Below are positions 1 to 64,000 of a DNA stretch of 64,000 nucleotides, one piece after another. The notes below the pieces were generated by a model. It was not told the origin of the DNA and searched no databases. It saw only the letters and a list, made by a program, of their open reading frames with translations. Source of the stretch: Desulfobacterium sp. Lineage in GTDB: Bacteria; Desulfobacterota; Desulfobacteria; Desulfobacterales; Desulfobacteraceae. Numbering within the stretch: the first letter of the stretch is position 1; each line of letters starts with the position of its first letter. The DNA lies in NCBI GenBank assembly GCA_030145245.1, contig JAQYWC010000043.1, forward strand, positions 62,001 through 126,000, written 5' to 3'. The position numbers and the translations under genes were made by a program.

Positions 1-481
1 GGCCTACCCCATCGTTGCCGTGGCGCCCATCATCTTCATCCTGCTGGGGGACGGGTTCACCTCACGGCTCCTCATCGCCGCCATGATCTGCTACTTTCCC
101 CTGCTCCTGTCGGTCATCGGCATCATGGCGGAACCGGTCACGGACATGGAACATTTCTACATCGCCACCGGCCGCATGCGGTGGCAGCTGGAAGTAAAGA
201 TCCGGGCCTTTGAAAACATTGGCAAGCTCACCACGGTGATTGCCGGCAGCTCCACCCTGGCCATGGCCGGCACCATTGTTGCCGAATTCATTGCCGCCAA
301 CCAGGGTATCGGCCACAGCATCCGCATCGCCCTCTACCAGAGCGATCTTTCACGGATCCTCACGGCCCTGTTTCTCATCGGATTGTTTTTATCCATCTAC
401 CAGGAGATCCTCGAAGGTGTGGGCAAGCGCCTCACATCCGGCTGGATCCTTCCAAAAGGAGTCGAAAGTGAAGACCTCTAA
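1..481 (+). CDS. ABC transporter permease, NitT/TauT type (3' part)
   Basis: This is the C-terminal part of an inner-membrane permease. The reading frame is open from base 2, so the gene begins before the window; the GTG at 20 is internal. The visible 160 residues are strongly hydrophobic with several membrane segments, and carry the permease-type coupling region around EVKIRAFENIGKLTTVIAGS, followed by a segment rich in small residues (GTIVAEFIAA). This resembles permeases of nitrate, taurine and pyrimidine-precursor importers. The stop (TAA at 479-481) lies 14 bases inside the next gene, a binding protein, so the two are translationally coupled parts of one importer. The ATPase is presumably upstream, outside the window. 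The substrate cannot be told from sequence. Confidence 0.8.
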   Translation, partial: AYPIVAVAPIIFILLGDGFTSRLLIAAMICYFPLLLSVIGIMAEPVTDMEHFYIATGRMRWQLEVKIRAFENIGKLTTVIAGSSTLAMAGTIVAEFIAANQGIGHSIRIALYQSDLSRILTALFLIGLFLSIYQEILEGVGKRLTSGWILPKGVESEDL

Positions 482-1463
482 CCGACTTGCCCCCATTCTC
501 GTTATTGCCCTGACCCTTGTCTCCCTGACCTGGCAGACAGCCGACTGCGGCGAGACCCTCAACTACCGGCTCAAGTGGCTGTTCAACACAAGCGTGGTGG
601 GAGACCTCTACGCCCAGGACTTCGGCTTTTTCCAGCGGGCTGGCCTTACGGTCAACGTCAAGGCGGGCGGTCCCGAGCGGGACGCCATCCGGGAGCTTGA
701 ACTGGGACATGCGACCTTTGGCGTGGCCTCGGCCGACCAGGTGATCCGGGCCCGGGCAAAGGGTGCCCCGGTGGTGGTCATTGCCCAGCTCTTCCAGGTA
801 AATCCCCTCCAGTGGATCTACCGGGGGGTAAAGCCTGCCATCAACACCCCGTCCGACCTCAAGGGCCGAATCCTTGGCGTCACCTTCGGGGGCAACGACG
901 AGACCATCATGCGCACCCTCATGGCCCGGGCAAGCCTTACGGAAAAAGATGTCACCCTGTTCAGTGTCCGGTACGACTACACCCCCTTTTACCAGGACCG
1001 GGTGGACATCTGGCCCTGCTACAGGAACGCCCAGGGAATCATGCTGGCGGACAAACTCGGCCAGGCAGGGGAAGCAGTACGCTTCTTCAATCCTGCCGAC
1101 CATGGCATCACCTTTGTGGCAAACTCGGTTGTCACTTCAGCAAAGACCCTGGAACGCAATCCCGAAATGGTCCAGGCCTTTGCCAAGGCCCTTATCTCGG
1201 GCTGGGAAGCCTCGCTCATGCCGGAGAACCGGGACAAGGCCCTGGCCGTACTCAGAAAATACAACCGGGACACCCCTGAAGAGCTTCGCCAGAAGCAGCT
1301 TGACGCCACCCGCCCCCTGGTCCTTCCCGAAAGCGGTGCAAGGGTTGGCACCATCGATCTCAAAGGCTGGAAACAGACCGAAACCATCATGCTTGAGCAG
1401 GGCCTGATTTCAAAGCCCGTCCATGTTGAAAAAGCCCTGTTCCCGGGAGGAAAGCCCCTCTAA
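468..1463 (+). CDS. ABC transporter substrate-binding protein, NMT1/THI5-like
   Basis: This is a periplasmic solute-binding protein of about 331 residues. I chose the GTG at 468 because AGGAG lies about 8 bases upstream and the product then opens with a signal peptide (KTSNRL, a hydrophobic run, then cleavage near TADCG). The body has the NMT1/SsuA pattern: an early FNTSVVGDLYAQDFGFF segment, a GHATFGVASADQVIRARAKG loop and YDYTPFYQDRVDIWPCY. Family members bind nitrate, sulfonates or thiamine-pyrimidine precursors; the ligand here is unknown. It overlaps the permease gene by 14 bases. A damaged second copy of this gene lies at 4358-4672. Confidence 0.85.
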   Translation: MKTSNRLAPILVIALTLVSLTWQTADCGETLNYRLKWLFNTSVVGDLYAQDFGFFQRAGLTVNVKAGGPERDAIRELELGHATFGVASADQVIRARAKGAPVVVIAQLFQVNPLQWIYRGVKPAINTPSDLKGRILGVTFGGNDETIMRTLMARASLTEKDVTLFSVRYDYTPFYQDRVDIWPCYRNAQGIMLADKLGQAGEAVRFFNPADHGITFVANSVVTSAKTLERNPEMVQAFAKALISGWEASLMPENRDKALAVLRKYNRDTPEELRQKQLDATRPLVLPESGARVGTIDLKGWKQTETIMLEQGLISKPVHVEKALFPGGKPL

Positions 1464-1765
1464 ATTACCCGGCGTAAAAAGTCACACCGGGAGGTACTTT
1501 TTCTGGGCCACTGCCACAAAAAGGCATAGTTGGTAGAGTTCCATGGGGTGTTTGCAACACCATCCCATGATATGTACCTTGAGATCGCCAGCCTTTAAGA
1601 TATTTTGTTTTCCAGCGACATCGATTTTAAGGCAATAAATTAACACTGATCAAATTCATTTCACTTCTCAACAAGCCGGACCCGCGTTTCAACATCGTGA
1701 TTCCGCAAAATACGGCAAGGCCGGAGACCACGAATCCCTGGCCGTTTCCTGTCTTGAAAATTTTC
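1464..1765. other. Intergenic region between convergent genes
   Basis: Apart from the terminator-like hairpin at its left end, this 302-base stretch between the binding-protein gene and the convergent sensor-kinase gene holds no open frame with a start site and no repeat that I can support. Confidence 0.5.
1469..1499 (+). terminator. Hairpin plus T-run after the binding-protein gene
   Basis: Immediately after the stop codon, CCCGGCGT and ACACCGGG can pair around an 8-base loop (one internal mismatch), followed by AGGTAC and five T. This fits an intrinsic terminator for the importer operon. The same hairpin, without the T-run, recurs at the end of the decayed copy near 4650-4672. Confidence 0.55.
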
Positions 1766-4120
1766 TCAGGAAGTTGAAAGATTACCCATAATCTTTCCAT
1801 TCAAGGGCAGACGAATAATAAAGATCGCTCCTTTACCAGGTTCAGATACCACATCCAAGGTGCCGTGATGATTATCAGTGATAATAAAATAGGAGACAGA
1901 AAGGCCAAGGCCTGTTCCGAGACCTGCCGACTTGGTCGTAAAAAAAGGGTCAAAGATCCGTTTTAGCGTGGCTTTATCCATGCCTGGGCCGTTATCCTCA
2001 ATCTCCATACGCAACATATTGGCATCTTCTTCCTTGGACAACCGCAGTATGAAACATGGTTCCTTTCCTTTACCCTTTGCCATGCTCTCCTGCATGGCGT
2101 GGGCACCGTTACTAAGGATGTTCAGCAGAACCTGCTGGATTTTAGGTCCTTCACAAGGCACCATGGGCAGGTTGGCGTCATATTCCTTCTTGAGTTTAAT
2201 GGTTTTGAAATCATATTTCTTTTTAAGATTATAATCGCTGGCTGCAAGATCCAGGGTCTTGTCCACAAGTTCAGAAAAATCATGGGAAGATACCTGGGCA
2301 TCAGTTTGCCGGGCAAAGCTGAGCATATTACTCACAATCTGGGCTATCCGATGGCCTGATTCATCGATTATCATAAGCATACGTGGTATGCCCCGGGCCT
2401 CCATAAAGTCCTGTATGGCCTCCATTGTAGTGCCTGCTTCTTCAGCAGCTTTCAAATTTGCCGGCATATCAATCTTTTTACCCAGACGGTTTGCCATGAC
2501 ATATGCGGTCTGTATCAAACCTGCAATCGGATTGTTGATCTCATGGGCCATGCCGGCTGCAAGGCCGCCTACAGAAAGCATTTTCTCGTTCTGGATCATC
2601 ATCTCTTCCATACGCAGCTTGTCGGTTACATCGTCAATGCGAAGCACCGCACCTTCAACACCATTTGCAACCAAAGGATAGATGGTCACTTCCTCATAAC
2701 AGAGCCCCTTGTCTGACAGATGGGAACTTTTGGGTTCCCGTAGTGTCTTCCGGGTCCTGATGCTTTCGGTTATTTTTTCCATCTGTGGTGCTATCCTGGG
2801 GAACACCTCGGAAAGTTCTTTTCCATGGGCAACGGTGTTGGTTATCCCTGTAACTTTTTCCACAGTCCTGTTCCACTGGGTTACTCTGCCGTATGTATCA
2901 ACACCTATGAGCATTGACGGCATGGAATCTATAATATTGGAGATATAGTTTTGGGCTTTTGACAATTTTTGTTCAACCCGCTTTCGCCGGGAGATATTAA
3001 TGACCGCAATAAATAATGCTATAACTAATATTGAAAAGACAAGAATTGTCCCCAGGACCAGGGATTTATTCTCTTCATAGAAAGAGTCCGGCTTATTTAA
3101 GACCAGACAGCTTTCCGGAAGCTTGAATTCAAGCAAATTGTTTTTTTTTAACTGATTATAATCAAAAACATACCGATTAGGGCTTTCATTGACGACCCTG
3201 ATCTGATCAACAGGCGCTCCCTTTAATATCTCAAGAACAATTTTTGCCGCAGCCTTACTCTGTTCGTAATGACTGATTATTTTTCCGCCAAGCACGCCGT
3301 CACCAATCCCGTGATACCAAAGATGGAAAATGGGAATAGATAGTTTTCCCTTAATACGGTTAAGGCTTTCATCAAACAATAATGTTTCATTGTTTTTATC
3401 TCTAAAGGCAGAAAGAAGCAGGACTGCACTTTCGTCGCCCAGAATACTTAAATCATCTAAAAACTCCATCCAGGTCATGGCTGCAAGCGAAATATCCGAA
3501 AACCTGTGAGAGGGAAACTCATTTGCGAGCTGATAAAATAGATCCAAATCCCCCTGACCACTGGAAGTACCATCTACCAAGGCAACGATATTGCTGGCCT
3601 GGGGTTGCATTTCAACCATCAGTTCTATGGTTTCTTTCATAGATACTGATTCAACAACTCCGGTAATTCCCGGATTGTTATTTTGCTTCAGGGCAAGATC
3701 AATATTATTTACTCCTAGAAAAACAATGGGTTTCCCCTTAAAGAGTTCTGCCTGCTGGTCCAAGGCGAAGACCAGTGCATTATCGTCGGCAACCATGACC
3801 ACATCATAGAATTCTGTCCGTCCGAGCTTATAGGCCAGAGAGCTTTGGAACATATCCCAATTGGACTTTTCAGAAAACCGTTTAGTATCCATGAATTCAA
3901 TATCCAGACGAATATCATTCTCCTGGAAAATATCCTTTATTCCCTCAACCTGCTGGAGAAAGGTTGGAAAACCAGGATGGTAGGAGCTGATAAACAAGAC
4001 TCTGCTGTACCCCTGGGCAAAAACAGAACCAAAGGCAAATATAAGGGGAATGAGTATTAAAACTGCAACGCTGCAGACAACCCTCAAATAAAAGCTTTTT
4101 TTTTGATAAGAATTGATCAT
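1766..4120 (-). CDS. Sensor histidine kinase with ABC-substrate-binding-like sensor domain
   Basis: A 784-residue membrane histidine kinase. Residues 1-36 form a signal/anchor segment. Residues about 40-340 resemble the ABC_sub_bind family (opening RVLFISSYHPGFPTF), a periplasmic binding fold used here as a sensor. A membrane helix lies at about 352-377, then a PAS domain to about 505. The H-box is MAHEINNPIAG with the phosphorylatable His near residue 525. The ATPase domain has an N-box (NILSNGAHAM), DNGPGMD and GTGLGLS. No response regulator is adjacent. It lies between an ABC importer binding protein and that gene's broken copy, so it may sense a ligand related to the importer's; that is inference. 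ATG at 4120 is the only convincing start before the signal sequence. Confidence 0.85.
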   Translation of the reverse strand: MINSYQKKSFYLRVVCSVAVLILIPLIFAFGSVFAQGYSRVLFISSYHPGFPTFLQQVEGIKDIFQENDIRLDIEFMDTKRFSEKSNWDMFQSSLAYKLGRTEFYDVVMVADDNALVFALDQQAELFKGKPIVFLGVNNIDLALKQNNNPGITGVVESVSMKETIELMVEMQPQASNIVALVDGTSSGQGDLDLFYQLANEFPSHRFSDISLAAMTWMEFLDDLSILGDESAVLLLSAFRDKNNETLLFDESLNRIKGKLSIPIFHLWYHGIGDGVLGGKIISHYEQSKAAAKIVLEILKGAPVDQIRVVNESPNRYVFDYNQLKKNNLLEFKLPESCLVLNKPDSFYEENKSLVLGTILVFSILVIALFIAVINISRRKRVEQKLSKAQNYISNIIDSMPSMLIGVDTYGRVTQWNRTVEKVTGITNTVAHGKELSEVFPRIAPQMEKITESIRTRKTLREPKSSHLSDKGLCYEEVTIYPLVANGVEGAVLRIDDVTDKLRMEEMMIQNEKMLSVGGLAAGMAHEINNPIAGLIQTAYVMANRLGKKIDMPANLKAAEEAGTTMEAIQDFMEARGIPRMLMIIDESGHRIAQIVSNMLSFARQTDAQVSSHDFSELVDKTLDLAASDYNLKKKYDFKTIKLKKEYDANLPMVPCEGPKIQQVLLNILSNGAHAMQESMAKGKGKEPCFILRLSKEEDANMLRMEIEDNGPGMDKATLKRIFDPFFTTKSAGLGTGLGLSVSYFIITDNHHGTLDVVSEPGKGAIFIIRLPLNGKIMGNLSTS

Positions 4121-4357
4121 AGAATGGCTGCAAAATGTTATTATAAAGTTAAATCTGATGCAAGGATCGAATAATTACCGTATTCTGCACCGGGCAAAAT
4201 ATAAAATCAAGCATCTTCTAAACCGGCTTAAAAGAAATCGCGTCTGCTGCTGTCTGTGCAACAACACCTGGATCTGCCAAGAATGTAATATTATCCGAAT
4301 AATCTTTAACAAAGGGGAGCTGATACAGATAAGTGCGAAACGTCCTTCACCCCAAAC

Positions 4358-4672
4358 ACTGCGGCGACACCCTCAAACACAAGCGTAGTGGGAGACCTCT
4401 ACGCCCAGGACTTCGGTTTTTTCCAGCGGGCGACCCCGAGCGGGACGCCATCCGGGAACTTGAACTGGGTAACGCTACATTTGGCGTGGCCTCGGCCGAC
4501 CAGGTGATCCGGGCCCGGGCAAAGGGTGCCCCGGTGGTGGTCATTGCCCAGCTCTTCCAGATCAATCCCCTCCAGTGGATCTACCGGGGGGTAAAGCCCG
4601 TCCATGTTGAAAAAGCCCTGTTCCCGGGAGGAAAGCCCCTCTAAATTACCCGGCGTATAAAGTCACACCGGG
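4358..4672 (+). pseudogene. Decayed partial copy of the binding-protein gene at 468-1463
   Basis: This stretch aligns at nucleotide level with about 544-1490 in the same orientation but has three internal deletions. They remove roughly 20 bases after ACCCTCAA, about 20 bases after AGCGGGC, and about 580 bases between GTAAAGCC and the GTCCATG near the 3' end. Each junction falls on a short repeat present in the intact copy (TCAA; GCGGGC; AAAGCC). The rest is nearly identical, including the last codons, the stop and the beginning of the 3' hairpin. No signal peptide or proper start remains, so it is a pseudogene. Its right edge runs into the final codons of dnaE2 on the other strand. Confidence 0.85.
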
Positions 4673-7600
4673 GCGAGCCGTTTGACATGCTCCACCGACA
4701 GGGTGACCGCCCCGAGATCGCTCTCGACGATCCCAAAGAGAAGATAGGGACGCCCCTGGTCCAGAAGATGGCAGAACCGGTCGTAGACCTTGGGGAAAAA
4801 GGTGGTTTCCATGGTGGCGGTCTCGTCTTCAAAGGTGAGAAACTCCATGGGATCCCCGTGCTTTGTCCTGACCACCTTGCCGGTGATAAGCCAGCCTGCA
4901 ACGGTGACCCGCTGGTTGACAAATCGTTCAAGCTCCCCGGCCTTGACCGTATTCACCCCCTTGAGAGCCTGCCTGAACAGAACCATGGGATGGCAGTTGC
5001 AGAGAAACCCGAGCATTGAATACTCCTGCCTCAACAGGGCAAGGGGGTCGTCCGGGGGAAGATCGGGCCGCTTTGCCACCGGGGCCATCTCCCCGATCAG
5101 GGAGATCTCACCGAAGAGGGAGGGTTCCCTGTTTATCTCCCGGTTCCGCTTGAAACAAGCCACCTCCCATAAAAGAGCGGAGCGGGCCATGCCGCTTTCA
5201 ATACCGTCCAGGGCACCGGCCAGGATCAACGCCCTTGCCTCGTTCTCCCTGGGTAGTACCCGGTTCAGGAAATCCGCCATGGTGATGAACTTTTTTTTCT
5301 TTTGCTCCCGGACAATGGTCTCCATGGTATTGAACCCAAGCGCCTTAACAGCCATGAATCCCACCCTGAGGGTGGTCTCCCTTCCTGTCCAGGCGATGGC
5401 ACTATGGTTGACATGGGGGCCAACCACCTCCACCCCCATGCGTCTGGCCTCGGACACATAGGCAGAGGCCGGGTAGAACCCTCCCTGGTTGGAGATGACT
5501 GCGGCCATGAACTCAGCAGGATGATGGGTCTTGAGATAGGCGGCCTGGAAGGATACCCTGGCATAGGAAGCGCTGTGGGGCTTGCAAAAGGAGTATCCGC
5601 TGAAGCTTGTGATCATCTCCCACACTTTTTTGACGTCAGCCGGACTGACGCCCCGGTCCCCGGCCCCCTGTTCAAACTTGAGCCGGTAGTCATTGAGCAC
5701 CTGTTGCTTCTCTTTTTTCGAGAGAATCTTTCGCAGGGCGTCGGCCTCCACATGGGAAAAGCCGGCCATGGCCACGGCCACCCTGGAGACATCTTCCTGG
5801 TAGACCATGATGCCGTAGGTGTCGTTCAGGACATCGGCCAGCAAGGGATGGATCGGCTCCCACCGCCCGGTATGGAGCCGCTTCACATAGTCCCGTATAA
5901 ACTCGTTTGCCGCCGGCCGGATGATGGAGGAATGGATCACCACATGGTGAAAATCCCCTTTTCCCGCCCGTTTCTGCAACAGGCGCATGGCAGGGCTCTC
6001 AATGTAGAAGCACCCCATGGTCTCCCCCCGGGCCACGGTGTCCCGGGTTGCCCCATCGTCCTCAGGATCCCTGTCCAACCCGTTAAACCCGCCCGTGTTG
6101 ACCTCAATGGCGGTAACAGTGTCCCTGATCACCCCAAGGCTCCGGTTACCCAGAAGATCGATCTTCACAAGGCCTGCCTGCTCGGCACCCTCCTTTTCCC
6201 ACTGCATCAGGGGCACGCCCTTGGGGGCTGTCTGGATGGGAACATAGGTATCAATGGGATCAGGGGTGATCACCACCCCGCCCGGATGCACGGAAAGGTG
6301 CCGGGGCGTGCCTGTTAACGCCCTGGCATGGTCCAGGATTTCCGGCCAGGGTTCCGGGAAATCCACATTTCTGAACTCCGGCCGCTCCCTGATACTGGCA
6401 AGAAGATCAGGGCCCGCCTCCCCGGTCCGCCAGTACCAGGGCAACCCCTTTGTCACCCTTCCTATTTCCCGGTCGGGAAGCCCGAACACCCGGGCCACCT
6501 CCCGTACCGCCATCCTCGGCTGGAACAGGATGTGGCTTGACACCATGGCGCTGCGCCCCTTGAACCGTTCCAGCACCGAGTCAAGGACATGGTCCCGCTC
6601 GTCCCAGGCAAAATCGATGTCAATGTCCGGGGCGTCTTTTCTTCCCGGGTTGAGGAAACGCTCAAAATAAAGGTTGTGCTTGACGGGACAGACATTGGTG
6701 ATGCCCAGGCAGTAGGCCACGATGGAGGCGGCGCCCGAACCCCGGCCGCAGGTCCTGGGACTTGTGCCGACGATCTCCTGGACCACCAGGAAATATTCGC
6801 AAAAGTTTTTCTCGGCAATGATGCCAAGCTCATACCGGATGCGTTGGCGCACCCGGGAAGAGAGGGATGAACCGTATCGTTTGTTGGCCCCTTCAAGGGT
6901 TTTCCGGGTCAGCCGCTCCCGGGCGGTCTCCGGTCCGCTGGTTTCAAGGGGAGGCATGACCGTGCCAAACCCGGGGCCGGCAAAGGTCAGTTTTTCGGCG
7001 ATCATCCGGGAATTTTGGATCGCCACGGGATCCACGGCAAACCGCTGGCAATACTCGGCAGGGGTTGCCAGATAGGCGTTTTCCGGGGCAAGTTCCATGG
7101 GAGACAGCCGGGAAAGGGAGGTTCGCTGTCCAATGGCCCTGAGCATCCGGTGGCGCTTAAAATGACCGGATTCCAGGAAAAAGCTTCCCGGGGTGGCCAC
7201 CCTGGGCACCCCGCACCTTGCAGCCCTGCGGCACAAATCATGGCCCTGGTGCAGGGGCGTCCTTGGAAGGTGTGCTGCAACATCCACCCCTTTCCCGTAC
7301 CAATTCTCTAACGAGCCGGGATCTTTGGTCAACACCACAAGGCCTTCGGCAAACCCGGGCAGGTCGGCTTTCAGGTCAAACCCCGGGTTGGTGTGGCGCC
7401 GGGTGATGAGGCGGCAGAGGTTGGCGTACCCCATGCTGTCCTTCACAAGGCAGACCGCCCGCTGGGGTTTAGTGGGATCGGTGAGTTCAACACCGATGAC
7501 AGGCACTATTCCCTCCTGTTTGCAGGCGTTTATAAAGGGCCACATGCCGTAAAGGTTGTCCGTGTCTGTCAGGGCAAGCCGCTGATAGCCAAGCTGCCTT

Positions 7601-7677
7601 GCTCGGGCACACAGCTCAGTCACAGGGGATGTGCCCCACATGAGGGAATAGTGGGATCTTACATTCAAGGGAATCAT
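4663..7677 (-). CDS. dnaE2: Error-prone DNA polymerase III alpha subunit DnaE2 (ImuC)
   Basis: A C-family polymerase of about 1004 residues used in SOS mutagenesis. The N-terminus is a PHP domain (VRSHYSLMWG, then ALTDTDNLYG). The palm carries the catalytic PDIDIDF near residue 352, followed by WDERDHV. The fingers include YSFCKPHSASYA, and an OB domain near the C-terminus contains VTVAGWLITGKVVRTKHG. The length, about 1000 rather than 1160 residues, fits DnaE2, not the replicative DnaE. I prefer the ATG at 7677 (MIPLNVRS) over one at 7710, because the family starts at the PHP strand and GAGG lies just upstream. It is the last gene of the lexA - DUF72 - imuB-like - dnaE2 set. The stop codon lies inside the hairpin shared with the binding-protein pseudogene. 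Confidence 0.92.
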   Translation of the reverse strand: MIPLNVRSHYSLMWGTSPVTELCARARQLGYQRLALTDTDNLYGMWPFINACKQEGIVPVIGVELTDPTKPQRAVCLVKDSMGYANLCRLITRRHTNPGFDLKADLPGFAEGLVVLTKDPGSLENWYGKGVDVAAHLPRTPLHQGHDLCRRAARCGVPRVATPGSFFLESGHFKRHRMLRAIGQRTSLSRLSPMELAPENAYLATPAEYCQRFAVDPVAIQNSRMIAEKLTFAGPGFGTVMPPLETSGPETARERLTRKTLEGANKRYGSSLSSRVRQRIRYELGIIAEKNFCEYFLVVQEIVGTSPRTCGRGSGAASIVAYCLGITNVCPVKHNLYFERFLNPGRKDAPDIDIDFAWDERDHVLDSVLERFKGRSAMVSSHILFQPRMAVREVARVFGLPDREIGRVTKGLPWYWRTGEAGPDLLASIRERPEFRNVDFPEPWPEILDHARALTGTPRHLSVHPGGVVITPDPIDTYVPIQTAPKGVPLMQWEKEGAEQAGLVKIDLLGNRSLGVIRDTVTAIEVNTGGFNGLDRDPEDDGATRDTVARGETMGCFYIESPAMRLLQKRAGKGDFHHVVIHSSIIRPAANEFIRDYVKRLHTGRWEPIHPLLADVLNDTYGIMVYQEDVSRVAVAMAGFSHVEADALRKILSKKEKQQVLNDYRLKFEQGAGDRGVSPADVKKVWEMITSFSGYSFCKPHSASYARVSFQAAYLKTHHPAEFMAAVISNQGGFYPASAYVSEARRMGVEVVGPHVNHSAIAWTGRETTLRVGFMAVKALGFNTMETIVREQKKKKFITMADFLNRVLPRENEARALILAGALDGIESGMARSALLWEVACFKRNREINREPSLFGEISLIGEMAPVAKRPDLPPDDPLALLRQEYSMLGFLCNCHPMVLFRQALKGVNTVKAGELERFVNQRVTVAGWLITGKVVRTKHGDPMEFLTFEDETATMETTFFPKVYDRFCHLLDQGRPYLLFGIVESDLGAVTLSVEHVKRLAPV

Positions 7678-7743
7678 GGTTATAGCGCCTCGCTTATGAA
7701 TAGAGCCCATTTTTTATTGTAATTGGAAAAGCAGGTAGCAATC

Positions 7744-8907
7744 TCAGAGAGCCAGTCCCGGTCCCACAGAGGAAGGCCCGAACCGCTCCCGGATCCGCTC
7801 CATGGCATTGACGAGGCGCTCCTCCTTCCTCTTTCCGGTATCGTCGGCAAACAGGTCCAGCTGGGTGTCGGGGGGAACGGTCCTGTCGCACACAAGCCGC
7901 ATATGACGGATGCGTATCCGCCGGTTCCAGGCCTTGTAAAGAAGGGGAAGGCACTGGCGGAACAGGGTGAAGTCGCTCGAGGTGGCAGGTTTGAGCCGAA
8001 CCCTTGCATACCGCCGGATGCCGTCGGAATAGGTGAGCACCAGGGTCAGGGTGGCACAGTGCACCCCCTTGCGCCGCAGCTTTTGGCAGAGGGAGGCAAC
8101 CACAAAATGCACCCCCTGTTTCAGGCGGGACCCATCATTGGTGTCTTCCGGGAATTCATGGTCCGTTTCAAGCCGTTCTCCCTCTTCGGCAGCCCGGGCG
8201 ACAGGGGCGGCATCCACCCCCCGGATGGTATCGAAGATTGATCCGGCCCTTTTGCCAAAGGCGGTTTCAAGCTGGGAAACATCAAGGGATCTAAGCTCAA
8301 ACACCCTGGAGAGGTTGAACTCCCTGAGCCGTAAAAGGTCTTCTGCTCCAAGCCCGGGGATGATCTCAAGGGGCAAAGGCGCAAGAAACGCAGCTTCCTC
8401 ACCCGGTCCCACGATGTACTCCCCAAAGGGCTTTGCAAGGCGGGTGGCAACCTTTGCCACAAGCTTGCTGGTGGCCACAGACCACACGGGATCAAGGCCC
8501 AGGGCTGTTTTCATCTCCTTGTTCAGGCGCCAGCCGACATCCACGGCAGGCCCAAACATCCGGCTTGTGCCGGTGGCATCGATAAAGAGATGGCCGTCCC
8601 TTTTCCCTGACTCGATCCGGGGCGAGTAGGCAAGGGACTTGGAGATCAGCGCCTTCATGGCGCGTTCATACAGGTTTGGACAGGGAGGCAGCAGTGTAGC
8701 CCTGGGGCTGAGCCGGAAGGCCCTTCCAAGGGGCATGCCCTTTTGGACCCCATCCTGGAACGCCTCCTCACTCATGTCGTAGACAACGGCCCTGGGGGTG
8801 CCCGGGGGAGCAATGATCACGGGCGCTCCCCTGAGCCCGGGATTCCGGGTCTGCTCCACGGCAACGGCAAAGTCCGCCACGTTGAGATGAATGATCGACC
8901 GCTCCAT
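7744..8907 (-). CDS. imuB: ImuB-like Y-family polymerase homologue, probably non-catalytic
   Basis: A 387-residue DinB/ImuB-type protein. The N-terminal strand reads IHLNVADFAVAVEQ where active Pol IV has an Asp-x-Asp, and the second motif reads GHLFIDATGT where Pol IV has DEAYLD. The usual catalytic acidic residues are therefore missing, as is typical of ImuB. Near residue 350 is QLDLF, a match to the beta-clamp-binding pentapeptide, consistent with a role as clamp adaptor for DnaE2. It is shorter than many ImuB proteins (about 500). The ATG shares a base with the stop of the upstream DUF72 gene (TGATG), so translation is coupled. A degraded Pol IV is an alternative name, but position before dnaE2 favours ImuB. 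Confidence 0.82.
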   Translation of the reverse strand: MERSIIHLNVADFAVAVEQTRNPGLRGAPVIIAPPGTPRAVVYDMSEEAFQDGVQKGMPLGRAFRLSPRATLLPPCPNLYERAMKALISKSLAYSPRIESGKRDGHLFIDATGTSRMFGPAVDVGWRLNKEMKTALGLDPVWSVATSKLVAKVATRLAKPFGEYIVGPGEEAAFLAPLPLEIIPGLGAEDLLRLREFNLSRVFELRSLDVSQLETAFGKRAGSIFDTIRGVDAAPVARAAEEGERLETDHEFPEDTNDGSRLKQGVHFVVASLCQKLRRKGVHCATLTLVLTYSDGIRRYARVRLKPATSSDFTLFRQCLPLLYKAWNRRIRIRHMRLVCDRTVPPDTQLDLFADDTGKRKEERLVNAMERIRERFGPSSVGPGLAL

Positions 8908-9740
8908 CAGGCTTTCTTTACCGGCCCTTGCTCTGGAAACATGGCCATGAGGGTGCGGGCATTTTTCGGTGCCTGGCCCCGCACATGGTTGTTGAAAAAG
9001 AGCGCGCTCTGTTCCGCCTTTGCTGCCATGGGCGTAATCACCCTTTCCAGCCGTTCCCCCAGTTCTTCATCCGTATAGTCGTAGTCAAACTGGTGCTGCA
9101 TGGATCCCGATCCCCAGCCCCGTATGTTCCTGCCGTGGAAACGCAGATAGACAAGCCCGGGATTGGTGACCACAGCAAGGCAGGGAAAAAGATGGGCAAG
9201 GGGGGGCATATCCACAGACACAAGGGTGATCTTTCGTTTTTCCAATTCGGCAAACACAGAATCGCAGGCCCAGGAGTCGTGGCGGAACTCCACGGCCAGG
9301 GGAAGCCCGGCAAGCGCCTCCAACAGGGCTGCAAGGTATTGGCGGTGGCGGATCGACCGGTTAAAGGAAAAGGGAAACTGGATCAGCACAGCCAGGAGCT
9401 TACCGGAACGCACCAGGGGATCGAGCCCCTGCCTGTAGCGCTTAACCTCCCCCCGCCATCTGTCGTCCACCACCTCATGGGTCATGGTTCTTGTGAGCTT
9501 GACCGCAAACCTGAACTCTTGCGCAACCCGGGCGCACATGCGCTCAATGGCCGTGGCCCTGGGCATCTGGTACCAGGTATAGTTAAGTTCCGTTACCCGG
9601 AACGACTCCTGATACAGGGCCAGCATGGCCTTTTGCGGGGTGGCCGGGGGATAAAATCCCGCATCGATCCACTCGACATAGGAGTACCCGCTGGTTCCCA
9701 CCAGAACATCCTGGAAACGGTTCAAGCGCTGTTCCATCAC
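8907..9740 (-). CDS. DUF72 (YecE-like) family protein
   Basis: A 277-residue DUF72 protein, a TIM-barrel-like family of uncertain function. It opens with the characteristic LVGTSGYSYVEW and a GFYPP segment, followed by TELNYTWYQMP, FAVKLTRTMTH and LAVEFRHDSW. The C-terminal part has the FFNNHVRGQAPKNA motif common in the family. It sits between lexA and imuB, overlapping imuB by one base and separated from lexA by only 5 bases. It therefore occupies the place where imuA (a RecA-like/SulA-like gene) sits in many lexA2-imuA-imuB-dnaE2 cassettes. It has no sequence resemblance to ImuA that I can see. A role in damage tolerance is inferred only from context. Confidence 0.85.
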   Translation of the reverse strand: MMEQRLNRFQDVLVGTSGYSYVEWIDAGFYPPATPQKAMLALYQESFRVTELNYTWYQMPRATAIERMCARVAQEFRFAVKLTRTMTHEVVDDRWRGEVKRYRQGLDPLVRSGKLLAVLIQFPFSFNRSIRHRQYLAALLEALAGLPLAVEFRHDSWACDSVFAELEKRKITLVSVDMPPLAHLFPCLAVVTNPGLVYLRFHGRNIRGWGSGSMQHQFDYDYTDEELGERLERVITPMAAKAEQSALFFNNHVRGQAPKNARTLMAMFPEQGPVKKA

Positions 9741-9745
9741 CCCTC

Positions 9746-10372
9746 CTATAAAATACCTTCGGGCCCCCGGACAATGCCGACCACCCTGCCCTGGACCAGC
9801 ACCTGGTCGAAATCGTATCGCTGGGAAGGGTAATCCGGGTTTTCAGGCTTAAGCTCGATGTGGTCCTTGTGCAGGAAAAAACGTTTAACCGTGGCCTCCT
9901 CCTGATCGATCAGGGCAACGACGATCTCGCTGTTTTCCGCATACTGGCGGGGGGTGCAGATGGCAAGATCCCGGTCAAGGATGCCGGCATTCTTCATGGA
10001 GTCTCCCTGGATTCTCAGGGCAAACAAATGGGGATGGTTGTAGATGGAGGAATCCACCACCACGGTTCCGTCCCACTCCTGCTGTGCATACACGGGAAGG
10101 CCCGCCGTGATGCTTCCCAGGATGGGAATCTGGCGCTGGAATCCCTGGGTCCCACCCAGGGGATCGAGGATGTGGATGGTTCTGCTGTACCGTTCCTGGC
10201 GCTTGATATACTCCTTCTGCTCCAGAACCTTTAAAAGCCTTGCAACGGCGGCATGGCTGATACTGAGATCCGCTGCGATCATACGAAGGCTCGGGACTGC
10301 GCCTTTGGTTTCCATCTCCTTTTTCAGGTAATCAAAAAGGATCTGCTGTTTGGGTGTTAAATGAAGTCTCAT
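9746..10372 (-). CDS. lexA: LexA-type SOS repressor
   Basis: A 208-residue LexA. The N-terminal winged helix (LTPKQQILFDYLKKEM to HAAVARLLKVLEQKEYIKRQ) is followed by the S24 autocleavage domain. The Ala-Gly cleavage site is seen in GSITAGLPVY near residue 90, the catalytic Ser in IQGDSM near 123 and the catalytic Lys in EATVKRFF near 161. The frame is open for 45 codons further upstream, but those residues (many His, Cys and Trp) do not resemble LexA and overlap the promoter, so I start at the ATG at 10372. It is the first gene of the mutagenesis operon and is expected to repress it. The window does not show whether the genome has a second LexA. Confidence 0.9.
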   Translation of the reverse strand: MRLHLTPKQQILFDYLKKEMETKGAVPSLRMIAADLSISHAAVARLLKVLEQKEYIKRQERYSRTIHILDPLGGTQGFQRQIPILGSITAGLPVYAQQEWDGTVVVDSSIYNHPHLFALRIQGDSMKNAGILDRDLAICTPRQYAENSEIVVALIDQEEATVKRFFLHKDHIELKPENPDYPSQRYDFDQVLVQGRVVGIVRGPEGIL

Positions 10373-10401
10373 GGGATTTTCCAGGGATTGTCGATTTTCA
10401 T

Positions 10402-10440
10402 GCCATGGCCAATGATGGCAGAGGCCATGGCCAATGTCAA
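10402..10440 (-). promoter_or_regulatory. Putative lexA promoter with 22-bp-spaced direct repeats
   Basis: On the minus strand TTGACA (10440-10435) and CATCAT (10417-10412) are 17 bases apart, a plausible sigma-70 promoter about 40 bases before lexA. The plus-strand sequence GCCATGGCCAATG occurs twice, at 10402-10414 and 10424-10436, exactly 22 bases apart and overlapping both promoter elements. That placement would suit an operator. Which protein binds it is not known; LexA autoregulation is the obvious guess. Confidence 0.45.
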
Positions 10441-10583
10441 CACAAATGTAAAGGTTTTGTAAACATACCATCGTATCATTTAAATAATAATGATGATCGA
10501 TGAACACTTGATTTTCAACAGGGAATATCCTATGGAAAATAAAAAAACAAGGTTCTCACACACTAAACAGCTTTGGAGGTGCC

Positions 10584-11531
10584 ATGAACATTCTTTTTGC
10601 AGCATCGGAAAATGCATGGGGCGGATTCCTGGAGATGATCCGTTCCCGACTCCCCGGTCACAATTTTAAAGCCACGGGCAGCTTCAACATCGAGTCGTTA
10701 AAAGGTGTGGACGTGCTCATCCCCACCATGACCCGCATCACCCGGGAAATACTTGAAACCGGGGACCGGCTGCGGCTCATCCAGCAGTGCGGTTCAGGCC
10801 TTGAAGGGGTGGACATCAAAGCGGCCACGGACCAAGGCGTAATGGTGGCCAATGTGCCCGCCTATACGTCAGGAAATGCCGACTCGGTGGCAGAGCTTGG
10901 CATCTATATGATGATCGGCCTCTCCCGGAACATCCAAGGCATGGCCCAGAGCCTTAAGAACGGAAAAATGGGAGAGCCTTTAGGAATGGCGCTTCCCGGC
11001 AAGACCGTGGGCATCATCGGACTTGGCGGCATTGGCCAGGCCCTTGCAAAAAGATTGAAACCCTTTGGCGTCAAACTCATGGGGATCAAGCGCACCAACC
11101 CCCGACAGGCAAAGGAAACCCTGGGGCTTGACTGGGCCGGCCCCCCGGAAGATCTGCCCTTTCTTCTGGAGAATTGCGACCATGTGGTCCTCTGTGTTCC
11201 GGCCACCCCGGAGAGCAGCAATATGATCGATGGCGATGCCTTTGCCCGGATGAAGGAAACCGCCTTTCTGATCAACCTCTCCCGGGGCGCCCTGGTGAAC
11301 CGGGACGCCCTGGAACAGGCACTTGCATCGGGCGCCATTGCAGGGGCGGGCCTGGATGTGTTCTGGCAGGAGCCCCCGGATCCCAATGATCCGATCTTCA
11401 GCTACAATGTGATGGCAACCCCCCATATCGCAGGTTCCACCGACATCTCCATGGAGGGAACGGCTGAGGGCGTTGCCGAGAACATCCGCAGGCTTACGGA
11501 GAACAGGCCGCTCCTCCACCTGCACCGATAA
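10584..11531 (+). CDS. D-isomer-specific 2-hydroxyacid dehydrogenase
   Basis: A 315-residue NAD(P)-dependent D-2-hydroxyacid dehydrogenase, a cytoplasmic enzyme interconverting 2-oxo and D-2-hydroxy acids. The nucleotide-binding Rossmann motif is TVGIIGLGGIGQALA near residues 137-150. Catalytic-region motifs follow: CDHVVLCVPATPES, NLSRGALVNRDAL (substrate Arg) and DVFWQEPP (Glu). The His is in ATPHIAGST. The first 90 residues form the split catalytic domain with QQCGSGLEGVD. GGAGG lies 5 bases before the ATG. It is divergent from lexA and shares the intergenic space, but nothing suggests an SOS role. The exact substrate (phosphoglycerate, glyoxylate, other) cannot be assigned. Confidence 0.85.
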   Translation: MNILFAASENAWGGFLEMIRSRLPGHNFKATGSFNIESLKGVDVLIPTMTRITREILETGDRLRLIQQCGSGLEGVDIKAATDQGVMVANVPAYTSGNADSVAELGIYMMIGLSRNIQGMAQSLKNGKMGEPLGMALPGKTVGIIGLGGIGQALAKRLKPFGVKLMGIKRTNPRQAKETLGLDWAGPPEDLPFLLENCDHVVLCVPATPESSNMIDGDAFARMKETAFLINLSRGALVNRDALEQALASGAIAGAGLDVFWQEPPDPNDPIFSYNVMATPHIAGSTDISMEGTAEGVAENIRRLTENRPLLHLHR

Positions 11532-11549
11532 CCGCCACCATAAGATGAT

Positions 11550-11957
11550 CTAGTCGTGGAGTTTCAACCCCTTCACGACTTTATCGACCATTTTCCGGTC
11601 GCCATGCATGGCAAGGCCGACAAGATTCAGATCCCCTGTGGCAACCGCTTTTACAGCTGCGCGGTTGGCATCATCGTGGGAGGTGGCAAAGAGCTCTTCC
11701 GTGTAGATCGTGTGATGAACACCACGGTTGAGAATCCGGTTGTGGATCGTTGCTATTTTGTGTGAAGGCGCTTTAAAGACAAGCACCGGCTGGCCCAGCA
11801 TGGGTAAATACTCCAGGTTGGATGCATCCACATAGGATTTCCCCATGACACTGTCGAGCTGGGTCAGTCCGCTTATGGTAAAGGCCGTAACATTGAGTTT
11901 CTGCCACATGGCCAGGTCTTCCCGGACAACCACCGCTATTTTTGTATCAAACTGCAT
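11550..11957 (-). CDS. DUF2000 family protein
   Basis: A 135-residue protein of the DUF2000 family, function unknown. It starts with DTKIAVVVREDLAMWQKLNV, typical of the family, then TAFTISGL and PVLVFKAPSHKI. It has no signal peptide or membrane segment and should be cytoplasmic. Its ATG lies 22 bases inside the 3' end of the AraC regulator gene upstream, so the two form one transcript. AraC-DUF2000 pairing suggests a common response, but the inducer is unknown. Confidence 0.75.
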   Translation of the reverse strand: MQFDTKIAVVVREDLAMWQKLNVTAFTISGLTQLDSVMGKSYVDASNLEYLPMLGQPVLVFKAPSHKIATIHNRILNRGVHHTIYTEELFATSHDDANRAAVKAVATGDLNLVGLAMHGDRKMVDKVVKGLKLHD

Positions 11958-12823
11958 GCTTTACTCCTCTCCTTTTTATAGGAGCGAACAAGACTGTGTC
12001 GATATTGACCCGGGGTTATGCCATAGGCTTGCCTGAAACGCCGGTTCAAATGACTCTGGTCACAAAAACCTGACTCCAGGGCAGCATCAACAAGGGAATC
12101 CCCCCTTGCAATGGCTCTTCTTGCCCTGTTCAGGCGGCATTGAATCTGGTAGCGATGGGGTGGAAACCCCGTCGTTTTCCTGAACAGACGCAAAAACGAG
12201 TATGGCGACCGGTTGAACAATCCCGAAAGCTCCTTTAAGTTAATATCCTGTGCGGGATTATCCCTGATGATCGCCATGGCGTCTTGGACGATTTTGCGGT
12301 CGGGCTGGATTTTTCCGGGTGTTTTACGGACCTCACCATATTTCAGGGCAAGACCGGCAAGTGTATCCATCAGAAGGGATTCTACGGTAAGAGCCGAGGA
12401 ATAAGGATCGGTCAAGACGGTTGTGATCCGGCAGAGTCGTCTGGCAAACGCCTCAGAATGATGAAGCGTGGCCGGGAAATAGCATTCCCGTGACGGATTG
12501 CCCCACAGTTCGGCTGTGACCGACTGCATCAAAGCCTGGGGCACGTACATCATGCGGTATGAAAATCCGGATTCAACCCCGGCATGGCCATTGTGTGCCT
12601 CGTCCGGGTTGATGATCATGATTCTTCCCGGGGTGGAATCGTGCTTTTCCCCCCGGCATTGAAACGATTGAACGCCGGAGAGGGTCACGCCAATGGCAAA
12701 TTCCCCATGGCTGTGCATTGAGTAGCTGAACGTCTGGAAACTGGCTTCCAGAACAGACATATCTGAGAAATGGAGGGATGGAAAAAACCGAGAAGACTCT
12801 TTCATTGTCGGGCTGAGACTCAT
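11936..12823 (-). CDS. AraC-family transcriptional regulator
   Basis: A 295-residue regulator. The N-terminal half is an AraC-type cupin sensing domain with MHSHGEFAIGVTLSG and IMIINPDEAHNG. The C-terminal 100 residues carry two helix-turn-helix motifs: DINLKELSGLFNRSPYSFLR with LFRKTTGFPPHRY, and ALESGFCDQSHLNRRFRQAYGITPGQY. These match AraC/XylS proteins that bind a small molecule. Its 3' end overlaps the DUF2000 gene, the probable co-transcribed target or partner. The ATG at 12823 follows an AT-rich region; no clear operator was seen. Confidence 0.88.
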   Translation of the reverse strand: MSLSPTMKESSRFFPSLHFSDMSVLEASFQTFSYSMHSHGEFAIGVTLSGVQSFQCRGEKHDSTPGRIMIINPDEAHNGHAGVESGFSYRMMYVPQALMQSVTAELWGNPSRECYFPATLHHSEAFARRLCRITTVLTDPYSSALTVESLLMDTLAGLALKYGEVRKTPGKIQPDRKIVQDAMAIIRDNPAQDINLKELSGLFNRSPYSFLRLFRKTTGFPPHRYQIQCRLNRARRAIARGDSLVDAALESGFCDQSHLNRRFRQAYGITPGQYRHSLVRSYKKERSKACSLIQK

Positions 12824-13031
12824 TTATTTTATACCAGCTTTCTGTGATCCTTGTTTTAATTTTGAACCACAGTACCAGGATAGAGATTTCTTTGTCAAAG
12901 AGTAAAAACAGCCCCTCCCACCCCCCATCTGTGACAAGAGCCTTGTTGACCACTTGCATCATTATATTATACTCTCCCTTGCAGCAATGCTATACCTGAA
13001 AATTGAAATCACCTAGGAGCAGAGAAAAGAG

Positions 13032-13835
13032 ATGGAAAGCAGCAAAACGGAAGAGATCACACAAAAGGGGAAGGGCCTTGCCTTTCTCTTCCACAAGGAT
13101 CGCCTGGTTCTCATGGAGGATGGCCCTTCACTGCGCCTCCCCCTTGTCGGAGAACTCCCGGCGCCGGAACAGGGACGATGGTTTGCAAACCATCAACACC
13201 TGGACTGCTTTGTCAGCCCGCTTCCCAAGGTGTTTCCCCTCCCTGAAACCACACGGCTTTTGAGCCTTCGCCAGCTCTTCGGCCAAGTCGATGACCCTCT
13301 CTACATCCTGGCAGGCCGGGCCGTCCAGATCCTGAACTGGGACCTGGGCCATCAATACTGCGGAGGCTGCGCAACCCCCATGGAGGAGAAGAAGGGTGAG
13401 ATCGCCAAGATATGCCCCTCATGCAGCGCCATCAGCTATCCCAGGCTCTCTCCTGCCGTGATCATGACGGTTGAACGGGGCAACGAGATTCTCCTGGGCC
13501 GCTCCCCCCATTTTCCCAAGGAGATGTACTCCACCCTGGCAGGCTTTGTGGAACCGGGTGAAACCCTTGAGCAGGCTGTAAAGCGGGAGGTAAAAGAGGA
13601 GGTTAATGTCCATGTGGAAGATGTCAGGTACTTTGGCAGCCAGCCCTGGCCCTTCCCCCACTCGCTGATGGTGGGCTTCAACGCAAAATATGCTGGCGGC
13701 GATATCATCCTGGACCCCACGGAGATCGAGGATGCCCGCTGGTTCCCAAGGGACGCCCTGCCAAAGCTGCCTTCCCGGATAAGCATTGCAAGGAGACTGA
13801 TCGACAACTTCCTGGCACGGACCCAGCCGGACTGA
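13032..13835 (+). CDS. nudC: NAD(+)/NADH diphosphatase, Nudix family
   Basis: A 267-residue NudC-like hydrolase that splits NADH or NAD-capped RNA into NMN and AMP products. The middle has a four-Cys zinc ribbon (CGGC near 111-114 and CPSC near 128-131). The Nudix box is GFVEPGETLEQAVKREVKEEV (about 171-191), with all key Glu residues present, and it is followed by the NudC-specific SQPWPFPHSLM. Length and domain order match E. coli NudC. AGGAG lies 12 bases before the ATG, slightly distant. A hairpin with a T-run follows the stop. The flanking genes are unrelated. Confidence 0.92.
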   Translation: MESSKTEEITQKGKGLAFLFHKDRLVLMEDGPSLRLPLVGELPAPEQGRWFANHQHLDCFVSPLPKVFPLPETTRLLSLRQLFGQVDDPLYILAGRAVQILNWDLGHQYCGGCATPMEEKKGEIAKICPSCSAISYPRLSPAVIMTVERGNEILLGRSPHFPKEMYSTLAGFVEPGETLEQAVKREVKEEVNVHVEDVRYFGSQPWPFPHSLMVGFNAKYAGGDIILDPTEIEDARWFPRDALPKLPSRISIARRLIDNFLARTQPD

Positions 13836-13837
13836 CC

Positions 13838-13856
13838 CCGGGCAACCCGGATTTTT
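13838..13856 (+). terminator. Intrinsic terminator after nudC
   Basis: CCGGG and CCCGG pair around a 3-base loop, followed by A and five T, directly after the nudC stop. A second inverted repeat (CCCGGCTG and CAGCCGGG, 13869-13895) with TTTAC and more T residues follows and may back it up. Confidence 0.65.
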
Positions 13857-13896
13857 CAGGAACACCCGCCCGGCTGGCTGGCAGGTTCAGCCGGGT

Positions 13897-15126
13897 TTAC
13901 TTTTTGACAGGCTTGCCATTTTCATATTGTTCTTTTTTTTCAATGGTGCCGTCGGGTTTGTAGTGGGTCCATGTACCAGAGGGAATCCCCTCCTTAAACC
14001 AGGCCTTTGTTTTCAGGGAACCATCCGGATGAAAAGCCATACACTCACCATGGCGCTTTCCATTTTCCAGGCTCAGTTTAACCGAAATGGCCCCATTATC
14101 ATGGTAGCTGAAGAACTCACCCTCATCTTCCGTTCCCCTGAAAAAATTCCCCGTACCTGCGATGGTGCCGTCCTGCCGGTAATATGTGGTTGTCCCGACC
14201 CGTTTTAAATCCCTCATCCCTGAAACCATCTGAATCTGGCCGCCAGGAAAATAAACGAAAATTTTCCCTTTCCGGGAGTCCCTGTAAAAAACCGTGGCTA
14301 TTTTCAACGATCCGTTTTCAAAGTAAGTGGCAGATGTGCCGCAGGGTTTTCCCTCTTTAAACATCAACTTCCGGGCAATTTTTCCGTTTTCATGCTTTTG
14401 GATGGCTAAACCGGTATAGGGATCTTCCCCATTCTTAAGATAAAACCTGCCACCCCTTGTTTCGGTCAGTTCAAACCCCACCTCCTCCATGCCATACCAT
14501 TCGGCCCCCACCAGAATACCGTTCTGATACGCTTCTTTTATTTCAGGGGTACCGTCGGGATGATAGGAGATCCATGTTTTATCTTTCTTCCCCTTTGCAT
14601 AGATGCCCTGTTCTGCCACAAGGCCGCTGGGATAATAGAGGATATATTGTCCGTCCCGTTTAAAGTTCTTATGGTGGCGGATCTTTTTCAAAAGCCCGTT
14701 CTCGTGGTACCAGAGCCATCTGCCTATGTCGCGGGTCTGGTCGTAATATTTCTCTTCGTCAACATTCCCGTTTTCATAATAAATAAGACTTTTCCCATGG
14801 TATTCTCCGTTTTCAAACCCGGTTTCAGATAAGAGGCTGCCGCTTGGAAAATAGGAACGGTGGGTGCCGGTCTCTTTTCCTTTGCTGAAAAACTCCTGGT
14901 CCCGTATGTTCCCGTTTTCAAAATAGGTGATCCATTCCCCGTGTTTGAGACCGTTTTTGTACCGGCCTTTTAACCTGATATCCCCGTTTTCATATTTGGC
15001 TGAAGACTTTCCGGTATAGGCCGTGCTGCTGCCTTGTACATACGCTTTTCCGTTTTTAAACTCCAGCGCCCCACCAAAGGCGGATAGATGGCACAACAGG
15101 ATCAAAATGGTCATCCATATTTTCAT
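13897..15126 (-). CDS. Secreted MORN-repeat protein (YwqK-type)
   Basis: A 409-residue exported protein. Residues 1-18 form a signal peptide (MKIWMTILILLCHLSAFGG). Nearly all the rest is about fifteen repeats of roughly 23-24 residues with the MORN_2 pattern, for example YFENGNI, YHENGLL, YYPSGLV, YHPDGTP and YKPDGTI, alternating with G-x-W/Y motifs. These repeats make extended beta sheets and are often found as toxin-antitoxin YwqK-like or surface proteins. No toxin gene is adjacent and no enzymatic motif is visible. It is divergent from a hypothetical gene, with a large inverted repeat between them. It is a periplasmic or surface protein of unknown role. Confidence 0.8.
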   Translation of the reverse strand: MKIWMTILILLCHLSAFGGALEFKNGKAYVQGSSTAYTGKSSAKYENGDIRLKGRYKNGLKHGEWITYFENGNIRDQEFFSKGKETGTHRSYFPSGSLLSETGFENGEYHGKSLIYYENGNVDEEKYYDQTRDIGRWLWYHENGLLKKIRHHKNFKRDGQYILYYPSGLVAEQGIYAKGKKDKTWISYHPDGTPEIKEAYQNGILVGAEWYGMEEVGFELTETRGGRFYLKNGEDPYTGLAIQKHENGKIARKLMFKEGKPCGTSATYFENGSLKIATVFYRDSRKGKIFVYFPGGQIQMVSGMRDLKRVGTTTYYRQDGTIAGTGNFFRGTEDEGEFFSYHDNGAISVKLSLENGKRHGECMAFHPDGSLKTKAWFKEGIPSGTWTHYKPDGTIEKKEQYENGKPVKK

Positions 15127-15179
15127 TGTCTGCTCCGTTCTTCCAGGTTAACTCAATTTTCGTTTTCCGCTTTGATGGA

Positions 15180-15229
15180 CCGGATCAGGCTCCTTATTAT
15201 AGTACTTTTCACCAGGAGTCATGATCCGG
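15180..15229. repeat. Inverted repeat between divergent genes
   Basis: CCGGATCA at 15180 pairs perfectly with TGATCCGG at 15222-15229. Inside it CTCC pairs with GGAG, leaving a loop of about 21 bases containing TTATTATAGTAC. It lies between the starts of two divergent genes, so it is not a simple terminator. It may be an operator or a dispersed palindromic element. Confidence 0.5.
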
Positions 15230-15356
15230 CCGGCAAAAAGGACAATAAGGAAAACCTGATTCCATATAGAACATGACAGCTTGATTTTCAAGTTCACCTG
15301 TGTAAAAATTCCAGTATTTTTTTATTCACACCGGACAATTAAAGCAGACATGGGAA

Positions 15357-15917
15357 TTGAAATCAAAAATGATCGTTCGCTTGGACCTGGATACCGTTAC
15401 AGATGAAAAGGACCTGCTGGGCCAATCGTTAACCGCCTGGCAATTCCCAAAGGAGACGGATCCTGACTGGAACCGCTGGTGGAATATCCTTATCCGGGAT
15501 ATCAGCCTGCCTTCAATTGAGTTGATCCGGTTTGAAGGAATCATCGCCAACAGTCCAAACCAGCTCAAACGATTTCTCAACTATTTGCTCGAACTCCGGG
15601 ACGATGACACAGAATTCGATTTCTCATTGCTGGATCCCTGCCGACAGCTTCTGGAACCACCGTCATCCCAAGGGGTGATGCCGGTGAAACACCGTGATGT
15701 CAAATGCCTGATCCACGACACCATTCTGGATCATATCCCCCGTGGATTAAAAAAGATTGACTATCAGCTAATAAGCCAGAATATAGAATTGCGCTTCGGG
15801 TTTAATTCCGTGGATTCCCTGGTGGAGGGAACACTCTCCCTGATGGATCCGGTAAGAACAATCAGGCGCCAGCTCCGGTGGCACGGAGCTGTGGGGGCCA
15901 GGTTTTTTATAGTATGA
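15357..15917 (+). CDS. Hypothetical protein
   Basis: A predicted 186-residue soluble protein that I do not recognise. It has no signal peptide, membrane segment or Cys pair. It starts MKSKMIVRLDLD (an alternative start is the ATG at 15369) and has a moderately acidic middle (LLELRDDDTEFDFSLLD) and a basic C-terminus. The frame is uninterrupted and its stop lies 45 bases before the EEP-family gene, so co-transcription is likely. A TTGAAATC stretch before the ATG gives no clear ribosome-binding site. It is probably real because of its length and position, but no function can be offered. Confidence 0.5.
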   Translation: MKSKMIVRLDLDTVTDEKDLLGQSLTAWQFPKETDPDWNRWWNILIRDISLPSIELIRFEGIIANSPNQLKRFLNYLLELRDDDTEFDFSLLDPCRQLLEPPSSQGVMPVKHRDVKCLIHDTILDHIPRGLKKIDYQLISQNIELRFGFNSVDSLVEGTLSLMDPVRTIRRQLRWHGAVGARFFIV

Positions 15918-15961
15918 ACCGTGCAGGGTTCACTGACAATCTCGACCATAAGGAATCTTCC

Positions 15962-17020
15962 ATGAACATTTTACTCAAATGTCTATTGTCCGTAGTCCTG
16001 GTCATAGCCCTTGCTCTTTTGGCCATAATCGTTTTAGGGACCATAACAAATTACAGGCCTGATGAAAAAACCATAATAGATGAAACCGCCAACCCCGGAG
16101 CAATACCGGCAGGGTCTGAGCTTTCCATGTTGATTTGGAATATCGGATATTGCGGGCTGGGTGCTGATATGGACTTTTTTTACGATGGCGGCACCATGGT
16201 AAGGACAACCAAGGACAATGTCCGCAGGAACCTTGAAAAGGTCCTCAATTACTTAGAACAGAACAAGGTCAATGATTTCCTGCTTCTCCAGGAGGTGGAC
16301 AGGGGTTCCAGAAGAAGTTATTCCCTGGATGAGTTTAACTCAATTTCAAATGTGCTGAACAGCCACAAAGCCAATTTTGCCGTCAATTATGATGTCAAGT
16401 TTGTCCCCCTCCCGTTTACCTCACCCCTTGGAAAGGTATTGTCCGGTCTTGGAACCTTCGGCAGGTTTGAACCAAAATCATCGGTCCGCTTTTCATTTCC
16501 CGGCAACTATGGATGGCCAAAAGGGATGTTCATGCTTGACAGGTGTTTCCTCGTCAACAGGTATGATGTTTCCGACGGAAAAGAACTTCTTGTCATAAAC
16601 ACCCATAATTCCGCCTATGACGACGGAAGCCTCAGAAAAGGCCAGATGGACTACCTGAAGAAATTTCTGCTCCATGAGTATGGTAAAGGCAATTATATTA
16701 TTGTGGGAGGGGACTGGAACCAGTGCCCCCCCGGCTTTACTCCCCCGCCCCACATGCCTTTGTTTGACATGAAGAATTTCAGCCTTATCAAAAAGGACTA
16801 CCTGCCATCCGGCTGGACCTGGTTTTTCGATGGAAACACGCCATCCAACAGACGCCTTCAAGCCCCCTACCATCGCGACAAGTCACCCGTAACGGTCATC
16901 GATTTTTATCTCCTGTCCCCAAACGTCGAAGGCATTTTCAACAAAACAGCAGATCTTGATTTTCAAAACTCAGACCACCAGCCAGTTCTTGCCAGGGTAA
17001 AATTGAAAGAGAACGGATGA
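15962..17020 (+). CDS. Membrane-anchored endonuclease/exonuclease/phosphatase-family protein
   Basis: A 352-residue protein starting at the ATG at 15962, with AAGGA 7 bases upstream; an upstream open frame is ignored. Residues 1-30 form a membrane anchor (KCLLSVVLVIALALLAII), so the enzyme domain is periplasmic. The EEP fold is shown by MLIWNIGYCGLG, LLQEVDRGSRRSY (metal-binding Glu), NTHNS, VGGDWNQ (Asp and Asn) and the terminal QNSDHQPVLARV (Asp-His). The catalytic set of DNase I-like phosphoesterases is therefore complete. Substrates of the family include nucleic acids, inositol phosphates and sphingomyelin; which applies here is unknown. It follows the hypothetical gene, probably in one transcript. 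Confidence 0.8.
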   Translation: MNILLKCLLSVVLVIALALLAIIVLGTITNYRPDEKTIIDETANPGAIPAGSELSMLIWNIGYCGLGADMDFFYDGGTMVRTTKDNVRRNLEKVLNYLEQNKVNDFLLLQEVDRGSRRSYSLDEFNSISNVLNSHKANFAVNYDVKFVPLPFTSPLGKVLSGLGTFGRFEPKSSVRFSFPGNYGWPKGMFMLDRCFLVNRYDVSDGKELLVINTHNSAYDDGSLRKGQMDYLKKFLLHEYGKGNYIIVGGDWNQCPPGFTPPPHMPLFDMKNFSLIKKDYLPSGWTWFFDGNTPSNRRLQAPYHRDKSPVTVIDFYLLSPNVEGIFNKTADLDFQNSDHQPVLARVKLKENG

Positions 17021-17047
17021 GCAAACCCGGGGACAGCCGGGAATCAT

Positions 17048-18739
17048 TCAGGCAAAGAGCCTCCGGGTCAGGCGTTTCTCCCCGAGCATCATGGGCAAAA
17101 TGGCCGTGACTGTGCACAGGCCCCCTGCCAGAACAAAGGAGAAAACGCACCAGAACCGATCGGTAACCCCGAGGCTCCGTTCCTGGAACCGGGCCATGAA
17201 GATTGAGTAAACCGGCCCTGCCTCGATCATGATGACGCAGGCGATAAAAAAAGCGCTGAGGACCATAAAGATAAGCCCCCCGTAGCTCGTGAGGGTCTGG
17301 GCCGGATTTTCCGATTTAAAATCAGCATAGGCCGCCCCGGTCCCGATGCCAAGGCTCACCACCCCGGGCACCATAAAACAGACGTTGACAATGGAGAGCA
17401 CCATCATGAACGGCCCCACCTGAAGAAGGATGTTGGTGCTGACAATGAGCACCAGGGTCAGCACCAGGAGAGGCACAAGGTAAAGAAAAAATTTAACCCA
17501 GAGAAACTGCCTGAGCCGAACCGGGCTCGACCGAACGATCCAGAAGGCCTCCCCCTCGATGCTGACCCCGGGAAAGACAAATCTGCCGGCAACGGCCGTC
17601 AGCACAAACAGGGCAAGGCCCATGTTGAGGAAAGCCAGCACATTCTGGAGATAGATGGTCTTGACCGGGGTCCGGTCAAAGGGAATCACCTTAAAGTTGT
17701 AAATATAGATCCCGATCAAAGCCGTGATCAAAAACAGCTGGGACCACTGGGTCTGGTCCCGGAAAAAGGTCTTGACCTCCTTAACGGCCAGGGCCCGCAC
17801 CGGGCCGGGCAGAAAAGAGAGCCAGAAGAACTCCAGCCGCCGCCGGGTAAATAGCCTGGCCGGCGCCCTCCTCGCCCTGGAGACCCCCTTGAAGTAGATG
17901 GCATCGGCAACCAGGATCATGACAAATCCCAGGACCGCGGCAAAGCTTGCCAAAAGCCCCAAATGAAAGCAGGCACCCCCCATGCGCCCGTCCAGGGCCG
18001 CCACCAAAGCATCATAGGCCCAGGTGCTTGGCAGAAAAGGTGATGAAGGCGACTGCATGGACTTGAGGTAAAAAAGGGTGGCGGTGAACACCTCGGGATC
18101 CACCAGCCGTTCAGGCCGGATCACCCGGATCCCCACATAGAATGCGATAAAAAGCGATAGCCCTACAAAGACGAAGATGGTTCGAATGCGGCTTGCCGGA
18201 ACCACGATCACGGCAACCATGATCACCACAGCGCTTATGGCGCAGGCCGTGACCCCAAGGAGCACCAGCACAGCCGCAACGGTCCCATAATAGAACCAGG
18301 GCCCCCGGAAGATCAACCCATAGGCCGCAAACATGGGAAGGGCAAAAACAATCACCATCCACGAGCTGTCCACAGCGCTTTCGATCCACCGTGCCACAAA
18401 GATCTTGTATGCCGGAACAGGCATGGCATGGACCAGTAGCAGATCCTTTGAGAGATAAAGCTTGGAAAGGGTGACAAGGATACCGGAGAAGACAAGCAAA
18501 GAAAGAAGGGTAACCACCACCACGGACATCAGCTTAAAGGCAAGGATCTCCCCCAGCTCCTGGATATTAGCGAAATAGGCGAGCACCCTGTGGGAGCCCC
18601 AGAAGATCCCAAGCCAGAAGACAATGCCCAGAACAACGAGAAAAACATGACCGGACCGTTGCCGTATCGTCCTGCCCAGTGGTCCCCGGTTCCTGAACGA
18701 CAGGAGCCTCGGCCGCATCAGGGTGATAATCTCATCCAT
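17048..18739 (-). CDS. ABC-2 type exporter permease
   Basis: A predicted 563-residue polytopic inner-membrane protein with about twelve hydrophobic helices, for example VVVVTLLSLLVFSGILVTL, VLVLLGVTACAISAVVIMVA and LFVLTAVAGRFVFPG. Soluble loops contain LARRAP-type basic stretches. It resembles the permease partner of two-component ABC exporters. I chose the ATG at 18739 because AGGGGAG lies 8 bases upstream; an ATG at 18766 lacks a site. No ATPase gene is adjacent. The nearest one, on the same strand with a transglutaminase-like gene, is at 31637-33864. Such permease, ATPase and transglutaminase genes are often neighbours, so these may be a separated set; this is inference. Confidence 0.75.
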   Translation of the reverse strand: MDEIITLMRPRLLSFRNRGPLGRTIRQRSGHVFLVVLGIVFWLGIFWGSHRVLAYFANIQELGEILAFKLMSVVVVTLLSLLVFSGILVTLSKLYLSKDLLLVHAMPVPAYKIFVARWIESAVDSSWMVIVFALPMFAAYGLIFRGPWFYYGTVAAVLVLLGVTACAISAVVIMVAVIVVPASRIRTIFVFVGLSLFIAFYVGIRVIRPERLVDPEVFTATLFYLKSMQSPSSPFLPSTWAYDALVAALDGRMGGACFHLGLLASFAAVLGFVMILVADAIYFKGVSRARRAPARLFTRRRLEFFWLSFLPGPVRALAVKEVKTFFRDQTQWSQLFLITALIGIYIYNFKVIPFDRTPVKTIYLQNVLAFLNMGLALFVLTAVAGRFVFPGVSIEGEAFWIVRSSPVRLRQFLWVKFFLYLVPLLVLTLVLIVSTNILLQVGPFMMVLSIVNVCFMVPGVVSLGIGTGAAYADFKSENPAQTLTSYGGLIFMVLSAFFIACVIMIEAGPVYSIFMARFQERSLGVTDRFWCVFSFVLAGGLCTVTAILPMMLGEKRLTRRLFA

Positions 18740-19063
18740 TGGCGATTCTCCCCTTTTAAGCCTCATTTCACAGGATAACCAGAACAGACCGCATGAGATT
18801 GAGGGTAATCCTGTTTTTATAGAAGAGCTCCATACTTGAAACCAGACCCATTATCAGGAAACAGCCCCTTCAGCAAAATTCACTGTTGCCCACTGCATAG
18901 CTTAAGACACTCTATCACATGCAGGATATAAGTTCCACCGCCGGAAAGACCTCTGTCTGACATGTCAAATTCAGGAGCAGGAAACCGGCTATGAAGATAA
19001 TGCTTCCCCTGCGCCTGCGAAAAACGGTTTTGCCGAACACCCAGATACCGTATCCGGCTACAT
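18740..19063. other. Intergenic region without a supported gene
   Basis: About 324 bases between the ABC permease and the REC/zinc-ribbon gene. It has a 66-codon plus-strand open stretch ending at 19103, but that lacks a start codon and ribosome site, and I do not count it as a gene. No repeats or strong hairpins were seen. Confidence 0.4.
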
Positions 19064-19666
19064 TCACGAAGCCTTAACCGAAAGGGAAGAACCGCAGTTA
19101 TAACAAAAATTTGATTGCTCCATGGCTTTAATCCCGCAGTGGGGACAGAATGCCGCTGGTCGATCTACATGGGGTTTTACCGGTGATTTCTCCCCGGATG
19201 GAGGGCTTGCCTGGGACATCGTTTTTTTGCATTCTTCTTGTTCTGCGTCAAAGTCCGCCAGGATATCCTCTTTGGTCCTATGCCTGTTTTCCATGAGATA
19301 GCAGACCTTTCTGGTAAAGGTATCATTGCTGAAAGGTTTAAGAATATACTCATTGGCGCCAATGTCAATGAGATTTAAAATCAGTTCACGGTCCGCTGTC
19401 ACCGTCACCATCATGACCATCACATCATCAAAATGATCAAATTGCCTAAGGGTTGAAAGGAATTCCAATCCGTCCATTTCAGGCATAACAACATCCAGAG
19501 TTACCAAATCATAGCTCTTTTTCTGCATCATGGTTATGCCATCCCTGCCGTCTACAGCCTGGTCGATATTGGAGAAACCGCTATTGATAAGATATCTTCG
19601 GATCATGGAGCGCATCATTCTGGAATCATCAACAATTAATATTTGAATACCATAATCAATACTCAT
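19064..19666 (-). CDS. Response regulator with C-terminal zinc ribbon
   Basis: A 200-residue protein made of a CheY-like receiver and a metal-binding tail. The receiver (about 1-125) has QILIVDDSRMM, the phospho-acceptor Asp in VTLDVVMPEMDG near residue 54, the conserved Thr/Ser region MMVTVTA and ILKPF. After a flexible, Pro-rich linker comes FCPHCGIKAMEQSNFCYNCG, a two-CxxC zinc ribbon (about 172-191). There is no DNA-binding output domain, so it probably acts through protein contacts. It is the last gene of the leftward MCP - PBP - porin - REC set and may connect it with the chemotaxis machinery or with the kinase at 23635; neither link is proven. Confidence 0.85.
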   Translation of the reverse strand: MSIDYGIQILIVDDSRMMRSMIRRYLINSGFSNIDQAVDGRDGITMMQKKSYDLVTLDVVMPEMDGLEFLSTLRQFDHFDDVMVMMVTVTADRELILNLIDIGANEYILKPFSNDTFTRKVCYLMENRHRTKEDILADFDAEQEECKKTMSQASPPSGEKSPVKPHVDRPAAFCPHCGIKAMEQSNFCYNCGSSLSVKAS

Positions 19667-19793
19667 TTACTTATTCCTCATCTAAAAACAGATTGTTTGC
19701 TGTGCTGACGAAGGGACTTCCGGCTGCCGATCCAATGGAGACAGACAGCCGAAAGAAGACTTCAAGGCACATTACTTCGCCAGGAGGCAAAGG

Positions 19794-20993
19794 CTAAAAG
19801 CTGACGGTAACCTTGGCCACGCCATAGCAAAATTCATCTTTATTGCGGATGGGGTTGTCCATTGCGTTTACCCTTGCCGTGCCGTCAACATGGTGGCCCT
19901 CAACCTTTAATACGGCATAGTCGTTGATATCAAAACGGACGGACAGGGCCAGGTCTTTTTCCCAGGCATCGCTCGCAAAGGCAAAAGTGTCGCCGCTTTT
20001 ATCTTCATCGTAAGGGTAGAGGACCGAATAGTAACCGCCCAGGGAGAATAAGTCGTTGAACCGATAGGAGGCTGACAGATAATACCCTTCGGAAGTCCCC
20101 ACGCCCTCTTTCAAGCCCATGGGCGACGTCAGGGTATATTCGATTTCAAACTGCTGGTATTCGGCGGCAACCGTCAGATTGCCCCATAGATATTCCGCGC
20201 TCACCGTATACACGAAATTGTCCGACGAGTTCTCCCCCTTTAAAGCGCCGCCGATCAATACGGGGCTGTCAACCGTGTTTGAAAAGGCGGACGCCCCCAG
20301 ACTCAACCCTTCCAAAGGCGTATTCCAGCGTATGCCGCCGGCATAGGCAATATCGCTGTCAGAAGTGCCGTCAATGAAAAACATGCCTTTGGAACGGGAA
20401 TTGAAGTATTTTTCAAACCCGTTTTCGTTATCGATGTTCATGGAGCCCGCAACCAACTGGTATTCCAGGCTGCCCAGCCTGGAAAGATCTATATTGCCGT
20501 ATACGCCAACCCCGTTTGCGGCAATAACGGAATCCCTGAGCAAATCTCCATAAATGGACTGGGGCATGACAACATTGGTTCTGAGCATGTCTATATCCCG
20601 GGTTTCATTATAAAGCCCCATGGGCAGTTTGATGCGGCCGACCCGGATACCCAGCCAGTCTTTCACGCGGTAATCCCCATAGGCCCAGTCAATGGAGATC
20701 GTATTGTTTCCCACATCCCCCAGATCCCGAGAGAAAAGCTGAATGCCTAGACGGAGGCGGTCTGTGAGGTCTTTACTGAAGTTAATTCCGATTTCATTGT
20801 ACTCAAAACTGCCCTTCTTGGAATTGTGGGTCAGGTATTCATAGTCCTCACTGACAATAAATCCCTGGGATATAAATCCGTGAATATCAACGCCTCCGGC
20901 TTCCAGGGCAAGGACGGAACCAGGGAACAGGCCTGAACTTGCCAGCACACAACATACAAAAACCATCATTATTCTATTTTTCATTTTCAGCAT
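19794..20993 (-). CDS. Outer-membrane porin-like beta-barrel protein
   Basis: A 399-residue exported protein. The N-terminus is a signal peptide (KNRIMMVFVCCVLASSGLFPG, cleavage near VLALEA). The mature part is mostly alternating beta-strand sequence such as RLRLGIQLFSRDLG and YQLVAGSMNI, and it ends in VAKVTVSF, a C-terminal aromatic residue typical of BAM-inserted barrels. It resembles porins of the phosphate-selective or general type, but no selectivity can be read. An AGGAG sequence lies directly before the ATG; the ATG three codons in is also possible. It follows a small binding-protein gene by 5 bases and is probably an entry route for that protein's ligand. Confidence 0.75.
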   Translation of the reverse strand: MLKMKNRIMMVFVCCVLASSGLFPGSVLALEAGGVDIHGFISQGFIVSEDYEYLTHNSKKGSFEYNEIGINFSKDLTDRLRLGIQLFSRDLGDVGNNTISIDWAYGDYRVKDWLGIRVGRIKLPMGLYNETRDIDMLRTNVVMPQSIYGDLLRDSVIAANGVGVYGNIDLSRLGSLEYQLVAGSMNIDNENGFEKYFNSRSKGMFFIDGTSDSDIAYAGGIRWNTPLEGLSLGASAFSNTVDSPVLIGGALKGENSSDNFVYTVSAEYLWGNLTVAAEYQQFEIEYTLTSPMGLKEGVGTSEGYYLSASYRFNDLFSLGGYYSVLYPYDEDKSGDTFAFASDAWEKDLALSVRFDINDYAVLKVEGHHVDGTARVNAMDNPIRNKDEFCYGVAKVTVSF

Positions 20994-20998
20994 TTCTC

Positions 20999-21439
20999 CT
21001 ATTTTTCACTCAATACTTTAGCACCGGTAATGTCGGTGTCCGCAGATACATATCCGATGGTTCCGGGGGTTTGTGTCACATAGGCCACAATGTCGCCTTC
21101 CGATTCAAAGGATTTCGGATTTTTGCCCTTGCCCGTAAATACTTGTTTTTTCCAATAGTTTTTGAACTGGGAACTGGTTTTCTTAACATATGCATTTAAA
21201 AAAGAATTATGGGTCTTTCCTGGACTAAGGACCACAAATTGCGCATGGTCACCGTTGGGCCAGGTCTTTTTTTTACCCAGAAAAATATTCATGACCAGAT
21301 CGTCATCAACGGTTTCAACAGGGGTGGAAGGACTTGTAATTACTTTCACAGTTCCGGCTGTGGCCTGGGAACAGAACAGTGGAATGGCCGTGAGCAGAAC
21401 CAGCCTGATCAACATTAACCTGAGTTTTTGTTTTTTCAT
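20999..21439 (-). CDS. Small periplasmic PBP-like (PstS-type) protein
   Basis: A 146-residue exported protein with a signal peptide (residues 1-28, ending SQATAG). The mature part, with VKVITSPSTPVETVDDDLVMNIFLGKKKTW and TPGTIGYVSADTDI, resembles a single lobe of phosphate-type substrate-binding proteins, about half the length of PstS. Such short PBP-like proteins occur next to porins and chemoreceptors in deltaproteobacteria. No ABC permease or ATPase is near, so it may present a ligand to the chemoreceptor rather than to a transporter; that is inference. It lies between the MCP and porin genes on one transcript. Confidence 0.75.
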   Translation of the reverse strand: MKKQKLRLMLIRLVLLTAIPLFCSQATAGTVKVITSPSTPVETVDDDLVMNIFLGKKKTWPNGDHAQFVVLSPGKTHNSFLNAYVKKTSSQFKNYWKKQVFTGKGKNPKSFESEGDIVAYVTQTPGTIGYVSADTDITGAKVLSEK

Positions 21440-21468
21440 TTTTTCTCCTTGGTCTTTAATTATAGGGA

Positions 21469-23130
21469 TTACTGAATTTTAAAACGGCCGACCACCTCAT
21501 TAAGCTGTCCGGCCACATCTTTCAAGTCCTGAGCGCTGAGTGCCACCTGTTCGCTGCTGCCTGAAATTTCAACACCGGAATGGGCCACATCAATAATGGT
21601 GGAACTCATGGTGTTGGCTGTGGATGCGGATTGATTTACGTTTTCGTTGACTTCCTGAATACCCAGGGATGCCTGGGAAATATTGGCGGTAATATCCCGG
21701 GTGGTGACCGATTGCTCTTCCACGGCCACGGCAATGGTATCGATGCTCTCATTAATGGTGGTCATTACCCCGGTGATCTTGTCTATTTCCGACACCGTAT
21801 CTGTGGCGTTTTCCTGGACCGCCAGAATCTGGGTCTTGATTGCCGAACTGGAAGTCGAGGTCTGACGGGCCAATTCCTTTATTTCATGGGCCACAACGGC
21901 AAAGCCTTTTCCGGCCTCTCCGGCCCGGGCAGCTTCAATGGTGGCATTAAGGGCCAACAGATTGATCTGATCTGAAATATCGGTGATGGTTTCGGTCACC
22001 ATGCTCACGGATTGGACGGATGCAAACAATTCCTTCATTTTCTCGGATGCATGCCTGGCCTGATCAACGGCTGTATTGGAAATGTTTTTGACCTGGCTGG
22101 TATTACCGGCAATATCCTTAATGGTGGCGTTCATCTCTTCTGCGGCGGAAGCGACCATGGCCGTATTGGTGTTGGTTTCTTCCATGGATACAGCCGCACC
22201 GGTAAGTGTCTCGTTCATCTGTTGAGAGGATGAAGATACCGTTTCGGATTTGCCTGAAAGGTCTATCGCTTCCCGGGTCATGTGCTCGGCCAATCCGACC
22301 AGGTTATCCGACGCCTTATTCAGGAATTCAGCATTCCGGGCAAATTCCTTGATTATGGACTGAAGGTTTTCAACAAAAACGTTAAACCATTTTGCCACAT
22401 CGCCCATTTCGTCATTGCCGGTGATTTCTATGCGCCGGGTTAAATCGCCTTCCCCTTCGGCAATATCCCTGAGCATGGTCACTGTATTCCGGATTGGGCG
22501 GTTAATGGATCGCTTGATGATAATCCATACACACCCCATGGAAATGGTAACCGCACCGAGGAAAAGCCAGATATTCATCATTCGCTGCCCCTTGGACGCT
22601 TCCGATATCCGGGTCAGATTTGATTTCAGTTTTTTGGACAAGTCAATTTTATACTGGGTCAGCCGCTCTTTAATTTCGCCGGACTGTCCAGCCAGGGCAG
22701 CCATTTGGGCATCATCCATTTCTGCATCCCCCCGGCTGATGGCCCCGTAGTATTCCTGCGCCGTCCGGGTGAATTCCCTCAATAGCTCCAGGGTCTTTTC
22801 CATATCCGTCTTTTGACTGGATTCAATTGCCGGCATTTTGATAATGGCCTCCAGGCTGACACGGATTTCGTCCGATTTTTCCAAGGTCATGGCGAAAATG
22901 GAGGCCTCCCCCATTAAAACGGCATCCGTATATCCTTTCATCTGTTTTTCAAATGCAGTCTGGGCTGAATTGGCATGCATGGTTGCAGGAAACAATTCGT
23001 CTGAGGTCACCTGAACCTGGGTCTCGGTCTTCAGCCCAAGGTAGAATCCTGCAACCATGGAAACAAGATACCCCATAATCAGGATTCCAAGACAGAACCA
23101 GACTTTATTCGCAATACTCAATGATTTCAT
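21469..23130 (-). CDS. Methyl-accepting chemotaxis protein
   Basis: A 553-residue transmembrane chemoreceptor. The first helix is at about 8-32, followed by a helical periplasmic sensor of roughly 150 residues (four-helix-bundle type, with DTEKS-rich helices). The second helix is at about 185-207, then a HAMP domain (about 207-260, [23 protein letters not shown]). The long coiled-coil signalling domain has the hairpin tip [20 protein letters not shown] near residue 400. There is no obvious C-terminal CheR pentapeptide. It heads the leftward set MCP - PBP - porin - REC and may take its signal from the adjacent PBP protein. GAGGAAC lies 9 bases before the ATG. Confidence 0.92.
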
Positions 23131-23634
23131 CTTTAAAAGTTCCTCTAATTCATGTTTGACTCATTATTTGTTTTGCGTTTGTTTTTTTTTGTCAGGAGCT
23201 AAGAGCAAGGATGATGCCACCTGTCTTCAATCCCCATGCCTCCTTTGCCGATTCCAAGGATCGGTTTCCTTTTTTCTTTAGGAATACAGGATAGGTAAGA
23301 TGTTTAAATTATAGAGATATGTAAGTATGTCGAAAATGCTGAAAAGCAAGTGCAGAAATTGTAGGTAGGGAAATAAAACAAGGCCTCCGGCGGCCCCATG
23401 AAAGGCGAACTGACGAAGGAAACCAATGGCTTTTCGTCCTGTTGTCCTGGAATTGAGGACAATATCCATGTCTGTTTTCGCCAGTTGTCCTGAAAAACAA
23501 GAATCGTCCTGAAAATTGTGATCCATGGGCACAACTTAAAATTTGATTCTCTGGAAATTATCCTGTAGAGTCAGCGGCTATATTATTTTTTAATTAAGAT
23601 TACCAATTCTGAGAAACATTACCGAGGCTGACGT
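23131..23634. promoter_or_regulatory. Divergent control region with repeated GTCCTG sites
   Basis: This 504-base region separates the MCP operon from the hybrid kinase gene. It holds no supported gene. GTCCTG occurs at 23436, 23444, 23487 and 23506, and TTGTCCT and AGGACAA form a perfect 7-base inverted repeat around a 7-base spacer (23442-23462). This is consistent with binding sites for a response regulator. No convincing sigma-54 promoter was found here. Confidence 0.35.
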
Positions 23635-26600
23635 ATGATTGATTACCTTGTGCGTATAAAAGGATTGGAAGATAACCTTACGGTTATTTTGTCCCTGTCA
23701 CTGCTGTATCACATTTTTTATCCTTCGCTCAGGCGACTCAGCCAGGCAATGCGCCACCTGGTGCTCGGATTTTTATTCGGGCTCATGGCCCTTTTAGGCA
23801 TGGTGCTCTGTGTTGAAATAGAACCGGGTGTAATTATGGACACCCGGTTGGTCCTTGTTCCCATGGCAGCGGTCTGGGGCGGTTTCCTGGCGGCCATACC
23901 ATCCGTACTGATTACCTGCCTGTATCGGATCTGGCTGGGCGGGGCCGGAACCCTTCCCGGAGTGGGCGCGGTTCTCACCGGCGCTATTATAGGGCTGGTG
24001 GCCCATTACCGGCCCAATAAAAATCTGAACGATATCCGGTACTACCATATCCTGGCTTTTGGCACGGTGTTGAGCCTGAATGCCCTGGCTTGGGTTACAG
24101 CCCTTCCCAATGAATATTGGACCCCTTCTTTTTATACGATTTGTTTCATGATTCTGATTTTTTTCCCGTTTTCAAGCTGGCTGCTGGCCGGTTTTATTCT
24201 TGTTGAAAAAAAACGGGTAATAGGAGAGTTGATTCTAAAGGAGGGAGAAGAAAACTACTGGAGCCTGATGGATGATATGCCCGACCTCAGGTATAGATCC
24301 GATCTTAAGGGGAAAGTCCTTTTTGTATCAAAGGCCGCCCTGCCTTTGTTCGGATACAGCCAGGAAGAGGGCATCGGCATGACAACAGCCTCTTTTTACG
24401 AGAATCCGGAGGATAGGGAGCGGTTCATTGCCGAACTTAAGCATAAAGGAAAAATATCGGATTTTCAAACCCGGCTTCGCCACCGCAACGGATCCATATG
24501 GTGGTCTTCAACCAATGCCCGGTTGTCTAAAGATTCCCAGGGCAACGTTCTCGGCATAGAGGGCATCATCAAGAATATCACCCACAGGAAATATCAGGAT
24601 GATCTTACGGCCGCCCAGTTGAGACTTGTAGACTATACTGCCAGCCACTCGGTGCCACAGCTTTTACAAAAAATCATTGACGAGGCCGAGGCTTTGACCC
24701 ACAGCAGAATCGGTTTTTTTCATTTTTTAGATCAAGGGCAGGGCATTATATCCAGACAGGGCTGGTCAACAAATACCCGGCACCTGTACGAATCTGAAAT
24801 CGTCCAGGCCCATTTCCCCATATCCGACCAGGGCATTTGGACTGAGTGCATTAAGGGTTGCCGGCCAGTGATTCAAAATAATGACCTGGGATCAATCCCT
24901 GAATCAGTGCCCCCCCCTGGCCATCCCCCATTGGTCCGTTTCTTGCTCATGCCTATCGTTCGGAATGGAAAAGTTGAAGCGATCCTGGGGCTTGGAAACA
25001 AAAGATTTGACTATGATGAAATGGATGTGGACCATGTCGGTCAACTTGCCAGGTTTGCTTGGGAAACAGTGGACCGCAAACGCGCAGAAGAGACGCTTAT
25101 GGAAAGAGAAACCATATTGAGAGCAGTGTTTGACCAGACCTATCAGCTCATGGGGTTGTTTTCCACTGACGGAAAATTTCTGGCCGTGAACCGGGCATCC
25201 ATTGAATTTGCCGAGGTGGACGAGTCTTTTCTGATCGGAAAAATCATGTGGGAAACCCTTTGGTGGAAAAACGCCCCAGAAAAAAAAGACCGCGCTAAAA
25301 ATATGTTTTTAAAGTCAGTGGCCGGTGAGTTCCTCCGGTTTGAGACGACAACTCTGACCAAAGACGGAGTCCCCAGAACCATTGATAGCTCTCTGCGTCC
25401 AATTTTCAATGATGAGGGCGAAGTCATTTTCATCTGTGCCGAAGGCCGGGATATCACAGATAAAAAAGCCGCTAAAAAAGAGAAAAAGAAACTGGAAGCC
25501 CAGCTGTTGCAAGCCCAGAAACTGGAAGCCATCGGTACACTTGCAGGAGGTGTGGCACACGATTTCAACAATATCCTGGGGGGCATCATTGGTCTTGCCG
25601 AACTTGCCCAGGAAGACGTGAGCCAGGCAGACCCTTTAAAATATTATATCGACCATATTGCCCTGTCCGGCTACAGGGCCAAGGATCTTGTCGAGCAGAT
25701 ATTATTGTTCAGCCGGCAAAAAGACCAAGAAATGCAGCCTGTTGACGTTACGCTCATGGCCAAGGAAGTGGTCCGCCTGCTTCGGTCCACCGTGCCCAGA
25801 GCCATTGAGATAAAAACCCGGTTCCAGCCTGAAAAAGCGCTGGTCATATCAAGCCCTGCCCAGATCCACCAGATACTCATGAATCTGTGCTCCAATGCAG
25901 TTCATGCCATGTCCCCCCGGGGCGGGAGACTGTTAATATCCATGGAAGAGGCTGCCCTTGACCGGAATGACCTTCCCACCTTACCCGGTATGACCCCAGG
26001 TTCATTCCTGATACTTAAAGTGTGTGATTCAGGCCATGGGATTCCCCCCGATATCCTGGACAAGGTGTTTGATCCTTTCTTTTCAACCAAGGCCAGGGGA
26101 GAGGGCACCGGCCTGGGGCTGGCAGTAGTTCACGGAATTGTTAAAAAACACGGAGGAGGTATTCTTGTGGACAGCAAACCCGGAGAGGGCACCCGGGTCT
26201 CAATTTACCTGCCCAGGGCCAAGGATGAAGTCGCCCGAAATCTGTCGGTGGATATGGACATCTACGGTGGGAATGAGCATATACTTTTAGTGGATGACGA
26301 GCCCCTGATCATTGAATCCATATCAAGGATGCTCAAACGTCTTGGATACCGGGTAACAGCCGTATCGGACAGCCGGAAAGCCTGGCATCTGTTTTCCGAA
26401 AATTCAGATCGGTTCGACCTGGTGGTGACGGATAATCGAATGCCCCACATGGGGGGGATTTCACTTTCCGAAAAAATGTTTGGCCTGAATCCCCAGACCC
26501 ATATCATTCTGTGTACAGGATTCGGAGACCAGCTGACAATAAAATTGGCTCGTCAAATAGGAATAAAAGCCATTGTTTTTAAACCCGTTATAAAGGCCAA

Positions 26601-26664
26601 AATAGCTTCGGAAATTCGCCGAATTATGGATACTCCTGGGTATAAAGGAATTAAAAATGGCTAA
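23635..26664 (+). CDS. Hybrid sensor histidine kinase (5TM-LYT, PAS, GAF, PAS, HK, REC)
   Basis: A 1009-residue hybrid kinase. Residues 1-200 are a 5TM-5TMR_LYT sensor ([15 protein letters not shown] and [15 protein letters not shown]), a membrane module also found in LytS. PAS (about 205-322), GAF (about 335-482, [12 protein letters not shown]) and a second PAS (about 492-615) follow. The H-box is [15 protein letters not shown] with the His near 641. The ATPase part has [17 protein letters not shown] and [11 protein letters not shown]-terminal receiver has [10 protein letters not shown] and its Asp in [12 protein letters not shown] near 932. Its end overlaps the sigma-54 response regulator by 8 bases, so they form a cognate pair. 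It is divergent from the MCP operon. Confidence 0.9.
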
Positions 26665-28084
26665 TGTGCTGATCATCGATGACGACCGCGTGTTCTGTGA
26701 TGTCTTATCAAGGAGAGTAAGCCGTATGGGACATCATTCGGCGTTTGCCCTGACCCTGTCACACGGAGAGGAAATGGCAGGCCAGAAGGAATTTGATGTG
26801 GTCATGCTGGATGTTCAGTTGCCCGACGGCAATGGTATTGAAGCAATCCACCGTTTCCAGGCCCTGGCCCATTCCCCTGAAGTGATCATTATTACCGGTT
26901 CCGGCTCCCCGGACGGTGCTGAACTGGCCATAAAATGGGGGGCCTGGGACTATGTTCAAAAACCTGCGTCAGTAGATGCCATAACCCTACCGCTCCTCCG
27001 TGCTCTGGAATTTCGCAGGGAAAAAAATCAAGCCCGGTCCCGGATTTCCGTAAAACGAAAAGAAATCATCGGCAGCAGTCCCCAGCTCGTATCATGTCTG
27101 GACCAGGTGGCCCAGGCCGCCCAAACAGACGTCAGCATTCTGATCCAGGGGGAAACCGGAACCGGTAAGGAATTGCTGGCCAAAGCCATACACTGCAACA
27201 GCAGGCGAAGCAAAGGCCCGTTTATTGTCGTGGATTGTGGTGCCATACCCGAAAAACTTGTGGAAGGTCTGCTTTACGGCCATGAAAAGGGGATTTTTAC
27301 GGGAGCGGACAAAAAACAGATCGGACTCATCGAACAGGCCAATCAGGGCACTCTGTTTCTGGATGAAATAGGAGAACTTCCCCTGTCTACCCAGACGGCC
27401 TTCCTGAGAGTGCTTCAGGAACACCGGTATCGCCCCTTGGGCGGTACAAACGAAAAAGAAAGTGATTTCCGGCTTGTTTCCGCCACGAACAGGGACATGG
27501 AAAAAAGAGTGAAAGAGGGCCATTTCCGTGAAGACCTTTTATACCGGCTCCGCGCCTTTTCCATCATATCCCCGCCCCTTAGGGAGCGGTTAAACGATAT
27601 CACGGAGCTGTCCATGTACTATGTAACCAAAAAATGTGAAACGTCCGGCATCCTGACCAAGGGATTTTCTCCTGACTTTTTTGAGGCCATTAATGCATAT
27701 GACTGGCCCGGCAATATCCGTGAATTATTCAATACCCTGGACAGCGCAATGGTATCCGCCGGTGAACAACCGGTCTTATTTCCTCAACACCTGCCCGTAA
27801 AAATTCGTTCCCAGATTGCCCGTACCAGTGTATCCACGTCCCAGGCAGTCCCTGGGCCTATTGAGGACAATGCCGGTATTCAAAACTTTGATACTAATTT
27901 ATCAGCCTCTTATAAGGAATTCAAAGATCAACTTTTGGCAGACGGTGAAAATCACTATTTTACAGAGATCTGCACACAGTCCAGGGGGAATGCCGCCCAG
28001 GCTGTAAGGCTTTCGGGGCTTTCGAAATCCCGCCTTTATCATTTTCTACAAAAACACGGAATTTCTCTTGCAGATTACAAGTGA
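26657..28084 (+). CDS. Sigma-54-dependent response regulator (NtrC family)
   Basis: A 475-residue NtrC-type activator. The receiver (about 1-115) has LIIDDDRVF and the Asp in VMLDVQLPDG near residue 52. The AAA+ domain has Walker A GETGTGKE (about 165), Walker B FLDEIGEL and an R-finger region. The sigma-54 contact loop reads GIFTGA (about 213-218) instead of the usual GAFTGA. The C-terminal Fis-type helix (AAQAVRLSGLSKSRLYHFLQ) binds DNA. It overlaps the hybrid kinase by 8 bases. Its target promoter was not found in this window: no TGGCAC-N5-TTGC site was noticed near its neighbours. Confidence 0.9.
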   Translation: MANVLIIDDDRVFCDVLSRRVSRMGHHSAFALTLSHGEEMAGQKEFDVVMLDVQLPDGNGIEAIHRFQALAHSPEVIIITGSGSPDGAELAIKWGAWDYVQKPASVDAITLPLLRALEFRREKNQARSRISVKRKEIIGSSPQLVSCLDQVAQAAQTDVSILIQGETGTGKELLAKAIHCNSRRSKGPFIVVDCGAIPEKLVEGLLYGHEKGIFTGADKKQIGLIEQANQGTLFLDEIGELPLSTQTAFLRVLQEHRYRPLGGTNEKESDFRLVSATNRDMEKRVKEGHFREDLLYRLRAFSIISPPLRERLNDITELSMYYVTKKCETSGILTKGFSPDFFEAINAYDWPGNIRELFNTLDSAMVSAGEQPVLFPQHLPVKIRSQIARTSVSTSQAVPGPIEDNAGIQNFDTNLSASYKEFKDQLLADGENHYFTEICTQSRGNAAQAVRLSGLSKSRLYHFLQKHGISLADYK

Positions 28085-28280
28085 GTCTTCATTCACTCCC
28101 ACAAATTACATCCATTTCTCTTCTAAATCCGGATTTTCAGGATATAGGAGGAATGTCGAAATTTCATCCATCCACATTGCGGTAACGAACGAAATACCCG
28201 ATATAAATCTGAGACCATAGGAGAATAAAATTAATATCCTCACTTTTTTTAAGACAAGGGGTTTCAGGGACGCCGTTATC

Positions 28281-28715
28281 GTGACCCTGATGACCCTAGT
28301 TGTGTTCTGGCTGGCAGGTAAGTACGATATCCTGGAAAACCTGTTTAACTTAACCCGTAAACATGAAGACATGGAACTGGATGAGCTGATCACCGCCTCC
28401 GTATTCCTGTCTTTTGCCCTATCTATATTTGCCATGCGGCGTTGGAATGAAGTCTTTATTTCACATAAAAATATGGAATCCAAAAACCATAAATTAGCAA
28501 AGGCCGTGGCCGAGATTCGTCAGCTTAAGGGCATCATTCCCATCTGTTCCGGGTGTAAAAGAATCAGGGATGATAAAGGATACTGGCAGCAGGTGGAGAA
28601 ATATGTGGAAAACCATTCCCATGCCCGGTTTTCCCACTCCATGTGTCCGAATTGCCTGGAGTCCTATTACGGTGATGAAGACTGGTTTCATGATATGGGC
28701 AATAAGGATATTTGA
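28281..28715 (+). CDS. Small membrane protein with Cys-rich kinase-associated domain
   Basis: A 144-residue protein from a GTG at 28281. Two hydrophobic helices (MTLVVFWLAGKYDIL; ASVFLSFALSIFAM) are followed by a coiled coil and then KGIIPICSGCKRIRDDKGYW, HARFSHSMCPNCLESYY. The last part is a domain often seen at the C-terminus of histidine kinases and PAS proteins, with four Cys that could bind metal. Here it stands alone. The frame continues upstream to a TAG at 28218; AGGAG (28219-28223) is 6 bases before an ATT at 28230. That would add a natural-looking N-terminus, so the real start may be a rare ATT. It follows the kinase/regulator pair. Confidence 0.6.
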   Translation: MTLMTLVVFWLAGKYDILENLFNLTRKHEDMELDELITASVFLSFALSIFAMRRWNEVFISHKNMESKNHKLAKAVAEIRQLKGIIPICSGCKRIRDDKGYWQQVEKYVENHSHARFSHSMCPNCLESYYGDEDWFHDMGNKDI

Positions 28716-28818
28716 GGTATGATTTCCTCAAGAGTTTAGCGAATAAATGATTCACAAACTTTTTCAACTCTTTTTTGTTCCGCCCGGGTCATCGTATCCT
28801 GCCTGCGAACTAAAAGCC

Positions 28819-30156
28819 TCAGGGCTGGCCAAATGATGCCGCGAACTCTGCCAGGCAATCGGTATCAGAGGCAGCAATGGATGCCAGGTCAGCTCCGTCC
28901 ACATCTCCATCATTATCTGTATCAGGGCGGCAGTTTATGGGCGGAATCCAATTACCGTCTACCCAGTTATTCATATTCTGCCTGAAATATTTTTGTGTTT
29001 TGCCGTAAAATTGGTATCCGGTAATGGCATCGTCCTGATCAACATTCGGAGATGCTAAAAGCCTGGTATAGGAATCGGGATAGGTGGGGCCCGGCGTATA
29101 CTCCCAGCTTGAAACCGTATTGGGGTTTGCTTTGATCATGACATGACCGCCCATGTTCACATATTGTTCCAATGCATCATAAAAGGCCTCGGTATTGTTG
29201 AATTTCCACCCCTCGTTTATGAATACCACAGGATAATTATAGAAATTCGGGATATAATCCCCGGTCACACATTCCCATGAATACCCCTCTTCCGCCAAAG
29301 CGGTGTAAAGCCTGTATTCGAACAAGGATACCGTTGATCGGTTTACAAACAGAATATCTTTAGGGTTCTTGTCATAATACGGGTCAGTCTGACGCTGTAT
29401 TTCGTTGTACACAACGGTCAGTAAAAGCATCTGTCGGGCAAAATACTGGTAGTTATGCTCATTGTTTGAATTATGGCTCACATACCATGGCGCGATGTTT
29501 AAGATAATATCGGAAAAAATATTCTCCATGGCCGTGTCCAGGCCCCATTGGAGACCGGCCGTATTCAGATAGGTTTTATAGCCTGCCATGATCTGGGCTT
29601 CAGTGAGTTCACCCCTTCTAAATTTGGTGTCTATTCCGCCGTACTCCCCTGCTTTTTCAGGAAACTGAAACTCAAGAAAATGGGTCAGTGCTGCGCATTT
29701 AAGCGCTATTTTCAACGGGTCCACCGGATTTCCCCTAAGGTCTTTTTGAATATCACGCACATACCAGTCCCACTGGTAGCTTACATGGCCGCCCACATAA
29801 CCGATATCACCATTGGTTGCCGAAAGCAGATACCGGTAATCTTCATTATCCTCATAGGGCAATACGGCATCCACATCAAGGCTGCCGTCAACCAGGAAGG
29901 GCTTGCCCGCATCAGTAGTAACGGTATGGTGATAATTATCGCAGCTGTGACCAACATGGTTCACATTGGGCGAGACTTCATTACCCGGATACCTTATTTT
30001 TGTTTTAAGAATTTCCTTTAACGGGCCTTCCTCCATGAGTTCGACACCCCAGCCGGGCATCATGTCATGGAACGTTCCCCAGGCAAATGCTTCAACCGGA
30101 AAGGCGAAAGCAAAAATCAGGACGATTCCAATTGCTCTTCTTATATTTCTTTTCAT
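28819..30156 (-). CDS. Secreted protein, possible phospholipase C/P1-nuclease-like, with calcium-loop tail
   Basis: A 445-residue exported protein with a signal peptide (residues about 1-25, ending AFAWG). The body has many His and Asp in spaced motifs (NVNHVGHSCDNYHH, IGYVGGHVSYQWDW, ALTHFLEF), recalling zinc-dependent phospholipase C-like folds, though I cannot confirm this. The last 35 residues are TDNDGDVDGADLASIAASDTD and a final FAASFG, an EF-hand-like calcium loop resembling half a type I dockerin. The gene upstream on the same strand ends with an almost equivalent tag. It follows the beta-helix gene by 14 bases and is probably co-transcribed with it and secreted in the same way. Confidence 0.6.
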   Translation of the reverse strand: MKRNIRRAIGIVLIFAFAFPVEAFAWGTFHDMMPGWGVELMEEGPLKEILKTKIRYPGNEVSPNVNHVGHSCDNYHHTVTTDAGKPFLVDGSLDVDAVLPYEDNEDYRYLLSATNGDIGYVGGHVSYQWDWYVRDIQKDLRGNPVDPLKIALKCAALTHFLEFQFPEKAGEYGGIDTKFRRGELTEAQIMAGYKTYLNTAGLQWGLDTAMENIFSDIILNIAPWYVSHNSNNEHNYQYFARQMLLLTVVYNEIQRQTDPYYDKNPKDILFVNRSTVSLFEYRLYTALAEEGYSWECVTGDYIPNFYNYPVVFINEGWKFNNTEAFYDALEQYVNMGGHVMIKANPNTVSSWEYTPGPTYPDSYTRLLASPNVDQDDAITGYQFYGKTQKYFRQNMNNWVDGNWIPPINCRPDTDNDGDVDGADLASIAASDTDCLAEFAASFGQP

Positions 30157-30170
30157 CTGCGGTGTGCCTT

Positions 30171-31637
30171 TCAGCTGCCGAATCTGGCGGCCATGGCCTG
30201 GATATAGTCATCGCTTAATTCTTCCGAGTTGATCAGCCCGGCCAGATCTTCGCCATCCACATCGCCGTCAAAGTCACGATCAACATTGATCTTCGCAAAC
30301 TCATGGATGCCCATATCAAAGCCCTCTCCTGTAGGGCGAGCAGTGCCGAGGATATCTGTGGGCACATGGAAAGGCGCCCCGGAAGAGAGATCGCACCCCG
30401 CGTTGATGGCCGGAGAATTGGGCTGTAGAAGGAAATCCGCCACAATGGTGGGCCAGCTGTCAATGGCCGGATCGGGTGTTGACGGCGCCATCATGTCGGG
30501 ATCGTCAAAAATGCTGTTGGCTTCCTCCAGGATGTTGATATCATTTTTGGAAGTTGAGTCGTTGACCTGATAATAGATATTATTATCACTCTGGAAATTT
30601 TCCGGGATATAGGTATAAGCGCGGTTCGACCACCGGCCACGGTCCTGATACACGGGCGCGCCATTGCTCTGCATGAAGATATTATTAAACACATAGCAGT
30701 CTTCATTCCGGTCATCACCTCCCGGTTGAGTGGAATAGAACTGGATGAATGCACGACCACCGGTATAGTTATAAAAGACATTATTGTACAGATAGGCGTT
30801 TTTTGCGCTTGTAAACCCAAAGGCACCGTCACCGGCGCAGTTGACAAAGATATTGTTACGGGCAATGAAATTCTCACAGGAAGGAAAGACTGGCGGACTG
30901 GCAGCGCCGCAACCGGTTGAAACATTACCAAATCCTGCGCCTTTGGCCGGGCCGAACACATTGTTCTCCCACAGGATGTTCTTAGCACCGCCTTTGGCAT
31001 AGATCAGGTAATCCCCGCCTTGTTCAGGCGTGTGATATATCCAGCAGCCCCGCACGGTGACGCCGTCGGGATCGGATTTGCCATAGATGTCGACCACTTC
31101 CTGGAAATTTCCATCGGTCCTGCGGCCGGCGCTGTAAATAATGCAGTTTTCGATCAATACGTCACTGGCTCCGATCTTGATCACATCACAATCATGTGGC
31201 GCGTCGTGGATTTTACAATTTTTGACCCAGAGATGACTGGCTCCCAGCAACCGGACCAGACCGTCTCCCGGCGCTCCCTGGTTCCAGTCGCCATAGATCT
31301 CAAAGCCGTCGATGCCGCTGTTGTTGTTTGTCAGCCGGATGGCGCTCAACTCGCCGCTATGGATTTTGGCGGCATGGAGCCCGTCATCACTGATTAAACG
31401 GGTTCCTGCTTTGGGCTCGATCCAGGACTCATCATAGATGCCGGCATGGACGCGTATCACATCGCCCTCTGCGGACCGGGCAACCGCATATTTGATGGTT
31501 TCATAGGGATTGTCCGAATCGCCAATATTACTATTGCTGCCTGTTTTGGCGACATGGATATCTTTTGCCGGGCTTGGATCCGCGAACGCAAAAACAGAGA
31601 AGATCAAAATAAACAATGCTGTCATCAGTCGTTTCAT
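30171..31637 (-). CDS. Secreted right-handed parallel beta-helix protein with calcium-loop tail
   Basis: A 488-residue exported protein. A signal peptide (KRLMTALFILIFSVFAFA) is followed by the DUF1565-like start KDIHVAKTGSNSN and DVIRVHAGIYDES. Repeated strands follow, such as LWVKNCKIHDAP, VLIENCIIYSAG and FIARNNIFVNC, a pectate-lyase-type beta helix that often binds or cleaves polysaccharides; no catalytic set is recognised. It ends with DRDFDGDVDGEDLAGLINS and a final MAARFGS, like the following gene. The ATG overlaps the stop of the ABC ATPase by one base (TAATG), and the ribosome site AAAGGAAC is within that gene. Confidence 0.75.
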   Translation of the reverse strand: MKRLMTALFILIFSVFAFADPSPAKDIHVAKTGSNSNIGDSDNPYETIKYAVARSAEGDVIRVHAGIYDESWIEPKAGTRLISDDGLHAAKIHSGELSAIRLTNNNSGIDGFEIYGDWNQGAPGDGLVRLLGASHLWVKNCKIHDAPHDCDVIKIGASDVLIENCIIYSAGRRTDGNFQEVVDIYGKSDPDGVTVRGCWIYHTPEQGGDYLIYAKGGAKNILWENNVFGPAKGAGFGNVSTGCGAASPPVFPSCENFIARNNIFVNCAGDGAFGFTSAKNAYLYNNVFYNYTGGRAFIQFYSTQPGGDDRNEDCYVFNNIFMQSNGAPVYQDRGRWSNRAYTYIPENFQSDNNIYYQVNDSTSKNDINILEEANSIFDDPDMMAPSTPDPAIDSWPTIVADFLLQPNSPAINAGCDLSSGAPFHVPTDILGTARPTGEGFDMGIHEFAKINVDRDFDGDVDGEDLAGLINSEELSDDYIQAMAARFGS

Positions 31638-32392
31638 TATAGTTCCTTTAAATCAGGGTTTCCTGAGGTCTTGCTGTCGGTTAAAATCATGAACAGTTCC
31701 TCCAGGTCGGCATGGTCGGCCCGGGCCATCTCTTTGAGCTGGGCAACCGTGCCAAGGGCCAGGAGCCGCCCCCGGTGGATCACCCCGATCCTGTGGCAGA
31801 GATCTTCGGCAATGTGCAGGGTGTGGGTGGACATGAACACGGTTTTATTGTTGGCGGCAAGCTCCTTGAACAGCCCTTTGACCATCTTGATGGCCGACGG
31901 GTCCAGCCCCACCATGGGTTCGTCCACCACAATGACCTCTGGTTCGTGGAGCAGTGCCGCCGCCATGATCAACCGCTGCTTCATGCCGTGGGAAAAGGAC
32001 TCGATGATCTCGTCGGCCCAGTTACCAAGGGAGAAGAGGGCAAGGATCTCTTCGGCCCGTTTCTCAAACCCGGCAGAATCCACGCCGAACAGATCGGCTG
32101 TGAATTTCAGGAACTCAATGGCCGTGAGCTTCTCGTATAGATAGGGCCTGTCCGGGATAAAACCGATCACCTTTTTTGCCCGGGAGGGATCTTTTGCCAT
32201 GTCAACACCGCAAATTTTCACAGATCCCGCGGTCGGGGAGATCAATCCGGCGATCATCTGGATGGTGGTGGTCTTGCCTGCGCCATTGGGCCCGATAAAG
32301 CCGAAGATCTCGCCCCTTGGCACGGTGAGGCTCAACCGGTCCACGGCAATTACCCTGCCGTAGTTTTTGGTCACATTGGTAAGCTCGATCAT
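31637..32392 (-). CDS. ABC transporter ATP-binding protein
   Basis: A 251-residue ABC ATPase of the exporter type. Walker A is GPNGAGKTTTIQ (about residues 37-48). The signature is rather degenerate (SHGMKQRL), followed by Walker B VIVVDEPMVGLDP and the H-loop STHTLH. A C-terminal region ends LEELFMILTD plus 12 further residues. The start overlaps the transglutaminase-like gene (ATGA) and its end overlaps a beta-helix gene. No permease lies directly downstream; the ABC-2 type permease at 17048-18739 on the same strand is a possible partner. Confidence 0.88.
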   Translation of the reverse strand: MIELTNVTKNYGRVIAVDRLSLTVPRGEIFGFIGPNGAGKTTTIQMIAGLISPTAGSVKICGVDMAKDPSRAKKVIGFIPDRPYLYEKLTAIEFLKFTADLFGVDSAGFEKRAEEILALFSLGNWADEIIESFSHGMKQRLIMAAALLHEPEVIVVDEPMVGLDPSAIKMVKGLFKELAANNKTVFMSTHTLHIAEDLCHRIGVIHRGRLLALGTVAQLKEMARADHADLEELFMILTDSKTSGNPDLKEL

Positions 32393-33864
32393 GGCGCCTC
32401 CCCCAGGATCTCAAGCTTGATCCTGCCCATGACGCCGACCAGGTCAAGGCTCTGGGGCCCGGCACCCGAGGCCAGCCGGATGTGGGTCACATCGGCAGGC
32501 ATCTGGTTGAAGAGGGGATCCACGCTGATCCATCGGCCAAGATAGACACTGTTCCATGCATGGTAGTAGAATCGGTGGTTCAGGTATACAAGGCCGCCCT
32601 CGACCCTGGCCGGGATGCCCAGGGCCCGGCAAAAGGCGGCAAAAAGGACGGCGTGCTCGTTGCAGTCCCCCATCTTGTTCCTGAGGGTGGAGACGGCGTC
32701 GGGCAGGGAAAGCACCGGCCGTTTTTCAATATTTTCATCCATCCAGTCGAGAACGGCCCGGATCTTCTCAAGGGGCGTCTCCCCGGATTTCTCAATCTGA
32801 TCTGCCAGGTTGACGACCCTGGGGTGATCGGACTGGATAAAGGGGCCGGGGGCAAGGAAACGCCTGTCCACGGCAGCCATTGCCGGAACATGGGCAAGGT
32901 TGCCGGCGAGGGTCTCTTTAATAATGGTCAACCGGTCGTTCACAAGGGACTGGCGTCCTCCGTCAAGGTCGAGATTCTCCAGATCTATTCCTGAAATTTT
33001 CACCCCAAGCCGGGTCAGGCCCTGGGGATCTTCAATGGTCCTGTCAGGCCGGATGGATGCGAGCAGGGTCAGGTCATCTCCCCCCACGGCCCCTTCCAGG
33101 GCCTCTTCCCGGCTGGTCAGGGTCAGGCTCATCCCTAGGAGACCCTCCTCCTTCACCACCCTGCCCGTGCCGTCGATCCAGGCATGCTGGGTCACCCCCT
33201 TGAATTCAAAGGAGAGCTTTTTTGTTTCAACCGTGGTTCCCATCACCTGGAGGGTCTCACGGCCCAGGCCCCGGACGTTAACCGGCACCTGGCCCATGGT
33301 GACAGGATCAAACACAAAAACCACCACCTGGTCTGACACACCAAGGCCCGAAGCGCCCATGGCCTGGACAATGCCGGCGGTGAGATAGGGCTTGCTTTCG
33401 AGGCGGATCGTAACAGGGGTTGAAGGATCATCCTTGTTGGCCCGGGTTGTCACCTGGAGAAGGGAATTTTCTATATTTCCGGTCACCTGGAACCGGAACC
33501 GGCCCGATACCACCTCAAAATCAAAGGATCTCAGGGAGAAATCCGGTTCGGTGTCACTTTCCGAGGTGACCATAAGATCCTGGACCATGCCCATGGTGTT
33601 GATCTTCATGACGGTTTTTTCAACCACACGGTATCCAAGGCCGGTCCGCTCAATGGTGCGGTGGGAAAAACCGATCCGCTTGCGGTTCTGATGGATGGCC
33701 ATCCAGGTTTCACCGGGCCGGACCTCCACCGCCCCCTGGCCCTTGGGAACGGAATCGCTGCCGGGCCGGGGCCTGAAGAACTCCAGGCGAACCACAAGCA
33801 GGATAGTAAAGGTGACCGTTGCAAAAGCCCCCCACAGCCAGAGTCCCCTAGGAGTTGATATCAT
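32389..33864 (-). CDS. Membrane-anchored transglutaminase-like protein
   Basis: A 491-residue protein from the ATG at 33864, with GGAGG 6 bases upstream; an earlier open stretch to 33960 has no site. Residues 5-28 form one membrane anchor (GLWLWGAFATVTFTILLVV), placing the rest in the periplasm. The C-terminal transglutaminase core has the Cys in MGDCNEHAVLF, the His in YYHAWNSVY and the Asp in SVDPLFNQ, so the Cys-His-Asp triad is complete. The middle, about 300 residues, is beta-rich and unknown. It is the first gene of a unit with an ABC ATPase. Such pairs occur with a permease in other proteobacteria, suggesting a lipoprotein or envelope process. Confidence 0.8.
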   Translation of the reverse strand: MISTPRGLWLWGAFATVTFTILLVVRLEFFRPRPGSDSVPKGQGAVEVRPGETWMAIHQNRKRIGFSHRTIERTGLGYRVVEKTVMKINTMGMVQDLMVTSESDTEPDFSLRSFDFEVVSGRFRFQVTGNIENSLLQVTTRANKDDPSTPVTIRLESKPYLTAGIVQAMGASGLGVSDQVVVFVFDPVTMGQVPVNVRGLGRETLQVMGTTVETKKLSFEFKGVTQHAWIDGTGRVVKEEGLLGMSLTLTSREEALEGAVGGDDLTLLASIRPDRTIEDPQGLTRLGVKISGIDLENLDLDGGRQSLVNDRLTIIKETLAGNLAHVPAMAAVDRRFLAPGPFIQSDHPRVVNLADQIEKSGETPLEKIRAVLDWMDENIEKRPVLSLPDAVSTLRNKMGDCNEHAVLFAAFCRALGIPARVEGGLVYLNHRFYYHAWNSVYLGRWISVDPLFNQMPADVTHIRLASGAGPQSLDLVGVMGRIKLEILGEAP

Positions 33865-34118
33865 CCGTATCCTCCGGTAAAAATAGAAAAATGAGACAAG
33901 AACAATGTTCTTGGATCTTATGACACCCGGAAAAAAATCACAAGGGCTGCCCCCAATCAAAAACTGTTTACTAAATAGATGAAATTATTCTTGACTTGCG
34001 ATATCAATATTACTACAAAACCTACAAAAAAAGTTTTGTGGGTTTTTAGCCGACCATGTTTTTTTTTCGTCAAGAGGCTGTTTGAAAAAGCGTTGAAACA
34101 AAGCAAAGGAAATTTAAA

Positions 34119-34847
34119 ATGTTGATGAAACAAAGAGCTCCCAGGGTAAAGAAGAAGATCAAAGCTGTTTTGGACCATGGTACGGGTATCATCGAGAACA
34201 TTTCCAGCTCCGGAGGCTTTTTAAAAACCGACAGCGAGATTCCCCATGAGCCGTTCAACATCGAACTGAAAATCAGCAACTTCAAAACCATAAAGATCCA
34301 ATGCGAACCCCAGTGGGAAAACGACTCAGGCGTTGGTTTCAAGGTAATAGACGTCGAAGACACCAAGGAGGAGCTGTTCAACCAGTATGTGGATAAGCAG
34401 ATCCAGGCCCTGAAGGATTTTGGCAATGACCGGGTCTTCCAGACCGAGATCATGGTGACCCTTAAGAACACCAATGCGTTCGGGAACGTCTATTTCAGTA
34501 ACTACATCGAGTTCCAGGGGGTGGTAAGGGAAAAGTTTTTCCTGGAAAAGGTTCCCGGTCTCCATGAATTGCTTGCCGATAACAGCATCCGCCTGGCCAC
34601 GGTTGAGACCTACAACAAATTCATCAACAACGCCTATTTCGGGGACACCCTGCTGGTGGATCTGACCACCTCGGAGATCAACGGGGCGAGCTGCCGGCTC
34701 AACATCACGTTCAAGAACAAGGAAACAGGAGAACTTCTGGGCCAGGGCTTCCAGCGGGTCTGCATCGTGGGCGCCACCGGACGGGTGATGCGGATACCGG
34801 CAGAACTCCTGGACATACTGGATTTTTATCAAGAAATAAAGGAATAA
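34119..34847 (+). CDS. PilZ domain fused to a hotdog (thioesterase-like) domain
   Basis: A 242-residue two-domain protein. The first 100 residues look like a PilZ c-di-GMP-binding domain: KQRAPRVKKK gives an Arg-x-x-Arg element, and ENISSSGGFLKT the N/D-x-S-x-x-G element. Residues about 105-240 have a hotdog fold, with NTNAFGNVYFSNYIEFQG and VREKFF typical of 4HBT acyl-CoA thioesterases, then AYFGDTLLVDL and a GQGFQRV strand. AAAGGAAA lies 8 bases before the ATG. TTGACT at 33991 may be part of its promoter. The next gene (HD-GYP) begins 6 bases after its stop. A c-di-GMP-controlled acyl thioesterase is the simplest reading. Confidence 0.7.
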   Translation: MLMKQRAPRVKKKIKAVLDHGTGIIENISSSGGFLKTDSEIPHEPFNIELKISNFKTIKIQCEPQWENDSGVGFKVIDVEDTKEELFNQYVDKQIQALKDFGNDRVFQTEIMVTLKNTNAFGNVYFSNYIEFQGVVREKFFLEKVPGLHELLADNSIRLATVETYNKFINNAYFGDTLLVDLTTSEINGASCRLNITFKNKETGELLGQGFQRVCIVGATGRVMRIPAELLDILDFYQEIKE

Positions 34848-34853
34848 CCAATA

Positions 34854-37493
34854 ATGCAGTATTTGAGTGCTATCCTGCCGCTCTTTTCAGCGATCATCTA
34901 CCTGTGCCTGGGAGTCTCTGTCTTTTTTCTCTCCCGGGGACAGCTGCGCAAGGTATTTCTCAGGTTCTGCTATATCACCTTCCACTGGCAATTTTCATGG
35001 TTTCTGCTCTTTCTGCTGAACGACCCGGAGCATTCAGAGCTCATCTGCCGCATCGGATACTCGGGAATCATCTTCCTCCCGGTGAGCGCCTATGAAACCC
35101 TGGTCCACTATCAGAATCATTCAACCCGGCACATCAGATGGATATACTGGCTCTGTTTCGGATTCCTGATCAGCCTCTGGACCACGGATCTCTTCATGAA
35201 AGGCACCCACACCTACCCATTTGGAATCTATCCGGAAGCAAACATACTCCATCTGGCCTACCTCCTCATGGTATGCTTTTTAATCGTGAGAAATTCCGTT
35301 GTGATGATCAAGGTAATCCGGAAAGAGCAAAACCCCATCAAGAAAAAGCAGCTTATTATTTTCCTTATTTCAACCATCATCTTCTGTTTCTCCTCCATAG
35401 ACTACCTGTTAAACTACCCCTCCCTGATTGAGAACATCAATTTCCAGTTCTATCCCTTTGGCGTCTTTTTCATCACCTTGAGCCTCCTGGTGTTTATCCT
35501 CTCCCACTTCATCACCCTCAACCTGACCCTGGAGAGCCGGGTTGCCCAAAAGACAATTCAGCTCAAAGAGTCCATCGAGGCACTGAAGAAAGCCGCCAAC
35601 ACCAAGAAAGAGTTTATCGCCAACGTCACCCACGAGCTCAGGACCCCCCTGACATTGATCCGGGGATGGACCGACTATATCATTGGCGGGGAATCGGGGA
35701 CGGTTTCCGACCCCCTGTTGAACATCATCGACAAAATCAACCTCCAGACCCTCACCCTCACGGAAAAGATCAACGAACTGCTGAAGGTCTCCCGGTTTGA
35801 AGCGGGAATGGCCAAGTTGACCCTGTCCTGGGTCGACATGGATACCTACATATCCCAGATCGTCTCAAGCTTCCGGGGGCTTACCGATAAAAACGGCATT
35901 CAACTCGTTTACCACTGCGAGCCTGATATCCCGCCCATGTTAATGGACAAGGAGAAGCTCAAGGATATTCTCAACAATCTGGTCCGGAACGCCTATAAGT
36001 TCACCGATACAGGCGAGATCAATGTGGCGGTATCAACCCGTGAAGAGACCATTGCCATCGAGGTGAGGGACACCGGCATCGGCATGTCGGAAGAACTTGT
36101 CAAACATGCGTTCCAGAGATTTAAGCAGGGGGACGGCTCCACAACAAGACGTTACGAGGGAACAGGCCTTGGGCTTGCCATTGTCAAGGATTCAGTGTCC
36201 ATGATGCACGGCCGGATAGCCCTTGACAGTACGGAAAACCTGGGCACCCGCTTTGTCATAGAACTGCCCGTCCACCTTGAAACCATTGCCCCGGACGCCA
36301 TCATCGAACGCAGACAAAACGACCGGCGGACCCAATTCCGGAAGCTGTCCCATGGGGAGCGGCGAACCCGGGACCGTCGCACCAGCGATCTGGCAAGGCT
36401 CGACAACAGGGAGCTCATCAAGATCTCTGCCGCGGACAAGACAGGCCTCACCTGGAACCGGGCGAAAAAAATCGAGGCACCACACCCCAAGGGATGCCTG
36501 GTCATTGCCGAAGACAACCGGGGCATCCAGGACTTTCTGGCCCGCACACTCAACGACTACACCCTCTACATCACCCCCAACGGCGCAGCCGCCTGGGAGA
36601 CCATCCAGGCCGTGGACCCCGATCTTGTGCTCTCCGATGTAATGATGCCGTTCATGGACGGTTACTCCCTGCTGGAAGCGATCAGACTCGATGAAAAGAC
36701 AAAGAACATCCCGGTGATCATGCTCACCTCTTTAACCGAACAGGATGACCGGATAAAAGGCCTTCAGCTGGGGGCAGACGATTACCTGACCAAACCGTTC
36801 CACCATCTGGAACTCAGGGCCCGGGTGAAAAACGTCATCAGCCAGCTCAGGCTATACAGGGAAAAAACCCGCACGGAACAGCTGGAGGTGTTTCTCATGG
36901 TTCTTGCTTCGGCCATTGAATCAAAAGACAAGTATACAGGCGGTCATGTGGAACGGGTTGCAGGTTACGCAAGGGAGCTTGCCGGAAAAAACAACCTTCC
37001 GGCACACAAGATCAACGACATCTACCTTGGCACCATTGTCCATGACATCGGGAAACTGGGTATCAAGGACGAGATCCTCAACAAGCCGGGAAAACTGACA
37101 AAGGAAGAGTTCGATCAGATCAAGGAACACCCGGAGATCGGGAAAAACCTTCTGTCAAAGCTTGAGATCGCTCCGGTGGCCGTGAACATTGCCTACAACC
37201 ACCACGAGAAATGGGACGGAACCGGGTATCCCAGGGGTATCAAGGGTGAGGAAATTCCCATTGAAGCCCGGATCGCCACCGTGGCCGACTTCTGGGATGC
37301 CATCACCTCGGACAGGCCCTACCGCAGGGCCATGCCCCTGGACAAGGCCATGAAAATCATGCACCAGGAGCGGGGCAAATCCTTTGATCCGAAGCTGTTT
37401 GACCTGTTCATGGATGGGGGGGATAAACTGCACATGAAGTATATCGATGCAGACAGGGTCAAGGAAGAAGAGGCCCTGGCAGTCGCACCTTAA
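34854..37493 (+). CDS. 7TM histidine kinase fused to REC and HD-GYP c-di-GMP phosphodiesterase
   Basis: An 879-residue fusion. Residues 1-225 hold about seven hydrophobic helices (7TM sensor type). The H-box is ANVTHELRTPLTLIRG, His near 259. The ATPase domain (about 360-475) has NNLVRNAYKFTD, DTGIGM and GTGLGLAI. A receiver (about 546-665) has its Asp in VLSDVMMPFMDG near 594. An HD-GYP domain follows (about 680-850) with HDIGK near 730 and GTGYPRG near 788, the residues needed to hydrolyse c-di-GMP. Kinase, receiver and output are thus in one chain. It is in an operon with the PilZ-hotdog gene, so the same transcript makes a c-di-GMP degrader and a likely c-di-GMP effector. Confidence 0.9.
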   Translation: MQYLSAILPLFSAIIYLCLGVSVFFLSRGQLRKVFLRFCYITFHWQFSWFLLFLLNDPEHSELICRIGYSGIIFLPVSAYETLVHYQNHSTRHIRWIYWLCFGFLISLWTTDLFMKGTHTYPFGIYPEANILHLAYLLMVCFLIVRNSVVMIKVIRKEQNPIKKKQLIIFLISTIIFCFSSIDYLLNYPSLIENINFQFYPFGVFFITLSLLVFILSHFITLNLTLESRVAQKTIQLKESIEALKKAANTKKEFIANVTHELRTPLTLIRGWTDYIIGGESGTVSDPLLNIIDKINLQTLTLTEKINELLKVSRFEAGMAKLTLSWVDMDTYISQIVSSFRGLTDKNGIQLVYHCEPDIPPMLMDKEKLKDILNNLVRNAYKFTDTGEINVAVSTREETIAIEVRDTGIGMSEELVKHAFQRFKQGDGSTTRRYEGTGLGLAIVKDSVSMMHGRIALDSTENLGTRFVIELPVHLETIAPDAIIERRQNDRRTQFRKLSHGERRTRDRRTSDLARLDNRELIKISAADKTGLTWNRAKKIEAPHPKGCLVIAEDNRGIQDFLARTLNDYTLYITPNGAAAWETIQAVDPDLVLSDVMMPFMDGYSLLEAIRLDEKTKNIPVIMLTSLTEQDDRIKGLQLGADDYLTKPFHHLELRARVKNVISQLRLYREKTRTEQLEVFLMVLASAIESKDKYTGGHVERVAGYARELAGKNNLPAHKINDIYLGTIVHDIGKLGIKDEILNKPGKLTKEEFDQIKEHPEIGKNLLSKLEIAPVAVNIAYNHHEKWDGTGYPRGIKGEEIPIEARIATVADFWDAITSDRPYRRAMPLDKAMKIMHQERGKSFDPKLFDLFMDGGDKLHMKYIDADRVKEEEALAVAP

Positions 37494-37508
37494 AGATATG
37501 GCATCCCC

Positions 37509-37997
37509 TTACCCGTTGTCATCGCTGTTGCCGGGGGATGCATCGGGGATAAGATAACTTGTGCCGCCCAGATTTACAAAGAGGTGGCCCTCCTTTTCCT
37601 CCATGAATTTCGACAGCTTTACCAGGGCACGGTCGGAAAATTTGATCCTGTGCTCCGGGGTCCGGAGATAGAGGGCGTCGTCACGGCTGTAGAGCTCATC
37701 CGGGCACAGGGGCAGCCGGGTCTTGTTGTTCAACAAAAGTTCAACCGCCTTGCCCAGGGTCAGGTCAACCACGAACAGGGCCGTGTCCTCATGGCAGAAA
37801 TAAACCTTTTCCTCAAACTCGTCGGTCACCTGGTAGACATGATAGCCGATCTCGTCCTTGCGGATGGATGCGTTGAAATAGTTGATCATCTTGGGATGTT
37901 CAAACCTGCCGTGCTCGTTGTGCCACACCCCGTGTTTGTCCATCCAGAAGACAGCCTCCTCCTTTGGCACGGTGATCATAGGAATTTTTGATGCCAT
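37509..37997 (-). CDS. DUF1285-like hypothetical protein
   Basis: A 162-residue soluble protein with no signal peptide. The pattern FWMDKHGVWHNEHGRFEHPKM, then YFNASIRKDEIGYHVYQVTDEFEEKVYF and FVVDL, resembles the DUF1285 family, but the resemblance is by eye. A GAGGGGC stretch precedes the ATG. It is the last gene of the leftward SCP2 - aminotransferase - transketolase group, 114 bases after the second SCP2-like gene, and converges with the HD-GYP gene. Membership of the operon is likely because strand and spacing agree. Confidence 0.55.
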   Translation of the reverse strand: MASKIPMITVPKEEAVFWMDKHGVWHNEHGRFEHPKMINYFNASIRKDEIGYHVYQVTDEFEEKVYFCHEDTALFVVDLTLGKAVELLLNNKTRLPLCPDELYSRDDALYLRTPEHRIKFSDRALVKLSKFMEEKEGHLFVNLGGTSYLIPDASPGNSDDNG

Positions 37998-38111
37998 GAT
38001 GCCCCTCGTTCTCCAACAGTTATCGCCTGTAGCGGCTTATTGCAGCAACCCGTATAGGGTTTACTCCATTTTAGCTGAAGAGTCAAAGGGCAGCATGTAT
38101 TTTCTTTCCTG

Positions 38112-38885
38112 TCACACAACCATTGCCTGGATGCGCTGCATGAAGTCATTGAGATTGGAGCCGTACTCAGGGGATCCTTCGATGGTCACAAACTCCTTTC
38201 CAATGGCCTCCACAAAGGGCAACTCGTTTAAAAACACGGACAGGGCTGCACTGACACCGTTGAACTTCATGTGTACAAACGGCCGCCGCCGGGTGTAAAG
38301 TCCCCGTCCCGCCTTTGACTTGCCCGCCTTGACCCGGACATAGGCCGCAATCTCCTCTCCCGTGACGGACATCTGGTAGACCCGGTCCGGCTGTTTCCTG
38401 GTCCAGGCCGCCATATCCGGATCCCCGGCCTTGTTATACTGGCTCAGGGCCGTGGTAATCATGTAGACCACCATCTTTACCTTGAGCCGTTGTTTGACCT
38501 CATCCCCGGGCTTTACCGCCGGCATGAGGATCTTCATGGCAAGGAGCAACCTCACCACCTTGATGAGCAAAAACGGCTTCCCATACCCCTTGATGGACGG
38601 GATAACGGTCTTTCCCGTCATGAAACGGTTGAATTGCAGATGATTCTTAAAGGAAAACGTAATATCAGCAGTCTCCGCGATCCCCTGTTCGATCTCAAGT
38701 TGTCCCCGGTCAAACACCAGCACGGCCCCGTCTTCGTCCTGGCCGATGCGGAACTGAATCCGGGCGGTGAGATCCTGGAACCGCTTTCTCATACTGGGAT
38801 CATCGGCCACCGCCACTTTCATCACCGGGAAGATGGCCCTGAGGATGATCCTTGTCGCAAGTCGGGTTCTGTCAATGGATTCCAT
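38112..38885 (-). CDS. SCP2-like protein (second copy in operon)
   Basis: A 257-residue protein starting two bases after the stop of the transketolase C-subunit (TAGGATG) with GAGGTG upstream; an earlier start at 38921 would overlap that gene. The central part, GAVLVFDRGQLEIEQG with ADITFSFKNHLQFNRFMTG, has the sterol-carrier-protein-2 pattern, a lipid-binding fold. A basic stretch (KAGKSKAGRGLYTRRRP) follows, then a hydrophobic C-terminal segment. It is probably cytoplasmic. With the related protein at 42152-42913 it brackets the aminotransferase and transketolase genes. It may hold a hydrophobic substrate for them; that is inference. Confidence 0.5.
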   Translation of the reverse strand: MESIDRTRLATRIILRAIFPVMKVAVADDPSMRKRFQDLTARIQFRIGQDEDGAVLVFDRGQLEIEQGIAETADITFSFKNHLQFNRFMTGKTVIPSIKGYGKPFLLIKVVRLLLAMKILMPAVKPGDEVKQRLKVKMVVYMITTALSQYNKAGDPDMAAWTRKQPDRVYQMSVTGEEIAAYVRVKAGKSKAGRGLYTRRRPFVHMKFNGVSAALSVFLNELPFVEAIGKEFVTIEGSPEYGSNLNDFMQRIQAMVV

Positions 38886-38886
38886 C

Positions 38887-39906
38887 CTACACCTCGTCAT
38901 CCCAGTTTTCATCCTCTTCAAAATCCTTTCCCATCACCGCCCTCACCCTGTCGATGATGCCGTTGGTATCGAGCTTGTAGTGGGCATAGAGATCCTCGGG
39001 ATACCCCACAAGGGAGAACTCGTCCGGGATCCCCACCTTTTCAAAGGCGCACCCTTTGCCGCTTGCGGCGATCACATCGGCAACAGCCGTGCCAAGCCCG
39101 CCGATCACGCTGTGGTCCTCAAAGGTGATGATGCGCCGGGTCTCTGTAACAGCCCTGAGGATGGCGGCTTCGTCCAGGGGCTTGATGGTGTGGAGATTGA
39201 TCACCCTGACGCTCAGGCCGTCCTCCTCCTTGAGCACCCTTGCGGCTTCGGCCGCCTGGAGCACGGTGACACCGCAGGCTATGATGGTGATGTCGGTTCC
39301 GGGGGTAAGTTCAACAGCCTTGCCGATCTCAAACCCGTAATCTTCGGTCTCATAATAGGTGGGCTCAAATCCCCTGCCCACCCGGATATAGACGGGTCCG
39401 GGATGGTTCACACAGGCCCTGACCGCGTTGGCGGTCTCAATGCCGTCCGCCGGCACGATCACCGTCATATTGGGCATGGCCCGCATGATGGCCAGGTCCT
39501 CTGTGGCGTTGTGGGTGCTGCCCGCGGTGCCAAAGGAGATGCCCCCGTGGGTGGCGATGATCTTGCAATCCAGGTTCTGGTAGCAGATGTCGGTTCTCAC
39601 CTGCTCGCAGGCCCGCATGCTGGTAAAGGCGGCCATGGTCGAAACAAAGGGGAGAAATCCCGCCTTTGCAAGACCTGCTGCCACGCCGAACATGTTCTGC
39701 TCCGCGATGCCCACGTTAAAGAACCGCCCGGGAAAGCGGTCGCCGAATAGACCGATTTTGGTTGATTTGGCAAGGTCTGCCGACAGCCCTACGATATCGG
39801 GATTCTCCTCCCCCAGTTCGCACAGCACATGGCCGTAAATCTCCGCCTGTGTCATGCTGTTTGCATCATAAACGGTCCAGGTGGTTCCGGTTACCTCTTC
39901 TGCCAT
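38887..39906 (-). CDS. Transketolase, C-terminal subunit
   Basis: A 339-residue pyrimidine-binding and C-terminal half of a split transketolase. GGAGGG lies 4 bases before the ATG at 39906. Motifs include DIVGLSADLAKSTKIG, the thiamine-contacting Glu in FFNVGIAEQNM, FTSMRACEQVRTD and THGGISFGTAGSTHNA (catalytic His region), and the C-terminal domain GVTVLQAAEAA. It ends in an acidic tail (DFEEDENWDDEV). Its partner N-subunit precedes it by 10 bases. Together they can form a thiamine-diphosphate enzyme that transfers two-carbon units between sugars or other ketols. Because of its partner genes it is unlikely to serve only the pentose pathway. Confidence 0.9.
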   Translation of the reverse strand: MAEEVTGTTWTVYDANSMTQAEIYGHVLCELGEENPDIVGLSADLAKSTKIGLFGDRFPGRFFNVGIAEQNMFGVAAGLAKAGFLPFVSTMAAFTSMRACEQVRTDICYQNLDCKIIATHGGISFGTAGSTHNATEDLAIMRAMPNMTVIVPADGIETANAVRACVNHPGPVYIRVGRGFEPTYYETEDYGFEIGKAVELTPGTDITIIACGVTVLQAAEAARVLKEEDGLSVRVINLHTIKPLDEAAILRAVTETRRIITFEDHSVIGGLGTAVADVIAASGKGCAFEKVGIPDEFSLVGYPEDLYAHYKLDTNGIIDRVRAVMGKDFEEDENWDDEV

Positions 39907-39916
39907 GGTACCCTCC

Positions 39917-40762
39917 TTAGTTAGCCCTGTTAAACCGCTTGTCAACAGAGGCCCTTGCCTGATCTGCAAGGGTCGAATCCATGCTGCCGTAATGCCACTT
40001 CACATTATCCTCCATGTAGTCCACACCGCTTCCCTTTTTCGTGTTGGCGATGATGAGCACCGGGGCACGCTCCTCGGCATGGGCTTCGGTAACAGCCTGG
40101 CAGATCTGGTTGAAGTCGTGGCCGTCGATCTCCTTTACGATGAAACCAAAGGCCTTCCACTTGTCCGCAAAGGGCTCAACCCCCATGACCTCCTCTGTGT
40201 TGCCGTCGATCATCAGCCGGTTCCGGTCCACGATGGTGACTAGATTGGTGACCTTGAAGTGGGCCGCTGCCATGGCTGCTTCCCACACCGTCCCCTCGTT
40301 GCACTCCCCGTCCCCCAGCAGGCAATAGGTGTACCAGGACTCGTTCCTGAGCCTTGCCCCCAGGGCCAGGCCCAGGGCCATGGGCAACCCGTGACCCAGG
40401 GAGCCGGTGGAGACATCCACCCCGCGAACCTTCCGGGCATCCAGGTGCATGCCAAAGGGAGAGTTGAACTGGTTAAAGGTTTTCAGGGTCTCAAAATCAA
40501 AGTAGCCCTTTCTGGCAAGCACCGGGGCATAACCGACCCCGCCGTGGCCCTTGCTGACCACCACCCGGTCCCGGTCCGGTTTTTCAGGATTCGCGGGATC
40601 CACCTTGAGCAGGTGAAAGTAGAGACTCACCAGGATATCCACCATGCTAAGGCCGCCGCCGATATGGGCCCCTCCGGCCCACACCGTGACATCGATGATG
40701 TCCCGGCGAACCTGCCAGGCCAGCTCTTCAAGCTTCCTGAGCTCTGTCTGAGTTAGTGCCAT
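39917..40762 (-). CDS. Transketolase, N-terminal subunit
   Basis: A 281-residue thiamine-diphosphate-binding half of a split transketolase. GGAGG precedes the ATG by 5 bases. It has the diphosphate-binding motif GDGECNEGTVWEA (about 147-159), followed about 30 residues later by Asn in VDRNRLMIDG; HIGGGLSMVDIL and SKGHGGVGYAP are also typical. It is followed by the C-subunit gene. Upstream, a 21-bp perfect inverted repeat separates it from the aminotransferase gene, so its transcription may be partly independent or the repeat may process the mRNA. Which ketol is transferred is not known. Confidence 0.9.
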   Translation of the reverse strand: MALTQTELRKLEELAWQVRRDIIDVTVWAGGAHIGGGLSMVDILVSLYFHLLKVDPANPEKPDRDRVVVSKGHGGVGYAPVLARKGYFDFETLKTFNQFNSPFGMHLDARKVRGVDVSTGSLGHGLPMALGLALGARLRNESWYTYCLLGDGECNEGTVWEAAMAAAHFKVTNLVTIVDRNRLMIDGNTEEVMGVEPFADKWKAFGFIVKEIDGHDFNQICQAVTEAHAEERAPVLIIANTKKGSGVDYMEDNVKWHYGSMDSTLADQARASVDKRFNRAN

Positions 40763-40782
40763 TGTTCCTCCTTTTAAGTAAC

Positions 40783-40854
40783 GGGGTCAGGCTTAGCTTA
40801 TTGTCGTTATTTGCGGGGCCCGGTTAACTGTTTCAATAAGCTAAGCCTGACCCC
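40783..40854. repeat. 21-bp perfect inverted repeat (REP/MITE-like)
   Basis: GGGGTCAGGCTTAGCTTATTG (20 of 21 bases shown as GGGGTCAGGCTTAGCTTATT) at 40783-40803 pairs perfectly with the complementary arm at 40834-40854. A 30-base loop lies between, with GGGCCC inside. It lies between the transketolase N-subunit and aminotransferase genes. It resembles the palindromic elements mobilised by REP-associated transposases; no such transposase is in the window. Confidence 0.7.
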
Positions 40855-40867
40855 TATCGATTCGACG

Positions 40868-42112
40868 TTAGGCCTGCCCCCCATCTAAAGCGTTGAACGC
40901 CTCGTCCACGATCTCCAGGGTCTGGCTGATCACCTCTTCATCATGGGCAAGGGACATGAACAAATTGTGATGGGACGCTAAAAACACCCCACGCTTGGTG
41001 CACTCTGCGCACCACTGCTGGTGGAGCATGTTGGTATCGTCGTTGGCGATCCTGATATTGGGCATGGACCAGGCACCGGTCACCTTGAGGTCATATCCGT
41101 ATCCTGCAGCCATGGTTTGCATGGCTGTAAAGAGCTTTTTCCCGTTTTCCAGCATCACGGCCGGTGCATCGAGGCGTTTGAGCTCGGTGAGACAGGCAAT
41201 GGCCGCGGCCATGGGAACGGCCTGGTTCCAGTAACTGCCGGTATAGAAGATCTTGGCGGCATCGAGTTTCAGGCTCTCCCTGCCCACCAGGGCCGAGATG
41301 GGAAAACCGTTGGCAAGAGCCTTGCAAAAGCAGATAAGATCGGGCTTGAACCCGAAATACTCGCAGGATCCCCCCATGTCGAGCCTGAAGCCGTGGCGGA
41401 TGTCGTCCAGGATCAGGACGATGCCGTTTTTTCTGCAGATCATTTCGATCCCGGGCCAGTACCCCGCCTCCGGCAGTTCGTTATCGTAAAACGTGGCAAC
41501 ATGGTAGGGGGTTGCGATAAATCCTGCGATCTCGCCGGGATATTGGTCAACGGCCTGCTGAAAAGCGTCCACATCGTTCCAGGGAACCCGGATGATGTGG
41601 CTGTAATCCTCCTCGATGAGGCCGTGGTGACCCGGGGGCTGCATCCAGGGAGCAACCCCGTGGTATCCCCCCTGGATCATGACGATCTTTTTCCTGTTTG
41701 TGGCAGTCCTTGCGATCATGGTGGCATAATTGGTGACATCCCCCCCATTCTTGGCGAAAAAAGCCCAGTCCGCGACCGGGACCATCTCCACCAGGAGTTC
41801 GGCAAGCTCGACCATCTTTGGAGAGGCACCCATGGTGAGATCCGCAGATTTCAGCTGCTCGGTTGCCGCATTGTCAACCAGGGGATTGTTATACCCCAGC
41901 ACCATGGGGCCGTAGGCGCACATATAATCGATGAAGCGATTGCCGTCCAGATCGTAGAACGTCGCTCCTTTGGCTTTTTCCGTAAAAATGGGATAATCTG
42001 CGGCCGGAACGTTCACCCCTGGACTCATATGGCCCGGGACACCGCAGGGAATCACCTTAACGGCCCGCTGGAAGAGTTGCTGGGATCGTGAATAGTCATA
42101 GGTCGTTGTCAT
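40868..42112 (-). CDS. Class III (glutamate-1-semialdehyde aminomutase-like) aminotransferase
   Basis: A 414-residue PLP enzyme. It has the class III pattern: FYDLDGNRFIDYMCAYGPM near the N-terminus, FAKNGGDVTNYATMIAR, the PLP-contacting Asp region ILDDIRHGFR, and the Schiff-base Lys in CFCKALANGFPISALVG near residue 262. It is closer to GSA aminomutase relatives than to ornithine or GABA aminotransferases. GAGGTAG precedes the ATG. It follows the first SCP2-like gene by 39 bases. With a transketolase it could aminate a keto sugar or a keto product; the substrate is unknown. Heme biosynthesis is unlikely, as no other heme gene is near. Confidence 0.85.
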   Translation of the reverse strand: MTTTYDYSRSQQLFQRAVKVIPCGVPGHMSPGVNVPAADYPIFTEKAKGATFYDLDGNRFIDYMCAYGPMVLGYNNPLVDNAATEQLKSADLTMGASPKMVELAELLVEMVPVADWAFFAKNGGDVTNYATMIARTATNRKKIVMIQGGYHGVAPWMQPPGHHGLIEEDYSHIIRVPWNDVDAFQQAVDQYPGEIAGFIATPYHVATFYDNELPEAGYWPGIEMICRKNGIVLILDDIRHGFRLDMGGSCEYFGFKPDLICFCKALANGFPISALVGRESLKLDAAKIFYTGSYWNQAVPMAAAIACLTELKRLDAPAVMLENGKKLFTAMQTMAAGYGYDLKVTGAWSMPNIRIANDDTNMLHQQWCAECTKRGVFLASHHNLFMSLAHDEEVISQTLEIVDEAFNALDGGQA

Positions 42113-42151
42113 GGCAGCTACCTCTTTTGTCTTGACGCTGGTTGGTGTTGA

Positions 42152-42913
42152 TTACGACAGGTACAGGGGTATCCTGTCGAGAATCAGGTTGATGGCCTCG
42201 ATCATGGGGATCCGCCCCTTCATCATCACATCCCCGGTGGCAAGGGCGGCAAAGGCATCACTGTTTCCGTTCAACAGATCGTTTGCCGTCTGTTCATCCT
42301 TGAAGAGCAGCACGGCAGAAGGCCTGGCACAGGGTTGGTCCAACACCTCGACGGTGTCGCCGTCAAAGCTCAGAACGGCTGAGGGTCCCTCCGGCAGCAC
42401 CCTGAACTCAACCGTCCCATTGGGTATGTGGGCCCTGTTGAACTTTCCAAGGGTATCGTGGAGCGCCAGAAGCTTTACGGCGTTGACTGCGGTATTCAAT
42501 GTAAACCGGGTGTTGATCCTGAGATAATCGGGATCAGCAAGCCTGGCGTTATCGGGCTTCAGATAAAACTCAAGCCTGTCGGTGATCTTGGGAAACTCCG
42601 TGGATAGGAATTTCAAAAATTTAATTCCCTTCACGGGAACCGGGTTGGATTTTCCCTCCATGACACGGTTGAAGTGGGCAGGAGAAAAACAGAGGAGTCT
42701 GATCCGGGGGCGATGGTGTTTCCCAGGCCTCACCCGGCATTGTCCGGCCTTGAACTCCACAGAGCATTTGGGCCCGAACAGGGTTGAGAACTCGATGGCA
42801 AAATCAAGTTCTTTTACCTGTTCAGCCACCTGGCTGTCAAGCAGGACTAATTCCTCAAGGTTCTTCATCACGGCGTTCATGTTCAGGAGGGCTTTGATCT
42901 GTTCATGGTTCAT
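42152..42913 (-). CDS. SCP2 sterol-transfer-like protein (first copy in operon)
   Basis: A 253-residue protein from the ATG at 42913 with GGAG 8 bases upstream; a GTG at 42949 lacks a site. It appears to hold two related lipid-binding halves. The second is a typical SCP2 end, SFDGDTVEVLDQP, then LFKDEQTANDLLNGNSDAFA and GDVMMKGRIPMIEA. The first half has VEFKAGQCRVRPG and FNRVMEGKS, like the protein at 38112-38885. It is the first gene of the leftward operon and faces a divergent TetR regulator. It may carry a hydrophobic intermediate; this is inference. Confidence 0.65.
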   Translation of the reverse strand: MNHEQIKALLNMNAVMKNLEELVLLDSQVAEQVKELDFAIEFSTLFGPKCSVEFKAGQCRVRPGKHHRPRIRLLCFSPAHFNRVMEGKSNPVPVKGIKFLKFLSTEFPKITDRLEFYLKPDNARLADPDYLRINTRFTLNTAVNAVKLLALHDTLGKFNRAHIPNGTVEFRVLPEGPSAVLSFDGDTVEVLDQPCARPSAVLLFKDEQTANDLLNGNSDAFAALATGDVMMKGRIPMIEAINLILDRIPLYLS

Positions 42914-42986
42914 CGCTCGTCTCCGGGTTCGTTGGATGGTTGCACTCACGATTCATACACTCACGATTTAAGAGATCAAACAGCTC

Positions 42987-43004
42987 TGAGTGAGCAGTCA
43001 CTCA
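42987..43004. promoter_or_regulatory. TetR-type operator palindrome
   Basis: TGAGTGA-GCAG-TCACTCA is a perfect 7-bp inverted repeat with a 4-bp spacer in the gap between the operon and the divergent TetR gene. It has the same layout as operators of fatty-acid-responsive TetR regulators such as Bacillus FadR (TGAATGA-N4-TCATTCA). Two tandem copies of CACTCACGATT at 42943 and 42958 contain a partial half-site. Confidence 0.6.
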
Positions 43005-43075
43005 CAATCACTATTCACCGAATTTAACGGGATGTCAAGGGGAAAAACAAACCCTGCCAAAGGGCAGGATAGTTG

Positions 43076-43105
43076 TTGACTCGTTTTTTTCAAATGGTCT
43101 ATGAT
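43076..43105 (+). promoter_or_regulatory. Putative sigma-70 promoter of the TetR gene
   Basis: TTGACT at 43076-43081 and TATGAT at 43100-43105 are separated by 18 bases and lie about 40 bases before the TetR start codon. A CCTGCC-AAAG-GGCAGG hairpin lies just upstream. Confidence 0.5.
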
Positions 43106-43146
43106 GCCTGGGCAACGACAACACCTGGGGTGAAAAAAGGAGAGTA

Positions 43147-43818
43147 ATGGAAGAGATTCAGACCATGGAGATCAAGCGACACTGCAAACCCGCCTTTGAC
43201 AAGCTCCCGGAGGAGAAACAGGAGCGAATTCTCGGGGCGGCTGCCAGGGAGTTTGCCGCCATGGGATTTACAGCGGCAAACATCAATGTGATGGCAAAAA
43301 GGGCCGGCATCAGCATCGGCTCCATGTACAACTACTTCACCTCCAAGGAGGACCTGTTCCTGACAGTGAACGACCAGGGCTACGAGGTGATCGCAGAGGT
43401 GGTCAACACCGTTGCCGCCCAGGAGGGGGACATTTTCCACAAGATCGAGACCCTGATCCGGGCGGTCCAGAAATATGCACGGCTCCACACCGAGCTGAAC
43501 CAGATCTATCTCGACATCACCTCCCAGGGCCTCAGCCATCTCTCAAGCAAACTCTCCAACCAGCTTGAGACCATCACGGCCGGACTCTACCACCGGTTGA
43601 TCAAAGAGGCCCAGGACCAGGGGATCGTCTCATCCGCCATTGATCCCTTCATGGGAGCGTTCTGCATCGACAACCTCGTCGTCATGCTCCAGTACGCCTA
43701 TGCCTCCGACTATTTTGCCCAGCGGCTGAAGATTTTTGCAGGCGAAGACGCCCTGGACAACGACGAAAAAATGGTACAGGGAATCATGCTTTTCATCCGG
43801 AAAGCCCTGGCCCCCTGA
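43147..43818 (+). CDS. TetR/AcrR-family transcriptional regulator
   Basis: A 223-residue TetR regulator. The N-terminal DNA-binding part has QERILGAAAREFAAMGF, then ANINVMAKRAGISIGSMYNYFTSKEDLFL (residues about 24-75), the family helix-turn-helix. The C-terminal ligand domain is variable (IDPFMGAFCIDNLVVMLQ). GGAG precedes the ATG closely. It is divergent from the SCP2/aminotransferase/transketolase operon with a FadR-style palindrome between, so it probably represses that operon and itself. By analogy an acyl-CoA or similar ligand is likely, but this is unproven. Confidence 0.9.
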   Translation: MEEIQTMEIKRHCKPAFDKLPEEKQERILGAAAREFAAMGFTAANINVMAKRAGISIGSMYNYFTSKEDLFLTVNDQGYEVIAEVVNTVAAQEGDIFHKIETLIRAVQKYARLHTELNQIYLDITSQGLSHLSSKLSNQLETITAGLYHRLIKEAQDQGIVSSAIDPFMGAFCIDNLVVMLQYAYASDYFAQRLKIFAGEDALDNDEKMVQGIMLFIRKALAP

Positions 43819-43867
43819 CAGCCTGACGGCGAAGTTCCCGTAACAAGGGAAGGTCAAACCACCTGGG

Positions 43868-45586
43868 TCAATCCTGCTGCTGGATCATCCTGAGGGTTCT
43901 CATGCGGTTGATGGCGGCGGCAAGCTCAAGGGGCCTGAACCTTGCGTGATCGCCCACCACAAAGGGCATGAGAATGTCGAGCCCCTGTTCGTCCAGGTCC
44001 TTGTCCACCCTTGCAATCACCTGTTTAAGGGTTCTTTTACCGTCCATGTACTGCATGGCATGGAAGATGGCCCGGCCCATGGCCCGGGTCTGGGAGGTGT
44101 GGACGATCTGTTCAAGGTCCCAGAGATCGATCAGGGTATTGCCGAACACAATGGCCCGGTCTCCCTGGTTCTTTATCCGCTGGCGCCCCTCCCGGCCGGA
44201 TGGGTTGAAGCTCTTCTTAACCGGAATCCTGAGCCGTATCTTCCCCAGTTCTCCCCCGGCCTCGTTCCTGCGGCCGGTATCATGGGTTTCAACAATGGTG
44301 CGCGCCTTTTCGCTCACATCCAAGGGCGCGTAATTGGTCATCTGGATCACCTGGTCGGCAACGGCAAAATAGTCTCCGGAGCCGCCCATCACCAGAACCG
44401 TGGAGATCCCCCTCTCCCTGTGGAGCTGCTTTACCCTGTCCACAAAGGGAGTGATGGGTTCGTTCTCCTTTGCCACCAGCTGCTGCATCAACACATCGCG
44501 AACCATGAAGTTGGTTGCGCAGGTGTCCTCGTCAAGGAGCAGTGTGGTCGCCCCCGCCTCCATGGCTTCGGAAATGGCTGCGGCCTGGGAGGTGCTGCCG
44601 CTGGCATTGGCCGTGGAAAAAGCTTTGGTATCCTTTCCAAAAGGCAGGTTATTGATAAAGGGCGAAATATCTGTCTTCTCGATGCTCCTGCCGTCGGCAG
44701 CCCTGATCTTGAACGTCCCTGGCGTGCTCACGGCCAGCTCCCGCCCGTCCCCGGGCACATGGTTGTATACGCCAAGCTCCAGGGCGCTGAGCAGGGTGGA
44801 TTTTCCGTGGTACCCTCCCCCCAGGATCAGGGTCACCCCCTTGGGGATGCCAAGGCCTGCAACCTCTCCCCGGTTGGGAAGGTCCACCGTCACCCGGAAG
44901 CTTTCGGGAGAGGAAAACGGGACAACCGTGCCCTTGCCCAACGGCCGGGAATCTATGCCGCTTGCCCTGGGAAGAAGGGAGCCATCCGCGACAAATCCCA
45001 CCAGTCCCAGGGAATCGAGCTTATATCTCAGGAGATCGGCATCCTCGGCCACCTCGATATGCCCACGGATCTCGTTCAGATCAAGGCTTGACAGGAACAT
45101 GGAATGGTCTACGATCCTGGGAAGTTCATCAAAAAACATGACCCTTGCATTACGACCGGAGATTTTACGGCCAAAGGCGGGCAGCCCCATGAAGAACCGG
45201 GCCTCCACATGGTGCTGGTCCACGACCATGGCGCTGCGCTCAAGGATCTCCTGTTGGGGACGGTCGATGGTGACAAGACCGCTCTTGCCGATGCCCCGCT
45301 CCTGTTTTGCAAACCGCTGGCAGTTGCGATAAAATCTGCGGGTCAAAAAATCGCAAAAGGCTATGGTCCGGCTGGGGTTTGATGTGAGTTCCGGCCCAAA
45401 GCCTGTCCTGGATCGCTGAACCCTGACCCGGATCCTGCTGGGGTTGGAATAGGGGTCTCCCTGGACATGGTCGATAAAAAGAGTAAAGGATTTAAACCCG
45501 TACCTGCCCTTGATATCCTTATACGCCTTAAACCCCCTGCCGTCGATCCGGCTGAGGATCTCCCCCAGTTTTTTGCTGTTTTCCAT
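43868..45586 (-). CDS. Predicted ABC-class ATPase (COG3044)
   Basis: A 572-residue soluble ATPase of the COG3044 family (PF09818), function unknown. The ATG at 45586 has AAGGAAA upstream; an open stretch continues to 45778 but lacks a site. Motifs are the N-terminal RIDGRGFKAYKDIKG, an unusual Walker A GGGYHGKSTLL, and a Walker B-like TTLLLDEDTCATNF. The C-terminal part has QTRAMGRAIFHAM. Length matches the family. No membrane segments are present. It converges with the TetR gene and is divergent from the REC-HD-GYP gene, so it appears to stand alone. Confidence 0.85.
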   Translation of the reverse strand: MENSKKLGEILSRIDGRGFKAYKDIKGRYGFKSFTLFIDHVQGDPYSNPSRIRVRVQRSRTGFGPELTSNPSRTIAFCDFLTRRFYRNCQRFAKQERGIGKSGLVTIDRPQQEILERSAMVVDQHHVEARFFMGLPAFGRKISGRNARVMFFDELPRIVDHSMFLSSLDLNEIRGHIEVAEDADLLRYKLDSLGLVGFVADGSLLPRASGIDSRPLGKGTVVPFSSPESFRVTVDLPNRGEVAGLGIPKGVTLILGGGYHGKSTLLSALELGVYNHVPGDGRELAVSTPGTFKIRAADGRSIEKTDISPFINNLPFGKDTKAFSTANASGSTSQAAAISEAMEAGATTLLLDEDTCATNFMVRDVLMQQLVAKENEPITPFVDRVKQLHRERGISTVLVMGGSGDYFAVADQVIQMTNYAPLDVSEKARTIVETHDTGRRNEAGGELGKIRLRIPVKKSFNPSGREGRQRIKNQGDRAIVFGNTLIDLWDLEQIVHTSQTRAMGRAIFHAMQYMDGKRTLKQVIARVDKDLDEQGLDILMPFVVGDHARFRPLELAAAINRMRTLRMIQQQD

Positions 45587-45772
45587 GACCGTTTCCTTAT
45601 GATTGAGATATGTTCCATCTATACCCCCGCCAGCTTCAAAATGCAATGGCAAGGGCTTCCCCCAACAGGGCGTTTCCCAACGCTCTTTTTCCTCAAAGCC
45701 GCATTTCCCCCGCCGATTTTTCCCTTGCGGCACACTCAAAATATTGGTATTAATTAGGTTAATGTATCTATT

Positions 45773-45784
45773 TCTCACGTGAGA
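45773..45784. promoter_or_regulatory. TCTCACGTGAGA palindrome in a divergent gap
   Basis: A perfect 12-bp palindrome lies between the starts of the COG3044 ATPase and HD-GYP genes, about 100 bases before the latter. It may be a regulator site. No protein can be assigned. Confidence 0.3.
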
Positions 45785-45885
45785 CCCTGGCCCCGGGCAG
45801 AGACCCGTTTCCTGCCCCGTTAGAATCGTTCATTCCCACGAATTCACAAGTTCTTTATCATCACAATTCAACAAAGGACCGAGCC

Positions 45886-47436
45886 ATGACTGATGACAGC
45901 CTCTTTGCCGATGAAATTGAAGAGGAGAGTGACGGCGGTTTAAAGTTACCAAAGCCTCCCGGCTGGAAGGTGTTGATCGCCGACGATGAAGAGGAGGTCC
46001 ACTCCACCACCCGCCTGGTATTGGGCGATTTTGATTTTGAAGGCCGGGGCCTGGAGTTTATCAGCGCCTACTCCGGAACCGAGGCCCTGGCTGTGATGAA
46101 AGAGCACACGGACATCGCCGTCATCCTGCTGGATGTGGTGATGGAGACCAACAGCGCAGGCCTGGATGCGGTCAGGGTTATCCGGGAGGAGCTGCAAAAC
46201 AACCTGGTCCGCATCATTCTTCGCACCGGCCAGCCGGGCCAGGCGCCGGAACGTAAGGTGATCACCGATTTTGATATCAACGATTACAAAGACAAGACCG
46301 AGCTTACGGTCCAGAGGCTGTTCACCGCCCTCTACAGCGCCCTTCGATCCTACCGGGATCTTACGTCCATCGACAGGAACAGGACCGGCCTGAAATACAT
46401 CATCGACGCATCCGGCAGCCTGTTCCAGCAGAACTCCATCAAAAAACTTGCCAAGGGGGTACTCACCCAGATCATCGCCCTTTTGGGGCTTCAAAACTCC
46501 ATCTTCGTAGAGCGGGGGGGATTCACCGCAGCCCAAAAGAGCGACGGACAGCTGGAGATCATCGCCACCACCGGAAAATATGCAGAAAACGGCATCAGCA
46601 ACGCTCACCTTACCATCGCACCTGAGATGAAATCCAAGATCCGGCAGGTGGCAGAGGAAGAGAGCAGCAAATTCTTCGGCAACGACTATGTGGGCCACTT
46701 CCCCACCCAGAAGGAGAAACAGCACATCATCTATCTGGAAAACTGCGGGGAAAGACAAGACGAGCAGGATATCGATCTCTTGAAAATTTTCACCACCAAT
46801 GTGGGGATTGCCTTTGACAACGTCTACCTGAACCAGGAGATCATCGACACCCAGAAGGAAGTGATCCTGCGCCTGGGGGAAGTTGTGGAAACCCGCTCCA
46901 AGGAGACCGCCTTCCACGTGGTGAGGGTCGCCGAGTATATCGGGATTATTGCCGAGGGCATGGGGCTTTCCGAGGAGGAGACAAACCTTCTCAAACTTGC
47001 CTCGCCCATGCACGACATCGGCAAAATCGGCATCCCCGACTCCATTCTCCTCAAGCCCGGCCACCTGAACGACGACGAGTTTGCCATGATGAAGACCCAC
47101 GCCTATATAGGATACCGCATCCTCAAGGGGTCCACCCGGGAACTGCTTAAAACAGCGGCCGTCATCGCCTACACCCACCACGAACGCTGGGACGGTTCAG
47201 GCTACCCAAGAAGGCTTGCCAAAGATAAGATTCCCCTGTATGGGCGCATCACCTGCTTTGCCGACATCTTTGACGCCCTGCTGACGGATCGCGTTTACAA
47301 GAAGGCATGGTCCGTGAGCAGGGTGGAACACTTCATTACCGAACAAAACGGAAAGACCTTTGATCCGGATGTTGTAGACGCCTACATCAGGAACCGGGAC
47401 AAACTCATGGCCGTCCGGGAACAGTACAGGGATTAA
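45886..47436 (+). CDS. Response regulator with DUF3369 and HD-GYP domains
   Basis: A 516-residue c-di-GMP phosphodiesterase. The receiver (about 28-150) has [11 protein letters not shown] and the Asp in [19 protein letters not shown]3369 domain (about 155-320) follows. The HD-GYP domain (about 330-510) has [33 protein letters not shown] and [15 protein letters not shown], so the metal and GYP motifs are complete. No kinase is adjacent. Its stop overlaps the convergent nfo gene by 4 bases. The DUF3369 domain's function is unknown, but this combination is common in deltaproteobacteria. Confidence 0.92.
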
Positions 47437-48278
47437 GACTTGCAAAACCCTTTTAGCTGATTGATCTCACTTGCCCAAATGGAGGAATCCGGGGTTTCAA
47501 GGATCAGGGGAATGTTATCAAACCGATCATCCTTCGCTATTCTCTCAAAGGCCTCCATGCCCAGGGTTCCAAGACCAAGGCTCTCATGGCGGTCAACCTT
47601 GGAGCCCATCTCTTTTTTGGAGTCGTTGAGGTGCATTCCCTTTAGATACTTCAACCCGATTGCGGTGTCAAACGTCTGCCAGGTGTCTTCAAATCCCTTT
47701 TCGCTCTTAAGATCGTAGCCTGCTGAAAAGGCATGGCAGGTGTCGATACACACCCCGACCCGGGTCTTGTCATGGACCCGGTTAATGATGGCCGCAAGCT
47801 GGGAGAAATCAAATCCGACATTGGTTCCCTGGCCTGCGGTGTTCTCGATCACGGCAGTAACGCCCCGGGTCTTCTCCAGGGCAATGTTGATGGAGTCGGC
47901 AATGGTTGCAAGACAGGTGTCGAGCTCGATCTTTCCAAGATGGCTTCCCGGATGAAAGTTGAGGGAACCAAGGCCCAGCTGCTCGCACCGCTCCATCTCA
48001 TCCACAAAGGCGTTCCTTGACTTTTCAAGGGCCTCCTTGTCAGGGTGACCAAGGTTGATAAGGTAGCTGTCATGGGCCAGAATCTGGTCAGGATGATAAC
48101 CGTATGTGTCGCAGGCCTTTTTAAACCCCAGGATGTTCTCAGGAGTCAGGGGCTTTGCCGTCCACCGGCGCTGGTTCTTGGTAAACAGGGCAAAGGCTGT
48201 TGCCCCGATATCATGGGCGTTTTTCGGAGCGTTCTCAACGCCCCCTGCCGCACTTACGTGGGCTCCTATATATTTCAT
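47433..48278 (-). CDS. nfo: Endonuclease IV (AP endonuclease)
   Basis: A 281-residue base-excision repair enzyme that cleaves DNA at abasic sites. It starts [16 protein letters not shown] and shows the zinc-binding motifs of the family: [29 protein letters not shown] and HLNDSK, with DRHESLGLG. All metal ligands expected in Nfo appear present. Length matches E. coli Nfo (285). Its 3' end overlaps the convergent HD-GYP gene by 4 bases; its start faces the small zinc-finger gene. Confidence 0.95.
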
Positions 48279-48428
48279 GGCATCCTTCTTTATTCTTTAT
48301 TCTTATTGCTATTTTACTTTATTACTTTATCGCTTTATAACCATGGCCAGGAGAATAGCCCCAAACCCATCCCGGAATCAAGGAAAAACAAGGCCGCAAC
48401 CAATAACCCATACACCAGGAGGTATCCC

Positions 48429-48791
48429 ATGCAGTGTGACAGGTGCAACCAATCAATCAAAAAGGAAGAACTTCACAAACACAACGGCAGTCTCCTTTGC
48501 GAGGAGTGCTACATGGACGCCCTCTCCCCTGCCCGGAGCTGCGATCCATGGGCCAGAAACAGCGCAAAGAATTTCGTCAGGGAGACGGGATCCATCGCAG
48601 CGATCAACGAGACCCAGGCAAGGATACTCGGTCTTTTGAAGCGTAACAACGGCGGCATGGAAATCTCGGTCATGGCCGAGGCCCTGGAGATAGCGATGTT
48701 TGACCTGAAGCGGGAGATCGCAACCCTGCACCACCTGGAAAAGGTGAGATCCGGGACCCGGGACGGCAAGGTGCTCATCTCCCTGTGGTGA
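48429..48791 (+). CDS. Small LIM-like zinc-finger protein with predicted helix-turn-helix
   Basis: A 120-residue protein starting at ATG 48429 with GGAGG 6 bases upstream; the much longer open frame before it overlaps nfo and is ignored. The N-terminus has CDRCNQSIKKEELHKHNG followed by CEECYMD, a four-Cys zinc finger. The C-terminal half (ARILGLLKRNNGGMEISVMAE, FDLKREIATLHHLEKVRSG) looks like a winged-helix. It may be a small DNA- or RNA-binding regulator. I do not recognise a named family. Confidence 0.65.
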   Translation: MQCDRCNQSIKKEELHKHNGSLLCEECYMDALSPARSCDPWARNSAKNFVRETGSIAAINETQARILGLLKRNNGGMEISVMAEALEIAMFDLKREIATLHHLEKVRSGTRDGKVLISLW

Positions 48792-48880
48792 TGCTATAGC
48801 TCCTGTTATAGGAACAGAGCCCATTCCCTGTTAAAAAGAGTAAAGCAATCAATTCGGGTGCAAACGTTTAGAAAAAGAAG

Positions 48881-48910
48881 TTACGCCGGGAAGTCTCCTT
48901 CCCGGCGTAA
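48881..48910 (-). terminator. 13-bp hairpin terminator after the AOR gene
   Basis: TTACGCCGGGAAG and CTTCCCGGCGTAA form a perfect 13-bp stem with a 4-base loop. On the minus strand it follows the AOR stop by 7 bases and is followed by CTTCTTTTTC, so it fits an intrinsic terminator. A nearly identical hairpin lies at 58502-58531. Confidence 0.7.
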
Positions 48911-48917
48911 ACTGAAG

Positions 48918-50819
48918 TTATTTTACGTCGATACCCTCAGCATATTCCGACAAGCCCAGATTTTCCAGCGTGTCTGTGTTGGGGATTCCGGTCGCCAGAT
49001 CCCATCCGCGGGATTCATAGTACTCTTTGAGCATCTGATCATAATTCCGGATACCGCATTCAGGTGTATCTTTATAGCTCCCGAATTCAGGAACCTTTTT
49101 GACCCGGGAAGGCAACTGGTCGTCGGCAACACCAAGGCCCTCACGGACATTGAATAACCGCTGCAGATTCAAGGTTCTTGAACCGACTCTGATCAACTCT
49201 TTTTCGGTCATGTCCCATCCGGTTGTGGCATTGAGCATTTCAAGCCACAAATCCGGGCTCAGGCCGGCATAGCTCATGAACTTACAGGTGGTCAGAATAT
49301 CCGGTAGAACCATACCATCCTGGAGCAGGGCACAATCCGTGCCCTTGCCTTTTTCATCCCAGCGGCCAACGGTTTCCGGATCCCGGACCCCGTGTTTTTG
49401 CATGCCCCAATCCATTTTACCCCGGTCAAAGGCCATCCCTTCCAGGGGATGAATATGGCACATGCCACGATTGGCAGTTCCGTATGCCACGGCAAGAACC
49501 TTACCGGAACGGCCGTCATGGGCAGGACCTTCCAGCCCTTTCACATGAACGGCAAATTCAGAGGCGCCCCGGCCGATCTTTTCAGCCGCAACTTTGACCC
49601 CGTCAGCCAGAAGATCCCCCAGCCCCTCACGGTTACAGATCATTTTAAGCAGTTTGGGCAGCACATCGGGATTTCCCCATTCCAGGTCAAGCCCCCCAAG
49701 CAGTTCCGGCGGCAGAAGATTGCGCTCCATACACTCCATGGCAAAGCCGATCACCGCCCCGGATGAAATGGTATCCATCCCCATATCATTGCAAAGATAA
49801 TCGCAATGGACCGCGGCGTTCATGTCCTTGTTCACGACAAATGCAGTAAATGCGGAGATACTTTCATATTCACCGCCCTCATGAACGGGTGTTGCAAACG
49901 GCCCTTCCTTGACCTGTACAATACGGCCACAGGCAATGGGACAGCCGGAATAGCATCCGTTTGCACGTACCAGATTTTTTTCCTGGAACATATCAAACAA
50001 CTCAGGCCCCTTTCCCCAGCTGTTGGATTTCCAGTTTTTGGTGGGCCAGTCCCCATCTTCATCATTGGCAGCCATATCGCCAATGGTGCCATATTTGTGA
50101 AACCCGTCACGCATCTCATCGGATCGAACCGTTTTCATGGCATGTCTGGTGGCAGCCAAAAATCGTTTCTTGTCCCCATGCCCGGCCTTTTGATTACCCC
50201 CAACGCACACCGCCAAAAGTTTTTTGGACCCAAGTACTGCCCCGCCGCCCCCACGGCCTGCTGCGCGATCCCGCAGCATCACAGAGGAAAATTTCACCAT
50301 ATTTTCACCGGCAGGGCCAATGGTCATGGCAGAGCCACGGGCGACATCTTTAAGGATATTTTCTTCCAGCCAGTCGGTTTTTTCATAAACGGTTTTCCCT
50401 GCAATTGGCGCGGCGTCATGGAGTTGGGCACAGCCATTGATCACCGACAAAAATTTCGGCGTATCGGATTTGCCTTCAACCACAATAAAATCCACACCGG
50501 CACGCCGCATATCCGGCCCGAAATTTCCGCCGCAACGGGACTCGCCCCAGGCATTGGTCTGGGGCGATTTAAAACAGACCATGACACTTCCGCCCCCGGG
50601 AACCAGGTTCTCAGACAAAGGGCTGGTTGAAAAAATTATTTTATTATCCGGCCCCAGGGGATCGGCTTTGGCCGGAACCTCCGTGTACAGCAAATGGGCT
50701 GAATACCCGGCACCGCCAATAAATTTGCGTGCAATTTTGGGATCAACGTCTTCCAGGGTGCACACACTGGCCGTTAAATTTACCCGTAACAGTTTACCTG
50801 CATATCCGGCTAACATCAT
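48918..50819 (-). CDS. aor: Aldehyde:ferredoxin oxidoreductase
   Basis: A 633-residue tungsten/molybdenum-pterin enzyme that oxidises aldehydes to acids with ferredoxin. The start at 50819 has AAGGA about 10 bases upstream. Motifs include GYAGKLLRVNLT at the N-terminus, GGAGYSAHLLY and AWGESRCGGNFGPDM. The [4Fe-4S] Cys are in CYSGCPIAC near 287 and in TTCKFM near 508. Length is typical for AOR (605-650). It is the last gene of a leftward group with MoaD and ThiF, which could supply the pterin dithiolene sulfur. Neighbouring serine dehydratase and epoxide hydrolase suggest a catabolic pathway making an aldehyde. Confidence 0.93.
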   Translation of the reverse strand: MMLAGYAGKLLRVNLTASVCTLEDVDPKIARKFIGGAGYSAHLLYTEVPAKADPLGPDNKIIFSTSPLSENLVPGGGSVMVCFKSPQTNAWGESRCGGNFGPDMRRAGVDFIVVEGKSDTPKFLSVINGCAQLHDAAPIAGKTVYEKTDWLEENILKDVARGSAMTIGPAGENMVKFSSVMLRDRAAGRGGGGAVLGSKKLLAVCVGGNQKAGHGDKKRFLAATRHAMKTVRSDEMRDGFHKYGTIGDMAANDEDGDWPTKNWKSNSWGKGPELFDMFQEKNLVRANGCYSGCPIACGRIVQVKEGPFATPVHEGGEYESISAFTAFVVNKDMNAAVHCDYLCNDMGMDTISSGAVIGFAMECMERNLLPPELLGGLDLEWGNPDVLPKLLKMICNREGLGDLLADGVKVAAEKIGRGASEFAVHVKGLEGPAHDGRSGKVLAVAYGTANRGMCHIHPLEGMAFDRGKMDWGMQKHGVRDPETVGRWDEKGKGTDCALLQDGMVLPDILTTCKFMSYAGLSPDLWLEMLNATTGWDMTEKELIRVGSRTLNLQRLFNVREGLGVADDQLPSRVKKVPEFGSYKDTPECGIRNYDQMLKEYYESRGWDLATGIPNTDTLENLGLSEYAEGIDVK

Positions 50820-50832
50820 TCTAAATATTTCC

Positions 50833-51111
50833 TTATCCACCGATTAAGAATCGGTTGCATTTTATATGTTGGTTTTCTTTGAGTTCAATGGAATAGTCGG
50901 TGATCACAACCCCGTCAATGGACAGGGTGATGGGTCCCCGGAAGAATTTCTTTTCCCGATTCCACACGGACCCGGGCAGTTGGCTGCCCACGTGCCCGTC
51001 AATCCGACGAATAAGATCATTGACCGTACTATGTTCCGGCAGATCAAACGCGTGCATATCAAAGGGAAATTTTTCCCTGAGCATCCCGCATATTTCCAGC
51101 ACAATTTTCAT
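50833..51111 (-). CDS. MoaD/ThiS-like sulfur-carrier protein
   Basis: A 92-residue ubiquitin-like protein that starts KIVLEICGMLREKF and ends in LIGG, the di-Gly tail needed for adenylation and thiocarboxylation. It has HSTVNDLIRRID and a central GPITLSIDGVVITDY strand. It follows the ThiF-like gene by 13 bases and the AOR gene begins 13 bases later, so it is probably the dedicated sulfur carrier for the AOR pterin cofactor. Use in a thiamine or cysteine pathway is less likely from context. Confidence 0.85.
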   Translation of the reverse strand: MKIVLEICGMLREKFPFDMHAFDLPEHSTVNDLIRRIDGHVGSQLPGSVWNREKKFFRGPITLSIDGVVITDYSIELKENQHIKCNRFLIGG

Positions 51112-51124
51112 GGATGGAACCTCC

Positions 51125-51892
51125 TTATTGTTCTGCGTCCGAACCCAGGTTCCCGCACACGGGACACCCTGCAGACCGATGGGCAGACAGTTTCCCTATC
51201 TCCTGGCACATGCCGTCGTAACAATAGATCCGATTGTTTTTCAGCATCCTTGTACCGGTAAGGGCCCCAACCGCCATTGACGCCATCATGCTGCCAACGA
51301 TGCCCGCAGTGGCACCCAACACCCAGACCGGATGGATCATGGGCGTTGAGGCCTGTTTTTTCTCCAGATAACACCCCAGGCAAACATAATCTTTTAATCC
51401 GGGATCCATATACAGCACCTGCCCCTGATACTCTTCGCAGGCACCATGGAGCAACGGGATGTTATGGGCAAAGCATGTTTGTATGGCAATTTTTCTTGCA
51501 TCAAAACTGTCCAGGCAATCCAGAACCATGGAATATGAACCGGCCTGGGTACCCGGCACAACAACGTCTGCATTATCTGAAGTCAAATAGGCATTGATAC
51601 CCCCCACCTTCACCCGGGGAGCCATTTTTTCAACGGCCCGGACCGCACAGTCCACTTTGGATTTGCCGATGTCATCCCCTGTGTACAGAAACTGCCTGTT
51701 TAAATTGGAAAGCCCGACAACATCTCCGTCACAAAGGGTCATCCGGCCGACACCGGCCATTGAAAGATAGGTGGCAACGGCACATCCAAGCCCGCCAACC
51801 CCCAAAATAAGAACAGAGCTGTTTTGCAGTTTTTTCTGGGCCTTGATTCCAAAACCCGGCATATTCACCTGACGGTCATACCTGGCAGACAT
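51125..51892 (-). CDS. ThiF/MoeB-family adenylyltransferase (E1-like)
   Basis: A 255-residue E1-like enzyme that should adenylate the C-terminal Gly of the adjacent MoaD-like protein. The ATG at 51892 has AGGAG 7 bases upstream. It has the nucleotide-binding GVGGLGCAVATYL, where Cys replaces the common Ser, DGDVVGLSNLNRQFLY and DCLDSFDARK. Two CxxC pairs, CLGC and CPVC, can bind zinc. The frame is open further upstream (to 51997), but that overlaps the serine dehydratase. Its role as the MoaD activator for AOR is inferred from position. Confidence 0.88.
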   Translation of the reverse strand: MSARYDRQVNMPGFGIKAQKKLQNSSVLILGVGGLGCAVATYLSMAGVGRMTLCDGDVVGLSNLNRQFLYTGDDIGKSKVDCAVRAVEKMAPRVKVGGINAYLTSDNADVVVPGTQAGSYSMVLDCLDSFDARKIAIQTCFAHNIPLLHGACEEYQGQVLYMDPGLKDYVCLGCYLEKKQASTPMIHPVWVLGATAGIVGSMMASMAVGALTGTRMLKNNRIYCYDGMCQEIGKLSAHRSAGCPVCGNLGSDAEQ

Positions 51893-51905
51893 GGCCTGAC
51901 TCCTT

Positions 51906-53132
51906 TTATTGCCCAGGGGATTCTTCATTTTTCCGGCTCTTATACATCCCGGCAAGGCCTCCCACGGAGGTTTCCCGGTATAAACTTGGCAGATCATGGC
52001 CGGTCTGCTTCATCACCGAAACCACTTCATCAAAGGAAATCAGGTGGGACCCATCCGACAAAATGGACATCTGAGCCGCAGACAAGGCCCGGGTGGCGGC
52101 ACAGGCATTTCTTTCGATACAGGGAATTTGCACAAGGCCGTCCACAGGATCACAGGTCAGTCCCAGATGATGCTCAAGCCCCATTTCAGCGGCATACTCA
52201 ATCTGACGCAAGGATCCGCCCAACAGCTGACACACAGCCGCAGCCGCCATGGCACAGGCCGACCCCACCTCTCCCTGGCACCCCACTTCCGCACCTGAAA
52301 TGGAGGCATTTTTTTTAATGACATTGCCGAAAACCCCTGCCGTGGCCAAGGCCTTGACCATGTCCGGGTCCGTCAGGCTTTGTTTTTTCTGCATAGAATA
52401 CAAAACAGCCGGAACAATCCCGCAGGACCCGCAGGTAGGTGCGGTCACAATGGTTCCCCCTCCGGCATTTTCCTCTGCAACAGCCAGGGCATAGGCTGTT
52501 ATCAAACCGGTTTCCTGCATATCTTCTGCGGCAGACCGGGTTCTCTGATAATAGGTCCAGGCCTTCCGGCCAAGTCCGATGGATCCCGGTAAAACCCCTT
52601 GGGAATTCAGCCCTCTCTCCACAGCGGCTTTCATGGCATGCCAGACAGATTCCAAATGTTCAAATACGGTCTTGTTTTCATGTTCTGCAACATATTCCCA
52701 ATAGGTGATTCCCCTTTGGGCACATTGATCCATGATTTCCTGAAGATTTTTATGGGGATATACCGGTTCAGCCTGTGTAACAATATCCTCCGGGGTACGA
52801 ACACTGCCCCCGCCCACACTGAAATAGATCTGTGATCCCAGCAAAGCGGCGGACGATGAAAAGGCTTCAAATTTCATCCCGTTGGGATGCTGGGGCAAAC
52901 TGTGATCCGGCTGCCAGATCAGGGTCAGTTTTTCCCGGCCAAAAACCGCATACAAAGCCTGGTCCGTTAAATGCCCTTTGCCTGTTGCGGCAAGACTGCC
53001 ATACAAAGTGACCCGGTACTGATCCGCCTGGGGATAGCGGGCAGCAAACCGCTCCCCGGCGAATCTTGGTCCCATGGTATGGCTTGACGATGGACCAAGC
53101 CCGATACGATAAAGTGCTTTTAAACTCTCCAT
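51906..53132 (-). CDS. sdaA: L-serine dehydratase, iron-sulfur type, single chain
   Basis: A 408-residue L-serine ammonia-lyase, converting L-serine to pyruvate and ammonia. It opens with IGLGPSSSHTMGP, the beta-domain motif, and has TCGSCGIVPAV and EVGCQGEVGSACAMAAAA, with the third Cys region CIERNACAA, so the [4Fe-4S] ligands are present. Both domains are fused, as in SdaA. AAGGA lies about 6 bases before the ATG. It is next to the ThiF gene (13 bases), in the AOR group. Why serine degradation is coupled with AOR is unclear; a related amino-acid substrate is possible. Confidence 0.9.
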   Translation of the reverse strand: MESLKALYRIGLGPSSSHTMGPRFAGERFAARYPQADQYRVTLYGSLAATGKGHLTDQALYAVFGREKLTLIWQPDHSLPQHPNGMKFEAFSSSAALLGSQIYFSVGGGSVRTPEDIVTQAEPVYPHKNLQEIMDQCAQRGITYWEYVAEHENKTVFEHLESVWHAMKAAVERGLNSQGVLPGSIGLGRKAWTYYQRTRSAAEDMQETGLITAYALAVAEENAGGGTIVTAPTCGSCGIVPAVLYSMQKKQSLTDPDMVKALATAGVFGNVIKKNASISGAEVGCQGEVGSACAMAAAAVCQLLGGSLRQIEYAAEMGLEHHLGLTCDPVDGLVQIPCIERNACAATRALSAAQMSILSDGSHLISFDEVVSVMKQTGHDLPSLYRETSVGGLAGMYKSRKNEESPGQ

Positions 53133-53167
53133 TGGAATCCTTGATAAAACGTTACATGGATGACGAT

Positions 53168-53267
53168 TTACCGGTTAGCCCGGTAACCGCGAAAAGCGGT
53201 TCAGCGTTATAACGCCAAGCGTAAAACCCCCAGAAACATATTCTTTTTTGTCAAAAAGAATATGTTT
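53168..53267. repeat. Cluster of four inverted repeats between two genes
   Basis: Between the epoxide-hydrolase and serine-dehydratase genes are, in order: TTACCGG/CCGGTAA (53168-53186), ACCGC/GCGGT with an A-rich loop (53186-53200), the palindrome GCGTTATAACGC (53204-53215), and a perfect 15-bp repeat AAACATATTCTTTTT/AAAAAGAATATGTTT with a TGTC loop (53234-53267). It may be an mRNA processing or attenuation site, an intrinsic terminator, or a control region of the downstream genes. Confidence 0.6.
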
Positions 53268-53303
53268 CCGATCAGTCAGCGAGACACAACCTTCAGCAAA
53301 AAA

Positions 53304-54455
53304 TCACCGGAAAGACCGGGCAAAATCAACAATGTCATTGATCAGCATCCCAGGTTCTTCCAAAGAGGAAAAATGCCCGCCGTGGGGAAAGGAGGTCCAG
53401 CGCTGGATGTTATAAAGGCGTTCGGCATAGGACCGGGGAGGCCAGGGAAAGCTTTCCGCCGGGAACATGGCTGCCGCTGTGGGCACATCCACCCTGGGCC
53501 GCTCTTTTGTTCCCATAATTCGTCCCCCCTCTTCCCTGCGTCCGTAATAGATCCAGGTTGAGGTGTTAAAGGTCTTGCTCACAAGGTAAACCATGATGTT
53601 TGTCAGCATGCCATCCTTGGAATGGGCACTTTCCACATCATCGCCCTCAATATCAGACCAGGCATGGAACTTTTCAACAATCCAGGCGGCCACGCCCACG
53701 GGGCTGTCCATCATGGCATAACTCAAGGTCTGGGGTTTGGTGGCCTGCTGGGTTCTGTACCCATCCTGAAGAACAATTCCAGGCAGGGTTTCACAGGATT
53801 CTGCCCAGGCTTCCTCCTCCGGGGTTTGAGGGCCGTCAACGTGTCTCATGGTCGGAAAGTTGATATGAATGGCCTGGCAATGGTCAAAATGATCATAGCC
53901 CAGCCAGCTGGAAATCGCACTCCCCCAGTCAGCGCCATGGGCATAGTAGGAATCATACCCTAAAACATCGATCATCAGGTCATTTAACACCTTGGCCATG
54001 GCCCTGGGACCATAGGGGCGGGGCGGGCGACCGGAAAAGCCAAAACCGGGCAAAGAAGGAACAATCACATCAAAGGCGTCTTCCACATTACCGCCAAACC
54101 GCTCCGGATGGGCCAGTTTTTCGATAATGCCGAGACTTTCGACAAAAGACCCGGGCCATCCGTGACTGATCAGCAGCGGCATGGGATTATCCCCACTGCC
54201 TTTTTCCAGGATGTAATGCATTTCAATACCGTCAACCTGCGCTTTGAAATGATCAAAGGCATTCATCTGCTGTTCATATTTTTTCCAGTCATAACTTTCA
54301 ACCCAGTAGGAACAAAGCTCTTTCATATAATCCAGGTTGGTACCGTAATCCCATCCGCCGTCATCGGGCATCTCATGCCATGGGAAATCTGCAACGCGTT
54401 GACGAATAGATGCAATGGTTTCATCCGGAACATTAACTTTAAAAGGCTTTACCAT
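53304..54455 (-). CDS. Epoxide hydrolase (EHN-type alpha/beta hydrolase)
   Basis: A 383-residue epoxide hydrolase with an N-terminal EHN domain (DETIASIRQRVADFPWHEMPD) and an alpha/beta hydrolase body. The oxyanion motif is ISHGWPGSF near residue 97. The nucleophilic Asp is in HGADWGSA near 172, and the catalytic His in FPHGGHFSSLEEP near 359. Motifs match juvenile-hormone/epoxide-hydrolase relatives. It should open an epoxide to a diol. The gene lies 171 bases upstream of sdaA and 221 bases downstream of the GltS-like gene, on the same strand. Confidence 0.88.
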   Translation of the reverse strand: MVKPFKVNVPDETIASIRQRVADFPWHEMPDDGGWDYGTNLDYMKELCSYWVESYDWKKYEQQMNAFDHFKAQVDGIEMHYILEKGSGDNPMPLLISHGWPGSFVESLGIIEKLAHPERFGGNVEDAFDVIVPSLPGFGFSGRPPRPYGPRAMAKVLNDLMIDVLGYDSYYAHGADWGSAISSWLGYDHFDHCQAIHINFPTMRHVDGPQTPEEEAWAESCETLPGIVLQDGYRTQQATKPQTLSYAMMDSPVGVAAWIVEKFHAWSDIEGDDVESAHSKDGMLTNIMVYLVSKTFNTSTWIYYGRREEGGRIMGTKERPRVDVPTAAAMFPAESFPWPPRSYAERLYNIQRWTSFPHGGHFSSLEEPGMLINDIVDFARSFR

Positions 54456-54675
54456 AAAACACTTCCTTTACACTTTACAGGCATTTTGATTCCACACAAA
54501 AAAGCAGACATTCAAAACACCGTCTAACGATTTAATATATTGTATTGAGAATGGTGCAGACTGACGGCTCATTTGAGCAATCAGCCTGCAAAAGTTCACG
54601 ACAAAAAGCAATCAGGCAAGGTTCTGCAGGACAAAACCTGCCACAGAGGTTTTCCCACTAATTTAAAGCAGGCCC

Positions 54676-56079
54676 CTACCACATGCGTTTTTGCACAAAT
54701 TTAAAACTAAACAACGCAATGGGCATGAGCACGATATAGGCCGCAAAGACCGGCAGCATCAGCGAACCTTCCGTGGGAACAAAGGGCAGGTTCAGATACA
54801 CCAGCTGGATCATCGGCAAAATAAACACATTCATGATGGCCAGCTCGACAGCAGCAGGGGATTTAAAATCCGGGTCAATAATGCGAAGCAGCAAGATACC
54901 GGAAGCAACCGTTCCGGTGTAACATCCCAGAATCGCAAGACCGCGTTCAAAACCATATTCCGGCATACGACGGGCAAACCACAAAGCCACGAAATAGGTC
55001 AGAAGAGCGGCCACAACAACGGTGCCAAGGAAGGGAACCAGAATCGCATTGATATCACTCATGGAGATGCCCATGAACACCGCACAAATCATATAATCGA
55101 TGGTACTGCTGGTGATCCGGCGGGTACTTGAATTGTCCAGAACATGCAGACAGTCGATTTTATCGAGCACTTTCCGGGTAACCAGTCCTGCGATCATCCC
55201 CCAGGTGTACAAAAGACCAAACCCAAGGCCGTTTATCCCTTTGGGCATGTAAACCGACCAGGCCAGGGCAAACATGTAACCCACGGCATAGAGTGCGGCC
55301 ATAACGGCAATGTGAAAGGCAAAGTTATCGATATTGGCAGGGTGGGTGGTGGTTCTGGCACATTCGACAGCCTCTCCTTTACCCATCATTCCCTTGAGAA
55401 AGCTCACCGGAAGCTCCCTGGAGCTTTGATCTGCAATCCAGCCGTTTTTAATTCCCCGGTTGGCCAGGGGAATTCCAAGACAAATGGCGCACAAAAATCC
55501 CATGGCGCCAAAGGCCAGTCCAACGCTGCTGGCACCCTGAACCCCATAGGTGCTTTCCCACATGGTGCCATAGGCCTGGGCAGCTCCCGGAGACTGGGAA
55601 AACCCGGAGCCCACAAGATAGCCAAACCCGGTAAAGAAATCACCGCCGGAAACCATCTTCCACAGCTCAAAGATGGTCTTTCCTGTAACACCTTGCAGGG
55701 CATAAACCAGACAATACATTAAGGCCATCCAGAGGGCGCCGTTTCGTACCCACTTGGATTTTTTTTCACCCTGTTTTTTGTCCTGTTGCATCATGCCGAT
55801 GCCCACAAAACCAAAGGCAAACAAATGATAAACCAATACGCCGAAGACCTTTGACGAAATGGGCATCCAGCCCTCGGCTGTGGGCATTCCGATCAGGCCT
55901 GTATTCATCAGCACAAACCCGACAAGCCCGCCGATCAAAGATGACGGGATCAATCTCTTTTGCAAAAAAGAAATTTTAGTGCGCAAAAAAGCACCAAAAA
56001 CAAGCAGAATACTGATCCAGATAAATGCTCCCACATAGGGGTAAAATGTAGCTGACAAAAAATCCTCCTCTCGGTTCAA
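54676..56079 (-). CDS. GltS-like sodium symporter
   Basis: A 467-residue integral membrane protein with ten or more helices. Segments such as FIWISILLVFGAFLRTKISF, SSLIGGLVGFVLMNTGLI, GFGYLVGSGFSQSPGAAQAYG and GSLMLPVFAAYIVLMPIALFSF match the sodium/glutamate symporter family (GltS). The glycine-rich loop around GSGFSQSPGAAQA is characteristic. It may bring in the substrate of the adjacent catabolic genes; glutamate itself is only one possibility. It is the first gene of the leftward group, and the sigma-54 promoter lies about 110 bases upstream. Confidence 0.8.
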   Translation of the reverse strand: MNREEDFLSATFYPYVGAFIWISILLVFGAFLRTKISFLQKRLIPSSLIGGLVGFVLMNTGLIGMPTAEGWMPISSKVFGVLVYHLFAFGFVGIGMMQQDKKQGEKKSKWVRNGALWMALMYCLVYALQGVTGKTIFELWKMVSGGDFFTGFGYLVGSGFSQSPGAAQAYGTMWESTYGVQGASSVGLAFGAMGFLCAICLGIPLANRGIKNGWIADQSSRELPVSFLKGMMGKGEAVECARTTTHPANIDNFAFHIAVMAALYAVGYMFALAWSVYMPKGINGLGFGLLYTWGMIAGLVTRKVLDKIDCLHVLDNSSTRRITSSTIDYMICAVFMGISMSDINAILVPFLGTVVVAALLTYFVALWFARRMPEYGFERGLAILGCYTGTVASGILLLRIIDPDFKSPAAVELAIMNVFILPMIQLVYLNLPFVPTEGSLMLPVFAAYIVLMPIALFSFKFVQKRMW

Positions 56080-56187
56080 AGGGATGCTTTCCTTTGATTC
56101 AATAAAAAATTAAACTCGCCAGTGCCACTGAAAAGCCCCTTTCGGGCAGGCCTTTCGTAACGTTGTGTTATCAAAGCTCATCTGGTG

Positions 56188-56204
56188 AGCAATAAGGGTG
56201 CCAA
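56188..56204 (-). promoter_or_regulatory. Sigma-54 (-24/-12) promoter of the GltS-AOR gene group
   Basis: On the minus strand TTGGCAC-CCTTA-TTGCT matches the sigma-54 consensus TTGGCAC-N5-TTGC without mismatch, with GG and GC at the right distance. Transcription would start near 56177, about 100 bases before the GltS-like start codon. The rest of the 480-base gap (56080-56559) holds no gene. Confidence 0.85.
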
Positions 56205-56313
56205 GTGTAATTTTAAATTGATTTTTCAGTTAACCGTTTGATTTCTTAAAACTTATCGTTCAATAAAAATGAACCCTTCACATTTCGCATCAGCCAGCCT
56301 TTTACACCAATCG

Positions 56314-56399
56314 GTGCAAAACTGCACTCGATTTTAAATAATAATGTTATTTTAAGGAGTTGCATCTTGTGCAAAATCGCACAAAGTGCAAACCTGCAC
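56314..56399. promoter_or_regulatory. Three palindromic activator sites (UAS)
   Basis: GTGCAAAACTGCAC (56314-56327), GTGCAAAATCGCAC (56369-56382) and GTGCAAACCTGCAC (56386-56399) share GTGC-N6-GCAC with a conserved AAA. They lie 110-210 bases upstream of the -24/-12 promoter at 56188-56204, the usual position of enhancer sites. The divergent sigma-54 activator gene begins 160 bases away and its product is the likely ligand. Confidence 0.8.
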
Positions 56400-56559
56400 A
56401 AAATCGCTGACAGCAATTATTGACAAACACCTGTGATCTAAGGTAAGGGAGCTGCTAAAATAAACACATCGTTTGATGAAACATAAATTTACCCGGATTC
56501 AACCATGGAAACACAAAACCGTTTGCCCCTTATCGTAAGTAACCCCAAATGAATCACTG

Positions 56560-58080
56560 ATGACAATGAGCAAGAAAAAATACGAAGTCTCTTATTTTCA
56601 AGAAAAATACGGCCATTTATTCAATGGCATGGATGCTATTTTAAATGTATTGCATGAAGGAATATGCATCAGCAACGCCCAAGGTATCATCCTGAAGATG
56701 AATCCCATGTATGAACGCTTATGCGGCCTGTCTCCGGATAAACTGCTCGGAAAAAAAGTCAGTTTCCTGAACAGCAAGCACGGGGTTTTCGACGAGGCAG
56801 AACCCCATGCCGACCGCGTTGAACAGAAAAAGGGGATCTTTATGGGCGCGGTAAGTCCTGTAATCCTCAAATCAAAACGACCGGCAAGCTCTGTTCAGCA
56901 GACCAGCGGCGGCAGAAAAAACCTGTTGCACGGATACCCCATGCTCAATGTCGACGGAGATGTGGAGCTGGTTATTACCTTTATCCGGGATATCAGCCAC
57001 CTGACCCTTTTCAAAGAACAAATTGAGCACCACAAAGATATTTTTAAAAAATTCTGGTCAACCATACGAAATAATGACCCCGAAATTTCCGCACCTACAT
57101 CCATTGTGATTGAAAGCCCGGCCATGAAAAAGGTGATGGTTCAGCTCCAAAAGGTTGCCAAAACCGATGCAACCGTTTTGATTTTAGGAAATACCGGGGT
57201 GGGCAAAGGAGAAGTGGCAAGGCAGATACACGCCCAAAGCGGCCGGTCTGACAACACCTTCTTTTGTGCCGACTGCACCAGCATTCCGGAAAATCTCATT
57301 GAATCAGAGCTTTTCGGCTACGCACCCGGCGCCTTCTCAGGGGCAAGGCGGGAAGGGAAACCCGGATACTTTGATATCGCTGCCGGCGGAACCATTTTTC
57401 TGGATGAAATCGGAGAATTGTCTTTACCCATGCAGGCAAAACTCCTGCGGGTCCTTCAGGATCAGGAAATCATGCAGATCGGCGGCCTGAAGCCCAAAAA
57501 AACAGATACCCGGATCATTGCGGCAACCAATGTAAACCTTGAACAGGCCGTTGCAAACGGCAAATTCCGCCAGGATCTGTACTATCGTCTCCAGGTCAGC
57601 GTATTGCACATCCTGCCGCTGAAAGAAAGAAGGGAAGATATTCAACCCCTTGCCCAACATTTTCTTCAACGGTACAATCTCAAATACCGCAAACAGTTTT
57701 ATTTTTCCGATGAGGCCATGGAGACCCTTTTAAAACACGCCTGGCCGGGCAATGTCCGGGAGCTGCAAAACATGATCCAGGGCATTGTGATCACCAATGA
57801 AAATAACATCATAGAGCCCATGGATCTGCCACGGGTCATGCCCAGAGAAACCGCACCCTCACCCGGGTCACACATTCTGACCAAAAGTCAACTGGGCAAA
57901 CCCCTCAAACAGATCATGGCAGATATTGAGCTCGAAATCCTCCAGCAGGCCATGGACAAGTACAAATCAACAGAAAAAGTGGCACAACTTTTCCAGGTGA
58001 ACCGTACGACCGTATCCCGCAAGCTTCAGGCCGGGAATAAAAAAAGAAACCACCGGGGACGCCCATACCAGGAAAGATAA
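56560..58080 (+). CDS. Sigma-54-dependent transcriptional activator with PAS domain
   Basis: A 506-residue enhancer-binding protein. The N-terminus (about 20-140) is a PAS-like sensor (AILNVLHEGICISNAQGIIL). The AAA+ domain has Walker A GNTGVGKGE near 210, the sigma-54 loop GAFSGA near 257 (Ser for Thr, a tolerated variant), FLDEIGEL, and an R-rich YRLQVSVL region. The C-terminal helix-turn-helix (about 470-495, KVAQLFQVNRTTVSRKLQ) binds DNA. There is no receiver domain, so it responds to a ligand, not phosphorylation. It is divergent from the GltS-AOR group. A clear ribosome-binding site was not seen; ATG at 56566 is also possible. Confidence 0.93.
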   Translation: MTMSKKKYEVSYFQEKYGHLFNGMDAILNVLHEGICISNAQGIILKMNPMYERLCGLSPDKLLGKKVSFLNSKHGVFDEAEPHADRVEQKKGIFMGAVSPVILKSKRPASSVQQTSGGRKNLLHGYPMLNVDGDVELVITFIRDISHLTLFKEQIEHHKDIFKKFWSTIRNNDPEISAPTSIVIESPAMKKVMVQLQKVAKTDATVLILGNTGVGKGEVARQIHAQSGRSDNTFFCADCTSIPENLIESELFGYAPGAFSGARREGKPGYFDIAAGGTIFLDEIGELSLPMQAKLLRVLQDQEIMQIGGLKPKKTDTRIIAATNVNLEQAVANGKFRQDLYYRLQVSVLHILPLKERREDIQPLAQHFLQRYNLKYRKQFYFSDEAMETLLKHAWPGNVRELQNMIQGIVITNENNIIEPMDLPRVMPRETAPSPGSHILTKSQLGKPLKQIMADIELEILQQAMDKYKSTEKVAQLFQVNRTTVSRKLQAGNKKRNHRGRPYQER

Positions 58081-58210
58081 GGAATCACAGCCCTGAAAAG
58101 AATAAGATACCGACACAATTGTTTTTCAGGCAATACAGTCGGTATATGTCAACCCATTACTCGTAGGTAACACTTGCCTTTGATTCAATAATATCGCCTG
58201 TTTCAATCCA

Positions 58211-58483
58211 GTGCCCCCAGGTGGAGATATCTCCCTGTCGGATAAGGAAGACAAGATCGACGCAATGTATGCCGTCGACGGCCGAAATGAGTGGGCAATG
58301 AAAGCCTTGGTACAGGAAAGGTGTGATCGCTTATCGGCCTATGCAAAAGACCAGGCATGGAAACAATACTTCTTTCCTCAGTTTCATTACCTGCCGGGTG
58401 ATTATTATGCGGAAAAGGAACTTAAAAGACGTATGGTTTTAAACCATGCCTACCTGGACATTCTCCGGGACATCATCAATTAG
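58211..58483 (+). CDS. Hypothetical small protein
   Basis: A possible 90-residue protein from a GTG at 58211 (or 71 residues from an ATG at 58268) that I do not recognise. It has a charged N-terminus and a Tyr/Phe-rich segment YFFPQFHYLPGDYYAEKELK. No ribosome site is seen before either start, and no signal peptide or membrane segment is found. It may be a remnant of a longer gene. It follows the sigma-54 activator on the same strand and precedes a hairpin terminator. Confidence 0.35.
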   Translation: MPPGGDISLSDKEDKIDAMYAVDGRNEWAMKALVQERCDRLSAYAKDQAWKQYFFPQFHYLPGDYYAEKELKRRMVLNHAYLDILRDIIN

Positions 58484-58501
58484 GCCGGTTAATAGCGGAA
58501 A

Positions 58502-58531
58502 TTACGCCGGGAAGTCCCCTTCCCGGCGTAG
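58502..58531. terminator. Hairpin between converging genes
   Basis: TACGCCGGGAAG and CTTCCCGGCGTA form a 12-bp stem with a TCCC loop between the converging hypothetical gene and the efflux operon. It is the same hairpin as at 48881-48910. It probably serves as a terminator for one or both; it has no long T-run. Confidence 0.55.
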
Positions 58532-58546
58532 ATAACAAAAACAGGC

Positions 58547-59902
58547 TTAGCTGCCTTGCGGGGAATCGGGCAGAAGATCGATCCTGCCGGTCTCGGCCGA
58601 CAGGTTGACCAGGGCGATCCTGTACTGGATCCAGGTCAGGGCCACGGCACCGGACGCCCGGACAAGGTCTGTCTGGGCCTGGTTGAGCCGGGTCAGGGGA
58701 AGGGCCCCGGCCCGGTAGGCGGTTGCCACATGCTCCCGGATCCGCTGGGTCAGCTCAAGGGTCCGCTTCTGGCGTTCATAGGTTTCAAAGGCGGTCTCAG
58801 CCCGGTCACGGGTCTGGCGGATGGAGGAGCTGATGGATAACAGCAGCTGCTCCCGCTGTTGGGAAAGCGCGCGGACTTCCGCATTTATCTCCTGGATCTT
58901 GCCCGTTCTGCGGCCGCCGGTATAAAGATCCCAGGAGGCGACAACGCCCACATAGGTCTCATGCTCCTCCTGGTCCTTGACGGTGATACCGTCCTGGAAC
59001 ATATAACCGGCCCCGGTGATAAAGGCGATATCCGGGGAGTAATTTCCCTTCTCGGCCCTGAGGAGCTGTTCCTGGGCAAGCACGCCCGCATCCAGGGCCT
59101 TAAGGTCCGGACGATGGGACAAGGCGAACTGATATTCGTTCTCAAAGGTTTCAAGGAGTTGCTCCCCGCTCTTTGTGACCCCGACAGGATAGAGTTCTTC
59201 GGGCAGGTGTGCTTCGGGCAGGGCCATGAGCTGGGCCAGGGCCGCGCACACGATCTTGAAATCCCGCTCTGCCGACGAAAAATCGCTCTCCGCCTGGAGG
59301 GCCTTGACTGAGAAGTTGAGCATCTCCGCCTCAGGGGCCGCTCCCACCTGCCATTTGATCCTGGCATCCTTTTCCAGGATCTGGTTGAACTCCTGGTTCT
59401 GCTTTGCCACCACCATGCCCTCAACGGCCAGCTGGGCCTGATAATAAGCCGTTGAAACAGCCTTGAGGAGCAGCCGCCGGGTATCGGCCAGGCGCTGTTT
59501 CCGAAGCTCTACACCATGGGTTGCGGCAAGGGTGTTGGCCTCCCTTGAGAACCCGTCAAACAGCAGCCAGGTCAGGCCGATGCCCACGCTCATCTCATTA
59601 AAGGAATCGTCGACCCGGTCGTAGGGGTTCCAGTCCGGCTGGACCGTTACATCCCTGGCCTTAGCCCCGCCCTGGGCAGTAACCGTGGGCAGATACGCGG
59701 ACTTGGCCTGCTTGAGCACGGCCCGGGCAGCCTCGATCCGCTGTTGGGCCTCCTGAATGCCGGGATAGTTGTCAAGGGCTGCCTTCCAGGCCTCATCCAG
59801 GGTCAATCGTCCCTGGGGCACCACCAGGGCGCTCTCCTTTGCAAAGCCGGTGGCGGCGATGCAGAGAACAAGGAGCAGGAGAAGTGTGGTCTGTTTCATC
59901 AT
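58547..59902 (-). CDS. TolC-family outer-membrane efflux channel
   Basis: A 451-residue outer-membrane factor. A signal peptide (KQTTLLLLLVLCIAATGFA) is followed by the TolC-type repeated helical pairs: LTLDEAWKAALDNYPGIQEA and VLKQAKSAYLPTVTAQGG in the first half, and RPDLKALDAGVLAQEQLLRAEKG in the second. GAGG lies 6 bases before the ATGATG at 59902, which I prefer to an ATG at 59914 overlapping the RND gene. It is the third gene of the RND operon and should form the exit duct for the pump. Confidence 0.88.
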   Translation of the reverse strand: MMKQTTLLLLLVLCIAATGFAKESALVVPQGRLTLDEAWKAALDNYPGIQEAQQRIEAARAVLKQAKSAYLPTVTAQGGAKARDVTVQPDWNPYDRVDDSFNEMSVGIGLTWLLFDGFSREANTLAATHGVELRKQRLADTRRLLLKAVSTAYYQAQLAVEGMVVAKQNQEFNQILEKDARIKWQVGAAPEAEMLNFSVKALQAESDFSSAERDFKIVCAALAQLMALPEAHLPEELYPVGVTKSGEQLLETFENEYQFALSHRPDLKALDAGVLAQEQLLRAEKGNYSPDIAFITGAGYMFQDGITVKDQEEHETYVGVVASWDLYTGGRRTGKIQEINAEVRALSQQREQLLLSISSSIRQTRDRAETAFETYERQKRTLELTQRIREHVATAYRAGALPLTRLNQAQTDLVRASGAVALTWIQYRIALVNLSAETGRIDLLPDSPQGS

Positions 59903-59910
59903 CGGATTCC

Positions 59911-62900
59911 TCATAGGTAATTGTGGTCGGATTTTATTCTGTACATCAGGCAGTAGAGCACCGGAACAATGATCAACGTCAGAAAGGTTGCCACAAACAA
60001 ACCGCTCATGATGGTCACGGCCATGGTGGCAAACATGGGATCAAACACCAGGGGCAGCATGCCGAGGATGGTGGTGCCCGAGGCCATCACCACCGGGCGC
60101 ATACGGCTTACTGCGCTGTCCAGGACCGCCTTGTAGGGCGGATACCCCTCCCGCAAAAGGATCTCCACCTGTTCGATCAAAACGATGGCGTTCTTGATCA
60201 GCATGCCGGAAAGCCCCAGAAAACCCAGGATGGACATGAAGCCAAAGGCGAGCTTCATGGAGAGCAATCCCGCTGCAATGCCCATAATGGACAGGGGCAC
60301 GGTCAGGAAGATCACCATGGGCCGGCGGATGGAGTTGAAAAGCCCCACCACGATGACGAACATGCCAAGGGCGCACAGGGGGAAAATCTTCTTCAACGGT
60401 CCCCGTGCATCCGCCGACGCCTCAAACTCGCCCACCCAATCCAGGGTATAACCCGAGGGAAGGGTCAGGGCCTCAATTTTATCCTTCATGGCAAGGCGCA
60501 GGGGAGCGGCAAGGCCCTGGGCCGGGTTGCACTGGACCGTGACGGCCCGCTGCTGATCCCGGCGCTTGATCAACGGCCACTCCCACACGGGTTTCACCTC
60601 GGTCACCACCTGGCCGATGGGGATGAAGGCGTGCTTCATGGCGCTGTAGACCTGGACATTGTTCAGGTCGTTCACGGAATCCCTCTCGTTTTGGGGCGGC
60701 CGGGTGATGATGGGAATCAGTTCGTCGCTCTCCCGGTAAAGCCCTGCCACCACGCCGTTGAAGTTCCAGCGGATCGCCTTGGCAAGCTCGCTCCGGCTCA
60801 CCCCGGCCTGGCGGGCCTGGGTCTCTGAAAACTGGGGCCGGATCACCCGCACCTGCTGGCGCCAGTCGGTTCTGACGTCCCGGGTATTGGGGGTCTGCTG
60901 CATGATCACCCGTGCCTGTTCCGCAAGGTTCTGGAGCACAACGATATCCGGGCCCCTGAACCGGGCCTCCACCTGAAAAGTGATGGCCGGGCCTGAAACG
61001 ATCTTCTTGGCATAGGGTTCGGAATCGGGAAAGTTGGCTGCCAGATATTCGTTCACCCGGCTGACAAGCCCGTCGATCTGGGTATACTCTTCAACCTCAA
61101 CCAGGAGCTGGCCATAGCTTGAGTTGGGCGTCTGATAATCATAGGTGAGGATAAACCGCAGAGCCCCCTCCCCCGCAAAAGAGGTGATGTTGGTGACCCC
61201 CTCCATATTGCTGACCGCTTCCCGGATCCGGGCCAGGTCTTCAGCGGTATGGTTGATGTGGGTTCCCTGGGGCTTCCAGTAGTTCACATAGAAATAGCGC
61301 TGGGTGGAGCCGGGGAAAAAGGCGGAGGGGATGGACTTGAACCCGAGGATGGAGACAACCAGCAGCATAAAGGTGACGAGTATCGTCAGATAGCGTCCCC
61401 TGAGGGTCAGGTGGAGCATGCGCCGGTAGGCACGGAACATGGGCCTGTCGTAGGGATCCTTGCCCACGGTTGCGTCCGGGACCTTCAGAAACCAGACACA
61501 GAAGAGCGGGGTGATGGTCACGGCAAACAGCCAGCTGAGCAGCAGGGAGATGGCCATGACCTGGAACAGGGATCGGCAGAACTCCCCCACATTTCCAGGA
61601 GCATACCCGATGGCGGTGAATGCCAGGATGGCCACAAAAGTGGCGCCCAAAAGGGGCCACCGGTTTTCCAGGACCACCTGCCGGGCGGCATGTTCCCGGC
61701 CCTCGCCCCGCTCCACCCGGACAAGGATGCCGTCGGCCACAACAATGGCGTTGTCCACCAGCATGCCCAGGGCCAGGATCAGTGCGCCCAGGGAGATCTT
61801 CTGAAGATCAATGCCAAAGAGCATCATGCCAATGAACGTCCCGAGGATGGTCAACAGCAAAATCATGCCGATGAGCATTCCGCTCTGCCATCCCATGAAG
61901 AGCATGAGAAGCACCACCACAATGACCACGGCTTCCCCGAGATTCGCAAGAAAGGCATTGACAGACTCGGTCACCACCCGGCTCTGATAGTAGATGATGT
62001 TCAGCTCCATGCCCGGCGGCTGCTGTGCCTCAAGCTCATGGAGCTTCTCCTTGACCGAGGTCCCCATGGTGATCACGTTGCCGCCGTCCACGGTGGAGAT
62101 GCCAAGGCCGATGCAGGGCTTTCCATTATAGCGCATCATGTTTCTGGATGGCTCGTAATACCCCCTGCGGATGGTTGCGATATCCCCCAGGCGAACCATG
62201 CCGGTTGCGCCGCCGATCAGGGTATCTGCGATCATGGCTTCGCTCTTGAACTCACCCGTGGGAGAGATGCGCATATATTCGGTGTTCACATCCACCTGGC
62301 CGTTGGGCTCCACAACGTTCTGGAGATGCAGGGTCTGGTAGATGAGTTGGGGAGGAATGCCCAGGCCCGCAAGCTTTGCCCGTTCAAACTCGATATAGAT
62401 CGCCTCCTGCTGGGTGCCCCAGAAGTCGATCTTGGCCACTTCGTCGCACAGCAAAAGCTCTTTTTTGAGGTATTCGGCATAATCCTTGAGCTCGGCCGGG
62501 GTGTAGCTCTCCCCGGTCAGGGCGAAAAACACTCCATAGACATCACCGAAATCATCCCTGACCATGGAGGGACCTGCGCCCGGTGGGAGGCGCTTCTGGA
62601 TGTCATTGACCTTTCTTCGTAGCTCGTCCCAGATCTGGGGCAGCTGATCCTTGTGAAACTCATCCTTCATATCAACATAAACAACCGAGAGGCCATCCTC
62701 GGAGGTGGAATACATCTCCTTGACCTGGCCCATGGCTTTAATGGCCTCCTCAACCCGGTCAGTGACCTCCTCCTCCACCTCCAGTGGGGTGGCACCGGGA
62801 TACTGGGTGACCACAAGGGCTGTCTTGATGGTAAAGGTCGGATCCTCCAGCCGGCCGAGTTTCTCAAAAGCGAGGATTCCACCGCCCAGGAGCAGGATGG

Positions 62901-62952
62901 TCAGCACAACCATAAAGGTACGGTTTTTCAGAGCAAATTCAGCCGGATTCAT
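59911..62952 (-). CDS. RND efflux pump, inner-membrane transporter
   Basis: A 1013-residue RND permease of the AcrB/HAE superfamily. The N-terminal helix (NRTFMVVLTILLLGGGILAF) is followed by EDPTFTIKTALVVTQYPGATPLEVEEEV, a family signature. TM4 has GMLVDNAIVVAD near residue 404, with one of the proton-relay Asp residues; two repeated halves each with six helices and large periplasmic loops are seen. It overlaps the fusion-protein gene by 4 bases (ATGA) and the channel gene follows. The exported substrate (drug, bile, metal) cannot be told from the sequence. Confidence 0.93.
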   Translation of the reverse strand: MNPAEFALKNRTFMVVLTILLLGGGILAFEKLGRLEDPTFTIKTALVVTQYPGATPLEVEEEVTDRVEEAIKAMGQVKEMYSTSEDGLSVVYVDMKDEFHKDQLPQIWDELRRKVNDIQKRLPPGAGPSMVRDDFGDVYGVFFALTGESYTPAELKDYAEYLKKELLLCDEVAKIDFWGTQQEAIYIEFERAKLAGLGIPPQLIYQTLHLQNVVEPNGQVDVNTEYMRISPTGEFKSEAMIADTLIGGATGMVRLGDIATIRRGYYEPSRNMMRYNGKPCIGLGISTVDGGNVITMGTSVKEKLHELEAQQPPGMELNIIYYQSRVVTESVNAFLANLGEAVVIVVVLLMLFMGWQSGMLIGMILLLTILGTFIGMMLFGIDLQKISLGALILALGMLVDNAIVVADGILVRVERGEGREHAARQVVLENRWPLLGATFVAILAFTAIGYAPGNVGEFCRSLFQVMAISLLLSWLFAVTITPLFCVWFLKVPDATVGKDPYDRPMFRAYRRMLHLTLRGRYLTILVTFMLLVVSILGFKSIPSAFFPGSTQRYFYVNYWKPQGTHINHTAEDLARIREAVSNMEGVTNITSFAGEGALRFILTYDYQTPNSSYGQLLVEVEEYTQIDGLVSRVNEYLAANFPDSEPYAKKIVSGPAITFQVEARFRGPDIVVLQNLAEQARVIMQQTPNTRDVRTDWRQQVRVIRPQFSETQARQAGVSRSELAKAIRWNFNGVVAGLYRESDELIPIITRPPQNERDSVNDLNNVQVYSAMKHAFIPIGQVVTEVKPVWEWPLIKRRDQQRAVTVQCNPAQGLAAPLRLAMKDKIEALTLPSGYTLDWVGEFEASADARGPLKKIFPLCALGMFVIVVGLFNSIRRPMVIFLTVPLSIMGIAAGLLSMKLAFGFMSILGFLGLSGMLIKNAIVLIEQVEILLREGYPPYKAVLDSAVSRMRPVVMASGTTILGMLPLVFDPMFATMAVTIMSGLFVATFLTLIIVPVLYCLMYRIKSDHNYL

Positions 62953-64000
62953 TGAATGCGTCCTTTCATGGAAATAGCGTTGAGCTTCATGGTGGACGTT
63001 ATAAAATCAACACCCTCGGTAACGATCCGCTCTCCAATGGAAAGCCCGTTTTTAACAACAATGCGGGAGGAGCCGTTCAGGCTGCCCACCTCGACCTTTT
63101 TCTTGACGGCCGTGGAGGAGGTTTCGTCATACACCCACACCGAGGACGCTCCGCTGTTGTCGGTGACAAGGGCCCTTGCCGGAATGGTGATCATATCGGG
63201 CTGTTTTTCAGGCGTTGACCAGACCACCTCGGCGGTCATGCCGGGCAGCACCATGAGATCCCCGGGCGCCGGCATGGTAAACACCATGGCATAGGTCCGG
63301 GTAATCCTGTCGGCCTCGGTGTTCCACTCCTTTAAACTGATCCGGAACCTGTGGTCTGCCTGGCAGGGAAAGGTGGCAAGTGCTGCTTCCCCGCTCTTGA
63401 GCCCGTGGCTGATGATCTCGTTTTCAGGCACCTTGATCTCGATCTCAAGGGTGGAGATATCGTGGAGCCCGACCACCACCCGGCCGGCCTGGACCATCTC
63501 GTGGTTTTCAATGAGCTGAAGGGTGATGATACCGTCATAGGGAGCCTTGAGGGAGGTATAGCCAAGGTGATGCCGGGCGATACGAAGCTGGGCCTTGACC
63601 GCGTCCACCGAGGCTGTGAGGATGTTGACCGCGTTTTGTGCATGGTCGTAATCGGCCTGGGGCACCACATTTTTTGCAAAAAGCTCTTTCACCCTGGCAA
63701 AATCGAGCCTTGCCGTCTCCAGCTGGGAAACCGCCCCCGCCTTCTGGGCCTCCAGCACCTGGATCTTATCCTGGTAATCCTGGGGATCGATCTGCATGAG
63801 CACCTGGCCTTTTTTCACGGCATCGCCGGGCTGTATGTCCACCCGGACCAGGGGACCGCTCACCCGGAAGGCAAGCTTTGTTGTGTTGGAAGCCTTGATG
63901 GTTCCGGGATAGCTCTTGGCCGTCGCAGAATTAATCCCGTGGATCCGCTCCAGCACAACCCCATGGGAACCCGACGCATCGGGCTGATCTGATCTGTTCT
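62949..64000 (-). CDS. RND periplasmic adaptor (membrane fusion protein), 5' end cut
   Basis: The C-terminal 350 residues of an HlyD/AcrA-type adaptor. The frame is open to the window edge, so the signal peptide and start lie beyond 64000; GTG at 63956 is internal. The barrel-sandwich/lipoyl motif is VSGPLVRVDIQPGDAVKKGQ with the second half TSLKAPYDGIITLQ. Between them is an alpha-hairpin with QLETARLDFARVKELFA. Beta-barrel and membrane-proximal domains follow (GLSIGERIVTEG). It should join the pump to the outer-membrane channel. It overlaps the RND gene by 4 bases. Confidence 0.9.
   Translation of the reverse strand, partial: NRSDQPDASGSHGVVLERIHGINSATAKSYPGTIKASNTTKLAFRVSGPLVRVDIQPGDAVKKGQVLMQIDPQDYQDKIQVLEAQKAGAVSQLETARLDFARVKELFAKNVVPQADYDHAQNAVNILTASVDAVKAQLRIARHHLGYTSLKAPYDGIITLQLIENHEMVQAGRVVVGLHDISTLEIEIKVPENEIISHGLKSGEAALATFPCQADHRFRISLKEWNTEADRITRTYAMVFTMPAPGDLMVLPGMTAEVVWSTPEKQPDMITIPARALVTDNSGASSVWVYDETSSTAVKKKVEVGSLNGSSRIVVKNGLSIGERIVTEGVDFITSTMKLNAISMKGRIQ

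What the first reader, a model, noticed from the sequence alone, without database searches (positions are those of the whole stretch)
37509..42913. SCP2 - aminotransferase - split transketolase - SCP2 operon of unknown product
Two SCP2-like lipid-binding proteins bracket a class III aminotransferase and a two-subunit transketolase, with a DUF1285-like gene at the end and a TetR repressor opposite. Transketolase plus aminotransferase suggests building or breaking an amino-ketol; the SCP2 proteins suggest a hydrophobic substrate. I know of no described pathway with this set.
Basis: partly seen in the sequence, partly recalled or inferred. Interest (0 to 1): 0.7.

Follow-up and report, generated by a model that had tools for sequence, protein, structure and literature searches.

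The report
Lipid-linked transaminase–transketolase gene cassette
A five-gene bacterial cassette, found in the same order in many phyla, pairs a relative of a fumonisin-deaminating enzyme and an unusual two-part transketolase each with its own lipid-carrier-like protein, and probably takes apart (or builds) the backbone of sphingolipid-like fats by a route not yet described.

Summary
In detail: a minus-strand operon (42913-38112) encodes SCPa, a class III aminotransferase (AMT), transketolase N and C subunits and SCPb, with a divergent TetR gene and an operator found exactly once in the 6.4-Mb genome. The 'DUF1285-like' gene is a weak match seen only in this genus. The cassette is widespread: of 62 named loci with enough downstream sequence, 40 have both transketolase genes behind AMT, all with SCPb. 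Three clues narrow the substrate. AMT's closest solved relative by far is FumI, which deaminates hydrolysed fumonisin, a sphingoid-base analogue, with pyruvate. In some gut Clostridia serine-palmitoyltransferase-like and ketosphinganine-reductase-like genes stand beside SCPa-AMT instead of transketolase. The transketolase keeps its catalytic residues but lacks R91 and D469; D469 was changed in E. coli on the way to non-polar aldehydes. Most likely the cassette deaminates a sphingoid-type base and cleaves C2-C3 to a fatty aldehyde and a C2 unit; the reverse (synthesis without SPT) is not excluded. No activity is shown.

The parts
43147..43818 (+). TetR-family repressor, divergent from the cassette
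   Evidence: PF00440 46.7 bits; a TetR homologue lies somewhere in 23 of 40 loci with TK behind AMT and in 0 of the 22 without
42987..43004 (.). Palindromic operator TGAGTGA-N4-TCACTCA between TetR and SCPa
   Evidence: 0.01 expected in the window with up to 1 mismatch; only exact match in the 6.4-Mb genome; exact copies in the TetR-SCPa gap of L031, L037 (two), L048, L058, L061, L062, L063, L064
42152..42913 (-). SCPa, two SCP2-like folds in tandem; partner of the aminotransferase
   Evidence: PF02036 over cut-off; AF2 pLDDT 94.4; SCP2/UbiJ/alkylsulfatase matches; directly upstream of AMT in 70 of 76 loci
40868..42112 (-). AMT, class III aminotransferase of the FumI (aminopentol aminotransferase) kind, catalytic Lys264
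   Evidence: Profile vs PDB: FumI 436.7 bits, next 246.5; Lys in 99 of 101 tree rows
40783..40854 (.). REP-like inverted repeat between AMT and TKn (not a functional part, as far as seen)
   Evidence: Two exact inverted copies of a 20-mer
39917..40762 (-). TKn, transketolase N-terminal (ThDP-binding) subunit
   Evidence: PF00456 142.8 bits; best PDB match the split transketolase of Carboxydothermus, 253.5 bits; H26, H66, H100, D155, E160, H261 in 53 of 53, R91 changed to N in 53 of 53
38887..39906 (-). TKc, transketolase pyrimidine-binding and C-terminal subunit
   Evidence: PF02779/PF02780; 6yaj 274.4 bits; E411, H461, H473, S385, R520 in 51 of 51; D469 changed to A in 50 of 51 and G in 1; L466 to F in 51 of 51
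38112..38885 (-). SCPb, two SCP2-like folds in tandem; partner of the transketolase
   Evidence: PF02036 26.4 bits; AF2 pLDDT 91.8; present in 40 of 40 loci with TK behind AMT and behind AMT in 0 of the 22 others; stays beside TKn-TKc where these sit away from AMT (L282, L283, L284, L303)
37509..37997 (-). Short DUF1285-like protein; follows the cassette in this genus only, probably not part of it
   Evidence: 16.3 bits, below cut-off; among fetched loci found only in L048

Best explanation
A locally repressed, inducible module that takes apart sphingoid-type long-chain bases (2-amino-1,3-diols). SCPa extracts or presents the free base to AMT, which moves the 2-amino group to pyruvate (giving alanine) and leaves a 1,3-dihydroxy-2-ketone. 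SCPb presents this ketol to the split ThDP transketolase, which breaks the C2-C3 bond, transfers the C2 (glycolaldehyde) unit to a phosphorylated aldose and releases a fatty aldehyde for general fatty-acid metabolism. TetR holds the operon off until a substrate or intermediate binds it. SHOWN: gene content, order and conservation; FumI kinship; tandem SCP2 folds (predicted models); transketolase residue pattern; operator sequence; coupling of SCPb with TK; SPT+KdsR-like genes in the place of TK in some Clostridia. INFERRED: substrate class, reaction direction, order of steps, that TetR binds this operator, and its ligand.
For: (1) AMT profile: FumI (6hbs/6hbv) 436.7 bits, next hits (glutamate-1-semialdehyde aminomutases) from 246.5. 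Window AMT is 39% identical to FumI and 30% to a HemL. Of 93 columns at least 95% conserved in 65 cassette AMTs, 31 are shared with FumI only and 6 with HemL only. FumI moves the C2 amino group of hydrolysed fumonisin to pyruvate (PMC2933618, figure legend). (2) Sphingoid link by neighbourhood: in G265 (L133/L174) and G258 (L126/L173) the operon reads SPT-like, KdsR-like, SCPa, AMT; best NCBIfam models are serine palmitoyltransferase (516 and 517 bits) and 3-ketodihydrosphingosine reductase (218 and 224 bits), all below cut-off; the same four genes are adjacent in G556, G378 and G392. In 295 genomes of that order AMT is in 11 and SPT-like in 42, both in 6 (one-sided Fisher p 0.0016). (3) TK catalytic residues kept, R91 and D469 lost together; ordinary split TKs of TK-less or unlinked genomes mostly read GEDG (16 of 20 loci) where the four cassette-type ones read G(T/Q)AG; E. 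coli S385Y/D469T/R520Q was evolved from phosphorylated towards non-polar aliphatic and aromatic aldehydes, and D469T removes the salt bridge to R91 (PMC5073344, abstract and passages). (4) SCPa goes with AMT (70 of 76), SCPb with TK (40 of 40). (5) In L051 AMT is followed by one 779-aa ORF with an SCP2 domain fused to an E1-type ThDP enzyme. (6) Direction: FumI precedent; alanine dehydrogenase over cut-off beside the cassette in L045 and L059; SCPa-AMT stands without cassette-type TK and without SPT-like match in 10 genomes; repressor with a genome-unique operator; aldehyde dehydrogenase beside the cassette in L103.
Against: No activity, substrate or expression data. FumI is only 39% identical and on a long branch. 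Natural sphinganine is 3R while canonical transketolase makes and breaks 3S ketols (recalled), so an inverted stereochemistry would be needed. S385, H461 and R520 are conserved in 51 of 51; S385 contacts substrate phosphate (PMC5073344), the other two likewise as I recall, so a phosphorylated ketose may still be one partner or the only substrate. SPT+KdsR beside AMT can equally mean biosynthesis. SPT and TK are not strictly exclusive: five TK+ genomes (G224, G225, G234, G236, G239) hold an SPT-like protein of 53-61% identity. SPT-like and KdsR-like proteins score below NCBIfam's cut-offs (516 vs 640; 218 vs 400). Two aminotransferases (L046, L047) lack the catalytic Lys. Many of the genomes are incomplete MAGs, so absences are soft. 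I noticed no ceramidase or sphingosine uptake gene beside the cassette, but neighbours were read by eye and only partly scanned.
Confidence: 0.45

Rival explanations
1. The same chemistry run forward: an SPT-independent route to sphingoid bases. TK joins a C2 ketol unit from a sugar phosphate to a fatty aldehyde, AMT aminates the 2-ketone with alanine (kept up by alanine dehydrogenase), SCPa/SCPb carry the lipids.
For: TK and SPT+KdsR occupy the same place beside SCPa-AMT and would make the same C2-C3 bond; in the 295-genome set the 5 AMT genomes with cassette TK (4 linked, G318 unlinked) have no SPT-like match and the 6 without it all have one. The window genome has no SPT-grade protein (231 and 213 bits, cut-off 640). 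Coupled TK plus transaminase is an established laboratory route to a 2-amino-1,3-diol, 2-amino-1,3,4-butanetriol (PMC5813273, passages). Sphingolipids are abundant in anoxic waters and sediments (PMC11334938, abstract and passages; PMC12619533, passages).
Against: Lone SCPa-AMT in 10 genomes would have no ketol to aminate. 36 of 42 SPT-like genomes of that order have no AMT match, so SPT does not need it, and why AMT stays beside SPT is unexplained. Five TK+ genomes also hold an SPT-like protein. I saw no aldehyde-forming or ceramide-synthase cluster among the recurrent neighbours, but did not scan for them.
Confidence: 0.25
2. AMT-TK act on another hydrophobic amino-ketol (acyloin-type or polyketide-derived), not a sphingoid base.
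For: FumI itself acts on fumonisin's 2-amino-3-hydroxy chain (PMC2933618); the SCP2-E1 fusion beside AMT in L051 (family call) looks to me like an acetoin-dehydrogenase-type, acyloin-cleaving E1 (read by eye).
Against: Spread over many phyla with constant order suggests a common substrate; SPT+KdsR linkage points to sphingoid bases.
Confidence: 0.2
3. Ordinary sugar or amino-sugar metabolism; the SCP2-like proteins do not bind lipid.
For: S385, H461 and R520 of TK, residues that contact substrate phosphate (S385 from PMC5073344, the others recalled), are conserved in 51 of 51.
Against: Own separate transketolase in the genome; R91 and D469 lost throughout; FumI kinship; a tandem SCP2 protein conserved with each enzyme.
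Confidence: 0.07

Closest known systems
FumI, aminopentol aminotransferase of fumonisin catabolism (PDB 6hbs/6hbv)
   Same: Closest solved relative of AMT by a wide margin (436.7 vs 246.5 bits); shares 31 conserved columns that the HemL used lacks; acts on a 2-amino-3-hydroxy long chain with pyruvate as acceptor (PMC2933618)
   Different: 39% identity; FumI's gene cluster has no SCP2 or transketolase partner that I know of (recalled, not tested)
Split transketolase of Carboxydothermus hydrogenoformans (6yaj/6yak)
   Same: Two-chain transketolase, best PDB match of both subunits; accepts bulky aldehydes (PMC7661550, passages)
   Different: Keeps R91, R358 and D469; its gene neighbours were not examined here
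Bacterial sphingoid-base synthesis by serine palmitoyltransferase and 3-ketosphinganine reductase
   Same: Would form the same C2-C3 bond; SPT-like and KdsR-like genes sit beside SCPa-AMT in G258, G265, G378, G392, G556
   Different: Different chemistry (decarboxylating condensation of an amino acid with acyl-CoA); no SPT-grade match in the window genome
SCP2 domains of UbiJ and of SdsA1-type alkylsulfatases
   Same: Fold of SCPa and SCPb
   Different: Single domains, or fused to the enzyme; here two in tandem as a separate protein per enzyme

Membership tests
FumI-type aminotransferase | Sequence closer to FumI than to GSA aminomutase or other class III aminotransferases | tested here: met
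   436.7 vs 246.5 bits; on FumI's side of the split from HemL at 99* support, but long branches
FumI-type aminotransferase | Catalytic PLP lysine | tested here: met
   Lys264 in window; 99 of 101 rows, exceptions L046 and L047
FumI-type aminotransferase | Deaminates a long-chain 2-amino-3-hydroxy compound with pyruvate | not testable with these tools
   needs enzyme assay
Transketolase | ThDP/catalytic residues H26, H66, H100, D155, E160, H261, E411, H473 (E. coli numbering; roles recalled) | tested here: met
   53 of 53 TKn and 51 of 51 TKc
Transketolase | Full set of sugar-phosphate substrate residues R91, R358, S385, H461, D469, R520 (roles partly recalled) | tested here: not met
   S385, H461, R520 kept in 51 of 51; R91 lost in 53 of 53, D469 in 51 of 51, R358 in 49 of 51 (this column shifts with the alignment). 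So it works like a transketolase, with altered specificity
SCP2 lipid-binding protein | SCP2 sequence or fold | tested here: met
   PF02036 over cut-off for SCPa and SCPb; VIA Z 11.7, rmsd 2.6 A over 108 residues to 3bdq_B for SCPa; Foldseek E 1.5e-4 for SCPb to SdsA1
SCP2 lipid-binding protein | Binds a hydrophobic ligand | not testable with these tools
   no ligand data
Serine palmitoyltransferase pathway | SPT in the same genome | tested here: not met
   Window genome: best 231 bits against cut-off 640; such matches ring in 11 of 14 control genomes, over cut-off in 1
DUF1285 | Pfam gathering score | tested here: not met
   16.3 bits vs 29.3

The most novel reading that the evidence does not exclude
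A third way, beside serine palmitoyltransferase and sphingosine-1-phosphate lyase, to make or break the C2-C3 bond of sphingoid bases: a transaminase-transketolase pathway with an SCP2 carrier for each enzyme, spread across anaerobic sediment and gut bacteria of many phyla, linking sphingolipids directly to the pentose phosphate pool. (The odds are for all of these parts together, in either direction.)
Probability: 0.5. Interest if true: 0.88.

Novelty: new variant of a known kind. Interest (0 to 1): 0.74.

Why it matters
Sphingolipids make up about a fifth of the lipids in Black Sea sediment (PMC12619533, passage) and are common in the gut (recalled), yet my searches showed no paper that links a transketolase to long-chain bases: one search found 0 papers, and the papers listed (15 of 644; 9 of 9; 10 of 14) do not, as far as their listings show. 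If the reading is right, a conserved five-gene marker would show which anaerobes degrade or make sphingoid bases, explain lone FumI-like genes in gut Clostridia, and give natural transketolase-transaminase pairs for 2-amino-1,3-diols, a route that is known as a laboratory cascade (PMC5813273).

Tried and rejected
Housekeeping pentose-phosphate transketolase: rejected, the genome has its own 690-aa ORF with canonical transketolase residues, and a 641-aa ORF that I read as DXS. DUF1285 gene as a member: rejected. RNA element: no Rfam match at gathering score in the window; tRNA: none. Profile of SCPb against PDB sequences: no match up to E 0.1. R358 as a clean marker: dropped, its column shifts between alignments. 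Control for D469 in 30 loci of 29 order mates chosen from the 57 listed: mostly DXS-like, so weak; D in 24, L in five short split TK-like proteins, A in one that is itself a cassette remnant (L181). The better control is: of 20 other split-TK loci, 16 read GEDG, L294 and L305 read other motifs, and L301 and L302 gave no motif hit. G027 (L211) holds a truncated TKn, TKc and SCPb next to a transposase-like ORF with no SCPa or AMT in the stretch: described only. OYE-like proteins (BaiCD best for the one long form tested, 277 bits, cut-off 825) and VOC proteins beside clostridial and spirochaete cassettes (clusters of 7 and 8 loci) could handle a 2-enal from sphingosine, but this is speculation. 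An aldehyde ferredoxin oxidoreductase-like ORF next to the SCP2-E1 fusion in L231 was named by eye, not scanned; there AMT is present only as a C-terminal piece. My first count of the 295-genome set treated G318 as TK-; one search found its TKn-TKc-SCPb elsewhere in the genome, so it is counted TK+; likewise the genomes of L066 and L070 (G224, G225). The downstream count puts L116 among the 22 although TKc-SCPb lie just upstream there. Literature: searches listed no description of the cassette; the library holds open-licence PMC papers only, and most calls list a part of their matches.
Full report
WHAT IS THERE. The window lies in a 6.4-Mb genome whose order mates include Desulfoluna and Desulfatibacillum (by shared contigs). 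On the minus strand, 42913-38112, five genes follow closely: SCPa, AMT (class III aminotransferase), TKn, TKc and SCPb. TKc and SCPb all but touch (38887/38885). A REP-like 20-base inverted repeat lies between AMT and TKn. TetR lies opposite at 43147-43818. The gene at 37997-37509 is only a weak DUF1285 match (16.3 bits, cut-off 29.3) and among the fetched loci recurs only in the same-genus genome G001.

SPREAD. An AMT relative of 45% identity or more is in 25 of 194 order genomes, own genome included; six further rows are at 30-38%. In these 80, SCPa is directly upstream of AMT in 70 of 76 with room; the six without are the gammaproteobacterial clade L084, L085, L093, L098, L105, L107. Of 62 with 3.3 kb downstream, 40 have TKn and TKc behind AMT, all 40 with SCPb; 22 have none of the three there. 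One of the 22, L116, has TKc-SCPb just upstream of SCPa, and the genomes of two more, L066 and L070, hold the TK genes elsewhere. Where TK is away from AMT (G318, G224, G225), SCPb is still beside it (L282, L283, L284, L303). So there are two couples: SCPa with AMT, SCPb with TK. The AMT tree (101 rows, quick method) shows the TK label clustered but needing 11 changes, and phyla mixed, as expected of horizontal transfer and repeated loss.

THE AMINOTRANSFERASE. Against all PDB chains the AMT profile gives FumI (6hbs, 'aminopentol aminotransferase') 436.7 bits; the next, GSA aminomutases, start at 246.5. Of 93 columns conserved at 95% or more in 65 cassette AMTs, 45 are shared with both FumI and a HemL, 31 with FumI only, 6 with HemL only, 11 with neither. 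FumI transfers the C2 amino group of hydrolysed fumonisin B1 to pyruvate, giving the 2-keto compound and alanine (PMC2933618, figure legend and passages); fumonisins resemble sphingosine and sphinganine (PMC9858248, passage). The lysine is present in 99 of 101 rows; L046 and L047 have lost it.

THE TRANSKETOLASE. Both subunits are closest to the split transketolase of Carboxydothermus. In E. coli numbering, H26, H66, H100, D155, E160 and H261 are kept in 53 of 53 TKn; S385, E411, H461, H473 and R520 in 51 of 51 TKc. R91 is N in 53 of 53; D469 is A in 50 and G in 1 of 51; L466 is F in 51 of 51; R358 is not R in 49 of 51, but this column depends on the alignment. The genome's own full-length transketolase keeps R91, R358 and D469. 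In 24 genomes whose AMT has no TK beside it, the other split TKs fetched (38-45% identical) read GEDG in 16 of 20 loci; L294 and L305 read other motifs and L301 and L302 gave no motif hit; the four cassette-type ones read G(T/Q)AG. In E. coli TK, D469T removes the R91 salt bridge and makes room in the acceptor site, on an evolved path from phosphorylated to non-polar aldehydes (PMC5073344, abstract and passages). I read the natural pattern as a change of aldehyde specificity; that is inference. D469 is also lost (to L) in five other short split TK-like proteins of order mates, so its loss alone does not name the substrate.

THE SCP2 PROTEINS. AF2 models of SCPa (53-row alignment, pLDDT 94.4, pTM 0.90) and SCPb (46 rows, 91.8, 0.88) each show two alpha-beta SCP2-like units joined by helices. 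SCPa's best chains are SCP2 proteins and alkylsulfatase SCP2 domains (Z 11.7, rmsd 2.6 A, 108 residues for 3bdq_B); SCPb's likewise by Foldseek. SCPa and SCPb align over their whole length (hhalign probability 99.8), so they look like old paralogues, one for each enzyme.

NEIGHBOURS. In G265 and G258 the order is SPT-like, KdsR-like, SCPa, AMT; SCPa-AMT-SPT-KdsR in G378 and G392, and SPT-KdsR-SCPa-AMT in G556. NCBIfam's best models are serine palmitoyltransferase (516 and 517 bits, cut-off 640) and 3-ketodihydrosphingosine reductase (218 and 224, cut-off 400); both are below cut-off, so names are provisional (two of the five pairs were scanned). In 295 genomes of that order, AMT is in 11, SPT-like (E up to 1e-110) in 42, both in 6 (one-sided Fisher 0.0016). 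The 5 with cassette TK (4 linked, G318 unlinked) have no SPT-like match; the 6 without cassette TK all have one. Against a strict swap: in the 45 genomes (own plus 44 of the 80 loci), 24 match the SPT query at 1e-60, of which I take the 11 at 53% identity or more as SPT-like; five of these are TK+ (G224, G225, G234, G236, G239; the G236 match has one internal stop), and ten genomes without cassette TK (G243, G246, G248, G249, G252, G253, G254, G257, G264, G266) have no match at that level. Alanine dehydrogenase over NCBIfam's cut-off lies beside the cassette in L045 and L059, the two scanned; its cluster covers 14 loci, four of which I read as transhydrogenase subunits (L061, L063, L086, L106). 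In L051, AMT is followed by one 779-aa ORF with SCP2 (23.5 bits, cut-off 21.3), E1_dh, Transket_pyr and Transketolase_C domains; related 844-879 aa ORFs occur in 9 further order genomes, one of them (G189) with a C-terminal AMT piece, the others without AMT in the short flanks seen.

CONTROL. TGAGTGA-N4-TCACTCA at 42987-43004 is the only exact copy in the genome (0.01 expected in the window with one mismatch allowed). Of 18 TetR-SCPa gaps searched, a strict copy is present in eight (window, L031, L048, L058, L061, L062, L063, L064; strictness), a looser form in four (L040, L059, L060, L065), and none in six (L029, L055, L056, and the spirochaetes L092, L099, L110, which have other palindromes). 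L037, outside that set, has two copies. A dedicated repressor fits an inducible pathway; binding is inferred.

READING. The substrate class follows from FumI kinship, SPT+KdsR linkage, lipid-carrier-like partners and the TK site: a sphingoid-type 2-amino-1,3-diol and its 2-ketone. Catabolism is favoured by FumI's direction, possible pyruvate/alanine recycling, lone SCPa-AMT genomes (deamination alone would already disarm a cationic long-chain base; that such bases are antibacterial is recalled), and TK+SPT+ genomes, which would both make and break. Biosynthesis is favoured by the swap with SPT. Stereochemistry is an open objection: sphinganine is 3R, canonical transketolase ketols are 3S (recalled).

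LITERATURE. Seen by passages, with abstract where noted: PMC2933618, PMC9858248, PMC5073344 (abstract), PMC7661550 (abstract), PMC11334938 (abstract), PMC12619533, PMC5813273. None was read whole. No paper naming this cassette or pathway appeared in the listings.

Noticed in passing
L046 (13260-14486) and L047 (7872-9107): Aminotransferases of one genus have lost the catalytic lysine (C and N instead) and the transketolase genes are not beside them; in L047 a second C-terminal aminotransferase piece follows.
   Followed up: partly
L211 (G027): Cassette remnant: TKn cut short next to a transposase-like ORF, TKc and SCPb intact, no SCPa or AMT in the stretch.
   Followed up: partly
L036:10134-10532: The first 31 codons of TKn run straight into the last third of SCPb, as if TK had been deleted (or the assembly misjoined); its SCPa also shows a frame problem.
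   Followed up: no
L051:1798-4137, L231:4760-7303: One-gene fusion of an SCP2 domain with E1 alpha-beta ThDP enzyme next to AMT; similar long ORFs in eight further order genomes, some beside an SDR-like and a TetR-like gene.
   Followed up: partly
L083, L089, L092, L094, L099, L106, L128: BaiCD-like flavin oxidoreductase near the cassette, in some with a VOC-family protein.
   Followed up: partly
window 48918-50840, 51125-51997, 51906-53132: Aldehyde ferredoxin oxidoreductase-like, ThiF/MoeB-like and L-serine dehydratase-like ORFs about 6 to 10 kb from the cassette (read by eye, not scanned).
   Followed up: no
window 34854-37493 and 45886-47436: Two response-regulator/HD-GYP signalling proteins flank the region, one a hybrid histidine kinase (read by eye).
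   Followed up: no
window 43868-45778: ATPase of the ABC_ATPase family (PF09818, 403 bits) with an MRB1590-like C-terminal domain, next to the TetR gene.
   Followed up: no
L084, L085, L093, L098, L105, L107: Gammaproteobacterial aminotransferases of this family have no SCP2 or transketolase beside them but follow a POT-type transporter-like gene (read by eye).
   Followed up: no
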